Assembly: GCA_948144175.1 (NCBI GenBank)
Contig: CANXME010000553.1
Span: forward strand, 620,001 to 684,000
From: Closterium sp. NIES-65
Taxonomy: Eukaryota > Streptophyta > Zygnematophyceae > Desmidiales > Closteriaceae
Reading direction: 5' to 3'
DNA: 64,000 bases
Positions 1 to 64,000 of the stretch are shown here, piece by piece. A program made the position numbers and the translations under genes. The notes below the pieces were generated by a model. It was not told the DNA's origin. It was given only the letters and a program-made list of their open reading frames with translations, and did no database searches. Within the stretch, counting starts at the first letter, position 1. Each line of letters begins with the position of its first letter.

Positions 1-2964
1 CCTCGCCCGTCACCCGCCAAAAGACCTTCGCGAATCATTCGCAGTCTGCCTACTCACCCCACTCCTCCACCTGGCAGCCAATCCCAACTCGACCGCGGGG
101 TGGAGGTTACTGACTTTCCTCCCGCGAATCCTCCTACGCACCTCGTCAGCTCGCAAACCAGACTGGAACGCGATGATGAATCGCCTCCTCCGTTTCCGCC
201 AGGGACTCTGGTCTGGCCTGTACGACGAGGCAGTTGAAGCAACTTCCCTCCCAGCCCAGCCACGTCACATACCTGACACTCAGGGCATCCTTGCTGGAGC
301 GGAGGGACTGGCCAAGCGTGGTAACCTGGCCAAGTCACTACAGTCCCTCCAAGCCACTCCGGTCTCACCTGCCTCCTCCGAAGTGTACGCGGCATTAGCA
401 GCACGACACCTGCAAGCACTCCAGCCCTTACCAGAATGGATACGCACCTTCTCCCCCGAGAAAACCCCTTCGATAGAGCCGCGCGACTTCAGGCGCATCG
501 TAGCCAAACTCCCAAACGGGGTGGGAGCAGGGCCCTCAGGCACAACCTTCGAGCACATACGCGATGCTGCACTCGGAAATCCAGACATCTTCGCCCATCT
601 CCTCGCACTTACCAATACAGCTATAGCCGGGAAACTCAGCAGCGAGGCCACCGAGCTCCTCACAGCCTCACGGCTCTTGGCCTTCACAAAACCGCAGGGG
701 GGGACCCGACCGATAGCCGTGGGCGAATGCCTTCTTCGCATGGTGGCCAAGGCAGCACTGTTCCTGACTGGGGCGGCGGCATGATCACACTTCGCGCCTC
801 TACAGTTCGAGGTAGCAGTGGCTGGAGGGATTGAGGCGGCCATTCACACTGCGCGCACATACCTGGAGGAGAACCCGGGCTCGGTGGCGCTGCAGATTGA
901 CCTCGCCAACGCGTTTAACGCGGTGGAAAGGGCGGCGGTATTCGAGGGGCTCAAGAACGAGTCCCTTGAAAGCCTTCTGCCCCTTGTCCGCCTCTCCTAC
1001 GGAACTCCCTCAGCACTCCACCTCGACCATGACTTCGGCGTGGCTCCACTGCTAAGTGCTAGAGGCGTCCGCCAGGGGGACCCTCTTGGCCCCTTGCTCT
1101 TTGCGGCAAGCATCCACCCACACCTTACCGCAACGGCACTAGCTCACCCAAGGGTCGTCATTCTCGCCTACGCAGACGACATAACGCTGCTAGGCGAAGC
1201 AGAAGCGTGCACGGCGGCATTTACACACCTCACTGCCACACTGATCCACATAGGCCTCGAGCACAACCTTGGGAAGTGTGAGGCTTGGTCTGCAACCGCC
1301 ATAGACCCCGCCTCTCTCCCTCCGAGCTTCCCCATTGCAGCAGACGGACTGCGGATATTAGGAAGCCCAATCGGGACCTCAGATGGCTGTGCCGCCAGAG
1401 TAAGGGAAAGGCTTGCAGCAGCAGCAGAACCCTTGCCGCTCCTGGCCCAAATGGACCCCCAATTGTGCCTGCTGCTACTCACCCGCTGCGTGGGCCGGCG
1501 AGCATCCTTCCTGGCCAGAACCACTCCGCTAGAGGCACTACCTGAGGATGAATGGGCGGCATGGGGGGAGCAACTGCTGCATACCTTCCTGGACGCGGCC
1601 CATATCATGCTGCCAAGGAGTGACGCGGAACAGAGGAGAATCTGGAGGCAAGCGGCGCTGGCCGTAATATTGGGGGGCCTTGGCATTACAAATCCTGCAG
1701 TTGAAGGGAGCTCTGCGTACCTTGCGTCCGTGGTGGGCACCTCCCACTTACTGCACTCCCTGGCCGAGGCACTCTACCCAGATGTAGCAGCCCTCCTCCC
1801 CCTAATGGACCCCACCTCCGGCTCCGCGCACGCCCTGCCTGCACGCCTTGCAGCAGCGGAAGCAGCCCTCCCCCCCGAGGCTCTAGAAGCTCTCCAGGCC
1901 GGGAAAGCAGACCCACAGGGCCTCAAGCTGCAGCAGTCTCTAGCGCTGGCGGTTCAGACACGCCGCTTCCTGAGGGTCATGAACGAGGCAAGGCGGATGC
2001 GCCCCAACCCCCTCTCTGGCCATGCCCAGAGAATGCAGTCGGTGCTCGGCCCTGGTGCGGGAGATTGGCTGCTGACACTACCCATCATACCCTCGCTTAG
2101 GATGGGACCCTCCCAGCTCTCCTCCGCTGCTGCGTTCCGCCTGGGCCTCCCCCTACCTGTCCCCAGGCGCTGCGACTGCCGCTACCGCACCAAATTCCCT
2201 GATGACCGCCTCCCAAACCATCTCATGCGCTGCGAGAAAGGGGGGGGAAGGATTGCGACTCACCATGCGCTCAGGGACGAGATTGCTTTGATTGCGGCAG
2301 AGGCGGGATTCACGGTGCACAAAGAAACCTATGTATTCTCTCTCGTTGAAAACCTGAAGGCGGACGTCGCAATCCGCCATCCCCGGACGGGAGAGGTTTG
2401 GATGTGCGACGTGACAGTGACGGACCCCGTTTCTCACCAAGATGAGAACTGCAATAGAGCACCGGGGTGGGCGGCTAGGGCAGCTGCGGACAAGAAGGAG
2501 CAGAAATACGCGCGCCGGAATGCGTGAGTGGGCTTTCATGCCCTAGCGGTAGAGACATATGGGTACCCCTCGCCCGGGGTGTTGGCATTCTTGCGGCAGT
2601 GCGCGGAGCTGGCGGCCAAGTTGCGATTCAACGCAGCCCCCAACTCCTACGAGGCCGCCAAGCTGCTGACGGAATACCGCCAGCGCTGGAGCATGTGCCT
2701 CCAAAAAGCACAAGCCAACGCCCTCCGCTGCAAGACCAACGAGGCGATAGCAGCGGACGAGCTCGGCATGCGGGGCCCCTTTGCCCCCCTTAGCGAAGGC
2801 CAGCTCTACCAGCTAATAGAGCCCTCGTTCGACCTTTAGGGTCGGACGGAAGGGGCGGGAGGGAGTAAGGGAATGAGGTAGTTAGGTAGACCGAGTGTTA
2901 TGTCTGGGTTTGCATGTGTTTGCATCTTCCCATGTATCTCCCATCAATCAATACTAGGACCATT

Positions 2965-2965
<1 letters not shown>
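1..2965 (+). pseudogene. LINE copy A, reverse transcriptase plus restriction-like endonuclease, 5' end outside window
   Basis: One reading frame runs from base 2 to the stop at 2837-2839, broken only by two nonsense codons: TGA at 782-784, where the other copies have Arg, and TGA at 2525-2527, where they have Trp. Visible parts are reverse transcriptase blocks (QIDLANAFNAVE, RGVRQGDPLGPLLF, the YADD catalytic box near 1170), a Cys-Asp-Cys...His...Cys zinc-binding cluster (2170-2242) and a restriction-like endonuclease core (LKADVAIRH then MCDVTV). The 3' UTR (2840-2965) ends in the family's ACCATTCGAGAG and runs into (GA)n. The element copies itself by target-primed reverse transcription; this copy looks dead. 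It is in the same orientation as the copies downstream. Confidence 0.9.

Positions 2966-3024
<59 letters not shown>
2966..3024. repeat. (GA)n tract joining LINE copies A and B
   Basis: About 59 bp of pure GA directly follow the 3' end of copy A and directly precede the first base of copy B. It serves as the simple-sequence tail of A and the apparent insertion target of B. Confidence 0.97.
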
Positions 3025-3027
<3 letters not shown>

Positions 3028-3285
3028 ACCCCTTAGCCCCCTGCCCTCTGCCTCACCCCTCTGCCCTCCGCCCTCCAGAGCTATTTAAGGGCTGTTTCTC
3101 TCTCCCCCTCCTCATTATTTCGTGTGGAGTTCATTTCCGGCGGGAGAGAGCGAGAGAGAGAGAGAGGATACCCCTTAGCCCCCTGCCCTCTGCCTCACCC
3201 CTCTGCCCTCCGCCCTCCAGAGCTATTTAAGGGCTGTTTCTCTCTCCCCCTCCTCATTATTTCGTGTGGAGTTCATTTCCGGCGG
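3025..3285 (+). promoter_or_regulatory. Duplicated 5' promoter monomers of LINE copy B
   Basis: Two near-identical units start with GATACCCCTTAG at 3025 and 3167, separated by a short GA stretch (3144-3166). Each holds a TATA-like CTATTTAAG (3081 and 3223) and, about 30 bp further on, a TCATTATTTCG block that fits an initiator. That an internal promoter lies here is inferred from this spacing and from its conservation in copies C and D. Confidence 0.6.
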
Positions 3286-3463
3286 CTCGCGCCGGCGGCC
3301 TTCGGCCGCCGCCGCTCGCCAGCGCGGCCTTCGGCCGCGCGCTCCTGGTGGCAAGGAACAAGGCAGTGGACTGCTATTCCAGGAGAAACACGCATGCACA
3401 GGAATCAAGGGAGCAGAGCCTAGGCAAGAGAGAACGGCATGCAATATTACACGCGGCGGAGGC

Positions 3464-4746
3464 CTACATCGTGTACGGCTCCGCCCCCTCCATCTCAAGC
3501 ATCGAGCGCATACACGCCGATACCGCAAGAAGAAGATGCGCCGATGACTGGAGCACGTCCAGGGGGGTCCCGGCCTGAGCAGCCCCTACAAGATCCCCCA
3601 CGTGGCGGGGGAAAGTACGGGCTAAGGGAGCTACCCCGGCGGGCGCTTCCGACACGGGCGCCAACGGCGACTCGAGCGATCCTGCCAAAGTCACGCAGGA
3701 TCCTCGGGATCCTGGACCGAAACTGCTCGGAAAGTTCCGGGTGGCCCCACACACTGCCAGCTGCAAGTTCGCCACCACCTCGCACGCCTCCGCCAGATTC
3801 AATACCGGCACATGGTCAGCATGGGGTCTCTCCCCACGGGATTGGGGTGAGGTGCAGTCTGCTCTTCGAGCGGAAACGACGCCGACCAGCCAGGAACGCG
3901 GCCAACAGTCAAGCACCCAGCGGAGAAGCCAGGAACCTGACGAGGGGAGCGATAGTCGGGTCTCCCCACCCGCGCGGGCAGATACTCGGCCAACATCGGC
4001 GCGCGCAGTGGGGCCACCGGGCCGGGATCCGCGGCAAAGGGAGGGCCATTTGTCACCTCGATGTGAACGTGAGTCGGCCCCCCGCTCGCCCGGGCCTGCC
4101 GCACCACATCCACGAATGTGTTCGCAGCGTGATCAAGAGCAGGATCCGGCTGGCGGCCAGATGAGCCGCGCCCTCCGCCATTCCGCCGGCCCCGCCGCCC
4201 AGCGGAACCACCCGAATTCGGACGCAGAGGGGACGGCTCGCGACGACCTGATTCCCAGCGACGCCCAGGCGACCCCTTCCCCCGCGTCGCCGGAGCTCGC
4301 CGAGGTGATTGTTGAGCGGGGGATCGCGCTCGGGGTGAGCGCTGGCCTGCTCGACCACGAGGAGACGGGCGCCGAGGAGAGCGAGGACGCTCAGGGGAGC
4401 GCGGATCCCCCTCCCTGCGCTGATAGTGTTCGCGACGCGCGGGAGATAGGCGACGAGGAGACGGCTGCCGTTGGGGATGACGCTGAGGCGAGCGCCCGCG
4501 CTGCTGCGGCTGCTGACCGTCAGGACGGTTCGACGCTACACGCGCAGGAGCCCACGAATACTCAGGGGGGGAGAGGCGCGAGGCTGGCTGATGGGGAAGA
4601 GTCTGCACCCGCTCGAATCGGTGAACGGGCTCGCTTGCGGAGGGATGCGCAGGCAGTCGTGGCCGAGGCTCGGCAGGCGCAGGCTCCCGCGGCGCGCTCT
4701 CCGCGGAATGCTCAAGCTCCGGATCCCGTCTTGCGGACGGGTCCAT
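3464..4746 (-). pseudogene. Antisense ORF of LINE copy B (frameshifted)
   Basis: Homologous to the intact antisense ORF of copy D (14595-15878). The minus-strand frame starts with ATG at 4746 (MDPSARRDPELE), passes through an Arg-Ser-Pro-rich stretch and the conserved segment THVHIEVTNGPPFAADP, and is thrown out of frame near 3805, where B is one base shorter than C and D. The rest (NLAEACEVVANLQLAVCGAT to GAEPYTM) continues in a second frame to the conserved stop at 3464. In 4011-4145, 19 of 23 differences from copy D are third-position changes in this frame. Confidence 0.7.
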
Positions 4747-7700
4747 CACTCCCGACCGTAGCGCAGCAGATGCCAGCGCGCCGACGAAGGGAAGGCGAGA
4801 CGACCGCGGCGCCGCTGGCGGGGGGCGAGGGAGTCGCAGTAGCAAGAGCAACGCGCGGAATCTGCGTCGGACGCGGCAGTCGCCGCGGACGAAGGGGTAG
4901 CGAGCGGGGACGGGGAGGCGGCGGTGCGCGGGGCACGAACAGACGCCGCACAGGAGCCAGCGGCTTCGCGAGAAACGCGGAGAGGCTGATACGTCAGAGC
5001 GCGAGAGGCGGCGAGGAGGAACTTCGCGAGGAGGCTGAGGAGGCTACGGAGAATGAGAGAAGTGACGAGGGGGACCCCTTATTTAACCCTGAAAGAGAGG
5101 GGTTGTTAGGGGTTGAAGTCGAGGAGGATGACGAGGAGTTGGATCGCCTACTCCAAGGAGAGGAGGTCCCCAGCCCACGTGCCCGAGGCGTTCCTGCCAA
5201 CCAAACCAGATCCGAAGGTGTGGGGCAAATCCCAAACCTGGGCCGAGCCGCATCTGCAACCCCAACCCCCAGAAATCGGACCGCGAGACCAAACCGAACC
5301 GCCCCCAACATTGCGGTTACCACCGCCCCAGCCAGTAACGCGGGCCCAACGCCTGCCACCCCCGCCCCAATCATCAGCGCTGACATCCTGGCAAGACGTC
5401 AAGACCTTTTCGCTGACATCGCCAACTGGGACCTCGGCCCGCTACGCGACAGCAGACAGCCTCCCCTTGCCCGCCACCCTCCTCGCCCACTTCGCGAATC
5501 CTTCGCCATCTGCCTGCTGACCCCACTTCTGCACCTCGCCATAACCCCTGATTCCACTCCTGGTTGGAAGCTGCTGATGTTTCTCCCGCGAATTCTCCTG
5601 CGCTCGTCATCTGCACGAAAACCAGACTGGAAGGCAATGGGCGACAGACTGACGAGATTTCGCCAAGGGCAGTGGCGCGGCCTTTACGACGAGGCGGCAG
5701 AAGCAGTGAACAACAACCCCCAACCACGCCACGTACCTGACACCACGGGAAAGCTGGCGAGAGCCGAGGGATTAGCGAAAAGGGGAAACCTGGCGAAGTC
5801 CCTCCAGTCGCTAACTGCCACGCCCGTCTGCTCGCCAACCCCTGACGTATTGGCTGCGCTCACGGCCAGGCACCCAAGGGCCACCGCAGCCATCCCAGTC
5901 TGGGTGCAAGACTTTGCCCCTGAGACTCTGCCCTCAATCACAGCTCGCGAGTTCAGGAAGCTGCTGGCCCGTTGCCCCAACGGCGTAGGGGCTGGGCCAT
6001 CAGGGACTACCTTCGAGCACTTGAGAGATGCGGCCCTTGGGAACACCGACGTCCTCCTACAACTGCACGCGCTTACCAACACGGCGCTAGCGGGTAAACT
6101 GAGCGCCGAGGCTGCAGATCTACTCACCGCTTCGCGCCTGCTCGCCTTCACGAAACCCCAAGGCGGAACTAGGCCAATAGCCGTGGGCGAATGTCTGCTG
6201 CGTATTGTCACAAAGGCGGCGCTCTTCCTGGCCGCCCCTGCAGCGCGCGACCACTTCACCCCGCTACAATTCGGTGTGGCGATCGCGGGGGGCATCGAGG
6301 CAGCGATACACGCGGCCCGCACCTACCTGGAGGAGTTCCCCGGAGCAACGGCCCTCCAGATCGACCTGGCAAACGCTTTCAATGCCGTGGAGCGCGCGGC
6401 GGTGTTTGAAGGCCTGAAAGGCACGAAGCTTGACACCCTGGTCCCCCTCGTCCGCCTCTCATACGGCCGCCCATCAGCCCTCTACCTCGACCACGATTTC
6501 GAGGCGGCGCCTCTACAGAGCGCGCGAGGCGTGCGCCAGGGTGACCCACTGGGGCCTATGCTGTTCGCGGCCAGCATCCATCCCTGTCTCGCTGCAACGG
6601 CGACGGCCCACCCAGAGGTGGTCCTCCTCGCGTACGCAGATGACATCACCCTGCTAGGCGAGACTGCGAGCTGCACGGCGGCCTTCAACCACCTCACGGA
6701 AGCACTTCTCAGCCACGGCCTGTCCCACAACCCCGCGAAATGCGAAGCATGGTCCGCCACAGCCCTGGAGCCCGCCGCTCTGCCCCACGGCGTCACTATC
6801 TCCCGGGACGGGATCCGCGTCTTGGGCAGCCCGATTGGGCCCCCCGCCGGCTGCGCTGCCCGAGTGCGGGAACGCCTTAAAGCTGCTGCTGAACCGCTCC
6901 CGCTCCTCTCCCAGATGGACCCGCAACTCTGCCTGCTCCTACTTACCCGCTGCGTGAGCCGCCGCGCTTCGTTCATGGTCAGAGCCACGCCGCTTGAAGC
7001 CCTACCGCTGAGGGAATGGTCCGCCTGGGGGGAAGAACTGTTCCATACCTACCTTGCCGCAGCACACACAGAAACCCCCAGAGCCCGGGTCGAGAGGGAG
7101 AGGATTTGGCACCAGGCCGCCCTGCCCGCGTCCCTAGGAGGCCTGGGCATCACCAACCCTGCAGTGGAGGGGGGACATGCCTACCTGGCTGCAGTCACTG
7201 CTGCTGCACACCTGCTGCGAACCTTCGGCGACGCGGCAAACCCTGCTCTCACTGGACTGCTGCCGCTAATGGACTCCAACGAGGAATCTACGTCCCTCCT
7301 CCCAAGGCGCCTTGCTGCCCTAGAAGCCGCGCTGCCTCCTGAGGGGATCGAGGCCCTCCAAGTGGGGAGACAGAGACCGGACGGGCCAAAGCTCCAACAG
7401 TCGCTCTCCCTCGCGGTTCAAACTGCAAGGTTCATGCAACTGCTCGAGAGCTCGCGGGAGATGGAGCTCAACCCACTGTTCGGACACACGCAGCGGCTGC
7501 AGTCCCTCTTGGGCCCCGGCGCAGGGGACTGGCTGCTCGCCGTCCCGCTGATCTCCTCCCTCCGCCTCGGGCCCTCTCAGTTCTCCACAGCGGCCTCCTT
7601 CCGCTTAGGCCTCCCCCTACCTGTGCCAAGGCGCTGCGACTGCAGATACCGCACCACATTCCCCGACGACCGCCTACCGAACCATTTGATGCGGTGCGAG

Positions 7701-8303
7701 AAAGGGGGGGGGAGAATTGCAACCCACAATGCCCTTCGGGACGAGTGCGCAAAGATAGCTGCGGAAGCGGGCTTCACCGTGCATAAGGAGACAACGGCTT
7801 ACTCACCGGTCGAAAACCTCAAAGCGGATATCTCTATCCGCCATCCCGACACCGGTGAAGTGTGGATCTGTGACATCACGGTCACGGACCCCGTCTCCCA
7901 CCAGGATGAATACGCCCGTAAAGCTCCCGGTTGGGCTGCTAGAATGCAGGCGGACAAGAAGGCAAGCAAATACGCCAGGCGGAGCGCTTGGGTGGGCTTT
8001 TACGCCTTGGCGGTTGAGACCTACGGTTACCCCTCGAGTGGAGTCCTGGAATTCCTTCGCAGCTGCGCGGAGTTAGCGGCCATGCGGCGGTTCAACGCCA
8101 CCCCCAAGTCGAGGGAATGCGCCAAGCTACTCACCGAGTACCGGCAGCGGTGGAGTGTGACCCTGCAGAGAGCGCAAGCCACTGCCCTCAGGGATAAGAC
8201 CCATGAGGCCCTCACGGCGGATGCGCTCGGCCTGCAGGGCCCGTTTACTCCAATGAGTGAAGGGCAGCTGTATCAGTTGATAGAAGACCCCTCCGGCCAT
8301 TAG
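3741..8303 (+). CDS. LINE reverse transcriptase / restriction-like endonuclease ORF (copy B, open)
   Basis: An open frame of 1520 codons. The N-terminal third is low complexity and contains an Arg-Gly-rich stretch (about residues 370-400). Reverse transcriptase covers about residues 720-1050, with QIDLANAFNAVE (Asp 875) and YADD (965-968) as catalytic Asp motifs. A zinc-binding cluster follows (Cys1299, Cys1301, His1315, Cys1319), then the endonuclease core (Asp1363 in LKADISI, Asp1378 in CDITV). The protein should nick the target and prime reverse transcription there. The first 330 codons overlap the antisense gene and show no sense-strand constraint, so the true start is probably near 4737, where C and D have ATG and B has ACG. 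B is the only long copy with an unbroken pol frame. Confidence 0.85.
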   Translation: MAPHTASCKFATTSHASARFNTGTWSAWGLSPRDWGEVQSALRAETTPTSQERGQQSSTQRRSQEPDEGSDSRVSPPARADTRPTSARAVGPPGRDPRQREGHLSPRCERESAPRSPGPAAPHPRMCSQRDQEQDPAGGQMSRALRHSAGPAAQRNHPNSDAEGTARDDLIPSDAQATPSPASPELAEVIVERGIALGVSAGLLDHEETGAEESEDAQGSADPPPCADSVRDAREIGDEETAAVGDDAEASARAAAAADRQDGSTLHAQEPTNTQGGRGARLADGEESAPARIGERARLRRDAQAVVAEARQAQAPAARSPRNAQAPDPVLRTGPSLPTVAQQMPARRRREGETTAAPLAGGEGVAVARATRGICVGRGSRRGRRGSERGRGGGGARGTNRRRTGASGFARNAERLIRQSARGGEEELREEAEEATENERSDEGDPLFNPEREGLLGVEVEEDDEELDRLLQGEEVPSPRARGVPANQTRSEGVGQIPNLGRAASATPTPRNRTARPNRTAPNIAVTTAPASNAGPTPATPAPIISADILARRQDLFADIANWDLGPLRDSRQPPLARHPPRPLRESFAICLLTPLLHLAITPDSTPGWKLLMFLPRILLRSSSARKPDWKAMGDRLTRFRQGQWRGLYDEAAEAVNNNPQPRHVPDTTGKLARAEGLAKRGNLAKSLQSLTATPVCSPTPDVLAALTARHPRATAAIPVWVQDFAPETLPSITAREFRKLLARCPNGVGAGPSGTTFEHLRDAALGNTDVLLQLHALTNTALAGKLSAEAADLLTASRLLAFTKPQGGTRPIAVGECLLRIVTKAALFLAAPAARDHFTPLQFGVAIAGGIEAAIHAARTYLEEFPGATALQIDLANAFNAVERAAVFEGLKGTKLDTLVPLVRLSYGRPSALYLDHDFEAAPLQSARGVRQGDPLGPMLFAASIHPCLAATATAHPEVVLLAYADDITLLGETASCTAAFNHLTEALLSHGLSHNPAKCEAWSATALEPAALPHGVTISRDGIRVLGSPIGPPAGCAARVRERLKAAAEPLPLLSQMDPQLCLLLLTRCVSRRASFMVRATPLEALPLREWSAWGEELFHTYLAAAHTETPRARVERERIWHQAALPASLGGLGITNPAVEGGHAYLAAVTAAAHLLRTFGDAANPALTGLLPLMDSNEESTSLLPRRLAALEAALPPEGIEALQVGRQRPDGPKLQQSLSLAVQTARFMQLLESSREMELNPLFGHTQRLQSLLGPGAGDWLLAVPLISSLRLGPSQFSTAASFRLGLPLPVPRRCDCRYRTTFPDDRLPNHLMRCEKGGGRIATHNALRDECAKIAAEAGFTVHKETTAYSPVENLKADISIRHPDTGEVWICDITVTDPVSHQDEYARKAPGWAARMQADKKASKYARRSAWVGFYALAVETYGYPSSGVLEFLRSCAELAAMRRFNATPKSRECAKLLTEYRQRWSVTLQRAQATALRDKTHEALTADALGLQGPFTPMSEGQLYQLIEDPSGH

Positions 8304-8434
8304 GGCCGGGCGGGGAGGGGGGGGCTGGGGCTGGGATAGTGCGGGGTTAGCTGCTGTTTTGCTGTAGCCTGGCCGTGAGATTGCTGTAGCCTTACCATCT
8401 GTGTACCTCGCTGACATTAATACCAAGGCCCGTT

Positions 8435-8435
<1 letters not shown>

Positions 8436-8470
<35 letters not shown>
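8436..8470. repeat. (GA)n tract joining LINE copies B and C
   Basis: 35 bp of GA follow the 3' end of copy B (AAGGCCCGTTC) and precede the first base of copy C. Confidence 0.97.
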
Positions 8471-8474
<4 letters not shown>

Positions 8475-8690
8475 CCTTAGCATCCAGCCCTCTCCCTCCT
8501 CCCTCTGCCCTCTCCCTCTGGTCCTATTTAAAGGGCCCTCCGTGCCTTCCCTACCTCATTATTTCGTTGGTGTTTCACATTCGGCGTCCCTCTTCCCTCT
8601 GCCCTCTCCCTCTGGTCCTATTTAAAGGGCCCTCCGTGCCTTCCCTACCTCATTATTTCGTTGGTGTTTCACATTCGGCGGCTCGCGCCG
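8471..8690 (+). promoter_or_regulatory. Duplicated 5' promoter monomers of LINE copy C
   Basis: Two tandem units, each with a TATA-like TATTTAAA (about 8525 and 8619) followed about 30 bp later by TCATTATTTCG. The duplication breakpoints differ from those in copy B, so the two duplications arose separately. Confidence 0.55.
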
Positions 8691-8829
8691 GCGGCCGAAG
8701 GCCGCCGCCGCTCGCAAGCGCGGCCTTCGGCCGCGCATTAGGGGTGGCAAGACACAAGACGCGAGTTCGGCATATAAAGGGCATACAAACACACAAGGCA
8801 AGGGGGCAGGCAAGAGCAAGAGGCGCGGC

Positions 8830-11800
8830 ATGCAATTCTACACGCGGCGGAGGCCTACATCGTGTACGGCTCCGCCCCCTCCACCTCAAGCATCGAGCGC
8901 ATGCACGCCGACAACGCAAGAAGGAGATGCGCCGACGACTGGAGCGTGTCCAAGGGGGTCCCGGCCTGAGCAGCCCCTACAAGATCCCCCACGTGGCGGG
9001 GGAAAGTACGGGCTAAGGGAGCTACCCCGGCGGGCCGTCCGACACGGGTGCCAACGGCGACTCGAGCGATTCTGCCAAAGTCACGCAGGATCCTCGAGAT
9101 CCTGGACAGAAACTGCTCGGAAGGCTCCGCGTGGCCCCACACACCGCCAGCTGCAAGTTCGCCACCACCTCGCACGCCTCTGCTAGATTCAGAATCCGGC
9201 ACATGGTCAGCATGGGGTCTCTCCCCGCGCGAGTGGGGGGAGGTGCAGTCGGCGCTTCGCGCGGATACGCCGTCGGCCAGCCTGGAGTTCGGCCAGCAGA
9301 TAAGCGCGACGCAGAGAAGCCGGGGACCTGACGGGGGGTGCGGAACTGAGCCCTCCCCTCTCGCGCGTGCCGATATTCGCTCAGCGTCGGCGCGCGCAGA
9401 GGAGCAACCTGGCCTGGGTCCGCGACGAAGGGGGGACCGTTGGTCACCTCTATATGGACGTGAGTCGGCCCCCCACTCACCCGGGCCTGCCGCACCACCT
9501 CCACAAACGTGTCTGCGGCGTGATCGAGGGCAGGATCCTGCTGGCGACCATTACCGCCACGACCTCCGCCATTCCGCCGGCCTTGCCGGCCGCCAGAACC
9601 TGCCGAGTGAGGACGCGGGGGGGACTGCTCGCGACGCCCCGAATCCCAGCGACGTCCAGGCGACCCCCTCCCCCTCGTCGCTGGAGATCACCGCGGAGAC
9701 CGTTGCGCGGGGGATCGCGCTCGGGGTGAGCGCTGGCCTGCCCGACCACGAGGAGACGGGTGGCGAGGAGAACGAGGACGCCCAGGGGATCGCCGATCGC
9801 CCCCACCCCGCGGATGAGCCTTGCGATGCTCAGGAGATGGGCGCCGAGGGGAGGGCTGCCGCGGAGGCTGACGCAGAGGCGAGCGCCCGCGCTCCTGCCG
9901 CGGCTGACCGTCCGAGCGGTTCGACGCAACACGCGCAGGGGCTCACGAATACTCCGGCGAGGTGGGGCGCGGGGCAGGCCGTTGGGGAAGAGTCAGCACC
10001 CGGTCGAAGCGGCGGACGGGCTCGCTTGCGGAGGGGTGCGCAGGGACACGCGGGCGAAGACCGCCAGGCGCAGGTTCCGGCAACGCGCTCTCTGCGGATC
10101 CCTCGAGCTCCGGATCCTGTCTCGCGGATGGATCCATCACCCCCGACCGCACCGCAGCCGACGCCAGCGCGCCGACAGAACGAGGACGAGGTGGACGTGG
10201 CGCCGCAGGCAGGGCGCGTGGGAGCCGCGGAAGGGAGAGGAACGCGGGGTATCCGCGTGGGACGCGGCAGAAGCCGCCGCGGACGACGAGGGAATGGGAG
10301 GGGACGAAGAGGTGGAGGAGCGCGCGGCACAAATCGGCGCCGCACCGGCGCAAGCGATTATGCGAGAACTGCTGAAAGGCTAATACGCGAAGGCGTGGAA
10401 GGCGGCGAGGAGGAGCACAGCGAGGAGGCAGAGGACGAAGCTGAGAATGAAGAAAGCGAAGGGGGTAACCCTGTTTTTAACCCAGAAAGAGAGGGGATGT
10501 TGGAAGCAGAAGCCGAGGACGAGGAAGAATTGGAGATGCTACTTCGGGAAGCAGAGTTTCCAAACCATCAGGCCCGGGACGAACCTGCAATTCGAACCAC
10601 AGGTCGAAATCGAACAGCGGGGGGAAATCGTGCAAGGGGGGGAAATCGAGCCGCGACAGAAGACGAAATTGACTCTGAAGAAGCCAATGATAATTCTGCA
10701 GGCCCCTCCCCAACCCCACCAACGCTCAAACCTGACGACCTGGCGAAAAATACTGACCTTTTCGCTCAGGTTGCAGACTGGAACCTTGACCCGCTGCGCG
10801 ACAGTCGCCAACCTCCCCTCGCTCGCCACCCCACCAAAGACCTTCGCGACTCCTTCGCGATCTGCATGTTGACTCCGTTACTCCACCTGGCGGCCAATCC
10901 TGAGTCTCCACCATGATGGAGCTTACTGACTTTTCTCCCGCGCTTACTCCTCCGCACCTCGTCAGCCCGCAAACCTGACTGGAGCGCGATGATGAATCGG
11001 CTCCAGCGATTTCGCCAAGGCCTTTGGGGGGACCTGTACGAAGAAGCTGTCCAGGCGATCTCACTGCCACCGCAACCTCGCCACTCACCCGACACAACGG
11101 GGATACTGGCACGGGCAGAAGGACTCGCAAAACGGGGTAACCTATCAAAATCACTCCAATCCCTCCAGGCCACTCCTGTGTCTCCCGCCTCACCTGAAGT
11201 GTTGGAAGCCCTCACGACGAGACACCCATCCGCCTGCCAACCACTTCCTGACTGGCTCCGCACCGCCACAGCGGAAGACCCACCCACTATCGAAGCTCGC
11301 GACTTCAGACGCTTCCTCGCCAAACTCCCCAACGGAGTAGGGGCCGGCCCATCTGGAACAACCTTCGAGCACATCCGCGACGCAGCCCTGGGCAACGCCG
11401 AAGTACTCACCCACCTCCTCGCCCTCACTAACACAGCTCTAGCAAGAAAACTCCCCACAATCGCGGGGGATCTTCTAACGGCATCCCGCCTGTTAGCATT
11501 TATGAAACCACAGGGAGGGACGCGGCCGATTGCGGTGGGGGAGTGCCTCCTCCGGATAATAGCAAAAGCCGCGCTCTTCCTCACTGCGCCGGCCGCTCGT
11601 ACTCACTTTGCTCCGCTTCAGTTCGGAGTCGCAGTAGCGGGAGGGATCGAAGCGGCTATCCACTCCGCTCGCACGTACCTGGAACTGCACCCAGGGGCAG
11701 TGGCGCTGCAGATTGACCTCGCGAATGCGTTCAACGCGGTCGAAAGGAGGGCGGTGTTTGGAGGACTGAAAAACGAGGCGCTGAAGGAACTGATTCCCCT

Positions 11801-13653
11801 CGTCCGCCTTTCCTATGGGACTCCCTCCTCGCTCTTCCTCGACCACGACTTCGGCGCAGCCCCACTGCAGAGCGCCAGGGGTGTTCGCCAAGGAGACCCG
11901 CTCGGCCCACTCCTGTTCGCGGCTAGCATCCACCCGTGCCTCGTGGACACGGCGGCTGCACACCCTCAGGTGGTCCTGCTGGCGTACACCGATGATATCA
12001 CGCTGCTCGGCGACGCCACGGCCTGCTCTGCGGCTTTCGACCACCTCACCTCTGCTTTAGCCGCCCTCAGCCTGGTGCACAATCCGGCTAAGTGCGCGGC
12101 GTGGTCCGCCGCAGCAATCGACGCCTCCTCAGTCCCCCCAGGCGTCACTATCTCTGAGGAGGGTTTGCAGACTCTCGGCAGCCCCGTGGGCACTGCCCGA
12201 GGCTGCGCAGATGCTGTGAGAGCGAGATTGGAAGCAGCAGCAGCGCCTCTCCCCCTGCTGGCCCAGATGGACCCCCAACTTGCCCTCCTCCTCCTCACCC
12301 GTTGTGTCAGCCGCCGAGCTTCCTTCCTGGCCAGAACCACCCCCGTAGAGGCCCTCCTTGAAGCCGAATGGTCCGCTTGGGGGGAACAACTCCTTCACAC
12401 CTTCCTAGACTCGGCCCACATCATGAGGCCGAGGAGCGCCAGGGAGAGACGGAGGATTTGGCGGCAGGCGGCCCTGCCCGTGACTCTGGGAGGCCTGGGC
12501 ATCACTGACCCCGCCGTTGAAGGCAGCTATGCCTACCTCGCCTCAGTGATCAGCACAGCCCACCTCTTGCACTCCCTGGAGGACTCGTTGCACCCCGCTG
12601 TCGCCGCGCTCCTCCCCCTTTTGGATCCAACCCACGGCTCCCCACACGCGCTACCTACACGCCTCGCCGCGGCTGAGGCAGCCCTGCCCCCGAGGCTCTC
12701 GAGGTGCTCCAGGCCGGGAAGGCTGACCCCAAGGGACTGAAGCTGCAGCAGAACCTAGCACTGGCGGTTCACTCCCGCCGCTTCCTGAGAGTCATGCGCG
12801 AGGCGAGGCGGATGCGCCCCAACCCCCGCTCTGGCCATGCGCAACGAATGCAGTCGGTGCTGGGCCCAGGCGCGGGGGATTGGCTGCTGGCGATCCCGCT
12901 CACCCCCTCGCTCCGGATGGGCCCGTCCCAGCTCTCAACTGCAGCTGCCTTCCGCCTAGGCCTCCCCCTCCTAGTGCCTAGACGCTGTGACTGCCGCTAC
13001 CGCACCACCTTCCCCGACGACCGCCTCCCCAACCACCTCATGCGCTGCGAGAAGGGGAAAGGGAGGACCGCAACCCACCACGCTTTGCGGGATGAGATAG
13101 CGAACATTGGGGCGGAGGCGGGGTTTACGGTTCACAAGGAGACGTATGTCTACTCACTGGTTGAAAACCTAAAGGCGGATGTCACCATCCGTCATCCCCT
13201 GACTGGTGAGGTTTGGATGTGCGACGTGACCGTGACGGACCCGGTGTCAAGGCAGGACGAGAACTGCAACCGAGCTCCTGGATGGGCGGCCAGGGCGGCA
13301 GCAGAGAAAAAGGAGGATAAGTACGCACGGCGGAACGCGTGGGTGGGGTTCCACGCGCTTGCAGTGGAAACTTATGGCTACCCCTCGCCGGGGTTGATGG
13401 CTTACCTGCGGCAGTGCGCAGAGCTGGCGGCAAAGCTGCGGTTTAACGCGGCTCCTACCTCCTACGAAGCAGCGAAGCTGCTGACGGAGTACCGCCAGCG
13501 CTGGAGCGTGTGCCTCCAGCGGGCGCAGGCCAACGCCCTCCGCACCAAGACCAACGAGGCCTTGGCGGCGGACGAGCTCGGCTTTAGAGGACCCATCATC
13601 CCTCTCAGTGAGGGACAGCTGCACCAGTTGATTGAGGCCCCGTTCGACCAGTA
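8830..13653 (+). pseudogene. LINE copy C reverse transcriptase / endonuclease ORF, broken
   Basis: The frame is interrupted by a nonsense codon at 10914-10916 (TGA where copy D has GGA) and by a one-base loss in a C run near 12690. The pieces are 9048-10916, 10989-12740 and 12704-13653. Reverse transcriptase blocks, zinc cluster and endonuclease core are all recognisable; the catalytic box reads YTDD where A, B and D have YADD. The probable sense ATG is at 10128, inside the palindrome ATGGATCCAT shared with the antisense start. Confidence 0.85.
8855..10137 (-). pseudogene. Antisense ORF of LINE copy C, broken
   Basis: Begins at the conserved ATG (10137, MDPSARQDPELE) and keeps the conserved segment VHIEVTNGPPF and the C-terminal GAEPYTM with stop at 8855. 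It is split among frames by small indels, one of them near 9034 where C has lost a base relative to D. Confidence 0.6.
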
Positions 13654-13783
13654 GGGTCGGACAGAGGGGGGGGGGCTGAGTAGGTAGGAGACTTGAGGTA
13701 GTTCGGATCTCGGTTTGGATGTTTGTTGTGCTTGTGTGTTCTGCATCTTCCTTTGTACCACCCCTCATAGTAATGCAAGGACC

Positions 13784-14262
13784 CCAGGCTGGGCTGCTAG
13801 AGAGGCACAGAGGCGGAAGGAGAGGGAGTACTACCGACACACGGAACACGTGGTGTTCTGCACCCTAGCCGTCGAGACCTACGGGGCAAACGCGCCCACC
13901 ACGACTGCGTTCCTGAAGCTGCTGGCCACAGCAGCAGCTAGGAACCGGTTCAGGGCCAACCCCCTGGCGAAATCGGCCAAGAAGATGGCCTGCCACTTCA
14001 GCCAGCGCTGGTCAGTGGCCCTCCAGCGCTCCCAAGCGAATGCCCTGCACACCAAGGCCAGGGCTGGGATCGAGGCAGCGCACCCCCAGATGGCAGCGGA
14101 CCCCTGGCCGCTGCACCTGGGGGACATCCTCCACACGCTGGAGGGCTAGAGGGTTACTCAGGGGGGGGTGAAGAGTGGTGAGTTTTGGGGCTTAAGGGAT
14201 GGAGGTTATCATGGATAGCACCGCATGTTTGTACCCCTGCTGAATTAATACAAAAGACCGTT

Positions 14263-14263
<1 letters not shown>
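13784..14263 (+). mobile_element. 5'-truncated LINE copy of a second subfamily (C2)
   Basis: Only the last part of an endonuclease ORF remains. Frame 13784-14149 reads GWAAREAQRRKE, then an Ala-Asn-rich tail ending LGDILHTLEG and a stop. It resembles the C-terminus of copies A-D but is clearly diverged. A 114-bp 3' UTR ends in GACCGTTCGAGAG and (GA)n. It follows copy C without an intervening GA tract. 5' truncation is the usual outcome of incomplete target-primed reverse transcription. Confidence 0.8.

Positions 14264-14336
<73 letters not shown>
14264..14336. repeat. (GA)n tract joining truncated LINE C2 and copy D
   Basis: About 73 bp of GA between the 3' end of C2 and the 5' end of copy D. 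Confidence 0.97.
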
Positions 14337-14340
<4 letters not shown>

Positions 14341-14569
14341 TAGCACCCAGCCCTCTTCCTCTTCCCTCGGCCCTCTTCCTCTGAGCCTATTTAAGGGCCC
14401 TTGGTGCCTTCTTCTCCTCATTATTTCGTGTGTTCTCAGTTTTCCGCGGCTCGCGCCGGCGGCCTTCGGCCGCGCGTTTCTGGTGGCAAGACACAAAACG
14501 GAGGATCGGCTTATATTGGGCACACACACACACAAAGGCAAGGAGCTGGGCAGGAGCAAGAGGCGCGGC

Positions 14570-17500
14570 ATGCAATTCTACACACGGCGGAGGCCTACAT
14601 CGTGTACGGCTCCGCCCCCTCCACCTCAAGCATCGAGCGCATGCACGCCGACAACGCAAGAAGGAGATGCGCCGACGACTGGAGCGTGTCCAAGGTGGTC
14701 CCGGCTTGAGCAGCCCCTACAAGATCCCCCACGTGGCGGGGGAAAGTACGGGCCAAGGGAGCTACCCCGGCGGGCGCGTCCGACACGGGTGCCAACGGCG
14801 ACTCGAGTGATTCTGCCAAAGTCACGCAGGATCCTCGGGTCCCTGGACCAAAACTGCTCGGAAAGCTCCTCGTGGCCCCACACACCGCCAGCTGCAAGTT
14901 CGCCACCACCTCGCACGCCTCCGCCAGATTCAGAACCCGGCACATGGTCAGCATGGGGTCTCTCCCCGCGCGAGTGGGGAGAGGTGGAGTCTGCGCTTCG
15001 CGCGGAAACGCCGCCGGCCAGCCAGGAGTCCGGCCAACAGCCAAGCGCGGCGCAGAGAAGCCGGGAACCTGACGGGGGGTGCGGAACAGAGCCCTCCCCT
15101 CACGCGCGGGCTGATACTCGCGCAGCGTCGGCGCACGCAGAGGAGCGACCTGGCCTGGGTCCGCGGCGAAGGGGGGACCGTTGGTCACCTCAATATGGAC
15201 GTGAGTCGGCGCCCCACTCGCCCGGGCCTGCCTCACCACCTCCACGAACGTGTCCGCAGCATGATCGAGGGCTGGATCAGGCTGGTTGCCATTCCCACCT
15301 CGCCCTCCGCCCTTCCGCCAGCCCCGCCGTCCCCCGGAACCAGCCGAATGTGGACGCGGGGGGGACTGCTCGTGGCGACCCGAATCCCAGCGACGACCAG
15401 GCGACCCCCTCCCCCGCGTCGCCGGAGATCGCCGAGGAGAACGTTGCGCGGGGGATCGCGCTCGCGGTGAGCGCTGGCCTGCCTGACCACGAGGGGATGG
15501 GCGGCGAGGGGAGCGAGGACGTGCAGGAGAACGCTTACCCCCCTCCCCGCGCTGATAGTGCTCGCGACGCTCAGGAGAAGGGCGGCGAGGAGAGGGCGGC
15601 TGTTGAGGGTGCCGCAGAGGCGAGCACCCGCGCTCCTGCCGCGGCTGACCGTCCGGGCGGTTCGACGCAACACGAGCAGGCGCCCACGAATACTGTGGCG
15701 AGGCGGGGCGCGCGGCAGGACGATGGGGAAGCGTTTGAACCCGCTCGAAGTGGTGCACGGGCTCGCTCGCGGAGGGGTGCGCAGGGAGACACGGACGAGG
15801 CCCGGCAGGCGCAGGCTGCGGTAGCGAGCTCTCTGCGGAACCCTCCAGCTCCGGATCCCGTCTCACGGATGGGTCCATCACCCCCGATCTTACCGCAGCC
15901 GACGCTAGTGCGGCGACGAAGCGAAAACGAGACGGCCGCGGCGCCGCAGACAGGGCGCGAGGGAGCTGCTATGGGACGAGCAACGCGGGGAATCCGCGTA
16001 GGACGCGGCAGCCGCCGCGGACGACGAGGCAACGAGAGAGGACGAAGAGGTGGTGGAGCACGAGGTTCGAACAGGCGCCGATCTGGTGCAAGCGGCTACG
16101 CGAGGAATGTGGAAAGGCTGATGCGAAACGGCGCGGAGGGCGACGTGGAACCACTTAGCGAGGAAGCAGAGGAGGAAGCGGAGAATGAGGAAAGTGAAGA
16201 GGGGGACCCTGCCTTTAACCCTGAAAGCGAGGGGATGTTAGAAGCAGAGGCCGAGGAGGACGAGGAAGAGTTGGAGCTGCTGCGGGAAGCGGAGCTCCCA
16301 AACCAGCAGGCTAGAGGTGAACCTGCAAACCGAACCTCAGTTCGGAATCGAACCGCGGGGGGAATTCAAGCAAGGAGGGGAAATCGAGCCGCTCCAGAAG
16401 AAAGAATTGACTCTGCAACACCCAATGAAAATTCCGCAGCCCCGAGTCCAACCCCCCCGATGCTCAAACCTGACGACCTGGCGAAAAACTCTGAGCTATT
16501 CGCTCAGGTTGCAGTCTGGGACCTCGACCCGCTGCGTGACAGTCGCCAACCCCCTCTCGCTCGCCACCCCCCCAAAGACCTTCGCGACTCCTTCGCGATC
16601 TGTATGTTGACGCCGTTACTCCACCTGGCGGCCAATCCCGAGTCTGCGCCAGGATGGAAACTACTGACCTTTCTCCCACGCATACTCCTTCGCACATCGT
16701 CAGCCCGTAAACCTGACTGGAGCGCGATGATGAATCGGCTCCTGCGATTTCGCCAAGGGCTCTGGGCGGACCTATACGAAGAAGCTGTCCAGGCGATTTC
16801 CTTGCCTCCGCAGCCTCGCCACTCACTCGACACAGCTGGAATACTGGCACGGGCGGAAGGTCTGGCAAAACGGGGTAACCTGTCAAAATCACTCCAATCC
16901 CTCCAGGCCACCCCTGTGTCACCTGCCTCACCTGAAGTGCTGGAAGCCCTCGCGACGAGACATCCACCTGCCAGCCAGCTTCTCCCTGACTGGCTCCACA
17001 CCGCCTCGGCTGAAGACCCACCCACTATCGAAGCCCGCGACTTCAGGCGCCTCCTCGCCAAGCTCCCCAACGGAGTCGGGGCCGGCCCCTCAGGAACCAC
17101 TTTCGAGCATATCCGCGACGCAGCCCTAGGGAATGCCGAAGTACTCTCCCACCTCCTCGCCCTCTCCAACACAGCTCTAGCAGGGAAACTCCCAACAGCC
17201 GCGGGGGATCTTCTCACGGCCTCCCGCCTGCTAGCCTTTACGAAACCCCAAGGAGGGACGCGGCCAATAGCGGTGGGGGAGTGTCTCCTCCGGATTATAG
17301 CAAAGGCCGCCCTCTTCCTGACCGCGCCAGCCGCCCGTACTCACCTTGCCCCCCTTCAATTCGGCGTGGCAGTAGCAGGGGGGATCGAAGCGGCTATCCA
17401 CACCGCTCGCACGTACCTGGAAGTGCACCCTGCTGCAGCGGCCTTGCAGATCGACCTCGCGAACGCTTTTAACGCGGTCGAAAGGAGAGCGGTGTTCGAA

Positions 17501-19527
17501 GGACTGAGAAACGAGGCGCTGAAGAAGCTGATCCCCCTCGTCCGCCTATCCTACGGGGCTCCCTCCTCGCTCTACCTCGACCACGACTTCGGCGCAGCCC
17601 CGCTGCAGAGCGCCAGAGGAGTTCGCCAAGGGGACCCGCTCGGCCCCCTCCTCTTCGCGGCAAGCATCCACCCGTGCCTCATTGCCACGGCGGCGGCACA
17701 CCCTCAGGTGGTCCTGCTGGCGTACGCCGATGACATCACGCTGCTCGGCGACGCCTCGGCCTGCACAGCAGCTTTCGACCACCTCACATCCGCACTTGCC
17801 GCCCTCGGCCTGGTACACAACCCGGCCAAATGCGCGGCGTGGTCCGCCACTCCAATCGACCCCTCTGCAGTGCCTCCGGGAATTACTATCTCTGATGAGG
17901 GACTGCAGATTCTCGGCAGCCCGGTTGGCACACCCCGGGGGTGCGCGGGCGCCGTGAGAGAGAGACTGGCAGTAGCAGCATCCCCACTCCCCCTGCTGGC
18001 CCAGATGGACCCCCAGCTTAGCCTCCTCCTCCTCACCCGCTGTGTCAGCCGCCGAGCCTCTTTTCTGGCCAGAACCACCCCCCTGGAAGCTCTCCCTGAA
18101 GCGGAATGGTCAGCTTGGGGGGAGCAGCTCCTACACACCTTCCTGGACTCGGCCCACATCATGAGACCGAGGAGTGCCCGGGAGAGGCGGAGGATTTGGC
18201 GGCAGGCGGCCCTGCCCATGACTCTGGGAGGCCTGGGCATCACTGACCCCGCCGTTGAAGGCAGCTACGCTTACCTCGCTTCAGTGATCAGCGCCGCCCA
18301 CCTTCTATACTCCCTGGAGGAGTCGTTACAACGAGGACTCCAACGAGGAATCTACGTCCCTCCTCCCAAGGCGCCTTGCCGCTCTGGAAGCCGAGCTGCC
18401 TCCTGAGGAGATCGAGGCTCTCCAAGTGGGGAGACAGAGACCGGACGGGCCAAAGCTCCAACAGTCGCTCTCCCTCGCGGTTCAAACTGCAAGGTTCATG
18501 CAACTGCTCGAGAGCTCGCGGGAGATGGAGCTCAACCCACTGTTCGGACACACGCAGCGGCTGCAGTCCCTCTTGGGCCCCGGCGCAGGGGACTGGCTGC
18601 TCGCCGTCCCGCTGATCTCCTCCCTCCGCCTCGGGCCCTCTCAGTTCTCCACAGCGGCCTCCTTCCGCTTAGGCCTGCCCCTACCTGTGCCAAGGCGCTG
18701 TGACTGCAGATACCGCACCACATTCCCCGACGACCGCCTACCGAACCATTTGATGCGGTGCGAGAAAGGGGGGGGGAGAATTGCAACTCACAATGCCCTT
18801 CGGGACGAGTGCGCAAAGATAGCTGCGGAAGCGGGCTTCACCGTGCATAAGGAGACAACGGCTTACTCACCGGTCGAAAACCTCAAAGCGGATATCTCTA
18901 TCCGCCATCCCGACACCAGTGAGGTGTGGATCTGTGACATCACGGTCACGGATCCCATCTCCCTCCAGGATGAATACGCCCGTAAAGCTCCCGGTTGGGC
19001 TGCTAGAATGCAGGCGGACAAGAAGGCAAGCAAATACGCCAGGCGGAGCGCTTGGGTGGGCTTTTACGCCTTGGCGGTTGAGACCTACGGATACCCCACG
19101 AGGGGAGTCCTGGAATTCCTTCGCAGCTGCGCGGAGTTGCAACCGAGCTCCTGGTTGGGCAGCTAGGGCGGCAGCGGCAAAAAAGGAGGAGAAGTACGCA
19201 CGGCGGAACACGTGGGTGGGGTTCCACGCGCTCGCAGTGGAAACATACGGCTACCCCTCGCCGGGGGTGCTGGCTTACCTGCGGCAATGCGCGGAGCTGA
19301 AGGCAAAGCTACGGTTTAACGCAGCCCCTACCTCCTACGAAGCAGCGAAGCTTCTGACGGAGTACCGCCAGCGTTGGAGCGTGTGCCTCCAGCGGGCACA
19401 GGCCAACGCCCTCCGCACCAAGACCAATGAGGCCTTGGCGGCGGACGAGCTCGGTTTTAGAGGACCCATCATCCCTCTCAGTGAGGGACAGGTGCACCAG
19501 TTGATTGAGGCCCCGTTCGACCAGTAG
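14570..19527 (+). pseudogene. LINE copy D reverse transcriptase / endonuclease ORF, chimeric and out of frame
   Basis: Open from an upstream ATG (14483; conserved ATG of MQFYTRRR at 14570; ATG opposite the antisense start at 15869) to 18406, covering the whole reverse transcriptase with YADD near 17730. At the first chimeric junction (about 18328) the frame is lost. 18426-19166 encodes the B-like zinc cluster and endonuclease, and 19139-19527 encodes a C-like C-terminus in a third frame. The copy is therefore unlikely to make a complete pol protein. Confidence 0.85.
14595..15878 (-). CDS. Conserved antisense ORF in the LINE 5' region (copy D, intact)
   Basis: 427 codons on the strand opposite to pol, from ATG (MDPSVRRDPELE) to a stop shared by copies B, C and D (GAEPYTM-stop). 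Parts: an acidic and proline-rich N-terminus; an Arg-Ser-Pro-rich stretch around residues 105-205, like an RS domain; a conserved segment with DPALDHAADTFVEVVRQAR and THVHIEVTNGPPFAADP (about residues 205-250); and a conserved C-terminus (NLAEACEVVANLQLAVCGAT). I recognise no family. Between B (4011-4145) and D (15143-15277), 19 of 23 differences are third-position changes in this frame, which are second positions for the sense frame. That pattern is expected of a translated antisense gene. Function is unknown; an RNA-binding ORF1-like role is only a guess. Confidence 0.65.
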   Translation of the reverse strand: MDPSVRRDPELEGSAESSLPQPAPAGPRPCLPAHPSASEPVHHFERVQTLPHRPAARPASPQYSWAPARVASNRPDGQPRQERGCSPLRHPQQPPSPRRPSPERREHYQRGEGGKRSPARPRSPRRPSPRGQAGQRSPRARSPAQRSPRRSPATRGRGSPGRRWDSGRHEQSPPRPHSAGSGGRRGWRKGGGRGGNGNQPDPALDHAADTFVEVVRQARASGAPTHVHIEVTNGPPFAADPGQVAPLRAPTLREYQPAREGRALFRTPRQVPGFSAPRLAVGRTPGWPAAFPREAQTPPLPTRAGRDPMLTMCRVLNLAEACEVVANLQLAVCGATRSFPSSFGPGTRGSCVTLAESLESPLAPVSDAPAGVAPLARTFPRHVGDLVGAAQAGTTLDTLQSSAHLLLALSACMRSMLEVEGAEPYTM

Positions 19528-19658
19528 GGTCGGACAGGGGGGGGGGCAGAGTAGGTAGGGGACTTGGAATAGTTAGGATGCCGGTTTTCTGTTGAGCTTG
19601 TGCTTGTGTGTTTTGCACCTTCCGTTGTACCACCCCCCAAAGAAATGCAAGGACCATT

Positions 19659-19659
<1 letters not shown>

Positions 19660-19755
<96 letters not shown>
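19660..19755. repeat. (GA)n tract joining LINE copy D and truncated copy D2
   Basis: 96 bp of GA, the longest such tract in the window, directly after the 3' end of copy D. Confidence 0.97.
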
Positions 19756-19756
<1 letters not shown>

Positions 19757-20142
19757 GCGCCCCCCACGACGGCGTTCCTGAAGCTGCTGGCCACAGCAGC
19801 AGCTAGGAACCGGTTCAGGGCCAACCCCTTGGCGAAATCGGCCAAGAAGATGGCCTGCCACTTCAGCCAGCGCTGGTCAGTGGCCCTCCAGCGCTCCCAG
19901 GCGAATGCCCTGCACACCAAGGCCAGGGCGGGGATTGAGGCAGCGCACCCCCAGATGGCAGCGGACCCATGGCCGCTGCACCTAGGGGACATCCTCCACA
20001 CGCTGGAGGGTTAGAGGGCACTAAGGGGGGGGGGGGGGGGGGGAGGGTCAGAGGGATGGGTTGATGGGTCGGAAGGTATAAGGGAACCACGAGTCAAATT
20101 GCATGTCTGTACACCCTGCTGAATTAATAGTAAGGACCATTT
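19756..20142 (+). mobile_element. 5'-truncated LINE copy of the second subfamily (D2)
   Basis: Starts abruptly after GA and matches the truncated copy at 13784-14263: the shared frame from PTTTAFLKLLATAAA to LGDILHTLEG ends at 20014, and the 3' UTR ends in GGACCATTTGAGAG. A G-rich run lies at 20025-20042. This is the most 3' unit of the array and abuts the phosphofructokinase gene. Confidence 0.8.
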
Positions 20143-20154
20143 GAGAGAGAGAGA
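20143..20154. repeat. Short (GA)n at the array/phosphofructokinase boundary
   Basis: Twelve bases of GA lie between the last LINE and the phosphofructokinase sequence. On the gene strand this is a TC run just downstream of exon 11 and is probably what remains of the original target microsatellite. Confidence 0.85.
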
Positions 20155-20167
20155 AGCACTCCATCAC

Positions 20168-23100
20168 CCCGTGCACTGCCCCGTGCGCCAGCAGCGTGCA
20201 GTATATGTTGTCACTCGCATTCGCTGGAATGGTGCGGATCATGTACGTGGGGTCTGGTGGGGGAGGAGGTTGATTTTGAGGGGCCTCAAATATCGCTGGG
20301 ATGGTGCATGTCATGTATTAATTCTAGTTGCATTTAGAAGTGCGGAGGGTATGGTGGGTGGGAGCGGGAGAGAGGATAGCAGGAGGGAACCTTTTAGTGG
20401 GCACACAAGGATGGTGCAAATCATGCCATGCATGTCCGTGGGTTGCGGGGTTCCACCCATCGCACACACTCCAAAGCACATTCTCATTCAACCGCCAGCC
20501 CATCCACGCCTGCACCAACACACTTCAACTAAATCTCTTTGCTCCTGATCTGTGCAGACATCAACAGCCCCACGACCATCAGCCCCGCGTTCCCCGACTC
20601 ACCACGCCCCCTAGCCCCACCACCAATACCACCCACCCACCCAGCACCGATATACTTGAGTTGGATCTCCTTGCGCTGCCCGGCGAAATGACTCTTGATC
20701 TGTGCATACAACCACAGCCCCACCTGCTCACCCACACACAACCCCACACCCATGCACACATGCCCGCACTCATGCCCACACCCATGCACACATGCCCGCA
20801 CTCATGCCCGCACCCATGCACACATGCCCGCACTCATGCCCACACCCATGCACACATGCCCGCACTCATGCCCACACCCATGCACACATGCCCGCACTCA
20901 TGCCCACACCCATGCACACATGCCCGCACTCATGCCCACACCCATGCACACATGCCCGCACTCATGCCCACACCCATGCACACATGCCCGCACACATGCC
21001 CACACCCATGCACACATGCTCGCACTCATGCCCACACCCATGCACACATGCCCGCACTCATGCCCACACCCATGCACACATGCCCGCACTCATGCCCACA
21101 CCCATGCACACATGCCCGCACTCATGCCCACACCCATGCACTCATGCCCACACCCATGCACACATGCCCGCACTCATGCCCACACCCATGCACACATGCC
21201 CGCACTCATGCCCACACCCATGCACTCATGCCCACACCCATGCACACATGCCCGCACTCATGCCCACACCCATGCACACATGCCCGCACTCATGCCCACA
21301 CCCATGCACACATGCCCGCACTCATGCCCACACCCATGCACACATGCCCGCACACATGGCCGCACTCGTGGCCGCACCAATGTATTTGAGTTGAATGTCC
21401 TTGCGCTGCCGCGCGAAGTGGCTCTTGATTTGCCCCGACAGCCACAGCCCCACGTCCATCAGCTTCGCATTCCCCGACGCATCTCGCCCCATCCCTGCAC
21501 CACCAGCAACGTCATCATCGCTGGCGCTCATGTGGCGAGCCATGTTCTCCTGCCCCGCACCCTCCGCCACGACCAGCACGCAGTGCTCGTTCTCATACAG
21601 GCGCCGGTCAATGAAGTCAAACAGGCCTCCTGGGCCCTCCAGGTGGAAGGGCACCTCGGGGATCAGGCAGCAGTCCTGTGTGGAAGGTGGCGCGAGGGGG
21701 GGTTGAGGGGGTTGAGAGGAGGAAAGGGAAGGATGAATAACGGAGCCTCGACGATTAGGAAGAGGGGAAGGGATCGAAGGTGAGCGACCACTGAGGATAC
21801 ACACTCGCACGCACTCACACACGTGCACATTTACCAAATCCCGGCTTGCAAGGTGGCGTGCATGGCGATCTGTCCACAGTACCGCCCCATGAGCTTCACC
21901 AGCCGTGCTGGACATGCTTGAAAGTAGTACAGGGCTAGGCCAGCAAGGACGCACGCACTAACGACGCCCTCACACACACACGCACATACCACGTCCCTGC
22001 TAGCTAGACTGGTGTGCATGGCGATCTGTCTACAGTACCACCCCATGAGCTTCACCAGCCCCACGCCATTGCGAGTGCAGCGAGGAAGGACACTCACACA
22101 CTTCCCCCTCCCCCCACACACACGCACATACCACATCCCTGCTCGCAAGGGTGGCGTGCATGGCGATCTGACCGCAGTACCGCCCCATGAGCTTCACCAG
22201 CCCCACGCCGTTGCGGGTGCTCTCCGCCTCCACATGCGCTGCATATATCGCCCTCTGCGCCTCCTCCACTGCCGTGTCAAACCCGAATGACCGGTCGATT
22301 ATCTGATGGAGGGGCATGTGGAAGGGTGGGAAGCGGGGAGAGAGAGCAGAAGACGGGCGTTGATGACCCTCTGTGTCTCCTCCACTGCCGTGTCAAACCC
22401 GAATGACCGGTCGATTATCTGATGGGGCATGAAGAAGAGTGGAGGAATGAGGGTGGAGAGAGAGGAGGGATGGGGGAGGGCCGTTGCGAGTGCTCTCCGC
22501 CTCCACATGCGCCACGTGGATGGCGAATGTGATCGTGGATCGCCCTCTGCGCCTCCTCCACTGAGCTGAATTTTGAGTCAACTCAAAAGTCAGCTCGAAT
22601 GTGGTCGTGGATCGCCCTCTGCGCCTCCTCCAGTGCTGTTTGGAATCCGAATGACCGGTCGATTATCTGATGGGGCAATGAATAAGAGAAGAGGGATGAG
22701 GGGAGGGAAGAAAAACAAGGCTGTACTGTATGGTGAAAGAAACACTAAGAGAAAGAATACATTACAGGTACCCTGCACAGCTGCAACCTGTCAGGAATCT
22801 TCGTCACCCCCTTCTTCCCCCCTTCTTGCCCATTTCTTGCACCCATTTTTGCCCCTATTACCCCCTTGCCCCGTTGTCCCCCGTGCCCCCCTTTCCCCCG
22901 TGCCCCCCTTGCCCTCGTTGCCCCATTCCCCCCCTTGTCCCCCTTGTACCCCCCCCACCCTTGCCTCCTCGACCCCCTCCACCTGCGATGGTGTGGGCCT
23001 CTAGGGCGAGTGACGCGACTCACAGCGATGTCAATTTTTGAGGCGCCTCAAAAACCCTCCACCTGCGATGGTGTGGGCCTCTAGGGCGAGAGCAGCCACT

Positions 23101-26100
23101 CACAGCGATGGTGTGGGCCTCTAGGGCGAGAGCAGCCACTCACAGCGATGGTGTGGGCCTCTAGGGCGAGAGCAGCCACTCACAGCGATGTCATTGTCAA
23201 TGGTCTTAGGGATGCCTGCCACTGCCACCTTCAGGCCGCGCCGCCTCGTCTCCTGCACCACCACCATCCCAGCACAGCATTGGTGACAGGAGCGGTGGAA
23301 GCGGGGAGAGACATGAAAGACTCAGGGAGGGGTATTGCTTGGAGAAGGATGGGACAAGTGGTAGCAGTGGGGTGTCGAGCGCAGGGAAAGGAAAAGGAAA
23401 ACGAACGGGCGGAGCGACAAGAGATGGACGATGGAGATTAATCGACAACGAGGTGGCTATGAAAGGGAAGTGCACTGTTGCACACATGTGCGAACTTCTG
23501 CAGCAGGATTATGAAATTCTGCTGCTTGCACATGTGTGCAACAGTGCCTTCCCCTCCCCGTCTACCCCCATACTGTCCGTCTACCCCCATACTGTCCGTC
23601 TACCCCCATACTGTCCGTCTACCCCCATACTGTCCGTCTACCCCCATACTGTCCGTCTACCCCCTTACTGTCCGTCTACCCCCATACTGTCCGTCTACCC
23701 CCATACTGTCCGTCTACCCCCATACTGTCCGTCTACCCCCATACTGTCCGTCTACCCCCATACTGTCCGTCTACCCCCATACTGTCCGTCTACCCCCTTA
23801 CTGTCCGTCGACCCCCATACTGTCCGTCTACCCCCATACTGTCCGTCTACCCCCATACTGTCCGTCTACCCCCATACTGTCCGTCTACCCCCATACTGTC
23901 CGTCTACCCCCATACTGTCTGTCTACCCCCATACTGTCCGTCTACCCCCATACTGTCCGTCTACCCCCATACTGTCCGTCTACCCCCATACTGTCCGTCT
24001 ACCCCCATACTGTCCGTCTACCCCCATACTGTCCGTCTACCCCCATACTGTCCGTCTACCCCCATACTGTCCGTCTACCCCCATACTGTCCGTCTACCCC
24101 CATACTGTCCGTCTACCCCCATACTGTCCGTCTACCCCCATACTGTCCGTCTACCCCCATACTGTCCATCTACCCCCATACTGTCCGTCTACCCCCATAC
24201 TGTCCGTCTACCCCCATACTGTCCGTCTACCCCCATACTGTCCGTCTACCCCCATACTGTCCGTCTACCCCCTTACTGTCCGTCTACCCCCATACTGTCC
24301 GTCTACCCCCATACTGTCCGTCTACCCCCATACTGTCCGTCTACCCCCATACTGTCCGTCTACCCCCATACTGTCCGTCTACCCCCATACTGTCCGTCTA
24401 CCCCCATACTGTCCGTCTACCCCCATACTGTCCGTCTACCCCCTTACTGTCCGTCTACCCCCATACTGTCCGTCTACCCCCTTACTGTCCGTCTACCCCC
24501 ATACTGTCCGTCTACCCCCTTACTGTCCGTCTACCCCCTTACTGTCCGTCTACCCCCTTACTGTCCGTCTACCCCCATACTGTCCGTCTACCCCCTTACT
24601 GTCCGTCTACCCCCATACTGTCCGTCTACCCCCTTACTGTCCGTCTACCCCCTTACTGTCCGTCTACCCCCATACTGTCCGTCTACCCCCTTACTGTCCG
24701 TCTACCCCCATACTGTCCGTCTACCCCCTTACTGTCCGTCTACCCCCTTACTGTCCGTCTACCCCCTTACTGTCCGTCTACCCCCATACTGTCCGTCTAC
24801 CCCCTTACTGTCCGTCTACCCCCATACTGTCCGTCTACCCCCTTACTGTCCGTCTACCCCCTTACTGTCCGTCTACCCCCTTACTGTCCGTCTACCCCCT
24901 TACTGTCCGTCTACCCCCATACTGTCCGTCTACCCCCATACTGTCCGTCTACCCCCATACTGTCCGTCTACCCCCATACTGTCCGTCTACCCCCATACTG
25001 TCCGTCTACCCCCATACTGTCCGTCTACCCCCATACTGTCCGTCTACCCCCATACTGTCCGTCTACCCCCATACTGTCCGTCTACCCCCATACTGTCCGT
25101 CTACCCCCATACTGTCCGTCTACCAGCCCCCTGCCTGCCAGACACCCCCTGCCAGCCGGCCGCCTGCTTGCCTGCACTGCCTACCTCATAAATGAGCTCC
25201 GCCCCTCGCTGCGTGCCATCGCCTCCGATGATGAACACCTGCCATGCAATACCATGACATGCCATGCCATGCCGTGCCATGCCATGCCATGCCATGCCAA
25301 GCCATGGGTGCACAGGTGGCAGGGGTTTCGTGGATGAGTGCATGAGCATACGAGTGTAGCGTGATTTGTGCTGTCAACACATGTGTTCCCACCTCACCCA
25401 GTTGACGCCTCACCTAGATGATGCCTCACCAAGTTAACGCCCCACCTGGTCAACGCCCCACCTGGTTGATACCTCACCCAGTTAACGCCTCACCTGGTTA
25501 ATTCCTCACCCAGTTAACACCTCACCAGGTTGATGCCTCACCCAGTTAACGCCCCACCTGGTTGATGCCTCACCCAGTTAACGCCTCACCAAGTTAACGC
25601 CCCACCTGGTTGATGCCTCACCAAGTTAACACCCCACCTGGTCAACGCCCCACCTGGTTGATGCCTCACCAAGTTAACGCCCCACCTGATCAACGCCTCA
25701 CCTGGTCAACGCCCCACCTGGTCAACGCCCCACCTGGTCAACGCCCCACCTGGTCAACGCCCCACCTGGTCAACGTCCCACCTGGTTGATGCCTCTATCC
25801 TCAATCGAGTTGACAATCCGGGTGGTATCGTGCCCGCCGCGGGAAGTACCCAGGAAGGTTCCTCCGCGCTTGTGAATGTCGTTGATCACCCACGGGTTGA
25901 GCTCCATGAGGTTCCGCGAGTAGAAGCCCCGGTACCCACCCTGTGCGCGCAGTATGACAGAGGGAGGGGGGAGGGTGGAAGGAGGGTTAGTGAATACCGT
26001 TGATCACCCACGGGTTGAGCTCCATGAGGTTGCGTGAGTAGAAGCCACGGTAACCGCCCTGTGTGATTGATATGGAGAGGTAGGGGATGGGTTGGAGGGG

Positions 26101-29100
26101 ACAGGGAGCAATCGGTTGGGAGGGGTAGGATGGTGTGTGCGCAGCAACGCAGTCGAGCGCCCCACAGGTTCAGTTCAGCTTGCTCAAATTGCGTGGGTAG
26201 AAGCCGCGGTACCCCCCCCCCCCCCCTGTGCGTGGAGAAGAGATAAGTGAAAGGCGGGGGGAGGGAAGGGGGGGGGCGGGAGATTGGTTGGGAGGAATAG
26301 AGCTTGTGTGCATGGTTCCGATTCCTCCAGCACCCTGTGGGTTTCGACTTTTGAGGCGCCTCAAAAGTCCTCCAGCACCCCATGGGTTCCGCTCCACTAA
26401 AATGCCCCCGCAGGAAGAAAGCCGCTGTGGCCTCCCTGTGTGCGTGCAAGTCACATGCATCATCAGGGAGTGGCAGGAGGACGAGGGTGCAAGACAAGGG
26501 AGTGAGGGGAGGAAAGGAGATAGATTGGTTGGGCAAGTACGGGAACAGTTCACTAACCCTAAGGAATGTGGCGCAGGCATGTAGACTCGTGTGCACATGC
26601 TTCCCATGTGCCTCCTACATGCTTCCATGTGCTTCCATGTGCTTCCCACTTTCTCCAATGTGCTTCCCACGTGCTTCCCTGATGCTTGTGTGGCCTACCA
26701 AGCCAAGCCACTCACATCGATGCCGAGAATGTGCCGTGCGCCGTACTGGAACCAGAGCCCCCACACTATCTCGCGAATCACAGTGTTGAGTCCCGGGCAC
26801 AGCCCCCCGCATGTCACTATGGCTGCCCGCACCTCCCGTGGGTGGTACACCACCTGCACATCCACATGCCATGTCGTACCATGCCATGCCACATGTCATC
26901 CCATGCCATGCCACATTTCATCCCATGCCATGCCACATTTCATCCCATGCCATGTCACATTTCATCCCATGCCATGTCACATTTCATCCTATGCCATACC
27001 ACATTTCATCCCACGCCATGCCACATTTCATCCCATGCCATGTCACATTTCATCCCATGCCATCCCACATTTCATCCCATGCCATCTCACATTTCATCCC
27101 ATGCCATGCCACATTTCATCCCATGCCATCCCACATTTCATCCCATGCCATGCCACATGTCATCCCATGCCATGCCACATTTCATCCCATGCCATGCCAC
27201 ATTTCATCCCATGACATGCCACATTTCATCCCATGCCATGTCACATTTCATCCCATGCCATGCCACATTTCATCCCATGACATGCCACATTTCATCCCAT
27301 GCCATGTCACATTTCATCCCATGCCATGCCACATTTCATCCCATGCCATGCCACATTTCATCCCATGCCATGCCACATTTCATCCCATGTCATGTCACAT
27401 TTCATCCCATGCCATGCCACATTTCATCCCATGCCATGTCACATTTCATCCCATGCCATGTCACATTTCATCCCATGCCATGTCACATTTCATCCCATGC
27501 CATGCCACATGCCATCCACACGCCAACCACATGCCATCCATGACTTGACATGCCATGCCATTCAGCAGCATTCAAGTCATGCGATGCGACAGTGCCACAC
27601 CATGCCATGCCATGCCAAACACACAGCATAGGATAACACCCTACCCCATGCCATCCATGCCATGCCATGCCATGCCACAGCACCCTACCCCAATGCAATG
27701 CCATGCCACAGCACCCTACCCCATGCCACCGCTCACATAGAACGCCAGCATTATCAACATCACAGCCAAAACGCGTCAAACACTTTAGGAGTAACGAACG
27801 GCAGGGAATGCGGCAACAAAACGAACCACAGGAGCATGCAAGCACGCGTCCAGTACCAACCAGCTGCACCTGCACCTTCACCAGCTGCGCCTTCACCAGC
27901 TGCACCTGCACCTTCACCAGCTGCGCCTTCACCTTCACGAGCTGCACAAAAGCAGGTCTGCTTACCCTCTCCCTGGGCCCAGCTCTGCGAAAGTAGCTGA
28001 TGCTGTCCAGTTCAGATAGCCGGGCTGATACCTGGGATGGGGGAGGGGTGACACAGCCGGTGAGGGAGAGGGGAGGGGTGACAGCAGGGATGGAGGGGGG
28101 GAGTGACACAGCATGCTCTGCGAAAGTAGCTGATGCTGTCCAGTTCAGATAGCCGGGCTGATACCTGGGATGGGGGACACAGGGCGGTAAGTAGAGTGAC
28201 ACTTAGATATTGCAGAACTTTTGAGTCGACTCGAAGGACAGAGGGGGGTAAGTAGAGTGACACTTAGATATTGCGGAAGGAGCGGAGCGACAAGGACCAT
28301 CATGGAGAGAGGAGAGTGGGGTGGGTTACGACACGGAGCAAATGAGAGAAGAGAGGGAGCTGGGCGGCTGTGCGAGGGTGGGAGAGAGGCGGGCACAGGT
28401 GCACGGGCGACCTCAGTGGCGAGTCAACAGGGCAAGTTGAGGTGGCAGAGGGGAGCACCCATAGAAGTTACAGCTCAATTAACCCCCTGACGACAGTGAG
28501 CAGCAGAGGTGCCTCACCTGCTGGCACACCATGTCGTTGGGCTCCACAAAATACTGACTGCATGCAGAACAAGGGTGAGTGTGCGGAAGGAGGGGGGGGG
28601 AAGGAGAGGGGGGGAAGGGGGGTGTTGGTAGGCAAGGTACAGGGGCGCATGGGGAAAAAGAAGTGGTGGTTCGACTTGAGTAATAATCGGTGCACCCACT
28701 GAATGCAAAAGAAATGCTTGACTTGCGCACACGTTCGACGCTTGAATGAACAATTAGTGCTTGGATGCACAGTAAGTGCGTGAGGGCGTATCTTTGGTTC
28801 GGGTCATGCACTGTTTGGGTCATCCGTGATTCTTGGAACACCAATCAGGCGCATTTCTGACAGAAAAGTCGAATACCATTGGTCCTCCCATGACCCAAAG
28901 CGTACTGATGACCCAAAGTGGCCTTATGACCCGAACCAAAGATACGCCCTGAATGCACCATCAGGGCGTGAGCGTACAATCAAAGACTAACCGCATAATC
29001 AAAGCCTGAAATCAATCCACTGCCCTACATGTGAAATCCTAGCCCTAAACGTGAACGCAAAACAATGCTTGAGCTGCAAAAGGCACGAGCAGAGGGAGTT

Positions 29101-29967
29101 AAAAACGCTTACTCCAAATGGCGTATGCTGCATTGTCACTAGATTGGGTTGACCAAAAAGGCAGGAGCAGGAGGAGAGAGCAGAGCGGGTGACATGTTGA
29201 TTACTCACTCAACATAGGCGTATGCTGGATTGAGTACCAGTGGATTGCTGTACGTCTGCAGTCACACACACACACACACAAACCCACGAATATATATCTG
29301 TTTGTGATCCAGCACACAATCAGTCACATTTGTTTGAAAATGCACACGTGCTGTTGGAAACAACAAAATCTGTCCAATGCACACGGCGTGAAAATTCGAC
29401 AATGCGGTTACTCAAGGAGAAGCTACGGCATGGAGAGCTATTGCTCAGCTCACCAATAACAGCTCGACACTTGGCACGTGGAGGAAATGTCATGTGGCAC
29501 ATCTCCCCTCGACCTACCTGGAGGTCCGGAATCCACTCGGACAGATGCGGCACGTCGTCCACCTTGGACGAGCAGACCAAAGAGGGCGTGCCACGTGTCA
29601 CACTTTCTCCGTCGGTCCTTTGTATGTCATCTCCACGTCTGCTCTTCCGCGATCGCAATCGCATGGACGTCGTCGTGCGACTTCCGTCGCACGGCAGTCG
29701 CTGGCCGAACAGCGACGTTCGCCGATCGCACAAAGGGTTCCGGCGATCCGCACGCGACGACGGCGACGATCGTGCACGCAAGCTGGAAGGCGAGCAGAAG
29801 CGGCGGGAAGAGAGCACCAGAGTGTTACCACCAGGCATGCGGAACGGAGAGAAGGATTGCGGACCGGATCGGGAGATGCCACGGCTGCCGCTGACGCTGG
29901 GATCGCATGAGAGAATGCTCCCTGCTAACGTGGCTCGCAAGCGACCAATGTCCGCTATTGTGTTCAT
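20168..29967 (-). CDS. PFK: Plant-type ATP-dependent 6-phosphofructokinase, 11 exons, 3' end missing
   Basis: Phosphorylates fructose 6-phosphate to fructose 1,6-bisphosphate in glycolysis. Exons read on the minus strand: 29967-29518, 29255-29209, 28557-28518, 28031-27966, 26853-26716, 25940-25782, 25238-25185, 23252-23184, 22302-22132, 21675-21378, 20253-20168. They sum to 526 codons in one frame with GT-AG borders. Family marks: [53 protein letters not shown] (the GGDGT of ATP users), [11 protein letters not shown] with the catalytic Asp, [12 protein letters not shown], and [15 protein letters not shown]. The first exon is Ser/Arg-rich, which suggests a plastid transit peptide; a start at 30114 is also open. 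After AVHG the sequence meets the LINE array, so about 50-60 usual C-terminal residues are absent from the window. Very long, repeat-filled introns are the striking feature. Confidence 0.85.
20275..20290. repeat. Palindrome P1 at a duplication junction
   Basis: TTTGAGGGGCCTCAAA, seven-base arms around GG, between two copies of the exon 11 start (TCGCTGGAATGGTGC at 20221 and TCGCTGGGATGGTGC at 20293). Confidence 0.75.
20530..20715 (-). repeat. Two decayed copies of the end of phosphofructokinase exon 10
   Basis: On the minus strand, 20715-20650 reads like the exon 10 end ([19 protein letters not shown]) followed by a GTGCTG donor, and about 20600-20530 reads [20 protein letters not shown]. 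Both lie downstream of the true exon end (21378) in intron 10. Confidence 0.7.
20749..21362. repeat. 32-bp minisatellite in phosphofructokinase intron 10
   Basis: About 19 tandem units built from CATGCACACATGCCCGCACT, with CATGCCCACACC completing the unit. The array begins within about 20 bp of the exon 10 donor (ATTG|GTGCGGCC at 21378), and its units resemble that donor-proximal sequence (GTGCGG..ATGTGTGC). The Thr-His-Ala-rich ORFs over it are artefacts of the repeat. Confidence 0.9.
21831..22075 (-). repeat. Two extra copies of the phosphofructokinase exon 9 end with donor site
   Basis: On the minus strand, 22075-21985 repeats the exon 9 end (GLVKLMG.., [12 protein letters not shown]) including its GTATGTGCG donor. 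21905-21835 is a shorter copy whose donor reads GTAAATG. Both are in intron 9, immediately downstream of the functional exon 22302-22132. Confidence 0.75.
22368..22690 (-). repeat. Extra copies of the phosphofructokinase exon 9 start with acceptor site
   Basis: Two partial exon 9 copies lie upstream of the true exon. 22424-22370 reads [17 protein letters not shown] after a CATCAG acceptor, and 22672-22600 reads [17 protein letters not shown] after the same acceptor. A further fragment (22480-22520) matches the AHVEAEST part. Coding mismatches show that they are decaying. Confidence 0.75.
22563..22596. repeat. Palindrome P2 at a duplication junction
   Basis: A 34-bp near-perfect palindrome with core TTTTGAGTCAACTCAAAA. 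The same roughly 33-bp exon 9-derived sequence (GGATCGCCCTCTGCGCCTCC and neighbours) lies on both sides. Confidence 0.85.
22985..23183 (-). repeat. 40-bp tandem copies of the phosphofructokinase exon 8 donor
   Basis: Units starting CACAGCGATG at 23101, 23141 and 23181 are 40 bp apart; diverged units lie at about 22985 and 23061. On the gene strand each unit carries ATCGCT|GTGAGT, the exon 8 end and its donor, so several equivalent 5' splice sites follow one another. Confidence 0.85.
23035..23054. repeat. Palindrome P3 at a duplication junction
   Basis: TTTTTGAGGCGCCTCAAAAA, 20 bp and perfect, between two copies of the unit that begins CCCTCCACCTGCGATGG. Confidence 0.9.
23465..23553. repeat. 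Fold-back sequence in phosphofructokinase intron 7
   Basis: Arms of about 35 nt pair around a short loop. Left arm core is GCACTGTTGCACACATGTGC (23472-23491), and its exact complement lies at 23527-23546. Outer GGGAAG/CTTCCC and inner GCAGCAG/CTGCTGC also pair. It sits directly beside the 19-bp minisatellite. It could be a small fold-back transposon or a hairpin in the intron RNA. Confidence 0.8.
23558..25124. repeat. 19-bp minisatellite, about 82 copies, phosphofructokinase intron 7
   Basis: Unit CCGTCTACCCCCATACTGT with very little drift. The main variant replaces CATAC by CTTAC and is concentrated at about 24440-24905. The array ends about 60 bp from the exon 7 donor (25185). The long Pro/Ser/Tyr/Leu ORFs over it come from the repeat and are not genes. 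Confidence 0.95.
25392..25790 (-). repeat. 16-bp minisatellite made from the exon 6 end and its 5' splice site
   Basis: About 25 units of the type CACCTGGTCAACGCCC. On the gene strand each reads GGGCGTTGACCAG|GTG, a copy of the exon 6 end (GGCATCAACCAG) joined to the GTGGGG donor. The functional donor (exon end 25782) is the unit next to the exon. Variants CACCAAG and CACCCAG alter the exon-side bases of the site. Confidence 0.9.
25985..26225 (-). repeat. Partial copies of the phosphofructokinase exon 6 start
   Basis: 26060-25985 repeats the exon 6 start (the [20 protein letters not shown] region) with a preceding acceptor, and 26225-26150 is a more diverged copy. Both lie in intron 5 upstream of the true exon (25940-25782). 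Confidence 0.75.
26346..26369. repeat. Palindrome P4 at a duplication junction
   Basis: A perfect 24-bp palindrome centred on TTTTGAGGCGCCTCAAAA, with matching GACT/AGTC ends. It lies between two copies of CTCCAGCACCC..TGGGTT, themselves remnants of exon 6. Confidence 0.9.
26885..27515. repeat. 22-bp minisatellite in phosphofructokinase intron 4
   Basis: About 28 units of ATTTCATCCCATGCCATGCC plus AC. It starts about 30 bp from the exon 5 acceptor (26854). Related CATGC-rich runs continue to 27725, and similar CATGC repeats lie at 25250-25305 next to the exon 7 acceptor. Confidence 0.9.
27862..27955. repeat. Short CAGCTGC/CACCTTC minisatellite beside the exon 4 donor
   Basis: Alternating AGCTGCACCTGCACCTTCACC-type units begin about 10 bp from the exon 4 donor (27966). 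Confidence 0.7.
28100..28175 (-). repeat. Partial copy of phosphofructokinase exon 4 with acceptor
   Basis: About 55 of the 66 bases of exon 4 ([16 protein letters not shown]) recur here on the minus strand behind the same CATCCCAG acceptor. The true exon is 28031-27966. Confidence 0.8.
28218..28236. repeat. Palindrome P5 at a duplication junction
   Basis: CTTTTGAGTCGACTCGAAG, a perfect 10-bp core with weaker outer pairing, between two copies of a roughly 36-bp sequence containing GTAAGTAGAGTGACACTTAG. Confidence 0.75.
28784..28949. mobile_element. 166-bp miniature inverted-repeat transposon, family 1
   Basis: Perfect 24-bp terminal inverted repeats starting GGGCGTATCTTTGGTTCGGG, flanked by a TGA target duplication (28781-28783 and 28950-28952). 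No coding capacity. It lies in intron 2 of the phosphofructokinase gene. A 3-bp duplication with GGG-starting ends would fit PIF/Harbinger or CACTA-type transposases; which one is not decided here. Confidence 0.85.
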
Positions 29968-30374
29968 GGTGAGACACGGAGGTCGCAAGGCAGAGCAGGG
30001 TGGAATGATCGAACACAGCGTTGCTAGATCGAACACAGCTGCACAGGCAATGCACGGAAGGTGCAGTGCAGCGAAAACAGCTTGAGGTAGGATACCAAGC
30101 ATTTCTTGAAGCAATGCTTGCGGTAGCTCCCCGTTTTAATGCAACCTTGGATTCTGTCACAGCAAGAGAGCATTTAAGGATTGCACTCTCAAGGTATACA
30201 AGTCTGTATACTATTTTGTGTTAACTCATGAAACACAACACCAGTATATTCTTGCATGCTTTCACATGCTATTCAATATGTTTAGATTTTGTGATTTATA
30301 ATATTTAAATGCTGATTTCTGGCTCTTGCCTCTGCAAGTTTATTATTTTCTCCTCAGTGTACACATGCTGATAT
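29968..30374. promoter_or_regulatory. Likely phosphofructokinase upstream region, cut short by a gypsy element
   Basis: About 400 bp between the first exon and the gypsy insertion at 30375. The frame remains open to an alternative ATG at 30114; beyond that the sequence is AT-rich without an ORF. No clear TATA box was identified. The insertion replaces whatever lay further upstream. Confidence 0.35.
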
Positions 30375-30379
30375 GGAAA

Positions 30380-32267
30380 TGTAAGGAAATTTCATTTTCC
30401 TTACTTCGCGTCCTCGCTCAGCGCGTACTGTTAAAGTTTAGAAGAAAGAAGAGAGGATTGAACTAGCAAGAATGAGGATACAAATAGCAAACCCTAGAAG
30501 GGTTGTACTCGCTATAGAGCACCCCACTACAGGCTAGAGCATAAGATAACATTCTGACACACCCCCATAGCCAAAGTGGGGTGTAATCAGCAGAGCAAGC
30601 AAAGCAGTACAAGCTCAGGGTGGATCACAATGTCACCACACATTCTGAGCACAAGTTCAAGAAGCAATAGTTTAGAGCTCACAATTATAAGCAAAGCTAG
30701 TGGTAGTCACAACGGGCAAGTGAGGAGGAGGAGAGAGAGTGAGAGGAGAGGAGATAGGAGGCGACGGCTGAAGCTGCAGACACACGGGCAACAGGAGGCA
30801 GACTGGCACAGCGGCTACCTGGCGAAGCCCCCGGAATACTGGAGTAACTGGCCCCGCGGCTAAAGTAGCGGCAGACGAGCAACGGACCCACGGGCGGCTG
30901 GCTACGACTGGGCTACCAGGCGAAGCCCCCGGAATACAGGTGCTGCTGACGACACGACGGCAACCTCCATGCAGCTTCCCCAAACTATCCAACTCCCCCT
31001 GGCACACACCCGCTGCTACACCGCTAGCTCCACTCCCCCTTCACCCCCCCTTAGTACCACTCCACCGGCTCCAACACATCCACCCCCCCTCAGCGGCAGC
31101 TGCAGCACAGAGAGACGGAGGAGGAGGAGGAGCGGGGGAGACCACACACCCGCCACCCCCCAGGTCGCAAGCGGCCCCCTCAGGTCGCCTCGACAAGCGA
31201 GGGGAAAAGGGGGGGGGGGGGGGAGGGAGGGAGGCGGTGACGTAGGTAGCGCGACGGAGCCGGGGCCGAGGCGCAGGTAGGGCAACGGGGCGCAGGTAGG
31301 GCGACGGGGCGCAGGTAGGGCGACGGGCCGACCACGGGCCTGGTAGGGTCGCCCGAACCGCGCGCAGGTGGCCCGAGCCGCGCGCGGGGCTGGCGCCGCC
31401 TGTACGGGCCCCGCGCGGGTCTGGCGTAGCCCGTAGGGGCCGCGCGTCGCCTGTACGGGCCGCTCGCAGGCCTGGAGCAGCTCGTTCGGGCCGCGCGCTG
31501 CCTGTACGGGCCGCGCTCAGGCCACGACGGGCAACGGGGGGCGACGAACGGGTCCCCGTCGCCCATCGCGGCGCCGCCCAAGGGCGACGCGCCGGTCGAC
31601 GGGGTAGAAGCCCGCCGCGCGCCCCGAGGCGCACAGCGGGCAGAGAACCGCCGCGCGCCTCGGGGCGCATGGCGGGCAGAAAACCGCCGCGCGCCTCGGG
31701 GCGCACGGCGGGAAGAAAAATGCCGCACGCCACGGGGCATGCGGCTCAGAGGGTAGTTGCAGTAGTAGCAGCGGAAGCGAGAAGGTGGTAAGCCCACCCA
31801 CAGGATCGATCCAAGTGGATCGACCTGCTCTGATAGCATGTTAAAGTTTAGAAGAAAGAAGAGAGGATTGAACTAGCAAGAATGAAGATACAAATAGCAA
31901 ACCCTAGAAGGGTTGTACTCGCTATAGAGCACCCCACTACAGGCTAGAGCATAAGATAACATTCTGACACGTACACCACTGTAGCACCACAGTCAGCGCC
32001 GTTACCACTCGCAACCCTCGCATTGACAACCCTCCCGCCACCTTCGCACGCCGCACCCCAACCTCACGGCTCGGCGGGTAACCCGCGCTACGTGCCTCCG
32101 CTTCGACATTTCCCCAAACCTCATTCCCAGGCCCGTCGCGCGACAACCACAGTTTATTACCGTTACCACTGTAGTTTCGTTATATATTCTTCGCTCATGC
32201 CTTCGCTCATTGGACTCTTGCTTCGATAGTCCAATTCTCGTTCGATCACTCAATTGCACTCGTAACA
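30380..32267 (+). repeat. 5' LTR of the gypsy element, interrupted
   Basis: Bases 30380-30428 and 31975-32267 join into a 342-bp LTR matching 41741-42082. The gap is the nested element 30429-31969 plus one copy of its CGTAC duplication. A TATATATTC box occurs at about 32183. Confidence 0.9.
30429..31969 (-). mobile_element. Non-autonomous short-LTR retrotransposon nested in the gypsy LTR
   Basis: 131-bp LTRs at 30429-30559 and 31839-31969 (TGTTAAAG...CTGACA, one mismatch seen), with target duplication CGTAC at 30424-30428 and 31970-31974. A primer-binding site with TATCAGAGCAGG lies next to the right LTR on the minus strand, and a polypurine tract beside the left LTR, so it is a minus-strand element. 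The interior has no retroviral domains; it is GC-rich with tandem CCGCGCGCCTCGGGGCGCA-type repeats. Same family as 49359-50904, presumably mobilised by Copia elements. Confidence 0.88.
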
Positions 32268-32450
32268 CTTGGTATTCATAGCCTACGATCTCTTTTCGGA
32301 CCGCACCCACTCCTTCGCTTCCTCACTATCTCAATTTTTGGGGGAGGTAGACATCCCTCAGCGACACAGCACCGCCACTCATAGTGCTCTCTCGTAAGCA
32401 CGCACGGCCACGACCGGGGCTCTCGCTGAGCTTGCCCGACACCCCCGCCA

Positions 32451-33482
32451 TGGCCGAATTCACACTCGCGACGTTGACGTAGGAGCAACTTGACCGTCTG
32501 GAGCGCCGAGTTGAAGAATTGGCGCTCGAAATTACGACGCTCACGGCGGAACGTGACTCCGCGCGTCAGCAATCCACGATGAATACTCCAGCGCCACCAC
32601 ACGCGCCGACAAATGCATCTGCACAATCGGACGAGCCGATCGTCATTTCGTCCGGCACACCAACATAACACGACAGCGTAGGACACCGCTCAGATGCAGC
32701 CAGTGATGGCACCGCCCAACCGATGCCTGGCAAGGGGGGAAACAGGGTCGCACCAAGCCCGCGGGAGCCTCGTGAAGCCCATCGGCACGAGCCAGCGTGG
32801 AGGTCCGACGGTTCAATCGTGGGTCTTCACAATGAACGTCTTCTTCGACGCGAATTACGTCGAACCGGACGCAACGAAGATCCGATATGCCATCTCGCTG
32901 CTGAGGGGCCCCGCCATGGACTGGTGGCAAGTCATCCTGACGTCGCCACGCGCCTACGAGCCACCGTCGCAAGAGGAAGGGCCCACGGGTCCAGCTGTCA
33001 CTTCGAGTTCATTCTCCGAAACCGCCCATTACAGCACATGGGATGCGTGGTGCGCAGGGCTTCGGGCGCACTTCGAGCCGATCGCGGCCTCTATTTCGGC
33101 GCGTTAGAGACTGCGTACTTAGCGGCAGCTCGGGTCGGTTCAAGACTACACAAGTGGTTTTCTCGCATTATGCGAGCAGGTCGGCTACATGGACGAAGCA
33201 GAGCGGGTAGACCGTTACGTTGGAGGGCTGAAGCCGGACATCTCGCATGAGATCATGCTACGCGGGCTCTCGAACTCCAACGAAATTCTCGCGCTCGCCG
33301 AGAAATTGACATTTTGCGCCGTCCGAGACCGGGGTCCTACTATTGACATCGTCCTCGGGGACCGATCGAGCACGCCACCGTACATGGCGTTGCGACGAAT
33401 GCAGCTGCCGCGCAGTTTAAGGGGCACTGCTTTACTCGCAATAGGCCGGGCCATCGCAAGAGTGAATGCCCAGAGGAGCTGA
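32451..33482 (+). pseudogene. Gypsy gag, broken
   Basis: Starts as MAEFTLATLT, then stops and shifts between frames. Recognisable parts: a coiled-coil-like EQLDRLERRVEEL, the retrotransposon gag core (IRYAISLLRGPAMDWWQ) and VDRYVGGLKPDISHEIML. A zinc knuckle remnant (HCFTRNRPGHRKSEC) has lost one Cys. Confidence 0.8.
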
Positions 33483-33619
33483 GGCGCCGCGGAGCAGAGC
33501 AGGGGAGGGAGTCTCCAAGGCAGGGAAACGCCAACAGTCAGTAGGAATCGGGCCAACTACTGACGAGACTGCTTGCTCGCCCAACCCCACCGACCCTCAC
33601 CGCGTTATAGTACCGATTC

Positions 33620-35340
33620 ATGCTATCGATCGGGCTCGGACGAATAAGGAGGATACAGCGACGGATTGCCCAGTACTGATCCACGGGAATATACAGGGAG
33701 CAACAGTGAAGATTTTTATCGACGGAGGAGCAAGACACAGTTTAGTTAACACCGCAACCGCACGCAAACTGAAACTAACACTTAGCCGTTGTTTTCCGGA
33801 GATAGATGCACGCTTAGTTGACGGCACGCCACTGGCCATGGTACGAGAAAAGGTGGAGAGAGTCAAAGTCCGCTGCGTGGGAAATTTCGGGTTTACACAG
33901 GAAATGTTCGCGACGACACTCGATGGGCACGACATTTTACTGGGACGTGATTGACTGCGACGGCATAGCCCACGAATTGACTAGACGACGGGTAGCTGCA
34001 CCGTGCGAAGTAGCGGTAACTGGGTTGAGCATTTCGGTGGTAGTCGCTCGAATCTTCAACGGTACAAGTCAACGCCGTCACCATGAAACGGGCTGTCGCT
34101 GCTGCAGCTGACGTGTACGCAGTAGACATTTCGGTGGTAGAGGGAGCAGAGCAGCTTAGTGATTTCAAGAAACTGCTAGTAGCAGTACCGCCCGAACTAC
34201 AGGAACTGTTGAAACGATACCCCGAGATTTTTCCCGACGACTTACCGGAAGGACTGCCACCTCAGCGAGCATATGACCACCGAATAGAATTAGAACCGGG
34301 GGCACAACCGGGGGCCAACTGTACAGCGACAGTTCAGACTGACACAGCTCGAGCTCGACAAACTGAGGAAGTAGTTAGATTACTTATAAGTGAAGAAATT
34401 CATCCGAGCGAGCTCGTCACCGTTCGCCGCACCAATACTGTTCACGCCAAAAAAAGACGGAAGGTTTCGCATGTGCATCGATTACCGAGCGCTCAACAGG
34501 GTAACAGTCTAGTCGCGGCACCCCATTCCCCGCGCCGACGAACTGATTGACCAATTGCGAACAGCACGGATTTTTTAGAAACCAGATTTACGGGGAGGTT
34601 ACCATCAGATTAGGGTCGAACCATCGGACTGCGCCAAAACAGCTTTCCGGACTAGATACGGGTCATTCGGGTACACCGTGATGCCTATCGGGCTGACCAA
34701 CGCACCAGCGACATTTCAGATGACCATGAACGAGGCGTTCAGGCCACTTTTAGATAAATGCGTGATAGTTTACCTCGACGACATCCTCGTCTACAGTCGC
34801 GACAAGCAGCACTTAGCAGATCTGGAACCAGTATTTAACATTTTGGACGAGCATCAGCTCCTCACAAAGGGTTCCAAGTATGAGTTTTTGCAGGACCGGC
34901 TATAGTTTTTGGGGCACGTTATTTTGGAGGCTGGGGTCGAAATTGACCTTAAGAAGCTAGACACGATGAAAGTCTGGCACCCCCCGATGAATATCACGGA
35001 ATTACAATGCTGAACTATATTTATATATGTTCTTTATAATTGTCTGCAGTGTAGAGTGTAGCACATCCCAAATTTGTTGTAGGTGGTGCACCATGCTTCT
35101 CCTTGCTATATTTTGTACTCATCTTTCTTAGTGAAGCCACTTCTTCCTACTTCAACTCTGTTGACACCTCTTTCAACCCTAAAACCTATGCTACTAAGTT
35201 ACTGTAGCCATGGCTTCTAAGCCCATGTAATTGCTTAGTATCTTGACATACAAAGCTTTTTAGGGTTCGCCAATTACGTGCGTCGGTTCGTCCCCGACAT
35301 GGCACAGTTAACAGCGTCGCTGACGGACTTGTTATGGAAG
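33620..35340 (+). pseudogene. Gypsy protease and reverse transcriptase, broken
   Basis: The protease region reads FIDGGARHSLVNT, where an active aspartic protease would have D(S/G)GA. The reverse transcriptase includes MPIGLTNAPATFQ and the YLDD catalytic box (about 34770). Stop codons occur at several places. A 246-bp insertion (35011-35256) splits the coding sequence between ELQC and FLGF. The frame then runs NYVRRFVPDMAQL to 35340, where the Copia element is inserted. Confidence 0.82.
35011..35256. mobile_element. AT-rich 246-bp insertion in gypsy reverse transcriptase
   Basis: Removing it restores the coding line E-L-Q-C-F-L-G-F. Flanks CAATGC and CAAAGC look like a target duplication with one mismatch. 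It begins TGAACTATATTTATATATG and ends near GACATACA, so a solo LTR is possible. No GT-AG borders and no ORF. Confidence 0.55.
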
Positions 35341-36082
35341 TGTCAGAATGAGAAGTGTGTGAACTATGAAAAGGTGGAGTACAAGTAGTAAACCCTAGTT
35401 TTGTGTACCCCTTAAAGGCTAACCCACTATAGCCTACACAACAACAACACATACACTGTTTGACACACCCCCATAGGCAAATTGGGGGAGAGCAAGGGGT
35501 CACAAGACCACTGGTACACGGCGACTAGCACAAGCAGTACAAACAAGTGACGTCGGACGGGACACAGGCGACACAGGACGAGACGCAGGCTCACGATGCT
35601 CTATAAGACCGCCTGTAGGACCAGCGTAGGGAGGAGGACCAGGAAGCGGCGAGGTAGGCGGTAGCTGGGACTGCGACTGGACAGGCGGACGACACTCTAC
35701 GGAGGGGGGAGGACTAGGAGGAGGCGGCTGACCAAGAACCTGCAGAAGGAGTGGAACCAAGTACGGCCGCGGCCGTGAAGTGCCCCCAACAGCAGCAGAG
35801 ACAGCACCAGAACCTCCAGCACCTCCAGCAGACCCTCCAGCAGCTCCACAAGCACCTCCAGCACCTCTAGTGCCTCCAGCGGCTCCAGCAGAACCGTCAG
35901 CACCTCCAGCAGCACCAGGAGCACCGTCAGGAGCTCCAGGACCTCCAACAGCGGTAGCGTCTCCAGCGGGCGGTACCTCCACACCAGGAGCTCCACTCCG
36001 GAGGCTGCAGCGCCGAGCGCACCACTCACGTAGCCGCTGAGGGGAGGGAGGCTCCGGCTGCGACAGTGCACCCGCAAGACGA

Positions 36083-38017
36083 CTAGCTCAGCTCCAGCAG
36101 ACCCCCCAGCTCCAGGAGCCCCACGACGAAGGCTTCAACGCTAGGAGTACAGCTCACGCAGCTGCTGTGAAGAAGGAGCGCCAGCAGGCGCAGCACGGTC
36201 ACTCTCAAGGTCCCCAGCCACAGTTCCTTGACGTCCTGAGAGGCGAAGACCCGGCGCAAGGTGGGGTGGTAAAATTGCCAACCAGGCGCGTCAGGGACAA
36301 AGCCAAGGAAGACACAGGGAACGGCATGGGAGGAGAGCTTGTCCGCGGACGTATCGCGGACAAAGGCTCGACATCCCCAGACTCGGAACACCGACGCATT
36401 GCCAACCTCCCTCGTCCAACGCAGGGTAGGCGAGGTCTCCGGAACAGAGACACAGGGCCAGAGGTTGAGCCGATGCGCGGAGTACCGCACTGCAAACGGC
36501 CACAAGAAATGGGGGGCAGCCCCATGGATCAGGGAGGTACAAGCGACCTCCATGACAAGACCAATGCAGCGTTCAGCAATCCCATTCTGCTGTGGAGAGG
36601 CCGGGAGCATGAACGACTGGGTGATGCCGTGCTCCGCAGAATAAGCTGCCAAGAGGTCAAAGGAAAACTCGCCACTTCTGTCAGAGTGCAGATGCAGGAC
36701 AGGAAAGTCCGACTGGAACCTCTGGCAGAGCTGGAGGCGAGCAGCGCGGATCCAGGGGATCAAGACATCAGGGACCTCACCCTTGGTACGCAAGGGGAAG
36801 ACCGTGGTGTAGCGCGTGTAGTCGTCGATGACCAGCAGAAAGTACCGCTCGTGGCCCTGTCCCCGGACGCGGGCGGGGCCCCACACGTCCAGGTGGAGAG
36901 CCTGCAGGGGAGCCTCTGTGGGAGGGAACGAGGAGGAGTGAGGAGCGGCGCGCTGCCGCCCCTCGACACAGGGAAGACAGGAAGGAGCAGGTGAGGGTGG
37001 GAGGGGAGGGAGAACCCTGGGAAGACCAGAGACAAGGTACCTGGAGTGCATGCCGCGAAGGCGCTGCACTGACGGTTGACCAAGGCGGTGGTGCCAGAGG
37101 ACAGTGCTGTGGGACAGGGAGCGACACAAGCAGGGGGCAGACAGCTGACCTGACGCAGACGCAAATGCAGCTACCTGAGGAGACTCAGTGGTCAGTGTGT
37201 ACAAGTCCGACCCCGGCTGCCGAGTGAAGGTAGCGAGGTGACGTCCCGTCCGAGCACACGTGCAGTGCGTCACACGCTCGTATGCATGGGTGAACTGGTG
37301 AACACCCGCGTCCTGGAGTGCGGAACCCGCCACCAATTTCGTAGAGAACGAGGGGAGGTAGAGGCCCGACAGCGTGCCAGACGGGACAGCAGGACAAGGG
37401 AGGGCAGTGGTGGAGGTCGCAAGGACCGGACCCCTTGAGGGGTCAGCCAGAGAGACAGCAACCGGTTGAGGAAGCTGCTCTAGGGCAGTGCGGTCACAAA
37501 AGAAACAGCGGGAAGCACCTGAGTCCAGTGTGAAGGTGTGTAGTGCCTCAGTAGGTGCTGTGCAAGCAGACGCAGACGCACTAGCACCTAGGGCAGCAGC
37601 CTCACCAGGACCTAGAGCAGCAGACGCGCTAGCACCTAGAGCTGCAGCCTCACTGGTCCCAATGCCCGGGTCAGGCGGAACACTCAGGTAACAGTCAGTC
37701 TCAGCACTAATAGTCAATGCATACATAGCAGCAAGAATAGGATCATAATCAAGAGCAAAGACATCAATCCCCTTCTTAAGCAGATCAGCCCAGCGGGGCA
37801 GCTCAGAGGCGTCAGGAAGCTGCTCGTGCCAGGCGTCGTCGAGGCGAAAGAAACAGCGCTGCGCAGTGTGAAACCTCCCACAAGTCTGGCCAGTGCGGTC
37901 ACCTGTGCGGATGACATACGGGCAGGTACCCCTTCCCCCAGACCCCCCACGCTGAGAGTACCACTCACGGAGCTGCTGAGGCGAGGGAGCCTTGCCGGGG
38001 CGTTGCTGTTGCTGCCT
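36083..38017 (-). pseudogene. Copia protease-integrase region, 3' part deleted
   Basis: Runs in the same frame as gag after its TAG stop. It contains a C...CGRFHTAQRC zinc-knuckle-like cluster, protease TLDSGASRCFF, the GAG-pre-integrase LWHHRLGQPS, and integrase DVWGPARVRG, LHSDRSGEFS and SPQQNGIAERCIG. The frame is lost after the QDV motif. A linker remnant (RPRPYLVPLLLQVLGQ, 35500-35982) is followed directly by the 3' end, so the reverse transcriptase is gone. Confidence 0.88.
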
Positions 38018-39022
38018 CTAGCCACCGCCAAACCCCCCACGCTGCACCGCTCCACCGCGCCCGCCACCCGCTCCACCGCCACCACCACTGCCAACACCAC
38101 CATCACCACCCCCACCACCGTCGCCGCCGCCACCACCCCCAGTGCCGCCACTGACCCCCCCACCACCCGCGCTACTCCCACTCCCGCCACCACCCCCGCC
38201 CCCCCCACCTCCTACACCGTCGCCGCCCCCGCCTCCACCTCCACCACCTCGGCCTCCCTTGCCCCTGCCGCCCTTGCATCTCCCACTAGGAGCAGACGCG
38301 GCCCCGACTCTCTCAGCTTCGAGGAAGTTGACAGCAGCAGCAGATGCAATGGAGGGGAGGAGGGGGGAGGGGGAGCACCCCTCAAAGAAGGGGGTACGGG
38401 GGTCACCACGAGAGGCACCTACAGCTACAATGCTCTTCTTAGCTGCTAGGAGCTCCTTCTCGAGGAGGTCGACAATGAGGTCGGTGGGGGAGAGGGCGAG
38501 AAATTGATCCCTGACAGTGCGAAGGGAGTCAGGGAGGCGGGTGACAAGGTGGTCTAGTGTGAGGTACATCGGGGGGGGGTTCTTGGCGAGGAAATCGGGG
38601 GGGAGCGCTGCACGGTACCGGAGGTCACTGGTATGGAGGTGGGTGATGAGGTCAGCTACAGTGGCAAAGGCTGACAGGTCTGGGAAGAGGTAGGGCAGGG
38701 AGAGACGGCCTATGGCAGCTGTGGCAGGTGAGGAGTAGCGCGCGACTATTGCGTCGTACAGCTCCTTGGCTGTCTTATGCTGTCCTAAGTGCTCGCGCTC
38801 ATCTAACGGTAGGTGACTACGAACGGCTAGGCGAGCGTGTGCATCACGGGTCTGCCACTGGGAGTGAGCAAAACTGTCAGCAGTAGCGCCTGACGGATGG
38901 TCATACAGTGAGACATCATCTTTGGCAGTGATCTGAAGGAACAGGTGAAGATTATCTAGCCACACTTCAAACTTAATCGGGCGACCCTCAGCGTCAAAGT
39001 TGAGAATGGATGGGGTGGCCAT
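38018..39022 (-). CDS. gag: Copia gag polyprotein
   Basis: 334 codons, intact. It begins MATPSILNFDAEGRPIKFEV and shows the plant Copia gag core (FEVWLDNLHLFLQI; LYDAIVARYSSPATA; LITHLHTSDLRYRAALPP), followed by a long Gly-rich tail. Gag forms the virus-like particle in which reverse transcription takes place. A single TAG separates it, in frame, from the pol region. No gag exists in the other Copia copy of this window. Confidence 0.88.
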   Translation of the reverse strand: MATPSILNFDAEGRPIKFEVWLDNLHLFLQITAKDDVSLYDHPSGATADSFAHSQWQTRDAHARLAVRSHLPLDEREHLGQHKTAKELYDAIVARYSSPATAAIGRLSLPYLFPDLSAFATVADLITHLHTSDLRYRAALPPDFLAKNPPPMYLTLDHLVTRLPDSLRTVRDQFLALSPTDLIVDLLEKELLAAKKSIVAVGASRGDPRTPFFEGCSPSPLLPSIASAAAVNFLEAERVGAASAPSGRCKGGRGKGGRGGGGGGGGGDGVGGGGGGGGGGSGSSAGGGGVSGGTGGGGGGDGGGGGDGGVGSGGGGGAGGGRGGAVQRGGFGGG

Positions 39023-39059
39023 TGTGGCAGTAGGAACAGTAGCAGTAGGAATAGTAACA

Positions 39060-39640
39060 GGAGTTGCTGCAGGTGGGGCTCGATTCGGGCGGCGCGGTTC
39101 GGTTCGGGCGGCGCGGCTCGGGTCGGGCGGCGCGGCTCGGTTCGGGCGGCGCGGCTCGGTTCGGGCGGCGTGGCTCGGTTCGGGCGGCTCGGCTCGGTTC
39201 GGGCTGTTCGGTCTGGGTTACGCGACGGCGCGCGCCTAGGGGTCGGGCGCGTGGGTGGCTGTAGCGGGCAGGCCGGGGCCGCTCGTGGGCCTTACGAGCT
39301 CGCGGGTGGCCTAGGGAGGGCGTCGCAGCGGCCTATGGGTGGCTCACGGGCGGCGCACGGTTAGGCGAGGGCCGGTCGACGAGCTACTCGTGGCGGCGTG
39401 GGCGGCTAACGGGCGGCGCGCTCTCTGAAAGGGCCACGCGCGGGCTGCTAGGGGGCGACGCGCGGGAAAAAAAGGGCCGCGCGCGGCACTAGCAAGCCGT
39501 GCACAGGCAGCAGGAGGAGAAGAGGCGCACTAGGGCGCACTAGGGGAAGGGCGCTCGAGTGCGCTAGGACGATGGGGCGCTCGAGGGCGCTTCTAACGGT
39601 GGGCCCTTAGGTGAGTCCTAGGTCTAGAACCTAAGCTCTG
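39060..39640 (-). repeat. GC-rich leader of the nested Copia element
   Basis: Tandem GGTTCGGGCGGCGCGGCTC-type units between the primer-binding site and gag. The other short-LTR elements carry comparable GC-rich repeats in the same position. Confidence 0.7.
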
Positions 39641-39770
39641 CTACCATGTCAGAATGAGAAGTGTGTGAACTATGAAAAGGTGGAGTAGAAGTAGTAAACC
39701 CTAGTTTTGTGTACCCCTTAAAGGCTAACCCACTATAGCCTACCAACAACAACACATACAGTGTTTGACA

Positions 39771-41683
39771 GGAAGGGGGTCGCTTTTACGTGGGGAGAGA
39801 AAGAGCATGCTGCCTTCTATGCCCTGAAAAATGTTCTCTGTTCACCTCCCGTCTTGCGCATCACCGACCCATACCGCCCATTCGAAGTAGTTACCGACGC
39901 AAGCGACATCGCTATCAGAACCGTACTGCTACAGGATTTCGGCAATGGCCTACAACCCATCGCATACGAGTCACGAAAACTGCATCCGCCCGATAAGAAT
40001 TACCTGATACACGACCGCGAAATGCTTGCGATCGTGCACGCATTCAAAGTGTGGCGCTGTTACTTGATTGGCACAGACATGACAGTATGGACAGATCATA
40101 AATCACTACAGTACCTCCGCGCACAGCCACACCTCAACCCACGACAGATTCGCTGGCTCGATTTTCTCGAGTCCAATTTTCACTACACGGTCACCTACAA
40201 AAAGGGAGCCTCGAACATCGCCGACGCACTAACCCGCCCCACTGCCCAGATCCATGCAATACTACTCACCCAAACCAGCCCCCTACTGACAGGCCTATTT
40301 ACCCACGGGTGCCAAACGGATTCATTCTTCACAGGAGGAAATTCGCAGCACTTAGCAGCAGCAAGGGGAGTCTATTACGTAAAAGCCGGGACGGACCACA
40401 TCTGGGCGCCCGTGTATACTACGGGAATTACTGTTACAGGAGGCACACTGCGGAGTTACCTCGGGACATTTCGAGGTAGAGAAAACACGGCAGCAGCTGC
40501 AGCGGTATTATTATCGGCCTAAGATGTTGACCGACGTACAACGACAAGTGGCATTGTGTCCCACTTGCCAGCTCATGAAATCATCACGGCAGCGGCCGGC
40601 AGGACAGTTGCAGCCGATACCACCCCCAGAGCGTGCGTGGCAGCATGTGACGATGGACTTCGTCACGGGGTTACCGGCTGGGGCGAGTGGGAACGACGCG
40701 ATCCTGGTCGTCGTCGATCGACTGACGAAAATTGCACACTTCGCAACCTGCAAAAAATCAATCACAGCCGAAGACACAGCACGCCTCTTCATCGCCACCG
40801 TCGTTCGACTACACAGGATACCAGTAGTGATAATCAGCGACCGCGACACGAAATTCACCAGCAACTTCTAGCGGAACCTATGGCAGCAGTTCGGCACACG
40901 ACTACAGTTCAATTCTTCGTACCACCCCGAAATCGACGGACAGACAGAACGGACAAACCAGACAATGGAGCAACTCATCCGAGCCACGTGCGACGACCCA
41001 ACCACCTGGGAACAACAGCTGCCATTCATTGAGTTCGCATACAACAATCACCATCCGCCACGACCCAACAGTCACCGTTTTACCTCAACTTCGGACAAGA
41101 CCCAACAGTACCCATGACCCCGAATCCCGACACATCGGAGCCACGAGCACAACAGTTCGCCGAAATTTTACAAGCAGCACGGACGCGGGCAGTAGACCCA
41201 ATAAAAAAATCAAACATCATCGCTAAACGAAACGCCGACCGCCACCGCCGACTTGTTACTTACCAACCTGACGACCTAGTTTTGCTTGACACTCAGAACC
41301 TCCGACTGCCCATCACCCCAAAACTCCGCCCCCGATATGGCGGGCCATTTCGCATAAGCCACATGATTACGCCCGTCACCGCCCACCTCCTCCTCCCCGC
41401 TGACTGGTACGTCAGCCCCTCATTCCACGTTAGCCTGCTTCGCCCTTATGTCCCGTCCACAAGCCAACTGCCACGTAATCGTCCAGCCAGCATGATACGA
41501 CCGCCGACTAAACCAATCATCACACCCGAGAAAATTCTGAGCCACAGAGTTCGTGACCCTCGAGGAGCCCGACAGATCGAGTTCCTGATCCGCCAGAAAG
41601 ACCGTAAACCCACCGAAGACAACTGTGTTCCCCTAGACAGAGTCGAGAACCACCCCGTCCTCACAGAGTATCTGCGCAGTTGA
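39771..41683 (+). pseudogene. Gypsy RNase H, integrase and chromodomain remnant
   Basis: Resumes after the Copia insertion. RNase H (VVTDASDIAI, WTDHKSLQYLR, GASNIADALTRP) is open over 39761-40522. Integrase follows with the zinc motif CPTCQLMK, catalytic segments TMDFVTGLPAG and IISDRDTKF, a TAG at about 40869, then [14 protein letters not shown]. The last frame (41114-41683) ends in a degenerate chromodomain (ILSHRVRDPRGARQIEFLIR). Confidence 0.85.
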
Positions 41684-41740
41684 AACTTTAGGGATGTACA
41701 CGCACTTTCGTAAGGAGGACCTCGTTAAGGAGGGGGATAG

Positions 41741-42082
41741 TGTAAGGAAAATTCCTTTTCCTTACTTCGCGTTCTCGCTCAGCGCGTATAGCACTGTAGC
41801 ACCACAGTCAGCACCGTTACCACTCGCAACCCTCACATCGACAATCCTCCCGCCACCTTCGCACCTCGCACCCCGACCTCACGGCTGGGCAGGTATCCCG
41901 CGCTCCGGGCCTCCGCTTCGACATTTCCCCAAACCTCAGTCCGAGGCCCGTCACGTGACAACCACAGTTCATTACTGTTACCACTGTAGTTTCGCTATAT
42001 ATTCTTCGGTCATGCCTTCGCTCATTGGCCTCTTGCTTCGATAGTGCAATTCTCGGCCGATCACTTAATTGCACTTGTAACA
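41741..42082 (+). repeat. 3' LTR of the gypsy element
   Basis: 342 bp, TGTAAGGAAAATTCC to CTTGTAACA, partner of the interrupted LTR at 30380-32267. Several substitutions between the two indicate age. Confidence 0.92.
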
Positions 42083-42116
42083 GGAAATATTCATCAAGGA
42101 GACTCTTTGCCCCTAT

Positions 42117-42627
42117 CGACGTGGGCCCAGTCGACTTTGATTGGCTCTGATCGGATTGGTTCGGGTCGGATCGGATTGCTTGTGATCGTTTTTCTCGCGC
42201 TGCCTGATCAGAGATGATTTTCCTCGAATTTTTTGCGCTCTTGCATGAAGTATGTCGGCCCATTATCTGGTAGTTGCATCCCAACTTTGGCGATACGGAC
42301 GAATCTCAGTATCGTGGTAATGTCGCCAACATCATGTCCCAACACACAGTTCTCGCCGATCTGGGCGTTTTCGCAAGGATTTTCGAGACCTCATGGCGAG
42401 GCGTGTTACATTTCGCGTACATCGCCCAGGTCGCCGATTACTGATTGGGGCTGATTGTGTCTGATCGGGTCTGATCGGGCTGTTTGAGGCGGTTGATTGA
42501 GTTGGCGCGATCAGCTGATCGCGATCAGCTGATTGCCCCTGATTGCCTGAAATCTGCTTCCTGCCTTCCTCGAAGTTTTAGATCGCCTCTGATCGCGCGC
42601 CGATCAAAGTCGTTTGGGCCCACGTCC
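42117..42627. mobile_element. Candidate inverted-repeat transposon with GATC-rich interior
   Basis: Ends GACGTGGGCCCAGTCGACTT and, inverted, GACGTGGGCCCAAACGACTT pair with two mismatches. The interior is full of GATCGG/CTGATCG repeats and holds a perfect 24-bp palindrome at 42510-42533 (ATCAGCTGATCG and its mirror). No ORF. The target duplication is unclear. Confidence 0.45.
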
Positions 42628-44023
42628 TAAGCCGTAATCTCTTTTCAGGTCATTTGGGTGTACCGTGTACCGTCCTAGAGACCCAAAGTTTGACCCCCAG
42701 GAAGGGCAAATGCACTGGGGCCGTAGTTGGGCTCCCTCCAGAGGGTGGGTCACCAACGACTCACGACGAGTATTGCGGGCAGGAATGGCCCAAATGTCAG
42801 AAGGGACCTCGTAAGTTCCGGGTAAACGCTAGTGCTGATTGCATCACCAGGTCGAGATGATGCCACCACGTGAGGGCATCAGAACTATCGTAGATATGAT
42901 TACCTCCTTGCATGACATTTCGCTTCCCAGATAGTTGGAGCGGTCAACTTCTTCGGCTATGAGGTTTAATAAGGGAGAGAGCAAGCACTGGTGGTGAAGC
43001 AAGTACCCAGTGGAAACAAGCCCTCGGTCTTACGCAGTCTAAGAATTGGAAGTGGCCCAAGCCCACTGAGTGACTCGCTTGTCGGCTGAGATATATTCGG
43101 CGAGAGGAGCAGCCTCATCAGGGCAGTTGGATGTTTTGTGCTAGGGCACTGGCCACCATCCCCGCCTGACACCATCCCCCGCCCGAACCTTCGGCCCGGC
43201 AGTGACGAGGAGGGATAGCAATCCAGCAACCAGATACATGTAAATTCTTCCCCCTAAAACTTTACATTACCTTCGTAAATTCTTGACGAACAACCTGGTC
43301 CGTCCGTCGCTGGCCAACACTCCAGAAATTAGGGTTTCGGGTGAGTGTTTCGCTTAGGGATTGTTTTCGACATAGACTTCGAAGGGGTTCGGTGACTCCT
43401 TTTGCCTCTCAGATAAATTTAGTGCGGGACTTTCTGAGCTGCAAAACCGGGTCTGAACAAACTGTAAATGATTACAACGCGTCTCAAGTGAATACACCCT
43501 GTTTCGCGCTAGCAGAGCATCTGGTTGCAGAACATGCACTGGTTGTAGAACGTCACCACGTTTGAAATGGTCTTATCACCGACGGTACAAGCACATTCAC
43601 AAGAAAGCGGTTAGCTAGGATGCTGCATGGTAAAGAACATTAAACAAGCTTTTCAAAGCGGTTGAAAAGGGTATACAGCGATAAAGAAAAATTTTGCCCC
43701 CAGTACCACTCCGTCAGCTGGTGCGGCTTTGCCCGCAGGTTTCAGCCATACGGTTTATGGCACCTGACCGCACTGTAGCAGCGAATCGCGCAAGGTGAGA
43801 GGGTCGAGAAACAGGGTGTACCGGCTAAGTTCAGCTTTTTTCTACGGGCTCCTCCCTCCCACCACCACCCTTATGGACAACGCTCTCCACCGACTCTTTA
43901 GGGACCAGCCTCAAGTCGTCCAGTCACCTCAAATTTCTGCGCCGCACCTGTTGCAGTTTTCCACAGCTAGCTACGTACAGCTTTATGGAGAGCAAGGTCT
44001 CTTGCTCCTCCAGCTCTTCCTCA
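42628..44023. other. No gene recognised
   Basis: Mixed-composition sequence with only short frames. From about 43850 it begins to resemble 59390 onward, the start of the segmental duplication that carries the MYB-like genes. Confidence 0.5.
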
Positions 44024-44179
44024 CGGCGTATTCCTAGCTTCGTGTCATCCCGCGTTGGTGTCATCCGAAATTGTGGGAGCCAATCGGGAAACCCGCGTTT
44101 TGAGCTTTGAATTTTCCTATTCGATCCCAGAATTTCGGATGACACAAAGCTTGGATGACACGAAGCTAGGAATACGCCC
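44024..44179. mobile_element. 156-bp miniature inverted-repeat transposon, family 1
   Basis: Terminal inverted repeats GGCGTATTCCTAGCTTCGTG and continuing (26 bp), target duplication TCA (44021-44023 and 44180-44182). The first bases match the element at 28784 (GGCGTAT), and both have a T-S-A duplication, so they share a target and ends although their interiors differ. Confidence 0.85.
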
Positions 44180-44182
44180 TCA

Positions 44183-45126
44183 GTATCTTTGCCTACTTTG
44201 TGCATGGACGGTGATGAGTTGACCTAGTAACCCATACGTGGTTAAATAAGCTGGCGATTATTTTATACGCTAGGTGCGTCACCTCCAAATTACGCCGCAG
44301 CAGCATCATGCCAGAGACAACCTGAAGAGGCCATTTGTTCGTTCAACGTCAGCAACTGGCATCACACAATGCACAAATCATTACATTCAATTGCTAGTCT
44401 GGATCGTTGGAACTCATTGCGTAAGTACATATCAATCGCGATCGGCATCGCGATTCCACCGCGGAACCCAACATATGAGTTCGAACGGTCCAAATAGTGC
44501 CATAGGAGTTTCCAGGCTGTACAAAACTGTGTGGCTGTAAGTAATCCGTTGCGGACTGCGCCAGTTTTATCGGTACTACAGTAATAGTACTCTAGGGTAT
44601 GGGGGTTGCGGACGGAGACGTGCAATACGGAAACATTCGGAAGATGGTAGCAAGCGCATCACTCTGCCAACCATGCGCCGCGCTTAGGCTTTTTCCTGAG
44701 CATCTTCTGCTCTCTCAGGTCCTCGAGCCGGAAATTCTCGGCCGCCACATCAGGAAAACATATCCTCGCCCGCCTCTGTCGCCTCGCCGCCCTTACGCGG
44801 TATTCCGTCACCCACTCCCCCATTCGCAGGTCGCAGGGGTGATCCTAGTGGGTACTGTGAGCACGATCTCCCGCTCCCACACGAAACTGTCTTGCATTTA
44901 TTTGGGCTTATTCTTCATATCAAAGCTCCACCCTCCTGCATCAGTATTATTCTTACCCACCTCACCTCGTTCACTCTCGCGTGGCTGCACGGGCCGGACT
45001 GAACTGCACTCGCGATCGCACATATCTCGAGCGTGATACTCCCTTTCCCTCCACCTCCGCGAAATCCGAATCGCGTCGAAAGCGAGGCGCGTTCCCTCCA
45101 CTTTCGAGAAACTTTTTTACGCAGCG
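44183..45126. promoter_or_regulatory. Upstream region of the first MYB-like gene
   Basis: Contains blocks shared with the upstream region of the second MYB-like gene: AATCGCGATC..CCGCGGAACCCAACAT (44430-44473, compare 59768-59809) and GGAGACGTGCAATACGGAAA (44614, compare 59928). Shared blocks may be regulatory or just duplicated sequence. Confidence 0.4.
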
Positions 45127-48454
<3,328 letters not shown>

Positions 48455-48823
48455 GCCAGCATGACATCGATAAGGGGTTAACCCTGAGTATTTGCTAATC
48501 TTCTCTGGTTGAGAGATCAATGTGCCTACGCTAGGAGAGTTTTTTTTTCGTTGGCATATTTTTGTAACCGTTGTTCTGCTTAGGATAGCGAGGTTACCAA
48601 TGAGGTGTACGCTGTAATTTCTGGGAAAAAAAGCCCACCTACAATTGAAGCCCTTGTGTAACTCAGGGCGACATCAGCGCTTCGTTTACAGTTGATACTG
48701 TGCCGTTACTCTCGTTGCGTCATGGTTAAAAACTGCTTCTCACGGGTCTGGATATTTTTGTACCACGACGGATGAACTGCACCAGTGTGATGGATGAACG
48801 CACCGACTTCGCCCTTACCGCAA
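48455..48823. other. 3' flank of MYB-like gene 1, no gene seen
   Basis: AT-rich sequence after the stop codon, probably 3' UTR; no ORF of note and no definite polyadenylation signal. Confidence 0.4.
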
Positions 48824-49292
48824 TACCCCGGATAGAAGCGTCCCTGGGGGTATAAAAAAACACTGTTTTTTAAGGGGTGCGCTTATAATCAAGGAATTTT
48901 ATACACGCCGACGCTTATAAAATGAAAAAAAATAATTTCTAATTGTTTTTCACCACTGTAGATCTTGTTCTGCGTATTGTAATCGAGTCGAGAACATATA
49001 GGGTCGCGAATCTGATTCTCGCGCAGCTTGGCAGGGAGTGATTCCCTACCAGCTCATACTGACAGAATAACAACACATGCTGACTAGATGCGCAAAAACT
49101 GAGATCGGAGTGTGGGAAATCGACATTGTAGTTCGTTTCCGCAATAATGTGAAATGCGTTTCTGTATTTCGACATATTTTTTTGGGGGTGGGCTTATAAT
49201 CGAGGACCGGATACTCGAGGACCGGATATAAGCACCGTCATCCTTTTATAAGCGCCGGCGCTTATCCGAGGCATGCACTTCTATCCGGGGTA
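48824..49292. mobile_element. Miniature inverted-repeat transposon flanked by TA
   Basis: Ends CCCCGGATAGAAG are inverted at 48826 and 49290 and bordered by TA on both sides, as for Tc1/mariner-type elements. The interior has inverted CTTATAATC(A/G)AGGA motifs and an 18-bp palindrome ATAAGCGCCGGCGCTTAT near 49251. No transposase. Confidence 0.65.
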
Positions 49293-49358
49293 TGACCAGG
49301 GCTGACGTTTCAAATTAGGCCTCCCTGAATCCGGGAAAAAAATTCCCCCTGTATTATG

Positions 49359-50904
49359 TGACAAAGTTTGAAGAAAGAAAGAGGATTGAACTAGCAAGAA
49401 TGAGGATACAAATAGCAAACCCTAGAAGGGTTGTACTCGCTATAGAGCACCCCACTACAGGCTAGAACAATAAGATAATATTCTGACACACCCCCATAGC
49501 CAAAGTCGGGTGTAATCAGCAGAGCAGACAAAGCAAAAACAAGCTCAGGGTGGATCACAATGTCACCACACATTCTGAGCACAAGTTCAAGAAGAAATAG
49601 TTTAGAGTGTACAATTATAAGCAAAGCTAGTGGTAGTCACAACGGGCAAGTGAGGAGGAGGAGGGAGAGTGAGGGGAGAGGAGACAGGAGGCGACGGCTG
49701 AAGCTGCAGACACACGGGCAACAGGAGGCAGACTGGCACAGCGGCTACCGGACAGCGCCCGGACTACAGGAGTAACAGGCCCCGCGGCTCAAATAGCGGC
49801 GGACGGGCAACGGACCCACGGGCGGCTGGCACAGCTGGCTACGACTGGGCTACCGGGACAGCGCCCCGGACTACAGGTGCTGCTGACGACAAACTGGCAA
49901 CCTCCGCTCATCCTCCCACACACAGTCCCACCCCCCTGATACACACCCACTGCTACACCACTAGCTCTACTCCCACGCACCCCCCTGAAACCCTAAACCC
50001 AGTCTCCCACACAACCACCCCCCTCAGCGACAGCTGCAGCAGTGGGAGACGAAGGAGGAGGAGGAGAAAGGGAGGAAGGCACACCGACCACCCCCATACC
50101 CGCCACCCCACAGCTCGCCCCATACAGGCGACGGGAAATGGGAGGGAGGGGGGGGGGGGGGGGGTGTGGAGGAAAGGGCCCACCACGGACCTGATTGGAG
50201 GGCGGAGCCGCGACAAGGGGCGGGGCCGCAACGAGTGGCGGGGCCGCGACGGTCAGGGCGGGGCCGCGACAGGTAGGGCGGGGCCGCTTCGAGGGGCGGG
50301 GCCGCGACACAGGGCGGGGCCGCGACGTAGGGCGGGGCCGCGACGAGGGGCGGGGCCGCGACGAGGGGCGGGGCCGCGACGGTCGGGCAGGGCCGCAACG
50401 TAGGGCGGGGCCGCGACGGTCGGGCAGGGCCGCTTCGAGGGGCGGGGCCGCGACACAGGGCGGGGCCGCGACGAGGGGCAGGGCCGCGACGTAGGGTGGG
50501 GCCGCGACGGTCGGGCAGGGCCGCGACGTAGGGCGGGGCCGCGGCGTAGAGCAGACGCTCGCCGCGCGCCCCGGGGCGCACAGCGGGCAAAGAACCGCCG
50601 CGCGCCCCGGGGCGCACGGCGGGCAGAAAACCGCCGCGCGCCTCGGGGCGCACGGCGGGAAGGAAAACCGCCGCGCGCCTCGGGGCGCACGGCGGGAAGG
50701 AAAGGTAGCAGCGGAAGCGAGGTGGAAACCCACCCACAGGATCGATCCAAGGGGATCGACCTGCTCTGATACCATGACAAAGTTTGAAGAAAGAAAGAGG
50801 ATTGACCTAGCAAGAATGAGGATACAAATAGCAAACCCTAGAAGGGTTGTACTCGCTATAGAGCACCCCACTACAGGCTAGAACAATAAGATAATATTCT
50901 GACA
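49359..50904 (-). mobile_element. Non-autonomous short-LTR retrotransposon, second copy
   Basis: 130-bp LTRs 49359-49488 and 50775-50904 (TGACAAAG...TTCTGACA), target duplication TTATG (49354-49358 and 50905-50909). The minus-strand primer-binding site TGGTATCAGAGCAGG is next to the right LTR. The interior, like that of 30429-31969, lacks coding domains; it carries a long run of GGGGCGGGGCCGCGAC-type units (50195-50545) and CGCGCGCC..GGGGCGCACGGCGGG repeats. Confidence 0.9.
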
Positions 50905-50909
50905 TTATG

Positions 50910-51701
50910 GGTGCACATTTTTCAGAAAAACATCACCCTGATTGCTCAGCGTTGGGAAGTTTTATAGTCTGATTGCTCAGGGTTGAGAAGTCAGGATCAG
51001 AGTTAGTAACGCGCTGTGCATTATCGAAATTTGGTATGGTTCGGATATTTAGATCTTGCGTGGATTTGATGACCAATCAAATTGGACGACCGTTCGTTCT
51101 TCAGATTTCTGGTTGCGCACTGTATCTGACTGGTGATTTGGACCCGAATTGACTGGTCACATCACAGCACCAGCGTCAAACTGTAGCAAATTCGCGTTGA
51201 CAAAGTGCATTCGCGCCGTACCGTACAGAGCAACAGATTCGCCCAATCACAGAGAAATGGCCCTGGCACAACAGCCGCTGTCAGAGCACAACCATTTCGA
51301 CCAATCACAGCAACATATATATGGCATTGCAGATTCGGCCGATCTCGATGGTGGGTGGGTGTATTAAGAAGAAATTTCCGAGAAGTTTCGTTTCGATAAA
51401 GTGGTGGATGGGGGATTCCGCACATGGGGGGTGCTGCGATGCGATCAATCCGAAGGCGAGGTTATCGAGAGAAAATTTCAGAGAAACTTCGTCCCAATAC
51501 CCTCGCATTCAGGGTCCACGGAACGCATACCCTGCATAGACAGAGTCCGCAAGTACACTACTCTGAGCCTAGTTACAAGAATTCAGAGTCCGTTAAGTAG
51601 CTTGTCTGATTGGATCAGAGTTCACAAAATACAAAACCTGTGTTTACAGGGACCACCAAGTCAGAAGCCTGTAATCACCCTGAAATCAGGGTAATTAACA
51701 T
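50910..51701. other. No gene recognised
   Basis: Single-copy-looking AT-balanced sequence between two LTR elements. Small frames only (72-97 codons), none with a recognisable motif. Confidence 0.5.
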
Positions 51702-51929
51702 GATATTGTCAAACATTATATATGTTATGCTTGTGTAGGCTACAGTGGGTTAGCCTATAGGGGGTACACAATTCTAGGGTTTCCTACTTGTACCCATTTT
51801 CACTGCTAGTTCATTCATTTCCTGTTCGCTTATTCTCACATGGTATAGAGCGGGTCCTTTTACGGACCGTTTTTTTTTGGGCCCACCGAAGCGCCCCCCG
51901 AGGCGCGATCTTTTTTTTAGCGACCCCTC

Positions 51930-52760
51930 GGGTCGCCATTTCCCCTGCGGCCCCGCCGCCTTCACTGACGCGGCCCCGCCGCCCTCTCTGTCGCGGCCCC
52001 GCCGCCTGCTCTCACGCGGCCCCGCCCCGGCTCCTTCGCGGCCCCGCCGCCTGCTCTCGCGCGGCCCCGCCCCGGCTTCTACGCGGCCCCGCCCCGGCTT
52101 TCACGCGGCCCCGCCCCGGCTCCTTCGCGGCCCCGCCGCCTGCTCTCGCGCGGCCCCGCCCCGGCTTCTACGCGGCCCCGCCCCGGCTTTCACGCGGCCC
52201 CGCCGACGGCTCTGTCGCGGCCCCGCCCAGGCCCTTACGCGGCCCCGCCGCCTGCCCCCGTCGCGGCCCGGTCACCTCCTGACGGCCCCGCCGTCCCTTC
52301 GTGACGGCCCCGCCGTCCCTTCCTGACGGCCCCGCCGTCCCCTCCTGACGGCTCCTGCCGTCCCCTTCTACCGGCCCCGCAACTGCACCTGCTGGCCCCG
52401 CCGCTGCACCTACCGGCCCCCCACCACCCACCCCCCCTTTTCCCGTCGCCTGTCGAGGCGACCTGAGGGGGCCGCTTGCGGTGGGGTGGCAGGTGTGTGG
52501 CCTCCCCTGCTTCTCCTCCTCCTTCATCTCCCACTGCAGCAGCCGAGCCGCCCCACAGCCGAGCCGCCCTGCCGCCGAGCCGCCGGGTCGCTGAGCTGCT
52601 GAGCTGCAGTTGCTGCCGAGCCGCCCTGCCGCCGAGCCGCCGAGTCACCGAGCTACTGAGCTGCAGTTGCTGCTGAGCCGCCTTGCCGCCGAGCCGCCCG
52701 AGTCGCCCGAGCCGCCGAGCCGCCGAGCTGCCGAGCCGCTGAGTCGCCGAACCTACTCTT
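51930..52760 (+). repeat. GC-rich leader repeats of the Copia element
   Basis: Tandem GCGGCCCCGCCGCCTGCTCT / CGCGGCCCCGCCCCGGCTTC units (51930-52330) and then GCCGAGCCGCC units (52540-52750). Only repetitive open frames. Confidence 0.8.
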
Positions 52761-52881
52761 CCCACCGCTGGTGAGCTCTTGCCCTGCTAGCACGCTGCGC
52801 GTCGCCTGCTTGCCTGCCTGCCTGCCTTTTGGCTTGCCTGGCTGCCTGCCTCCCTGCTGCTAGTCCTGCTCCTGCTTCTAC

Positions 52882-55800
52882 TTGCGGAGCCAAATGCAGC
52901 CCCAGCGACGCCGGCGTGAGTCCCTCACGCCGCAGCAGCTGCGTGAGTGGTACGCTGGTTGGGGCTGTAGGGGTGGCGACGCTACTCCTACTACCACTCC
53001 TGCTGCTTCTACTCGTGGTGGCGGCCAGATGCAGCTCCCGCGACCCTCTCGCGTGTCTCTCACGCCTCGCCAGCTTCGTGAGTGGTACGCTCAGAGTGGA
53101 GGGTCTCTCAGTGCTGTTCGCTGCTCTTACGTGATTCGCACTGGTACTCGGACTGGTCAGCCTTGTGGGACACGTAGTCATACACCGTCCCGCTGCTTCG
53201 CCCGTCTGAGCGACGCCTGGCGTACCGTGTTTGGCGACGAGGCTGAGCTTCCCGACTGGGTGGAGTTGCTTAGGCAGAGGGTAGATATATATGCTCTTGA
53301 CTATGATGCTATTCTCACTGCCATGTATGCATTGCCTACTAGTGCTGACCGTGCAGGTCACCTGTGCGTCCCGCCTGACCCAGGTATAGGACCTGCTGCT
53401 CTAGCTACTGGTGAGGCTGCTGCTCTGGGTGCTAGTGAGTCTCCTGCTCCAGGTACAGGTACGGCTGCTGCTCTAGGTGCTCGTGAGTCTGCTTCCTCAG
53501 GTGCGGGTGAGGCTGCGCTCTCAGGTACCGCGTTGGCTTCGGCCTCCCTCACCTTTACACTTGACTCTGGGGCTTCTCGCTCCTTCTTTCGGGACCGCAC
53601 CACACTCACGCCGCTTGGTCGGCCGGTTGCAGTCTCCCTGGCTGACCCCTCTGGGGGTCCTGTCCTCGCTCACTTCTCCACTGTCCTCCCGTGTCCGGCT
53701 GCCCCCTCGGGCACCCTGTCTGGCCTGTACCTCCCCTCGTTCTCGACGAACTTGGTGAGTGGTGCAGACCTACAGGATGCGGGGGTTCACCAGTTCACTC
53801 CTGCGAGTCAGCGGGTGACCCACTGCACGGACGCACGCACAGGCCGGCACCTGGCCACGTTCTCGCGTCGGCCGGGGTCGAGCCTCTACACCCTGACCAC
53901 TGAGTCTCCTCCTGTCCCCGCGTCCGGTCAGGTAGCAGCGTCGGGTCAGGTGTTTGCTGCTGCGTCCAGGTCTGGTCCTGAGTCTGCCCCCTGTACTTGT
54001 CGCCTCCTGTCTCACGAGACTCTCCTGTGGCACCACCGTCTTGGCCACCCCTCCTTGCCCCGTCTTCGGAGCATGGCTTCCCGTGTCCTTGTCTCTGGTC
54101 TTCCCCAGTCTCTCCCTCCTCTCCCCTCGGGGCCAGGACCTTCCTGTGTCCCCTGTGTCGAGGGTCGCCTCCGGGCTACTCCTCACTCCTCCCACTTCCC
54201 CCCGACAGAGGCTCCCCTGCAGACGCTTCACATGGATGTGTGGGGCCCAGCCCCCGTCCGTGGGCAGGATTACGAGCGCTACTTCCTGTTGGTGGTTGAC
54301 GACTACTCGCGTTACACCACAGTCCTCCCCTTGCGCAGCAAGGGTGAGGTCACTGAGGTGCTGATCGACTGGATCCGCGAGGCTCGTCTCCGGCTCATGA
54401 AGAGCTTCGGCTCGGACTTTCCTGTTCTGCGTCTGCACTCGGACAGAGGCGGAGAGTTCTCCTCTGGCCTTCTGCGTGCCTACTGTCGTGCGCGAGGCAT
54501 CCGCCAGTCCTTCACGCTTCCGGACTCACCACAGCAAAATGGGATTGCTGAGCGCCGCATTGGCATGGTCATGGATGTCGCTCGTACGTCCATGATGCAT
54601 GCGGCTGCCCCCCATTTTCTGTGGCCGTTTGCGGTGAGGTACGCGGCGCATCAGCTCAACCTTCACCCCCGGGTCTCTCGGCCTGCGATGTCCCCAGCCT
54701 TGCTGTGGACAGGGAAGGTTGGCGATGCGTCTGTGTTCCGTGTCTGGGGATCTCGGGCGTTTGTCCGCGACTTGTCTGCGGACAAGCTGTCCCCTCGTGC
54801 TGCTCCCTGTGTCTTCCTTGGCTTCCACACTGACGCGCCAGGGTGGCAGTTTTACCACCCCTCCTCTCGTCGTGTTCTGTCCTCCCAGGACGTCACGTTC
54901 GACGAGTCAGTCCCCTTCTACCGTCTCTTCCCCTACCGCACTCCTTCCCTCCCCCCTCCCCCGGACTTCCTTGTACCGGTTCCCCCCCCGGTAGACCCCC
55001 TCCCCCCTCAGGTTCCTGCCCCCTCAGGTGTGTCCCAGGTAGACGCCGTTGACCCGGTCGAGGTTACAGGTGACTCTGGTGCTGCTGCGGGTGCTGAGCC
55101 TGGGGGTGCTGACTCTGGGGGTGCTGTGCGCGGGGGTGCTGAGCCTGGGGGTGCTACTGCTGGGGGTACTGGGCCTGCGGGTGCTACTGCGGAGAGTGCG
55201 CAGCCTGGGGGTGCTGAGCAGGGGGGTGCTGTGCCTGGAGGTGATGGGTCTGGGGGTGCTGGGTCGGGAGCTGCTGAGCCTGGGGGTGCTGCGTCTGGAG
55301 CTGCTGAGCCTGGGGTTTCTCCTGCTGCTGCGTCTCGCCGGGAGCCCCTCTCTCCACAGGAGCTGCGCGAGTGGTTCGCTCGCCGCTGGAGGCGTGCTGC
55401 TGAGTCTGGAGGTGCTGCTGGAGCTGGAGCTGGAGCTTCTTCGACCGTCGAGGGTGCGGGTGCTGCCGGTCCCGGAGCTACTGGACCTGCGGGTCCTCCT
55501 GGAGCTGGAGCTGCTGAGGGCGTTGGTGCTGAGCCTGCTGCTGTTGGTCCTGCCGCTGGAGGTGTGGGTGGCGCTGGTGCTGTCTCTGAGGGCGCTGGTG
55601 CTGTCCCTGCTGCGTCTGGAGCTGCTGAGCATGGGGTTTCTCCTGCTGCTGCGTCTCGCCGGGAGCCCCTCTCTCCACAGGAGCTGCGCGAGTGGTACGC
55701 TCGCCGCTGGAGGCGTGCTGCTGAGTCTGGAGGTGCTGCTGGAGCTGGAGCTGGAGCTTCTTCGACCGTCGAGGGTGCGGGTGCTGCCGGTCCCGGAGCT

Positions 55801-58197
55801 GCTGGACCTGCGGGTCCTCCTGGAGCTGGAGGTGCTGAGGGCGTTGGTGCTGAGCCTACTGCTGTTGGTCCTGCCGCTGGAGGTGTGGGTGGCGCTGGTG
55901 CTGTCGCTGAGGGTGCTGGTGCTGTCCCTGCTGAGTCTGGAGCTGCCGCACGGCCTCGGCCGTACTTCGTTCCGCTCCTACAGCAGGTTCTTGGTCTTTC
56001 TCCTTCGGTAGAGTGTCCACAGCCTGTCCAGTCGCAGTCACTGTTGGAGCCTTCCTCTCCTCTGCCTGCTCCCTCTCCTTACACTGGTCCTACTGGAGGT
56101 CTTGCTGAGCGTCGTGAGCCTGCGTCTCGTCCCGCGTCGCCTGTTCGTGCTGCTCGCGCTAGTGGTCGCGGTTCGCGTCAGCGTCCTCCTCCTGTCCCTG
56201 GCACGCACCGGATGTCTCTGCGTCCGTCCACTGCTCCTCTGCGTGCCCCTTTGCCTTCGCCTCCTGAGTCCTCTCTTCCTGCGCTTGCCGACCCTGAGTC
56301 GGACTCTCTTCGAGCTGCCAGTCCTACTGTCACGCGTCTGCTTGCTACTGTCGTCACTGACCCCTCTTTTGAGTCCACTGCTGCGTCTGCTCTAGTCGCT
56401 GAGCTCGTTGACTTTGCTGCTCGCTGTCGTCTCGACTACGCTGCTGGTCTTGTTGCTGAGTCTGCGTATGTCTGTCCTCCGTCCGTCGGGGGTGAGTGTG
56501 CTCTTGGCACGGACGTCCTAGAGGACAGACAGGAGGAGTTACAGTGTCTAGCGGCTGCTTCACCTCATCTCGCGTCTGTACTGCTTGCCCCTGAGGGAGA
56601 CCCGGATGCACTAGACATCCCGACTCCGCGTTCTTACGCGGAGGCCGTAGAGGGTCCCTACTCCTCTCAGTGGCAGGCAGCTATGGATGCAGAGATGGCT
56701 TCCTGGAAGTCCACAGGCACCTACGTTGACGCAGTTCCCCCTCCTGGGGCGAACATCGTCAGTGGCATGTGGATCTTCCGGGTGAAGCGGCCGCCGGGCT
56801 CTCCACCTGTCTTCAAGGCGCGGTACGTTGCTCGTGGCTTCAGTCAGCGGCAGGGAGTTGACTACTTTCAGACCTTCTCTCCCACCCCGAAGATGACCAC
56901 TCTTCGGGTGCTGCTGCACATAGCCGCTCAGCGCGACTACGAGCTTCACTCTCTCGACTTCAGCACTGCGTTCCTGCAGGGTAGCCTGCACGAGGAGATC
57001 TGGCTGCGCCGTCCACCTGGCTTCACTGGGACTTTCCCTCCTGGCACCCAGTGGAGCCTCCGACGGCCAGTCTACGGTCTCCGCCAGGCACCGCGTGAGT
57101 GGCACGACACACTGAGGACTACGCTTGCGGCTCTTGGGTTTGCTCCTTCTACTGCTGACCCGTCGCTGTTTCTGCGCACCGACACTTCACTGCCGCCGTT
57201 CTACATCCTCGTGTACGTCGACGACTTGGTCTTTGCCACAGCGGACACTGCTGGACTCGCCTACGTGAAGTCCGAACTGCTGAAGAGACACACGTGCACA
57301 GACCTGGGTGAACTGCGCAGCTACCTTGGCTTGCAGATCACTCGGGACAGAGCACGCCACACCATTACCTTGACTCAGTCACACATGGTGCAGCAGGTCC
57401 TTCAGCGCTTCGGCTTCACGTACTCCTCGCCTCAGGCCACTCCTCTGCCTACTCGCCACTCACTCTCAGCTCTGCCTTCGGATGAGTCCGTAGAGTCGAG
57501 TGGTCCGTATGCAGAGCTTGTTGGCTGCCTCATGTACCTGATGACCTGCACACGACCTGACCTTGCATATCCTCTGAGCATTCTTGCACGCTATGTTGCT
57601 CCTGGGAGACACAGACCAGAGCACATGGCTGCAGCGAAGAGGGTATTGCGCTACCTGTGCAGTACGTCGGGCATGGGGCTTGTGCTTGGAGGGCGGAGTC
57701 CAGTGGTCCTTACCGGCCACGCGGACGCTTCTTGGGCTGACGACCAGGCTACGCAGCGGTCGTCACAGGGTTACACCTTCAGCCTTGGTTCCGGCTCTGT
57801 CTCGTGGCGGTCTACTCGCTCGTCTTCGGTTCTCGGCTCCAGTTGTGAGGCTGAGATCTACGCCGGGGCCATGGCTGCACAGGAGCTTCGCTGGCTCACC
57901 TACCTGCTGACTGACCTTGGAGAGCCGCCTCGTTCTCCTCCAGTGCTGTACGTAGACAACAAGGCCATGCTGGCCTTGTGTCGAGAGCAGCGCTTGGAGC
58001 ACAGAACGAAGCACATTGCTCTGCGCAGCTTCCTTGCTCGTGAGCTGCAGCAGCGTGGTCAGTTGCGACTTGCGTACGTGGCCTCTGAGGCCAACACTGC
58101 TGATGTGTTCACCAAGGCACTCGCGCCTTGTGACCATCAACGCTTTTGCACCCAGCTGGGTCTTGTGCCTGTCTTGCCTCACTTGCTCTCCTCTTGA
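52882..58197 (+). CDS. pol: Copia pol polyprotein (protease, integrase, reverse transcriptase, RNase H)
   Basis: 1771 codons without interruption. Order: SLTPQQLREWYA repeats and a Cys/His cluster (C..C...H....C, residues about 85-110); protease TLDSGASRSFF (Asp 228); GAG-pre-integrase LLWHHRLGHPS; integrase DVWGPAPVRG (Asp 452), LHSDRGGEFS and DSPQQNGIAERR; a long Gly/Ala/Glu linker with a duplicated segment (55310-55960); reverse transcriptase with DFSTAFLQGSL and YVDDLVFA (Asp 1447); RNase H with HADASWADD and ending NTADVFTKALA. Protease-integrase-RT-RNase H order is Copia. The enzymes look active; particle formation would need gag from another copy. Confidence 0.93.
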   Translation: MRSQMQPQRRRRESLTPQQLREWYAGWGCRGGDATPTTTPAASTRGGGQMQLPRPSRVSLTPRQLREWYAQSGGSLSAVRCSYVIRTGTRTGQPCGTRSHTPSRCFARLSDAWRTVFGDEAELPDWVELLRQRVDIYALDYDAILTAMYALPTSADRAGHLCVPPDPGIGPAALATGEAAALGASESPAPGTGTAAALGARESASSGAGEAALSGTALASASLTFTLDSGASRSFFRDRTTLTPLGRPVAVSLADPSGGPVLAHFSTVLPCPAAPSGTLSGLYLPSFSTNLVSGADLQDAGVHQFTPASQRVTHCTDARTGRHLATFSRRPGSSLYTLTTESPPVPASGQVAASGQVFAAASRSGPESAPCTCRLLSHETLLWHHRLGHPSLPRLRSMASRVLVSGLPQSLPPLPSGPGPSCVPCVEGRLRATPHSSHFPPTEAPLQTLHMDVWGPAPVRGQDYERYFLLVVDDYSRYTTVLPLRSKGEVTEVLIDWIREARLRLMKSFGSDFPVLRLHSDRGGEFSSGLLRAYCRARGIRQSFTLPDSPQQNGIAERRIGMVMDVARTSMMHAAAPHFLWPFAVRYAAHQLNLHPRVSRPAMSPALLWTGKVGDASVFRVWGSRAFVRDLSADKLSPRAAPCVFLGFHTDAPGWQFYHPSSRRVLSSQDVTFDESVPFYRLFPYRTPSLPPPPDFLVPVPPPVDPLPPQVPAPSGVSQVDAVDPVEVTGDSGAAAGAEPGGADSGGAVRGGAEPGGATAGGTGPAGATAESAQPGGAEQGGAVPGGDGSGGAGSGAAEPGGAASGAAEPGVSPAAASRREPLSPQELREWFARRWRRAAESGGAAGAGAGASSTVEGAGAAGPGATGPAGPPGAGAAEGVGAEPAAVGPAAGGVGGAGAVSEGAGAVPAASGAAEHGVSPAAASRREPLSPQELREWYARRWRRAAESGGAAGAGAGASSTVEGAGAAGPGAAGPAGPPGAGGAEGVGAEPTAVGPAAGGVGGAGAVAEGAGAVPAESGAAARPRPYFVPLLQQVLGLSPSVECPQPVQSQSLLEPSSPLPAPSPYTGPTGGLAERREPASRPASPVRAARASGRGSRQRPPPVPGTHRMSLRPSTAPLRAPLPSPPESSLPALADPESDSLRAASPTVTRLLATVVTDPSFESTAASALVAELVDFAARCRLDYAAGLVAESAYVCPPSVGGECALGTDVLEDRQEELQCLAAASPHLASVLLAPEGDPDALDIPTPRSYAEAVEGPYSSQWQAAMDAEMASWKSTGTYVDAVPPPGANIVSGMWIFRVKRPPGSPPVFKARYVARGFSQRQGVDYFQTFSPTPKMTTLRVLLHIAAQRDYELHSLDFSTAFLQGSLHEEIWLRRPPGFTGTFPPGTQWSLRRPVYGLRQAPREWHDTLRTTLAALGFAPSTADPSLFLRTDTSLPPFYILVYVDDLVFATADTAGLAYVKSELLKRHTCTDLGELRSYLGLQITRDRARHTITLTQSHMVQQVLQRFGFTYSSPQATPLPTRHSLSALPSDESVESSGPYAELVGCLMYLMTCTRPDLAYPLSILARYVAPGRHRPEHMAAAKRVLRYLCSTSGMGLVLGGRSPVVLTGHADASWADDQATQRSSQGYTFSLGSGSVSWRSTRSSSVLGSSCEAEIYAGAMAAQELRWLTYLLTDLGEPPRSPPVLYVDNKAMLALCREQRLEHRTKHIALRSFLARELQQRGQLRLAYVASEANTADVFTKALAPCDHQRFCTQLGLVPVLPHLLSS

Positions 58198-58542
58198 CTT
58201 CACTTGTACTGTGACATATATATATACCTGCTCTTGCTTGTCTAGTTTTATATATATGTCTGTACTCCTGCATGTGAACTGGCCTCTGGCCCTGCTCTTG
58301 TGCTCGGACTGTGTGGTGACTTTGTGATCCACCCTGAGCTTGCTTTGCTTTGCTTGACTGGTCTTGTGACCCCTTGTTCTCCCCCACTTTGCCTATGGGG
58401 GTGTGTCAAACATTATATATGTTATGCTTGTGTAGGTTACAGTGGGTTAGCCTATAGGGGGTACACAATTCTAGGGTTTCCTACTTGTACTCATTTTCAC
58501 TGCTAGTTCATTCATTTCCTGTTCGCTTATTCTCACAAATAT

Positions 58543-59100
58543 CGTCAGCCCTGGGTATGACGGTAATTCTTCTTGCGTGGGAGGCAAACACGGTATGTAG
58601 AAAATACTTATTTTGCTTGAAACCTTAGGAATCGGTGAAAGTGCAAATATCGCAGGATCGTCTGCAAATATCAAGCCCCACAATCGAGTGTGCAAATCGA
58701 TTGACGAAACGTGGCAACTGCAACGCTGTAACGACCGTACCTGAGAATTGACAGATCTCATGCTATAAGTGATCAGTCGCATTCACACATTGCACAGAAT
58801 TTTTGGCCAAAATGCGTACTGTAGCTTGGTTACAACGTACTTGGTAGGATAACCAATCCGCATATCGATCGCGATTGACGATTGACTGTCTACTTTCAAC
58901 GCGTCCTTAACAGGTTCTGAGATTATTCAAACGTTTGGGAGTTACAAACTCTCATAACAGTTACTCAACTAAACTGTACTACTGAACGGAGCAACGGCGT
59001 TTCGCATGCGTTCGCTCGGGCAAATACGTGACTGTGGGTGGACAGCGAGAACTTTGTATCCATTTAGTTGGATAGTATCCACATGTTACACCTGGTACAG
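58543..59100. other. No gene recognised
   Basis: Flank of the Copia element. AT-balanced sequence with short frames only. Confidence 0.5.
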
Positions 59101-60704
59101 TAGGTGGGTGGGTTAGTTTTTTAGCACCCAATGGCTGTTTCGCAGGAAAGCACTTACGGGATGGCTATTTCACAGGAAAGCATCCATCCATCCAAACTGT
59201 TCAGCATTGCTATTGTTCTGCCACTGGCCCACTGTCTTTCTCCCCCGCCCCGTTTCGGCACGACGCCTGTAAATGTTTTTGATAACTGGACAGTTCGTTT
59301 GATAATGTTTTTGCAAAATCATTTGCTTTTCCTCACCCTTAACCACCAGTGGATACTTGGGGTTCATTGTGCTCCTCCTGCCACCATCCTTGACAGCACT
59401 TCCCACCCAGTCTTGAGGAACCAACCTCAGGTATTTTCCTCTTACCTCTCACCACCTCTCTGCACCTTCACCCCCTTACCTGTCGTAACTGCACGATCGA
59501 GTTTGCTCCGCCACCTCCAGCTCTTACGTCGGCTCGGCAGCCTTTATAAAAGCCTTGCACCTGCACTCACACACACGCATGTGCGCCTCACGGAAGCTGG
59601 CAATTATTTTATTCGCTGCGCCGCCCCCCTTGAATCTCGCCGGACAGCATGATGACAAACAACAGCCAAATAAAGCCATCGGCCCGTCCAATGGCAACGA
59701 CTGCGGAAGCAAATGATTGCCTTCAATTCCCAGGCTGGGTAGTTGCGTCAGACTTGCTTCGGAAGCTCAATCGCGATCTAAATCGCGATCCCGCCGCGGA
59801 ACCCAACATGGGCGTTGGAACGGCTCCAAATAAAGCCATCGGAGCTTGAGCCTGGCCAGAACGTGTCCTGATATCTGTCCATGTAAATGCGCTGATTTGA
59901 TTTTAGAGTCTGCGCTGCTGGGGTCAGGAGACGTGCAATACGGAAACATGCGGGAGGTGGTCGTTGCGCGCGTCTCCCCCCATGCGTGTAGGGTGGGGGG
60001 GAATCGCGAAAGATGATGGCGAGCATCCTCTCCACTTCCCGCGGTCGCCGTCGTCGACCCGAATTCCCTCGCTCGACCGCCACGGCCCATGACTCGTACG
60101 CTTTCTGTCACCCTCTCGGGAATCGGGATTCCACCGCAAAACAACCTCCCCCATCTCCACGCCAGTCGGTGGGTGGAATGCCTGGCGCTACTGGTCCAAC
60201 ACAAGGCTCTCTCGCTCTCGGATCGGACCCCGTTGCACACCGTCGACGATGGACCTGTCTACTATTTAGTCTATATTCATCGCCGCTGTACTTCCCACTT
60301 TACTTCCACAAGCTCGGTGATTCTCCCTCCTCCCACTGGTCATTCTCCATAAGCATCAATTGGTGCTTGAAGCACTAGCTGGTGTTTGAGCTCAGGGCCG
60401 CAACGAAACACGTTCGCGATCATACACCCCACGAACGAGGTGCCTTCCTTCCCTCCAAAGACCGCCATTTCTCTCGTTTAACGCAAGCCGCAGTGAGGAT
60501 TTGGATTTATCTGCGATCCCCAAATCACGCCGCTTCTGGCGCGCACCCGTTTCTGCTTCGAGGCTCGCTTGCCCTTTCCCACTCGGATCGCATTGATCGT
60601 AACGGACGAGCCGCAAGCTTCCAGGGTGTGCCACTAATTCCACTAATTCCAGGGTGTGCCACTAATTCCAGGGTGTGCCACTAATTCCAGTTCTTCCAGC
60701 GGCC
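59101..60704. promoter_or_regulatory. Upstream region of the second MYB-like gene (duplicated segment)
   Basis: Shares ordered blocks with 43850-45126 (see that entry) but is clearly diverged. A triplicated short repeat CTAATTCCAGGGTGTGCCA lies at 60631-60690 just before the start codon. Confidence 0.4.
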
Positions 60705-63700
60705 ATGGCGTCGCAGCTAACGGAGTCGCGACATGGAGGCTCGCAGCCTTTCCCCGTGGCGGATTCGCCTCCCATTCTGCGATTCGCGCCTTCCTCGCAA
60801 CCATGGACGATGGAGGTACGGACGCTCCGAATTCACTTACTACTATGCCGTACCATCCACGATCTGTGTCGCTCATCCCTCTGTCGCTCACCCTCCGTCC
60901 TCACCCTCCGTCACTCACCCTCCGTCACTCACCCTCCAACACTCACCCTCTGTCGCCCACCCTCTGTCGCCCACCCTCTGTCGCCCACCCTCTATCGCCC
61001 ACCCTCTGTCGCCCACCCTCTATCGCCCACCCTCTGTCGCCCACCCTCTGCCGCTCCTCGATCGCCCTCGCTTTCCTTCTGTTCCTTACCCACTATCTCT
61101 TACCTTCTATCGCTCACCCTCCGTCCTAGCCGTTAATTGTTCCCCCCCCATGACTTCCATCTTTCAGGAGGAAGCGGTGCTGCTGCGTCCCCCAATCGCT
61201 TACCTTCCGTCGCTAAATGTCCGTCCCTTACTCTCTATCGCGTATCCCCGTCATTGCTTCCATCCGGCAGGAGGACGCGGTGCTGCTGCGGTACGCGCTG
61301 AGGCACGGCACGCGGCAGTGGGGGCGGCTGGTGCGAGGCAGGCAGCTCGCACGCGGCAACAAGGCGTGCTGCAACCGCTTCCTCTTCCTAAAGAAGTGAG
61401 CCCCAGGGGTGCAAAGTCGTGCAACCGCTTCCTCTTCCTCAAGAAGTGAGCCCTGCATGCATGCAAGCCACAATGCCATTTGCTGCAACCGTTTACGCTT
61501 CCTCAAAAAGTGAGCCCCGGAAGTGCAAAGGCGTGAGTTATTAATGTATGGTGCAATTGCTTCTTCTTTCTCAAAAAGTGAGCCCCATGCTGACTGCTTC
61601 CTCTTTCTCAAAAAGTGAGCGCGACACGCCTTACTGTCGGAGTCCGCTCGTTGCTGCCTTGAGATGAGACTATAAGTGGCACTCTTTGCTTCTAACCTTG
61701 CAAGATTCGTTGTTATATTGGTCACAACTTTCGTCACAGCTCTCACATTTATCCAGCCCATGCTTTTCCCTCACAATCTCCGTGTTTTCAGGAAGTTTAC
61801 CCAGAAGCATGCTGACGTCATACTGCCAGCTCAGCAACAAATTGAGCAAGGCGCGGCCGTTTCCTCGTTCGTCGCCCAACCACAACGTCACATGTGGAGC
61901 CGTCCTGATGTGGCGCTGCAATATGGCGGGCTGTCATTGGTCGAGTGCATGCAGCTGTTCCTCCCCCCTGGTCTCCGAGACACCCCGGTAGCATCTGATG
62001 TTTCACCTGATCATTCACCTGACTTCAATCCAGCACCTGCTGCTGCTGCTGGTACTACTACTTGGAGAGGGCATGCAATAGCAGCAGCAGCAGGAGCAGC
62101 AGCAGCACCACCGAGCACCACGGCAGCATCGGCATGGGCGACAGCTCACCAGTTGGCCCACTGTCTGTTTCCAGAATCACATGCCACGGATTCACACCCC
62201 GTGGATAGGGGGACCAAGAGGCCTCGCAATGACACCACGGGATGCAGCACTGATGCCGCTCACACCAGCATGCATCATCAAGGCCTGTCGCCCACTCAGC
62301 TTCAGGGTATCGGGGCTGCTGATGTCTCGGCTGTGCGCTCGCTGCGTCCGCGAGCCACCGACAGCGAGAGCTGCCAGCAACAGTGCGATAGCAGGTGAGG
62401 CTATGATGCGTGAGCTCGTGACTCTTTTTGGTGAGGGCTTTGTGCTTCGCTTGCTCATGCGCAGAGCACACATCAGATGTACACTCTGGTCCTCATGAGT
62501 TCTTCCCGGTTTCTCTCCTCTTCTCTGCTCTTTCCAGGCCAACAATCCCGCCATCGTGGCTTCTGACCTTACTTCTGCAGCAAAAACAACAGCAAAAGCT
62601 GCGGCAGCAGCAGCAGCAGCAGCAGGAGGAGGAGGAGCATCAAGAGCAACAGGAGCAGAAGCAGCAGCCGTCACTGCTCACAAAGGATCTAGTCAGTTCC
62701 AAGCCATCTCAGTCGTTCCAGTCCCTGCGCAATCCCTCGTTCTCTCCACCCACCCACTGCAGCAGCGCACCCACGTTAGGCTCTCTCCCTGCCCTTGACT
62801 GGCCTCTCTCCTTTGCAACCTCCCTTACACCCTCCATCACGCCCTCCTTTGCATCCTCCCTCTCACCCTCTTTTTCACCCTCCCTCGCAAGCTCCCTCTC
62901 ACCCACCCACGTGTCCATCACTCACCCCTACCTGTCCAGCCATCTCACATCCGCGTCCCCATGGCAATCCACCTCTCGCCCGCCTTTCACCTTTGGTCTC
63001 CTTCCAAGCTTCCCCGCTCTGCATTCCGCCCTTCCCCATAGCCTTTCCCCATCCCTTGGCTCGACCATTCCTCCCCACGCCGCTCCCCCCACCGCTACCC
63101 CCACCACTTCCCCCATTGCTCTACACAGCCCACTCACGTCTCCTCCATCCGCCACACCCTCTCCTTCCTCTCACCGCCACTCTGCTGCTCCTTTCACACC
63201 CACGTCTCCCATAACAGCAGCGACGCCACCGGTGTCATCAGCCCCTTCCACCGTTATCAACCGTGGCCCACCGCACTCTCTCCCCTCCTTCCCCTCGCTC
63301 TCTGCTCTTCAATCAGCCCTCCACACTCCACCCGCCAAAGCACCTCCCACACTCTCCGACCCATCGCAGCAATTCTCTTCTCAGCATCTCCTGTCTCAGC
63401 GCTACCCTTCCCGCAGTGCCTCCCCAAGCAACGCTGCTTCCTCCTCGTCTGTTGATGGCTCCCTGCCTTCCTCTCAGATCTCCTTCTAGCCCTCTTCTCA
63501 ATGCACCGCTGCGCCCATGGAATCACAGCAGCTGCAAGCCACATCCACACCGTCAGCAGGAGAAGCCTCAGCAGCTGCTCCGCACCCATCCACACCAGCA
63601 CCATCCGCAAGCATGCTTCCCAAGCTTCCCGTTCCGCCTGTGCTTCCACCAGAGCTCACTGAAAGCATGGCACCAGCAGCAGCCCTTCCAACCCCGTTGT

Positions 63701-64000
63701 ATCATGCATCGATGGACGCAGCTCCCTTGTCTTCATCTGCTCTGAATGCAGCACACGCGAGGCCGCACAAGGCACCTAGTACGAGCCGAGGCGTGCTGCC
63801 CCCCGCTGCTCTGGAATTTGCCCGCTCTTTATTTTCCGGGCTGCCCGGCAGGGATGATCCCGAGGAAGGCGAGAGCAGGAACGGGCAGCAAGCATGGGAG
63901 CACACGTGCACGAGTGCGAGGCAATGTGTGCCCAGTGCAGGGGAAAGCCTGCCAAGCCTCGGCCAACCTTCACTTGCTGAAATGGTTACTGCATCAACTG
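60705..64000 (+). CDS. MYB-like DNA-binding protein, copy 2, with in-frame stop; runs off window
   Basis: Same structure as copy 1. Exons 60705-60815, 61271-61395, 61792-62394 and 62538 onward join to PWTMEEDAVLLRYALRHGTR, GNKACCNRFLFLKKK, TQKHADVILPAQQQ and MWSRPDVALQYGG. Exon 4 meets TAG at 63487-63489 (596 codons). The same frame then continues open to the window end and encodes the C-terminus conserved in copy 1 (RGVLPPAALEFARS, SGLPGRD, CTSAR, and PSLAEMVT against PSLSDMVT). Either a recent nonsense mutation truncates the protein or the stop is bypassed. Confidence 0.65.
60890..61060. repeat. CACCCTCTGTCGCC tandem repeat in intron 1 of MYB-like gene 2
   Basis: About twelve near-copies of CCCTCTGTCGCCCA between exons 1 and 2. 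Copy 1 has only one or two such units at 45455. Confidence 0.75.
61396..61620 (+). repeat. Repeated exon 2 donor region in MYB-like gene 2
   Basis: After the exon 2 end at 61395, four further copies of the exon end plus donor end at 61445, 61509, 61577 and 61614, each CTTCCTCTT..TCAA(A/G)AA|GTGAG. Spacings of 50, 64, 68 and 37 bp are irregular. Confidence 0.85.

Follow-up and report, generated by a model that had tools for sequence, protein, structure and literature searches.

An R2-like LINE that is inserted in tandem and associated with (GA)n tracts in Closterium sp. NIES-65 has probably kept about 1.28 kb of its sequence readable on both strands. A gene of 427–429 codons lies on the minus strand, and computation supports conservation of its protein both among genomic copies and between two subfamilies. 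Computation also supports a plus frame that is depleted in stops from an ATG located 25 nt before the antisense stop into pol. Since the sense frame is open from this ATG through the antisense gene, with stops depleted, the sequence indicates that the antisense gene is nested within the pol ORF. The original prediction had proposed a second LINE gene on the opposite strand, overlapping the 5′ region of the element; the gene itself stands, but the region that it overlaps is the N-terminal part of the reverse transcriptase (RT) ORF. The most far-reaching reading, which we consider reasonably probable, is that a pol ORF and an unrelated antisense gene fully nested in it have long been kept together, one through selection on its protein and the other through selection on at least its openness, possibly with an antisense switch.

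In eukaryotes, a complete overlap of two conserved protein genes on opposite strands is, to our knowledge, rare and difficult to prove. The present one can be measured with the dozens of copies, at various degrees of divergence, that a single genome provides. If the antisense gene is expressed, the LINE would gain a second gene product without becoming longer, and the complementarity of its two transcripts along the full gene would make self-control or silencing of the element directly testable. An antisense switch, if true, would provide both a protein and a complementary RNA from one transcript of a bidirectionally coded retrotransposon.

Organization of the antisense gene

The window, which is the whole 64,000-nt stretch of contig C553 that was analysed, contains four LINE copies (A to D) in a head-to-tail array at positions 1–19760, with GA tracts at the junctions. 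Copy A belongs to a diverged second subfamily, and its antisense gene lies just before the window (C553:618230–619354). A near-identical LINE array is found on contig C615. The main features are collected in Table 1.

Table 1. Positions of the antisense gene, its parts and the surrounding LINE features in the window.
Feature	Position	Strand	Remarks
Antisense gene, copy B	3464..4746	minus	Broken: 1-nt deletion
Antisense gene, copy C	8855..10137	minus	Broken: 1-nt deletion and two in-frame stops
(GA)n tract, 5′ junction of copy D	14264..14335	plus	
TATA-like CTATTTAAGG of the sense leader	14387..14396	plus	183 nt before ATG 14570
Sense ORF, copy D	14570..18406	plus	Starts at the conserved ATG, spans the antisense gene and runs on into pol
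Antisense gene, copy D	14595..15878	minus	Intact, 427 codons; supported by dN/dS and homologues
Antisense residues 308–427	14598..14957	minus	Four predicted helices, modest confidence
Variable antisense linker, ~40 codons	14951..15069	minus	Little or no constraint: dN/dS 0.79–1.46 (B/C/D), 0.72 (16 pairs pooled)
Antisense residues 202–236	15171..15275	minus	Predicted helix 202–221, then the THVHIEVTNGPP segment singled out in the original prediction
Antisense residues 1–200	15279..15878	minus	Basic, RS/SP-rich, Gly/Arg stretch at its end
Reverse transcriptase domain RVT_1, copy D	17243..17845	plus	E 2.9e-17

Translation of the copy D gene gives the intact product that had been announced, with 427 residues and a stop, beginning with MDPSV and ending with EPYTM. 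The genes of B and C are broken, and what they have kept in common with D is the start triplet, the stop triplet and the order of the domains. A frame scan shows that the antisense frame of copy D stays open up to 15968, and the true antisense start may thus sit slightly upstream of the ATG. An N-terminal extension up to 15968 is possible, in which case the antisense protein would be longer or would have two starts. Six database models (P0005, P0006, P0011, P0020, P0023 and P0025) have their N-terminus extended into 15880–15970. Over this same interval, dN/dS among B, C and D is 0.24–0.37 in the antisense frame versus 1.13–2.00 in the pol frame, and the values become ambiguous when pooled over 16 pairs (antisense 0.58, pol 0.89).

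Coding constraint on the minus strand

The 427-codon antisense ORF is under purifying selection. The short comparison on which the prediction was built proved exact: B 4011–4145 and D 15143–15277 differ at 23 of 135 sites, of which 19 are third positions of the antisense frame, and hence second positions of pol, and two belong to each of the other classes (binomial p=1.7e-6). As had been stated, most of these changes are silent in the antisense frame: the amino acid is kept in 19 of the 23 changed antisense codons, versus 2 of the 23 changed pol codons.

The same contrast was obtained by the Nei–Gojobori method for the three pairs among B, C and D. Over D 15070–15878, dN/dS is 0.27, 0.25 and 0.25 in the antisense frame, versus 1.16, 1.22 and 1.22 in the pol frame, and the situation is reversed downstream, over 15971–16330, with 0.17, 0.20 and 0.14 in the pol frame and 1.46, 1.44 and 2.10 in the antisense frame. 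The alignment of the three 5′ regions shows changes mainly at antisense third positions from D 15070 to ~15909, and mainly at pol third positions from ~16030 onward. The switch of constraint between frames does not coincide exactly with the antisense ATG. The sense frame that shares its third positions with the antisense frame was also considered as a coding frame; it contains 10 stops in D 15070–15878 and therefore cannot explain the substitution pattern.

The comparison was extended to 16 pairs of genomic copies, hand-picked to be diverse; since some copies recur in several pairs, the pairs are not independent. A dN/dS near 1 in the antisense frame, which had been named as the outcome that would speak against the gene, did not occur in the copies chosen: all 16 pairs give 0.24–0.42, and a separate comparison of seven pairs that involve copies of the second subfamily gives 0.33–0.42. 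When the 16 pairs are pooled and the antisense gene is divided into seven windows, antisense values are 0.21–0.43 in all of them but the linker. The pol-frame dN/dS over the antisense gene is 0.74–1.78 by pair and 0.77–1.85 by window, and its pooled value falls to 0.23–0.30 downstream of this gene. Between copy D and the second-subfamily copy L053, the antisense proteins are 53% identical over 424 codons (pS 0.57, pN 0.30, ratio 0.35), while the plus-frame identity is 35%. Indels restricted to triplets were examined as a further sign of coding and gave no such support: among the 12 rows with an indel relative to D inside the gene, six have multiples of three only and six do not.

Genomic copies and linkage to pol

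A protein search, in which the 7992 candidates with most words in common were scored, retrieved at least 64 relatives of the antisense protein. All are labelled Closterium, from strains NIES-64, NIES-65, NIES-53, Yama58-4 and Naga37s-1, and several of the matches listed cover 92–100% of the query at 43–51% identity. In the 874 Mb assembly, 98 antisense places were scored out of 17587 candidates, from which 30 loci with 1.5 kb flanks were used, and ten more loci were chosen for divergence. A second genome search led to the diverged subfamily, for which eight loci were fetched. Pol is found on the opposite strand, adjoining the antisense start, in all 40 loci of the first set, for which the query also included the two pol proteins and antisense matches were recognized by strand and query range. 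The same head-to-head layout is present in all eight loci of the second subfamily.

Linkage was also counted from the side of pol. The count used the 98 antisense places plus 28 further ones, and 91 of 94 pol rows, three second pieces having been dropped; these 91 pol places are the scored part of 3102 candidates. Among the pol places listed, 73 of 91 face an antisense place in head-to-head orientation, separated by 128–1114 nt, and in 64 of these 73 the distance is 592–673 nt. The other 18 have no listed antisense partner, which may be due to 5′ truncation or to antisense places beyond those scored.

The antisense ORF is free of frameshifts and inner stops in 27 of the 43 aligned rows and broken in 16; these rows represent fewer independent copies, since L009 is copy D itself and L010, on another contig, is near-identical to it. 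L035 and L045 have an unbroken ORF, yet their first codon is not ATG. Among the eight second-subfamily loci, five have an open antisense frame of 429 residues and three a broken one. An antisense stop at the position equivalent to D 15645 is common to L023 and L024, on different contigs, and another one is common to L014 and L016, on a single contig. Such shared stops suggest that an antisense-null source may once have been mobilized, perhaps in trans.

The 5′ module of L029 is 90–97% identical to D up to ~16100 and 81–89% identical beyond, L035 is 93–95% identical to D beyond 16250, and L030 and L031 are alike at the protein level. An exchange of 5′ ends between pol lineages is possible for L029–L031 relative to D.

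The sense frame through the overlap

The openness of the plus frame through the overlap is supported by several lines of evidence. The ATG at 14570 is kept in 42 of the 43 rows, at 25 nt from the antisense stop. The same distance is found for the first in-frame ATG of the second-subfamily copies L053 and L055; In L050 and L052 an in-frame ATG already occurs before that point, and in L049 the plus frame is interrupted by a stop close to where the overlap ends. Counted back from 15971, the sense frame runs without a stop for 467 codons or more in 27 of the 43 rows and falls short of this length in the other 16, and both frames are open over the overlap in 20 rows of the 43. The sense frame of copy D ends short of the pol C-terminus. 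Several copies found via pol have a plus frame open over ~1620–1670 codons, measured from stop to stop, as would be required for a single ORF running from ATG 14570 through pol.

Stops are scarce at the sites where they could arise. Copy D has none at 70 possible sites (7.4 expected), and L053 none at 77 (7.6 expected). Two sets of 12 rows, both hand-picked for diversity, sharing members and not independent, were used to count stop-making codon pairs. An earlier set, of first-subfamily rows only, has nine rows without such a pair, one pair in each of L040 and L029, and two in L045; in the other set, the pairs are absent in 10 rows, L029 and L049 having one each, versus 6.2–8.5 expected. Silent antisense changes creating a sense stop were seen in 1 case out of 29 (L019), when 9.2 would be expected from the rate of other silent changes of matching type (Fisher's test: transitions, p 0.027; transversions, p 0.013). 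Synonymous shuffles lead to 6.6, 5.8 and 7.0 expected plus-frame stops for D, B and C, respectively, with none seen, the signal being weak for D 15072–15878 taken alone (2.8 expected, P=0.035).

Codon-pair controls were added after the shuffles, since avoidance of T followed by A could mimic stop depletion. Control pairs ending in xAC, xGC or xCC are near expectation. Pairs in which xAT or xGT precedes A are seen 1–3 times in the first subfamily, versus 4.0–4.7 expected, and 4 times in the second, versus 4.2–4.7 expected. Part of the sense-stop depletion of the first subfamily may thus reflect this avoidance.

Simulations in which only the antisense protein is constrained start from copy D and use a simple acceptance rule, and their results are to be taken as a guide. 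They give 6.2–6.8 plus-frame stops, with zero stops in 0–2% of runs. The ratio of antisense second-position to first-position changes reaches at most 1.39 in simulation; it is 1.49 for the pair D–L047, which has no plus-frame stops, and 1.19 for D–L053, a value that two of the four simulation settings also produce within their range. The plus-frame amino-acid identity of D–L047 is 0.50, and the antisense-only simulations give 0.47–0.51. Since this identity is reproduced by simulation and the D–L053 ratio lies in range under two settings, no clear constraint on plus-frame amino acids emerges over the overlap.

Alternative explanations

One alternative is a divergent gene pair. Only the antisense strand would then code over 14595–15878, pol would start near an ATG at 15971, and the open plus frame would be accidental. 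The high pol-frame dN/dS over the antisense gene (0.74–1.78 in the 16 pairs) agrees with such a pair, and so does the onset of strong pol constraint only past ~15970. The plus-frame identity is no higher than in the antisense-only simulation, and the near-identical L029–L031, as well as L040, keep the antisense ORF despite a plus-frame stop. What an accidental open frame explains poorly is the stop depletion in two diverged subfamilies, the conservation of ATG 14570 in all rows but one, and the unusual order of the changes summed over the 16 pairs, where antisense first positions (651) come below second positions (975), the sense second positions totalling 1819. We therefore regard a divergent pair as unlikely.

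The same position counts bear on the idea that the antisense ORF is a functionless by-product of a GC-rich sense gene. The GC content is indeed 66% in 14001–16000, and the window abounds in long mechanical ORFs (85 of at least 150 aa). However, along most of the overlap, change is most frequent at sense second positions, where sense coding predicts the opposite, and the antisense proteins of D and L053 are still 53% identical at a pS of 0.57, so that a by-product appears highly improbable. A conservation of regulatory or RNA-structural nature, rather than protein-coding, might be evoked by the DNA of 14600–15050, which is better conserved than both flanks (80–99% identity in windows 14600 to 15049 for the D pairs compared). 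It has against it the three-base periodicity and the excess of silent changes, together with an Rfam scan of 2800–20200 in which no family reached its gathering score and sub-threshold matches fell mostly on GA tracts; we give it very little credence. Just as hard to sustain is a host or satellite gene adjoining the LINE copies by chance, in favour of which there is only the fact that the libraries searched gave no homologue among known LINE proteins: the geometry is the same in 48 of 48 fetched loci and in 73 of the 91 pol places listed, and the sense ORF extends 25 nt past the antisense stop. The nested arrangement, with an antisense gene kept inside the pol ORF, thus remains the preferred reading.

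The antisense protein and its possible role

The antisense protein is basic at one end and acidic at the other. Residues 1–200 have a pI of 12.0, with 40 K+R versus 14 D+E, and the C-terminal 127 residues are acidic (pI 5.2). The AlphaFold model of the full-length protein has a mean pLDDT of 48, with very low confidence and no confident structure for residues 1–199, and weakly supported helices at 202–221 and between 308 and 419. When modelled alone, the C-terminal 138 residues reach a mean pLDDT of 65, with four helices. The sequence searches gave no Pfam match at E 1 and no PDB match at E 10, and no Foldseek hit was obtained with the C-terminal model at E 0.001 (best values 1.2 for PDB and 0.36 for viral structures). 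From composition, our guess would be an accessory nucleic-acid-binding protein, whose basic arm may bind nucleic acid and whose predicted helices may oligomerize.

If both genes of the nested pair are used, a sense RNA from the TATA-bearing leader would yield one long protein. Its N-terminal ~467 residues would form a fast-evolving arm, which must stay open but whose sequence would be of minor importance. The antisense protein would be translated from another RNA, with its start at some point within the N-terminal region of pol. Composition would suit a trans-acting accessory protein, combining a basic RS-rich arm for nucleic acid binding with a helical oligomerization domain, and this protein might do a chaperone job like that of ORF1 or Gag, or limit copy number. 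If both RNAs are made, their complementarity would extend along the full length of the antisense gene, and the protein would thereby be coupled to self-control at the RNA level.

Relation to known minus-strand genes

Minus-strand coding is known in retroelements, the L1 ORF0 and HBZ being examples. Human L1 ORF0 is a primate-specific product of ~70 aa encoded in the 5′UTR. It shares with the Closterium gene a minus-strand location in the 5′ part of a LINE; the latter, in contrast, has a product of 427 aa, belongs to an R2-like element, within whose pol ORF it lies, is found in two subfamilies, and falls outside the definition of ORF0 as a short ORF in the antisense 5′UTR of L1. The HTLV-1 HBZ and other retroviral minus-strand genes are likewise conserved and overlap plus-strand coding sequence of a retroelement, and by analogy a role as a trans regulator is conceivable for the Closterium gene. 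An HBZ-type regulator has a bZIP domain, a minus-strand mRNA and an effect on plus-strand transcription. The predicted Closterium gene differs in that it lies in a LINE rather than an LTR element, and the Pfam search at E 1 found no bZIP domain in its product. We know of no LINE with an antisense gene of several hundred codons nested in its pol ORF.

The LINE element, its leader and its surroundings

The sequence identifies the element as an R2-like LINE. Its reverse transcriptase is of the non-LTR type (RVT_1, E 2.5e-19) and matches R2 proteins of solved structures in the PDB (E 1e-7). The element has a single long ORF, another likeness to R2-type LINEs, from which it differs by the nested minus-strand gene and by (GA)n at its junctions. 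Near the C-terminus of copy B, a CCHC cluster and a KAD-x14-D stretch could be read by eye, which would fit the restriction-like endonuclease motif; a PDB search with this part gave no endonuclease match. The GA tracts at the junctions within the window are compatible with target-primed insertion at a specific site, without demonstrating it.

Leader signals were counted in the 38 of 43 rows for which a script located the start motif (five were missed). A box of the CTATTTAAGG type lies 179–218 nt before the start motif in 35 of these 38 rows, with two boxes in many of them, and a GA tract is present within the stretch examined in 32 of the 38. On the minus strand, no TATA-like motif conserved across copies was found ahead of the antisense ATG. 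The sense leader, TATA-like box included, is tandemly duplicated in B (3081–3232), in C (8524–8628) and in many fetched copies, and these duplicated leaders look like stacked promoter units.

Other repeats are found nearby. Just after copies C and D, the segments 13739–14143 and 19775–20008 are ~35% identical to the pol C-terminus and are apparently 3′ ends of another related LINE. Copia-type retrotransposon genes occupy 52882–58197 and 36083–37726, both with an integrase core and only the former with RVT_2. Tandem repeats with 32- and 19-bp spacing, searched for up to 24000, overlap long open frames at 20575–21400 and 23463–24000.
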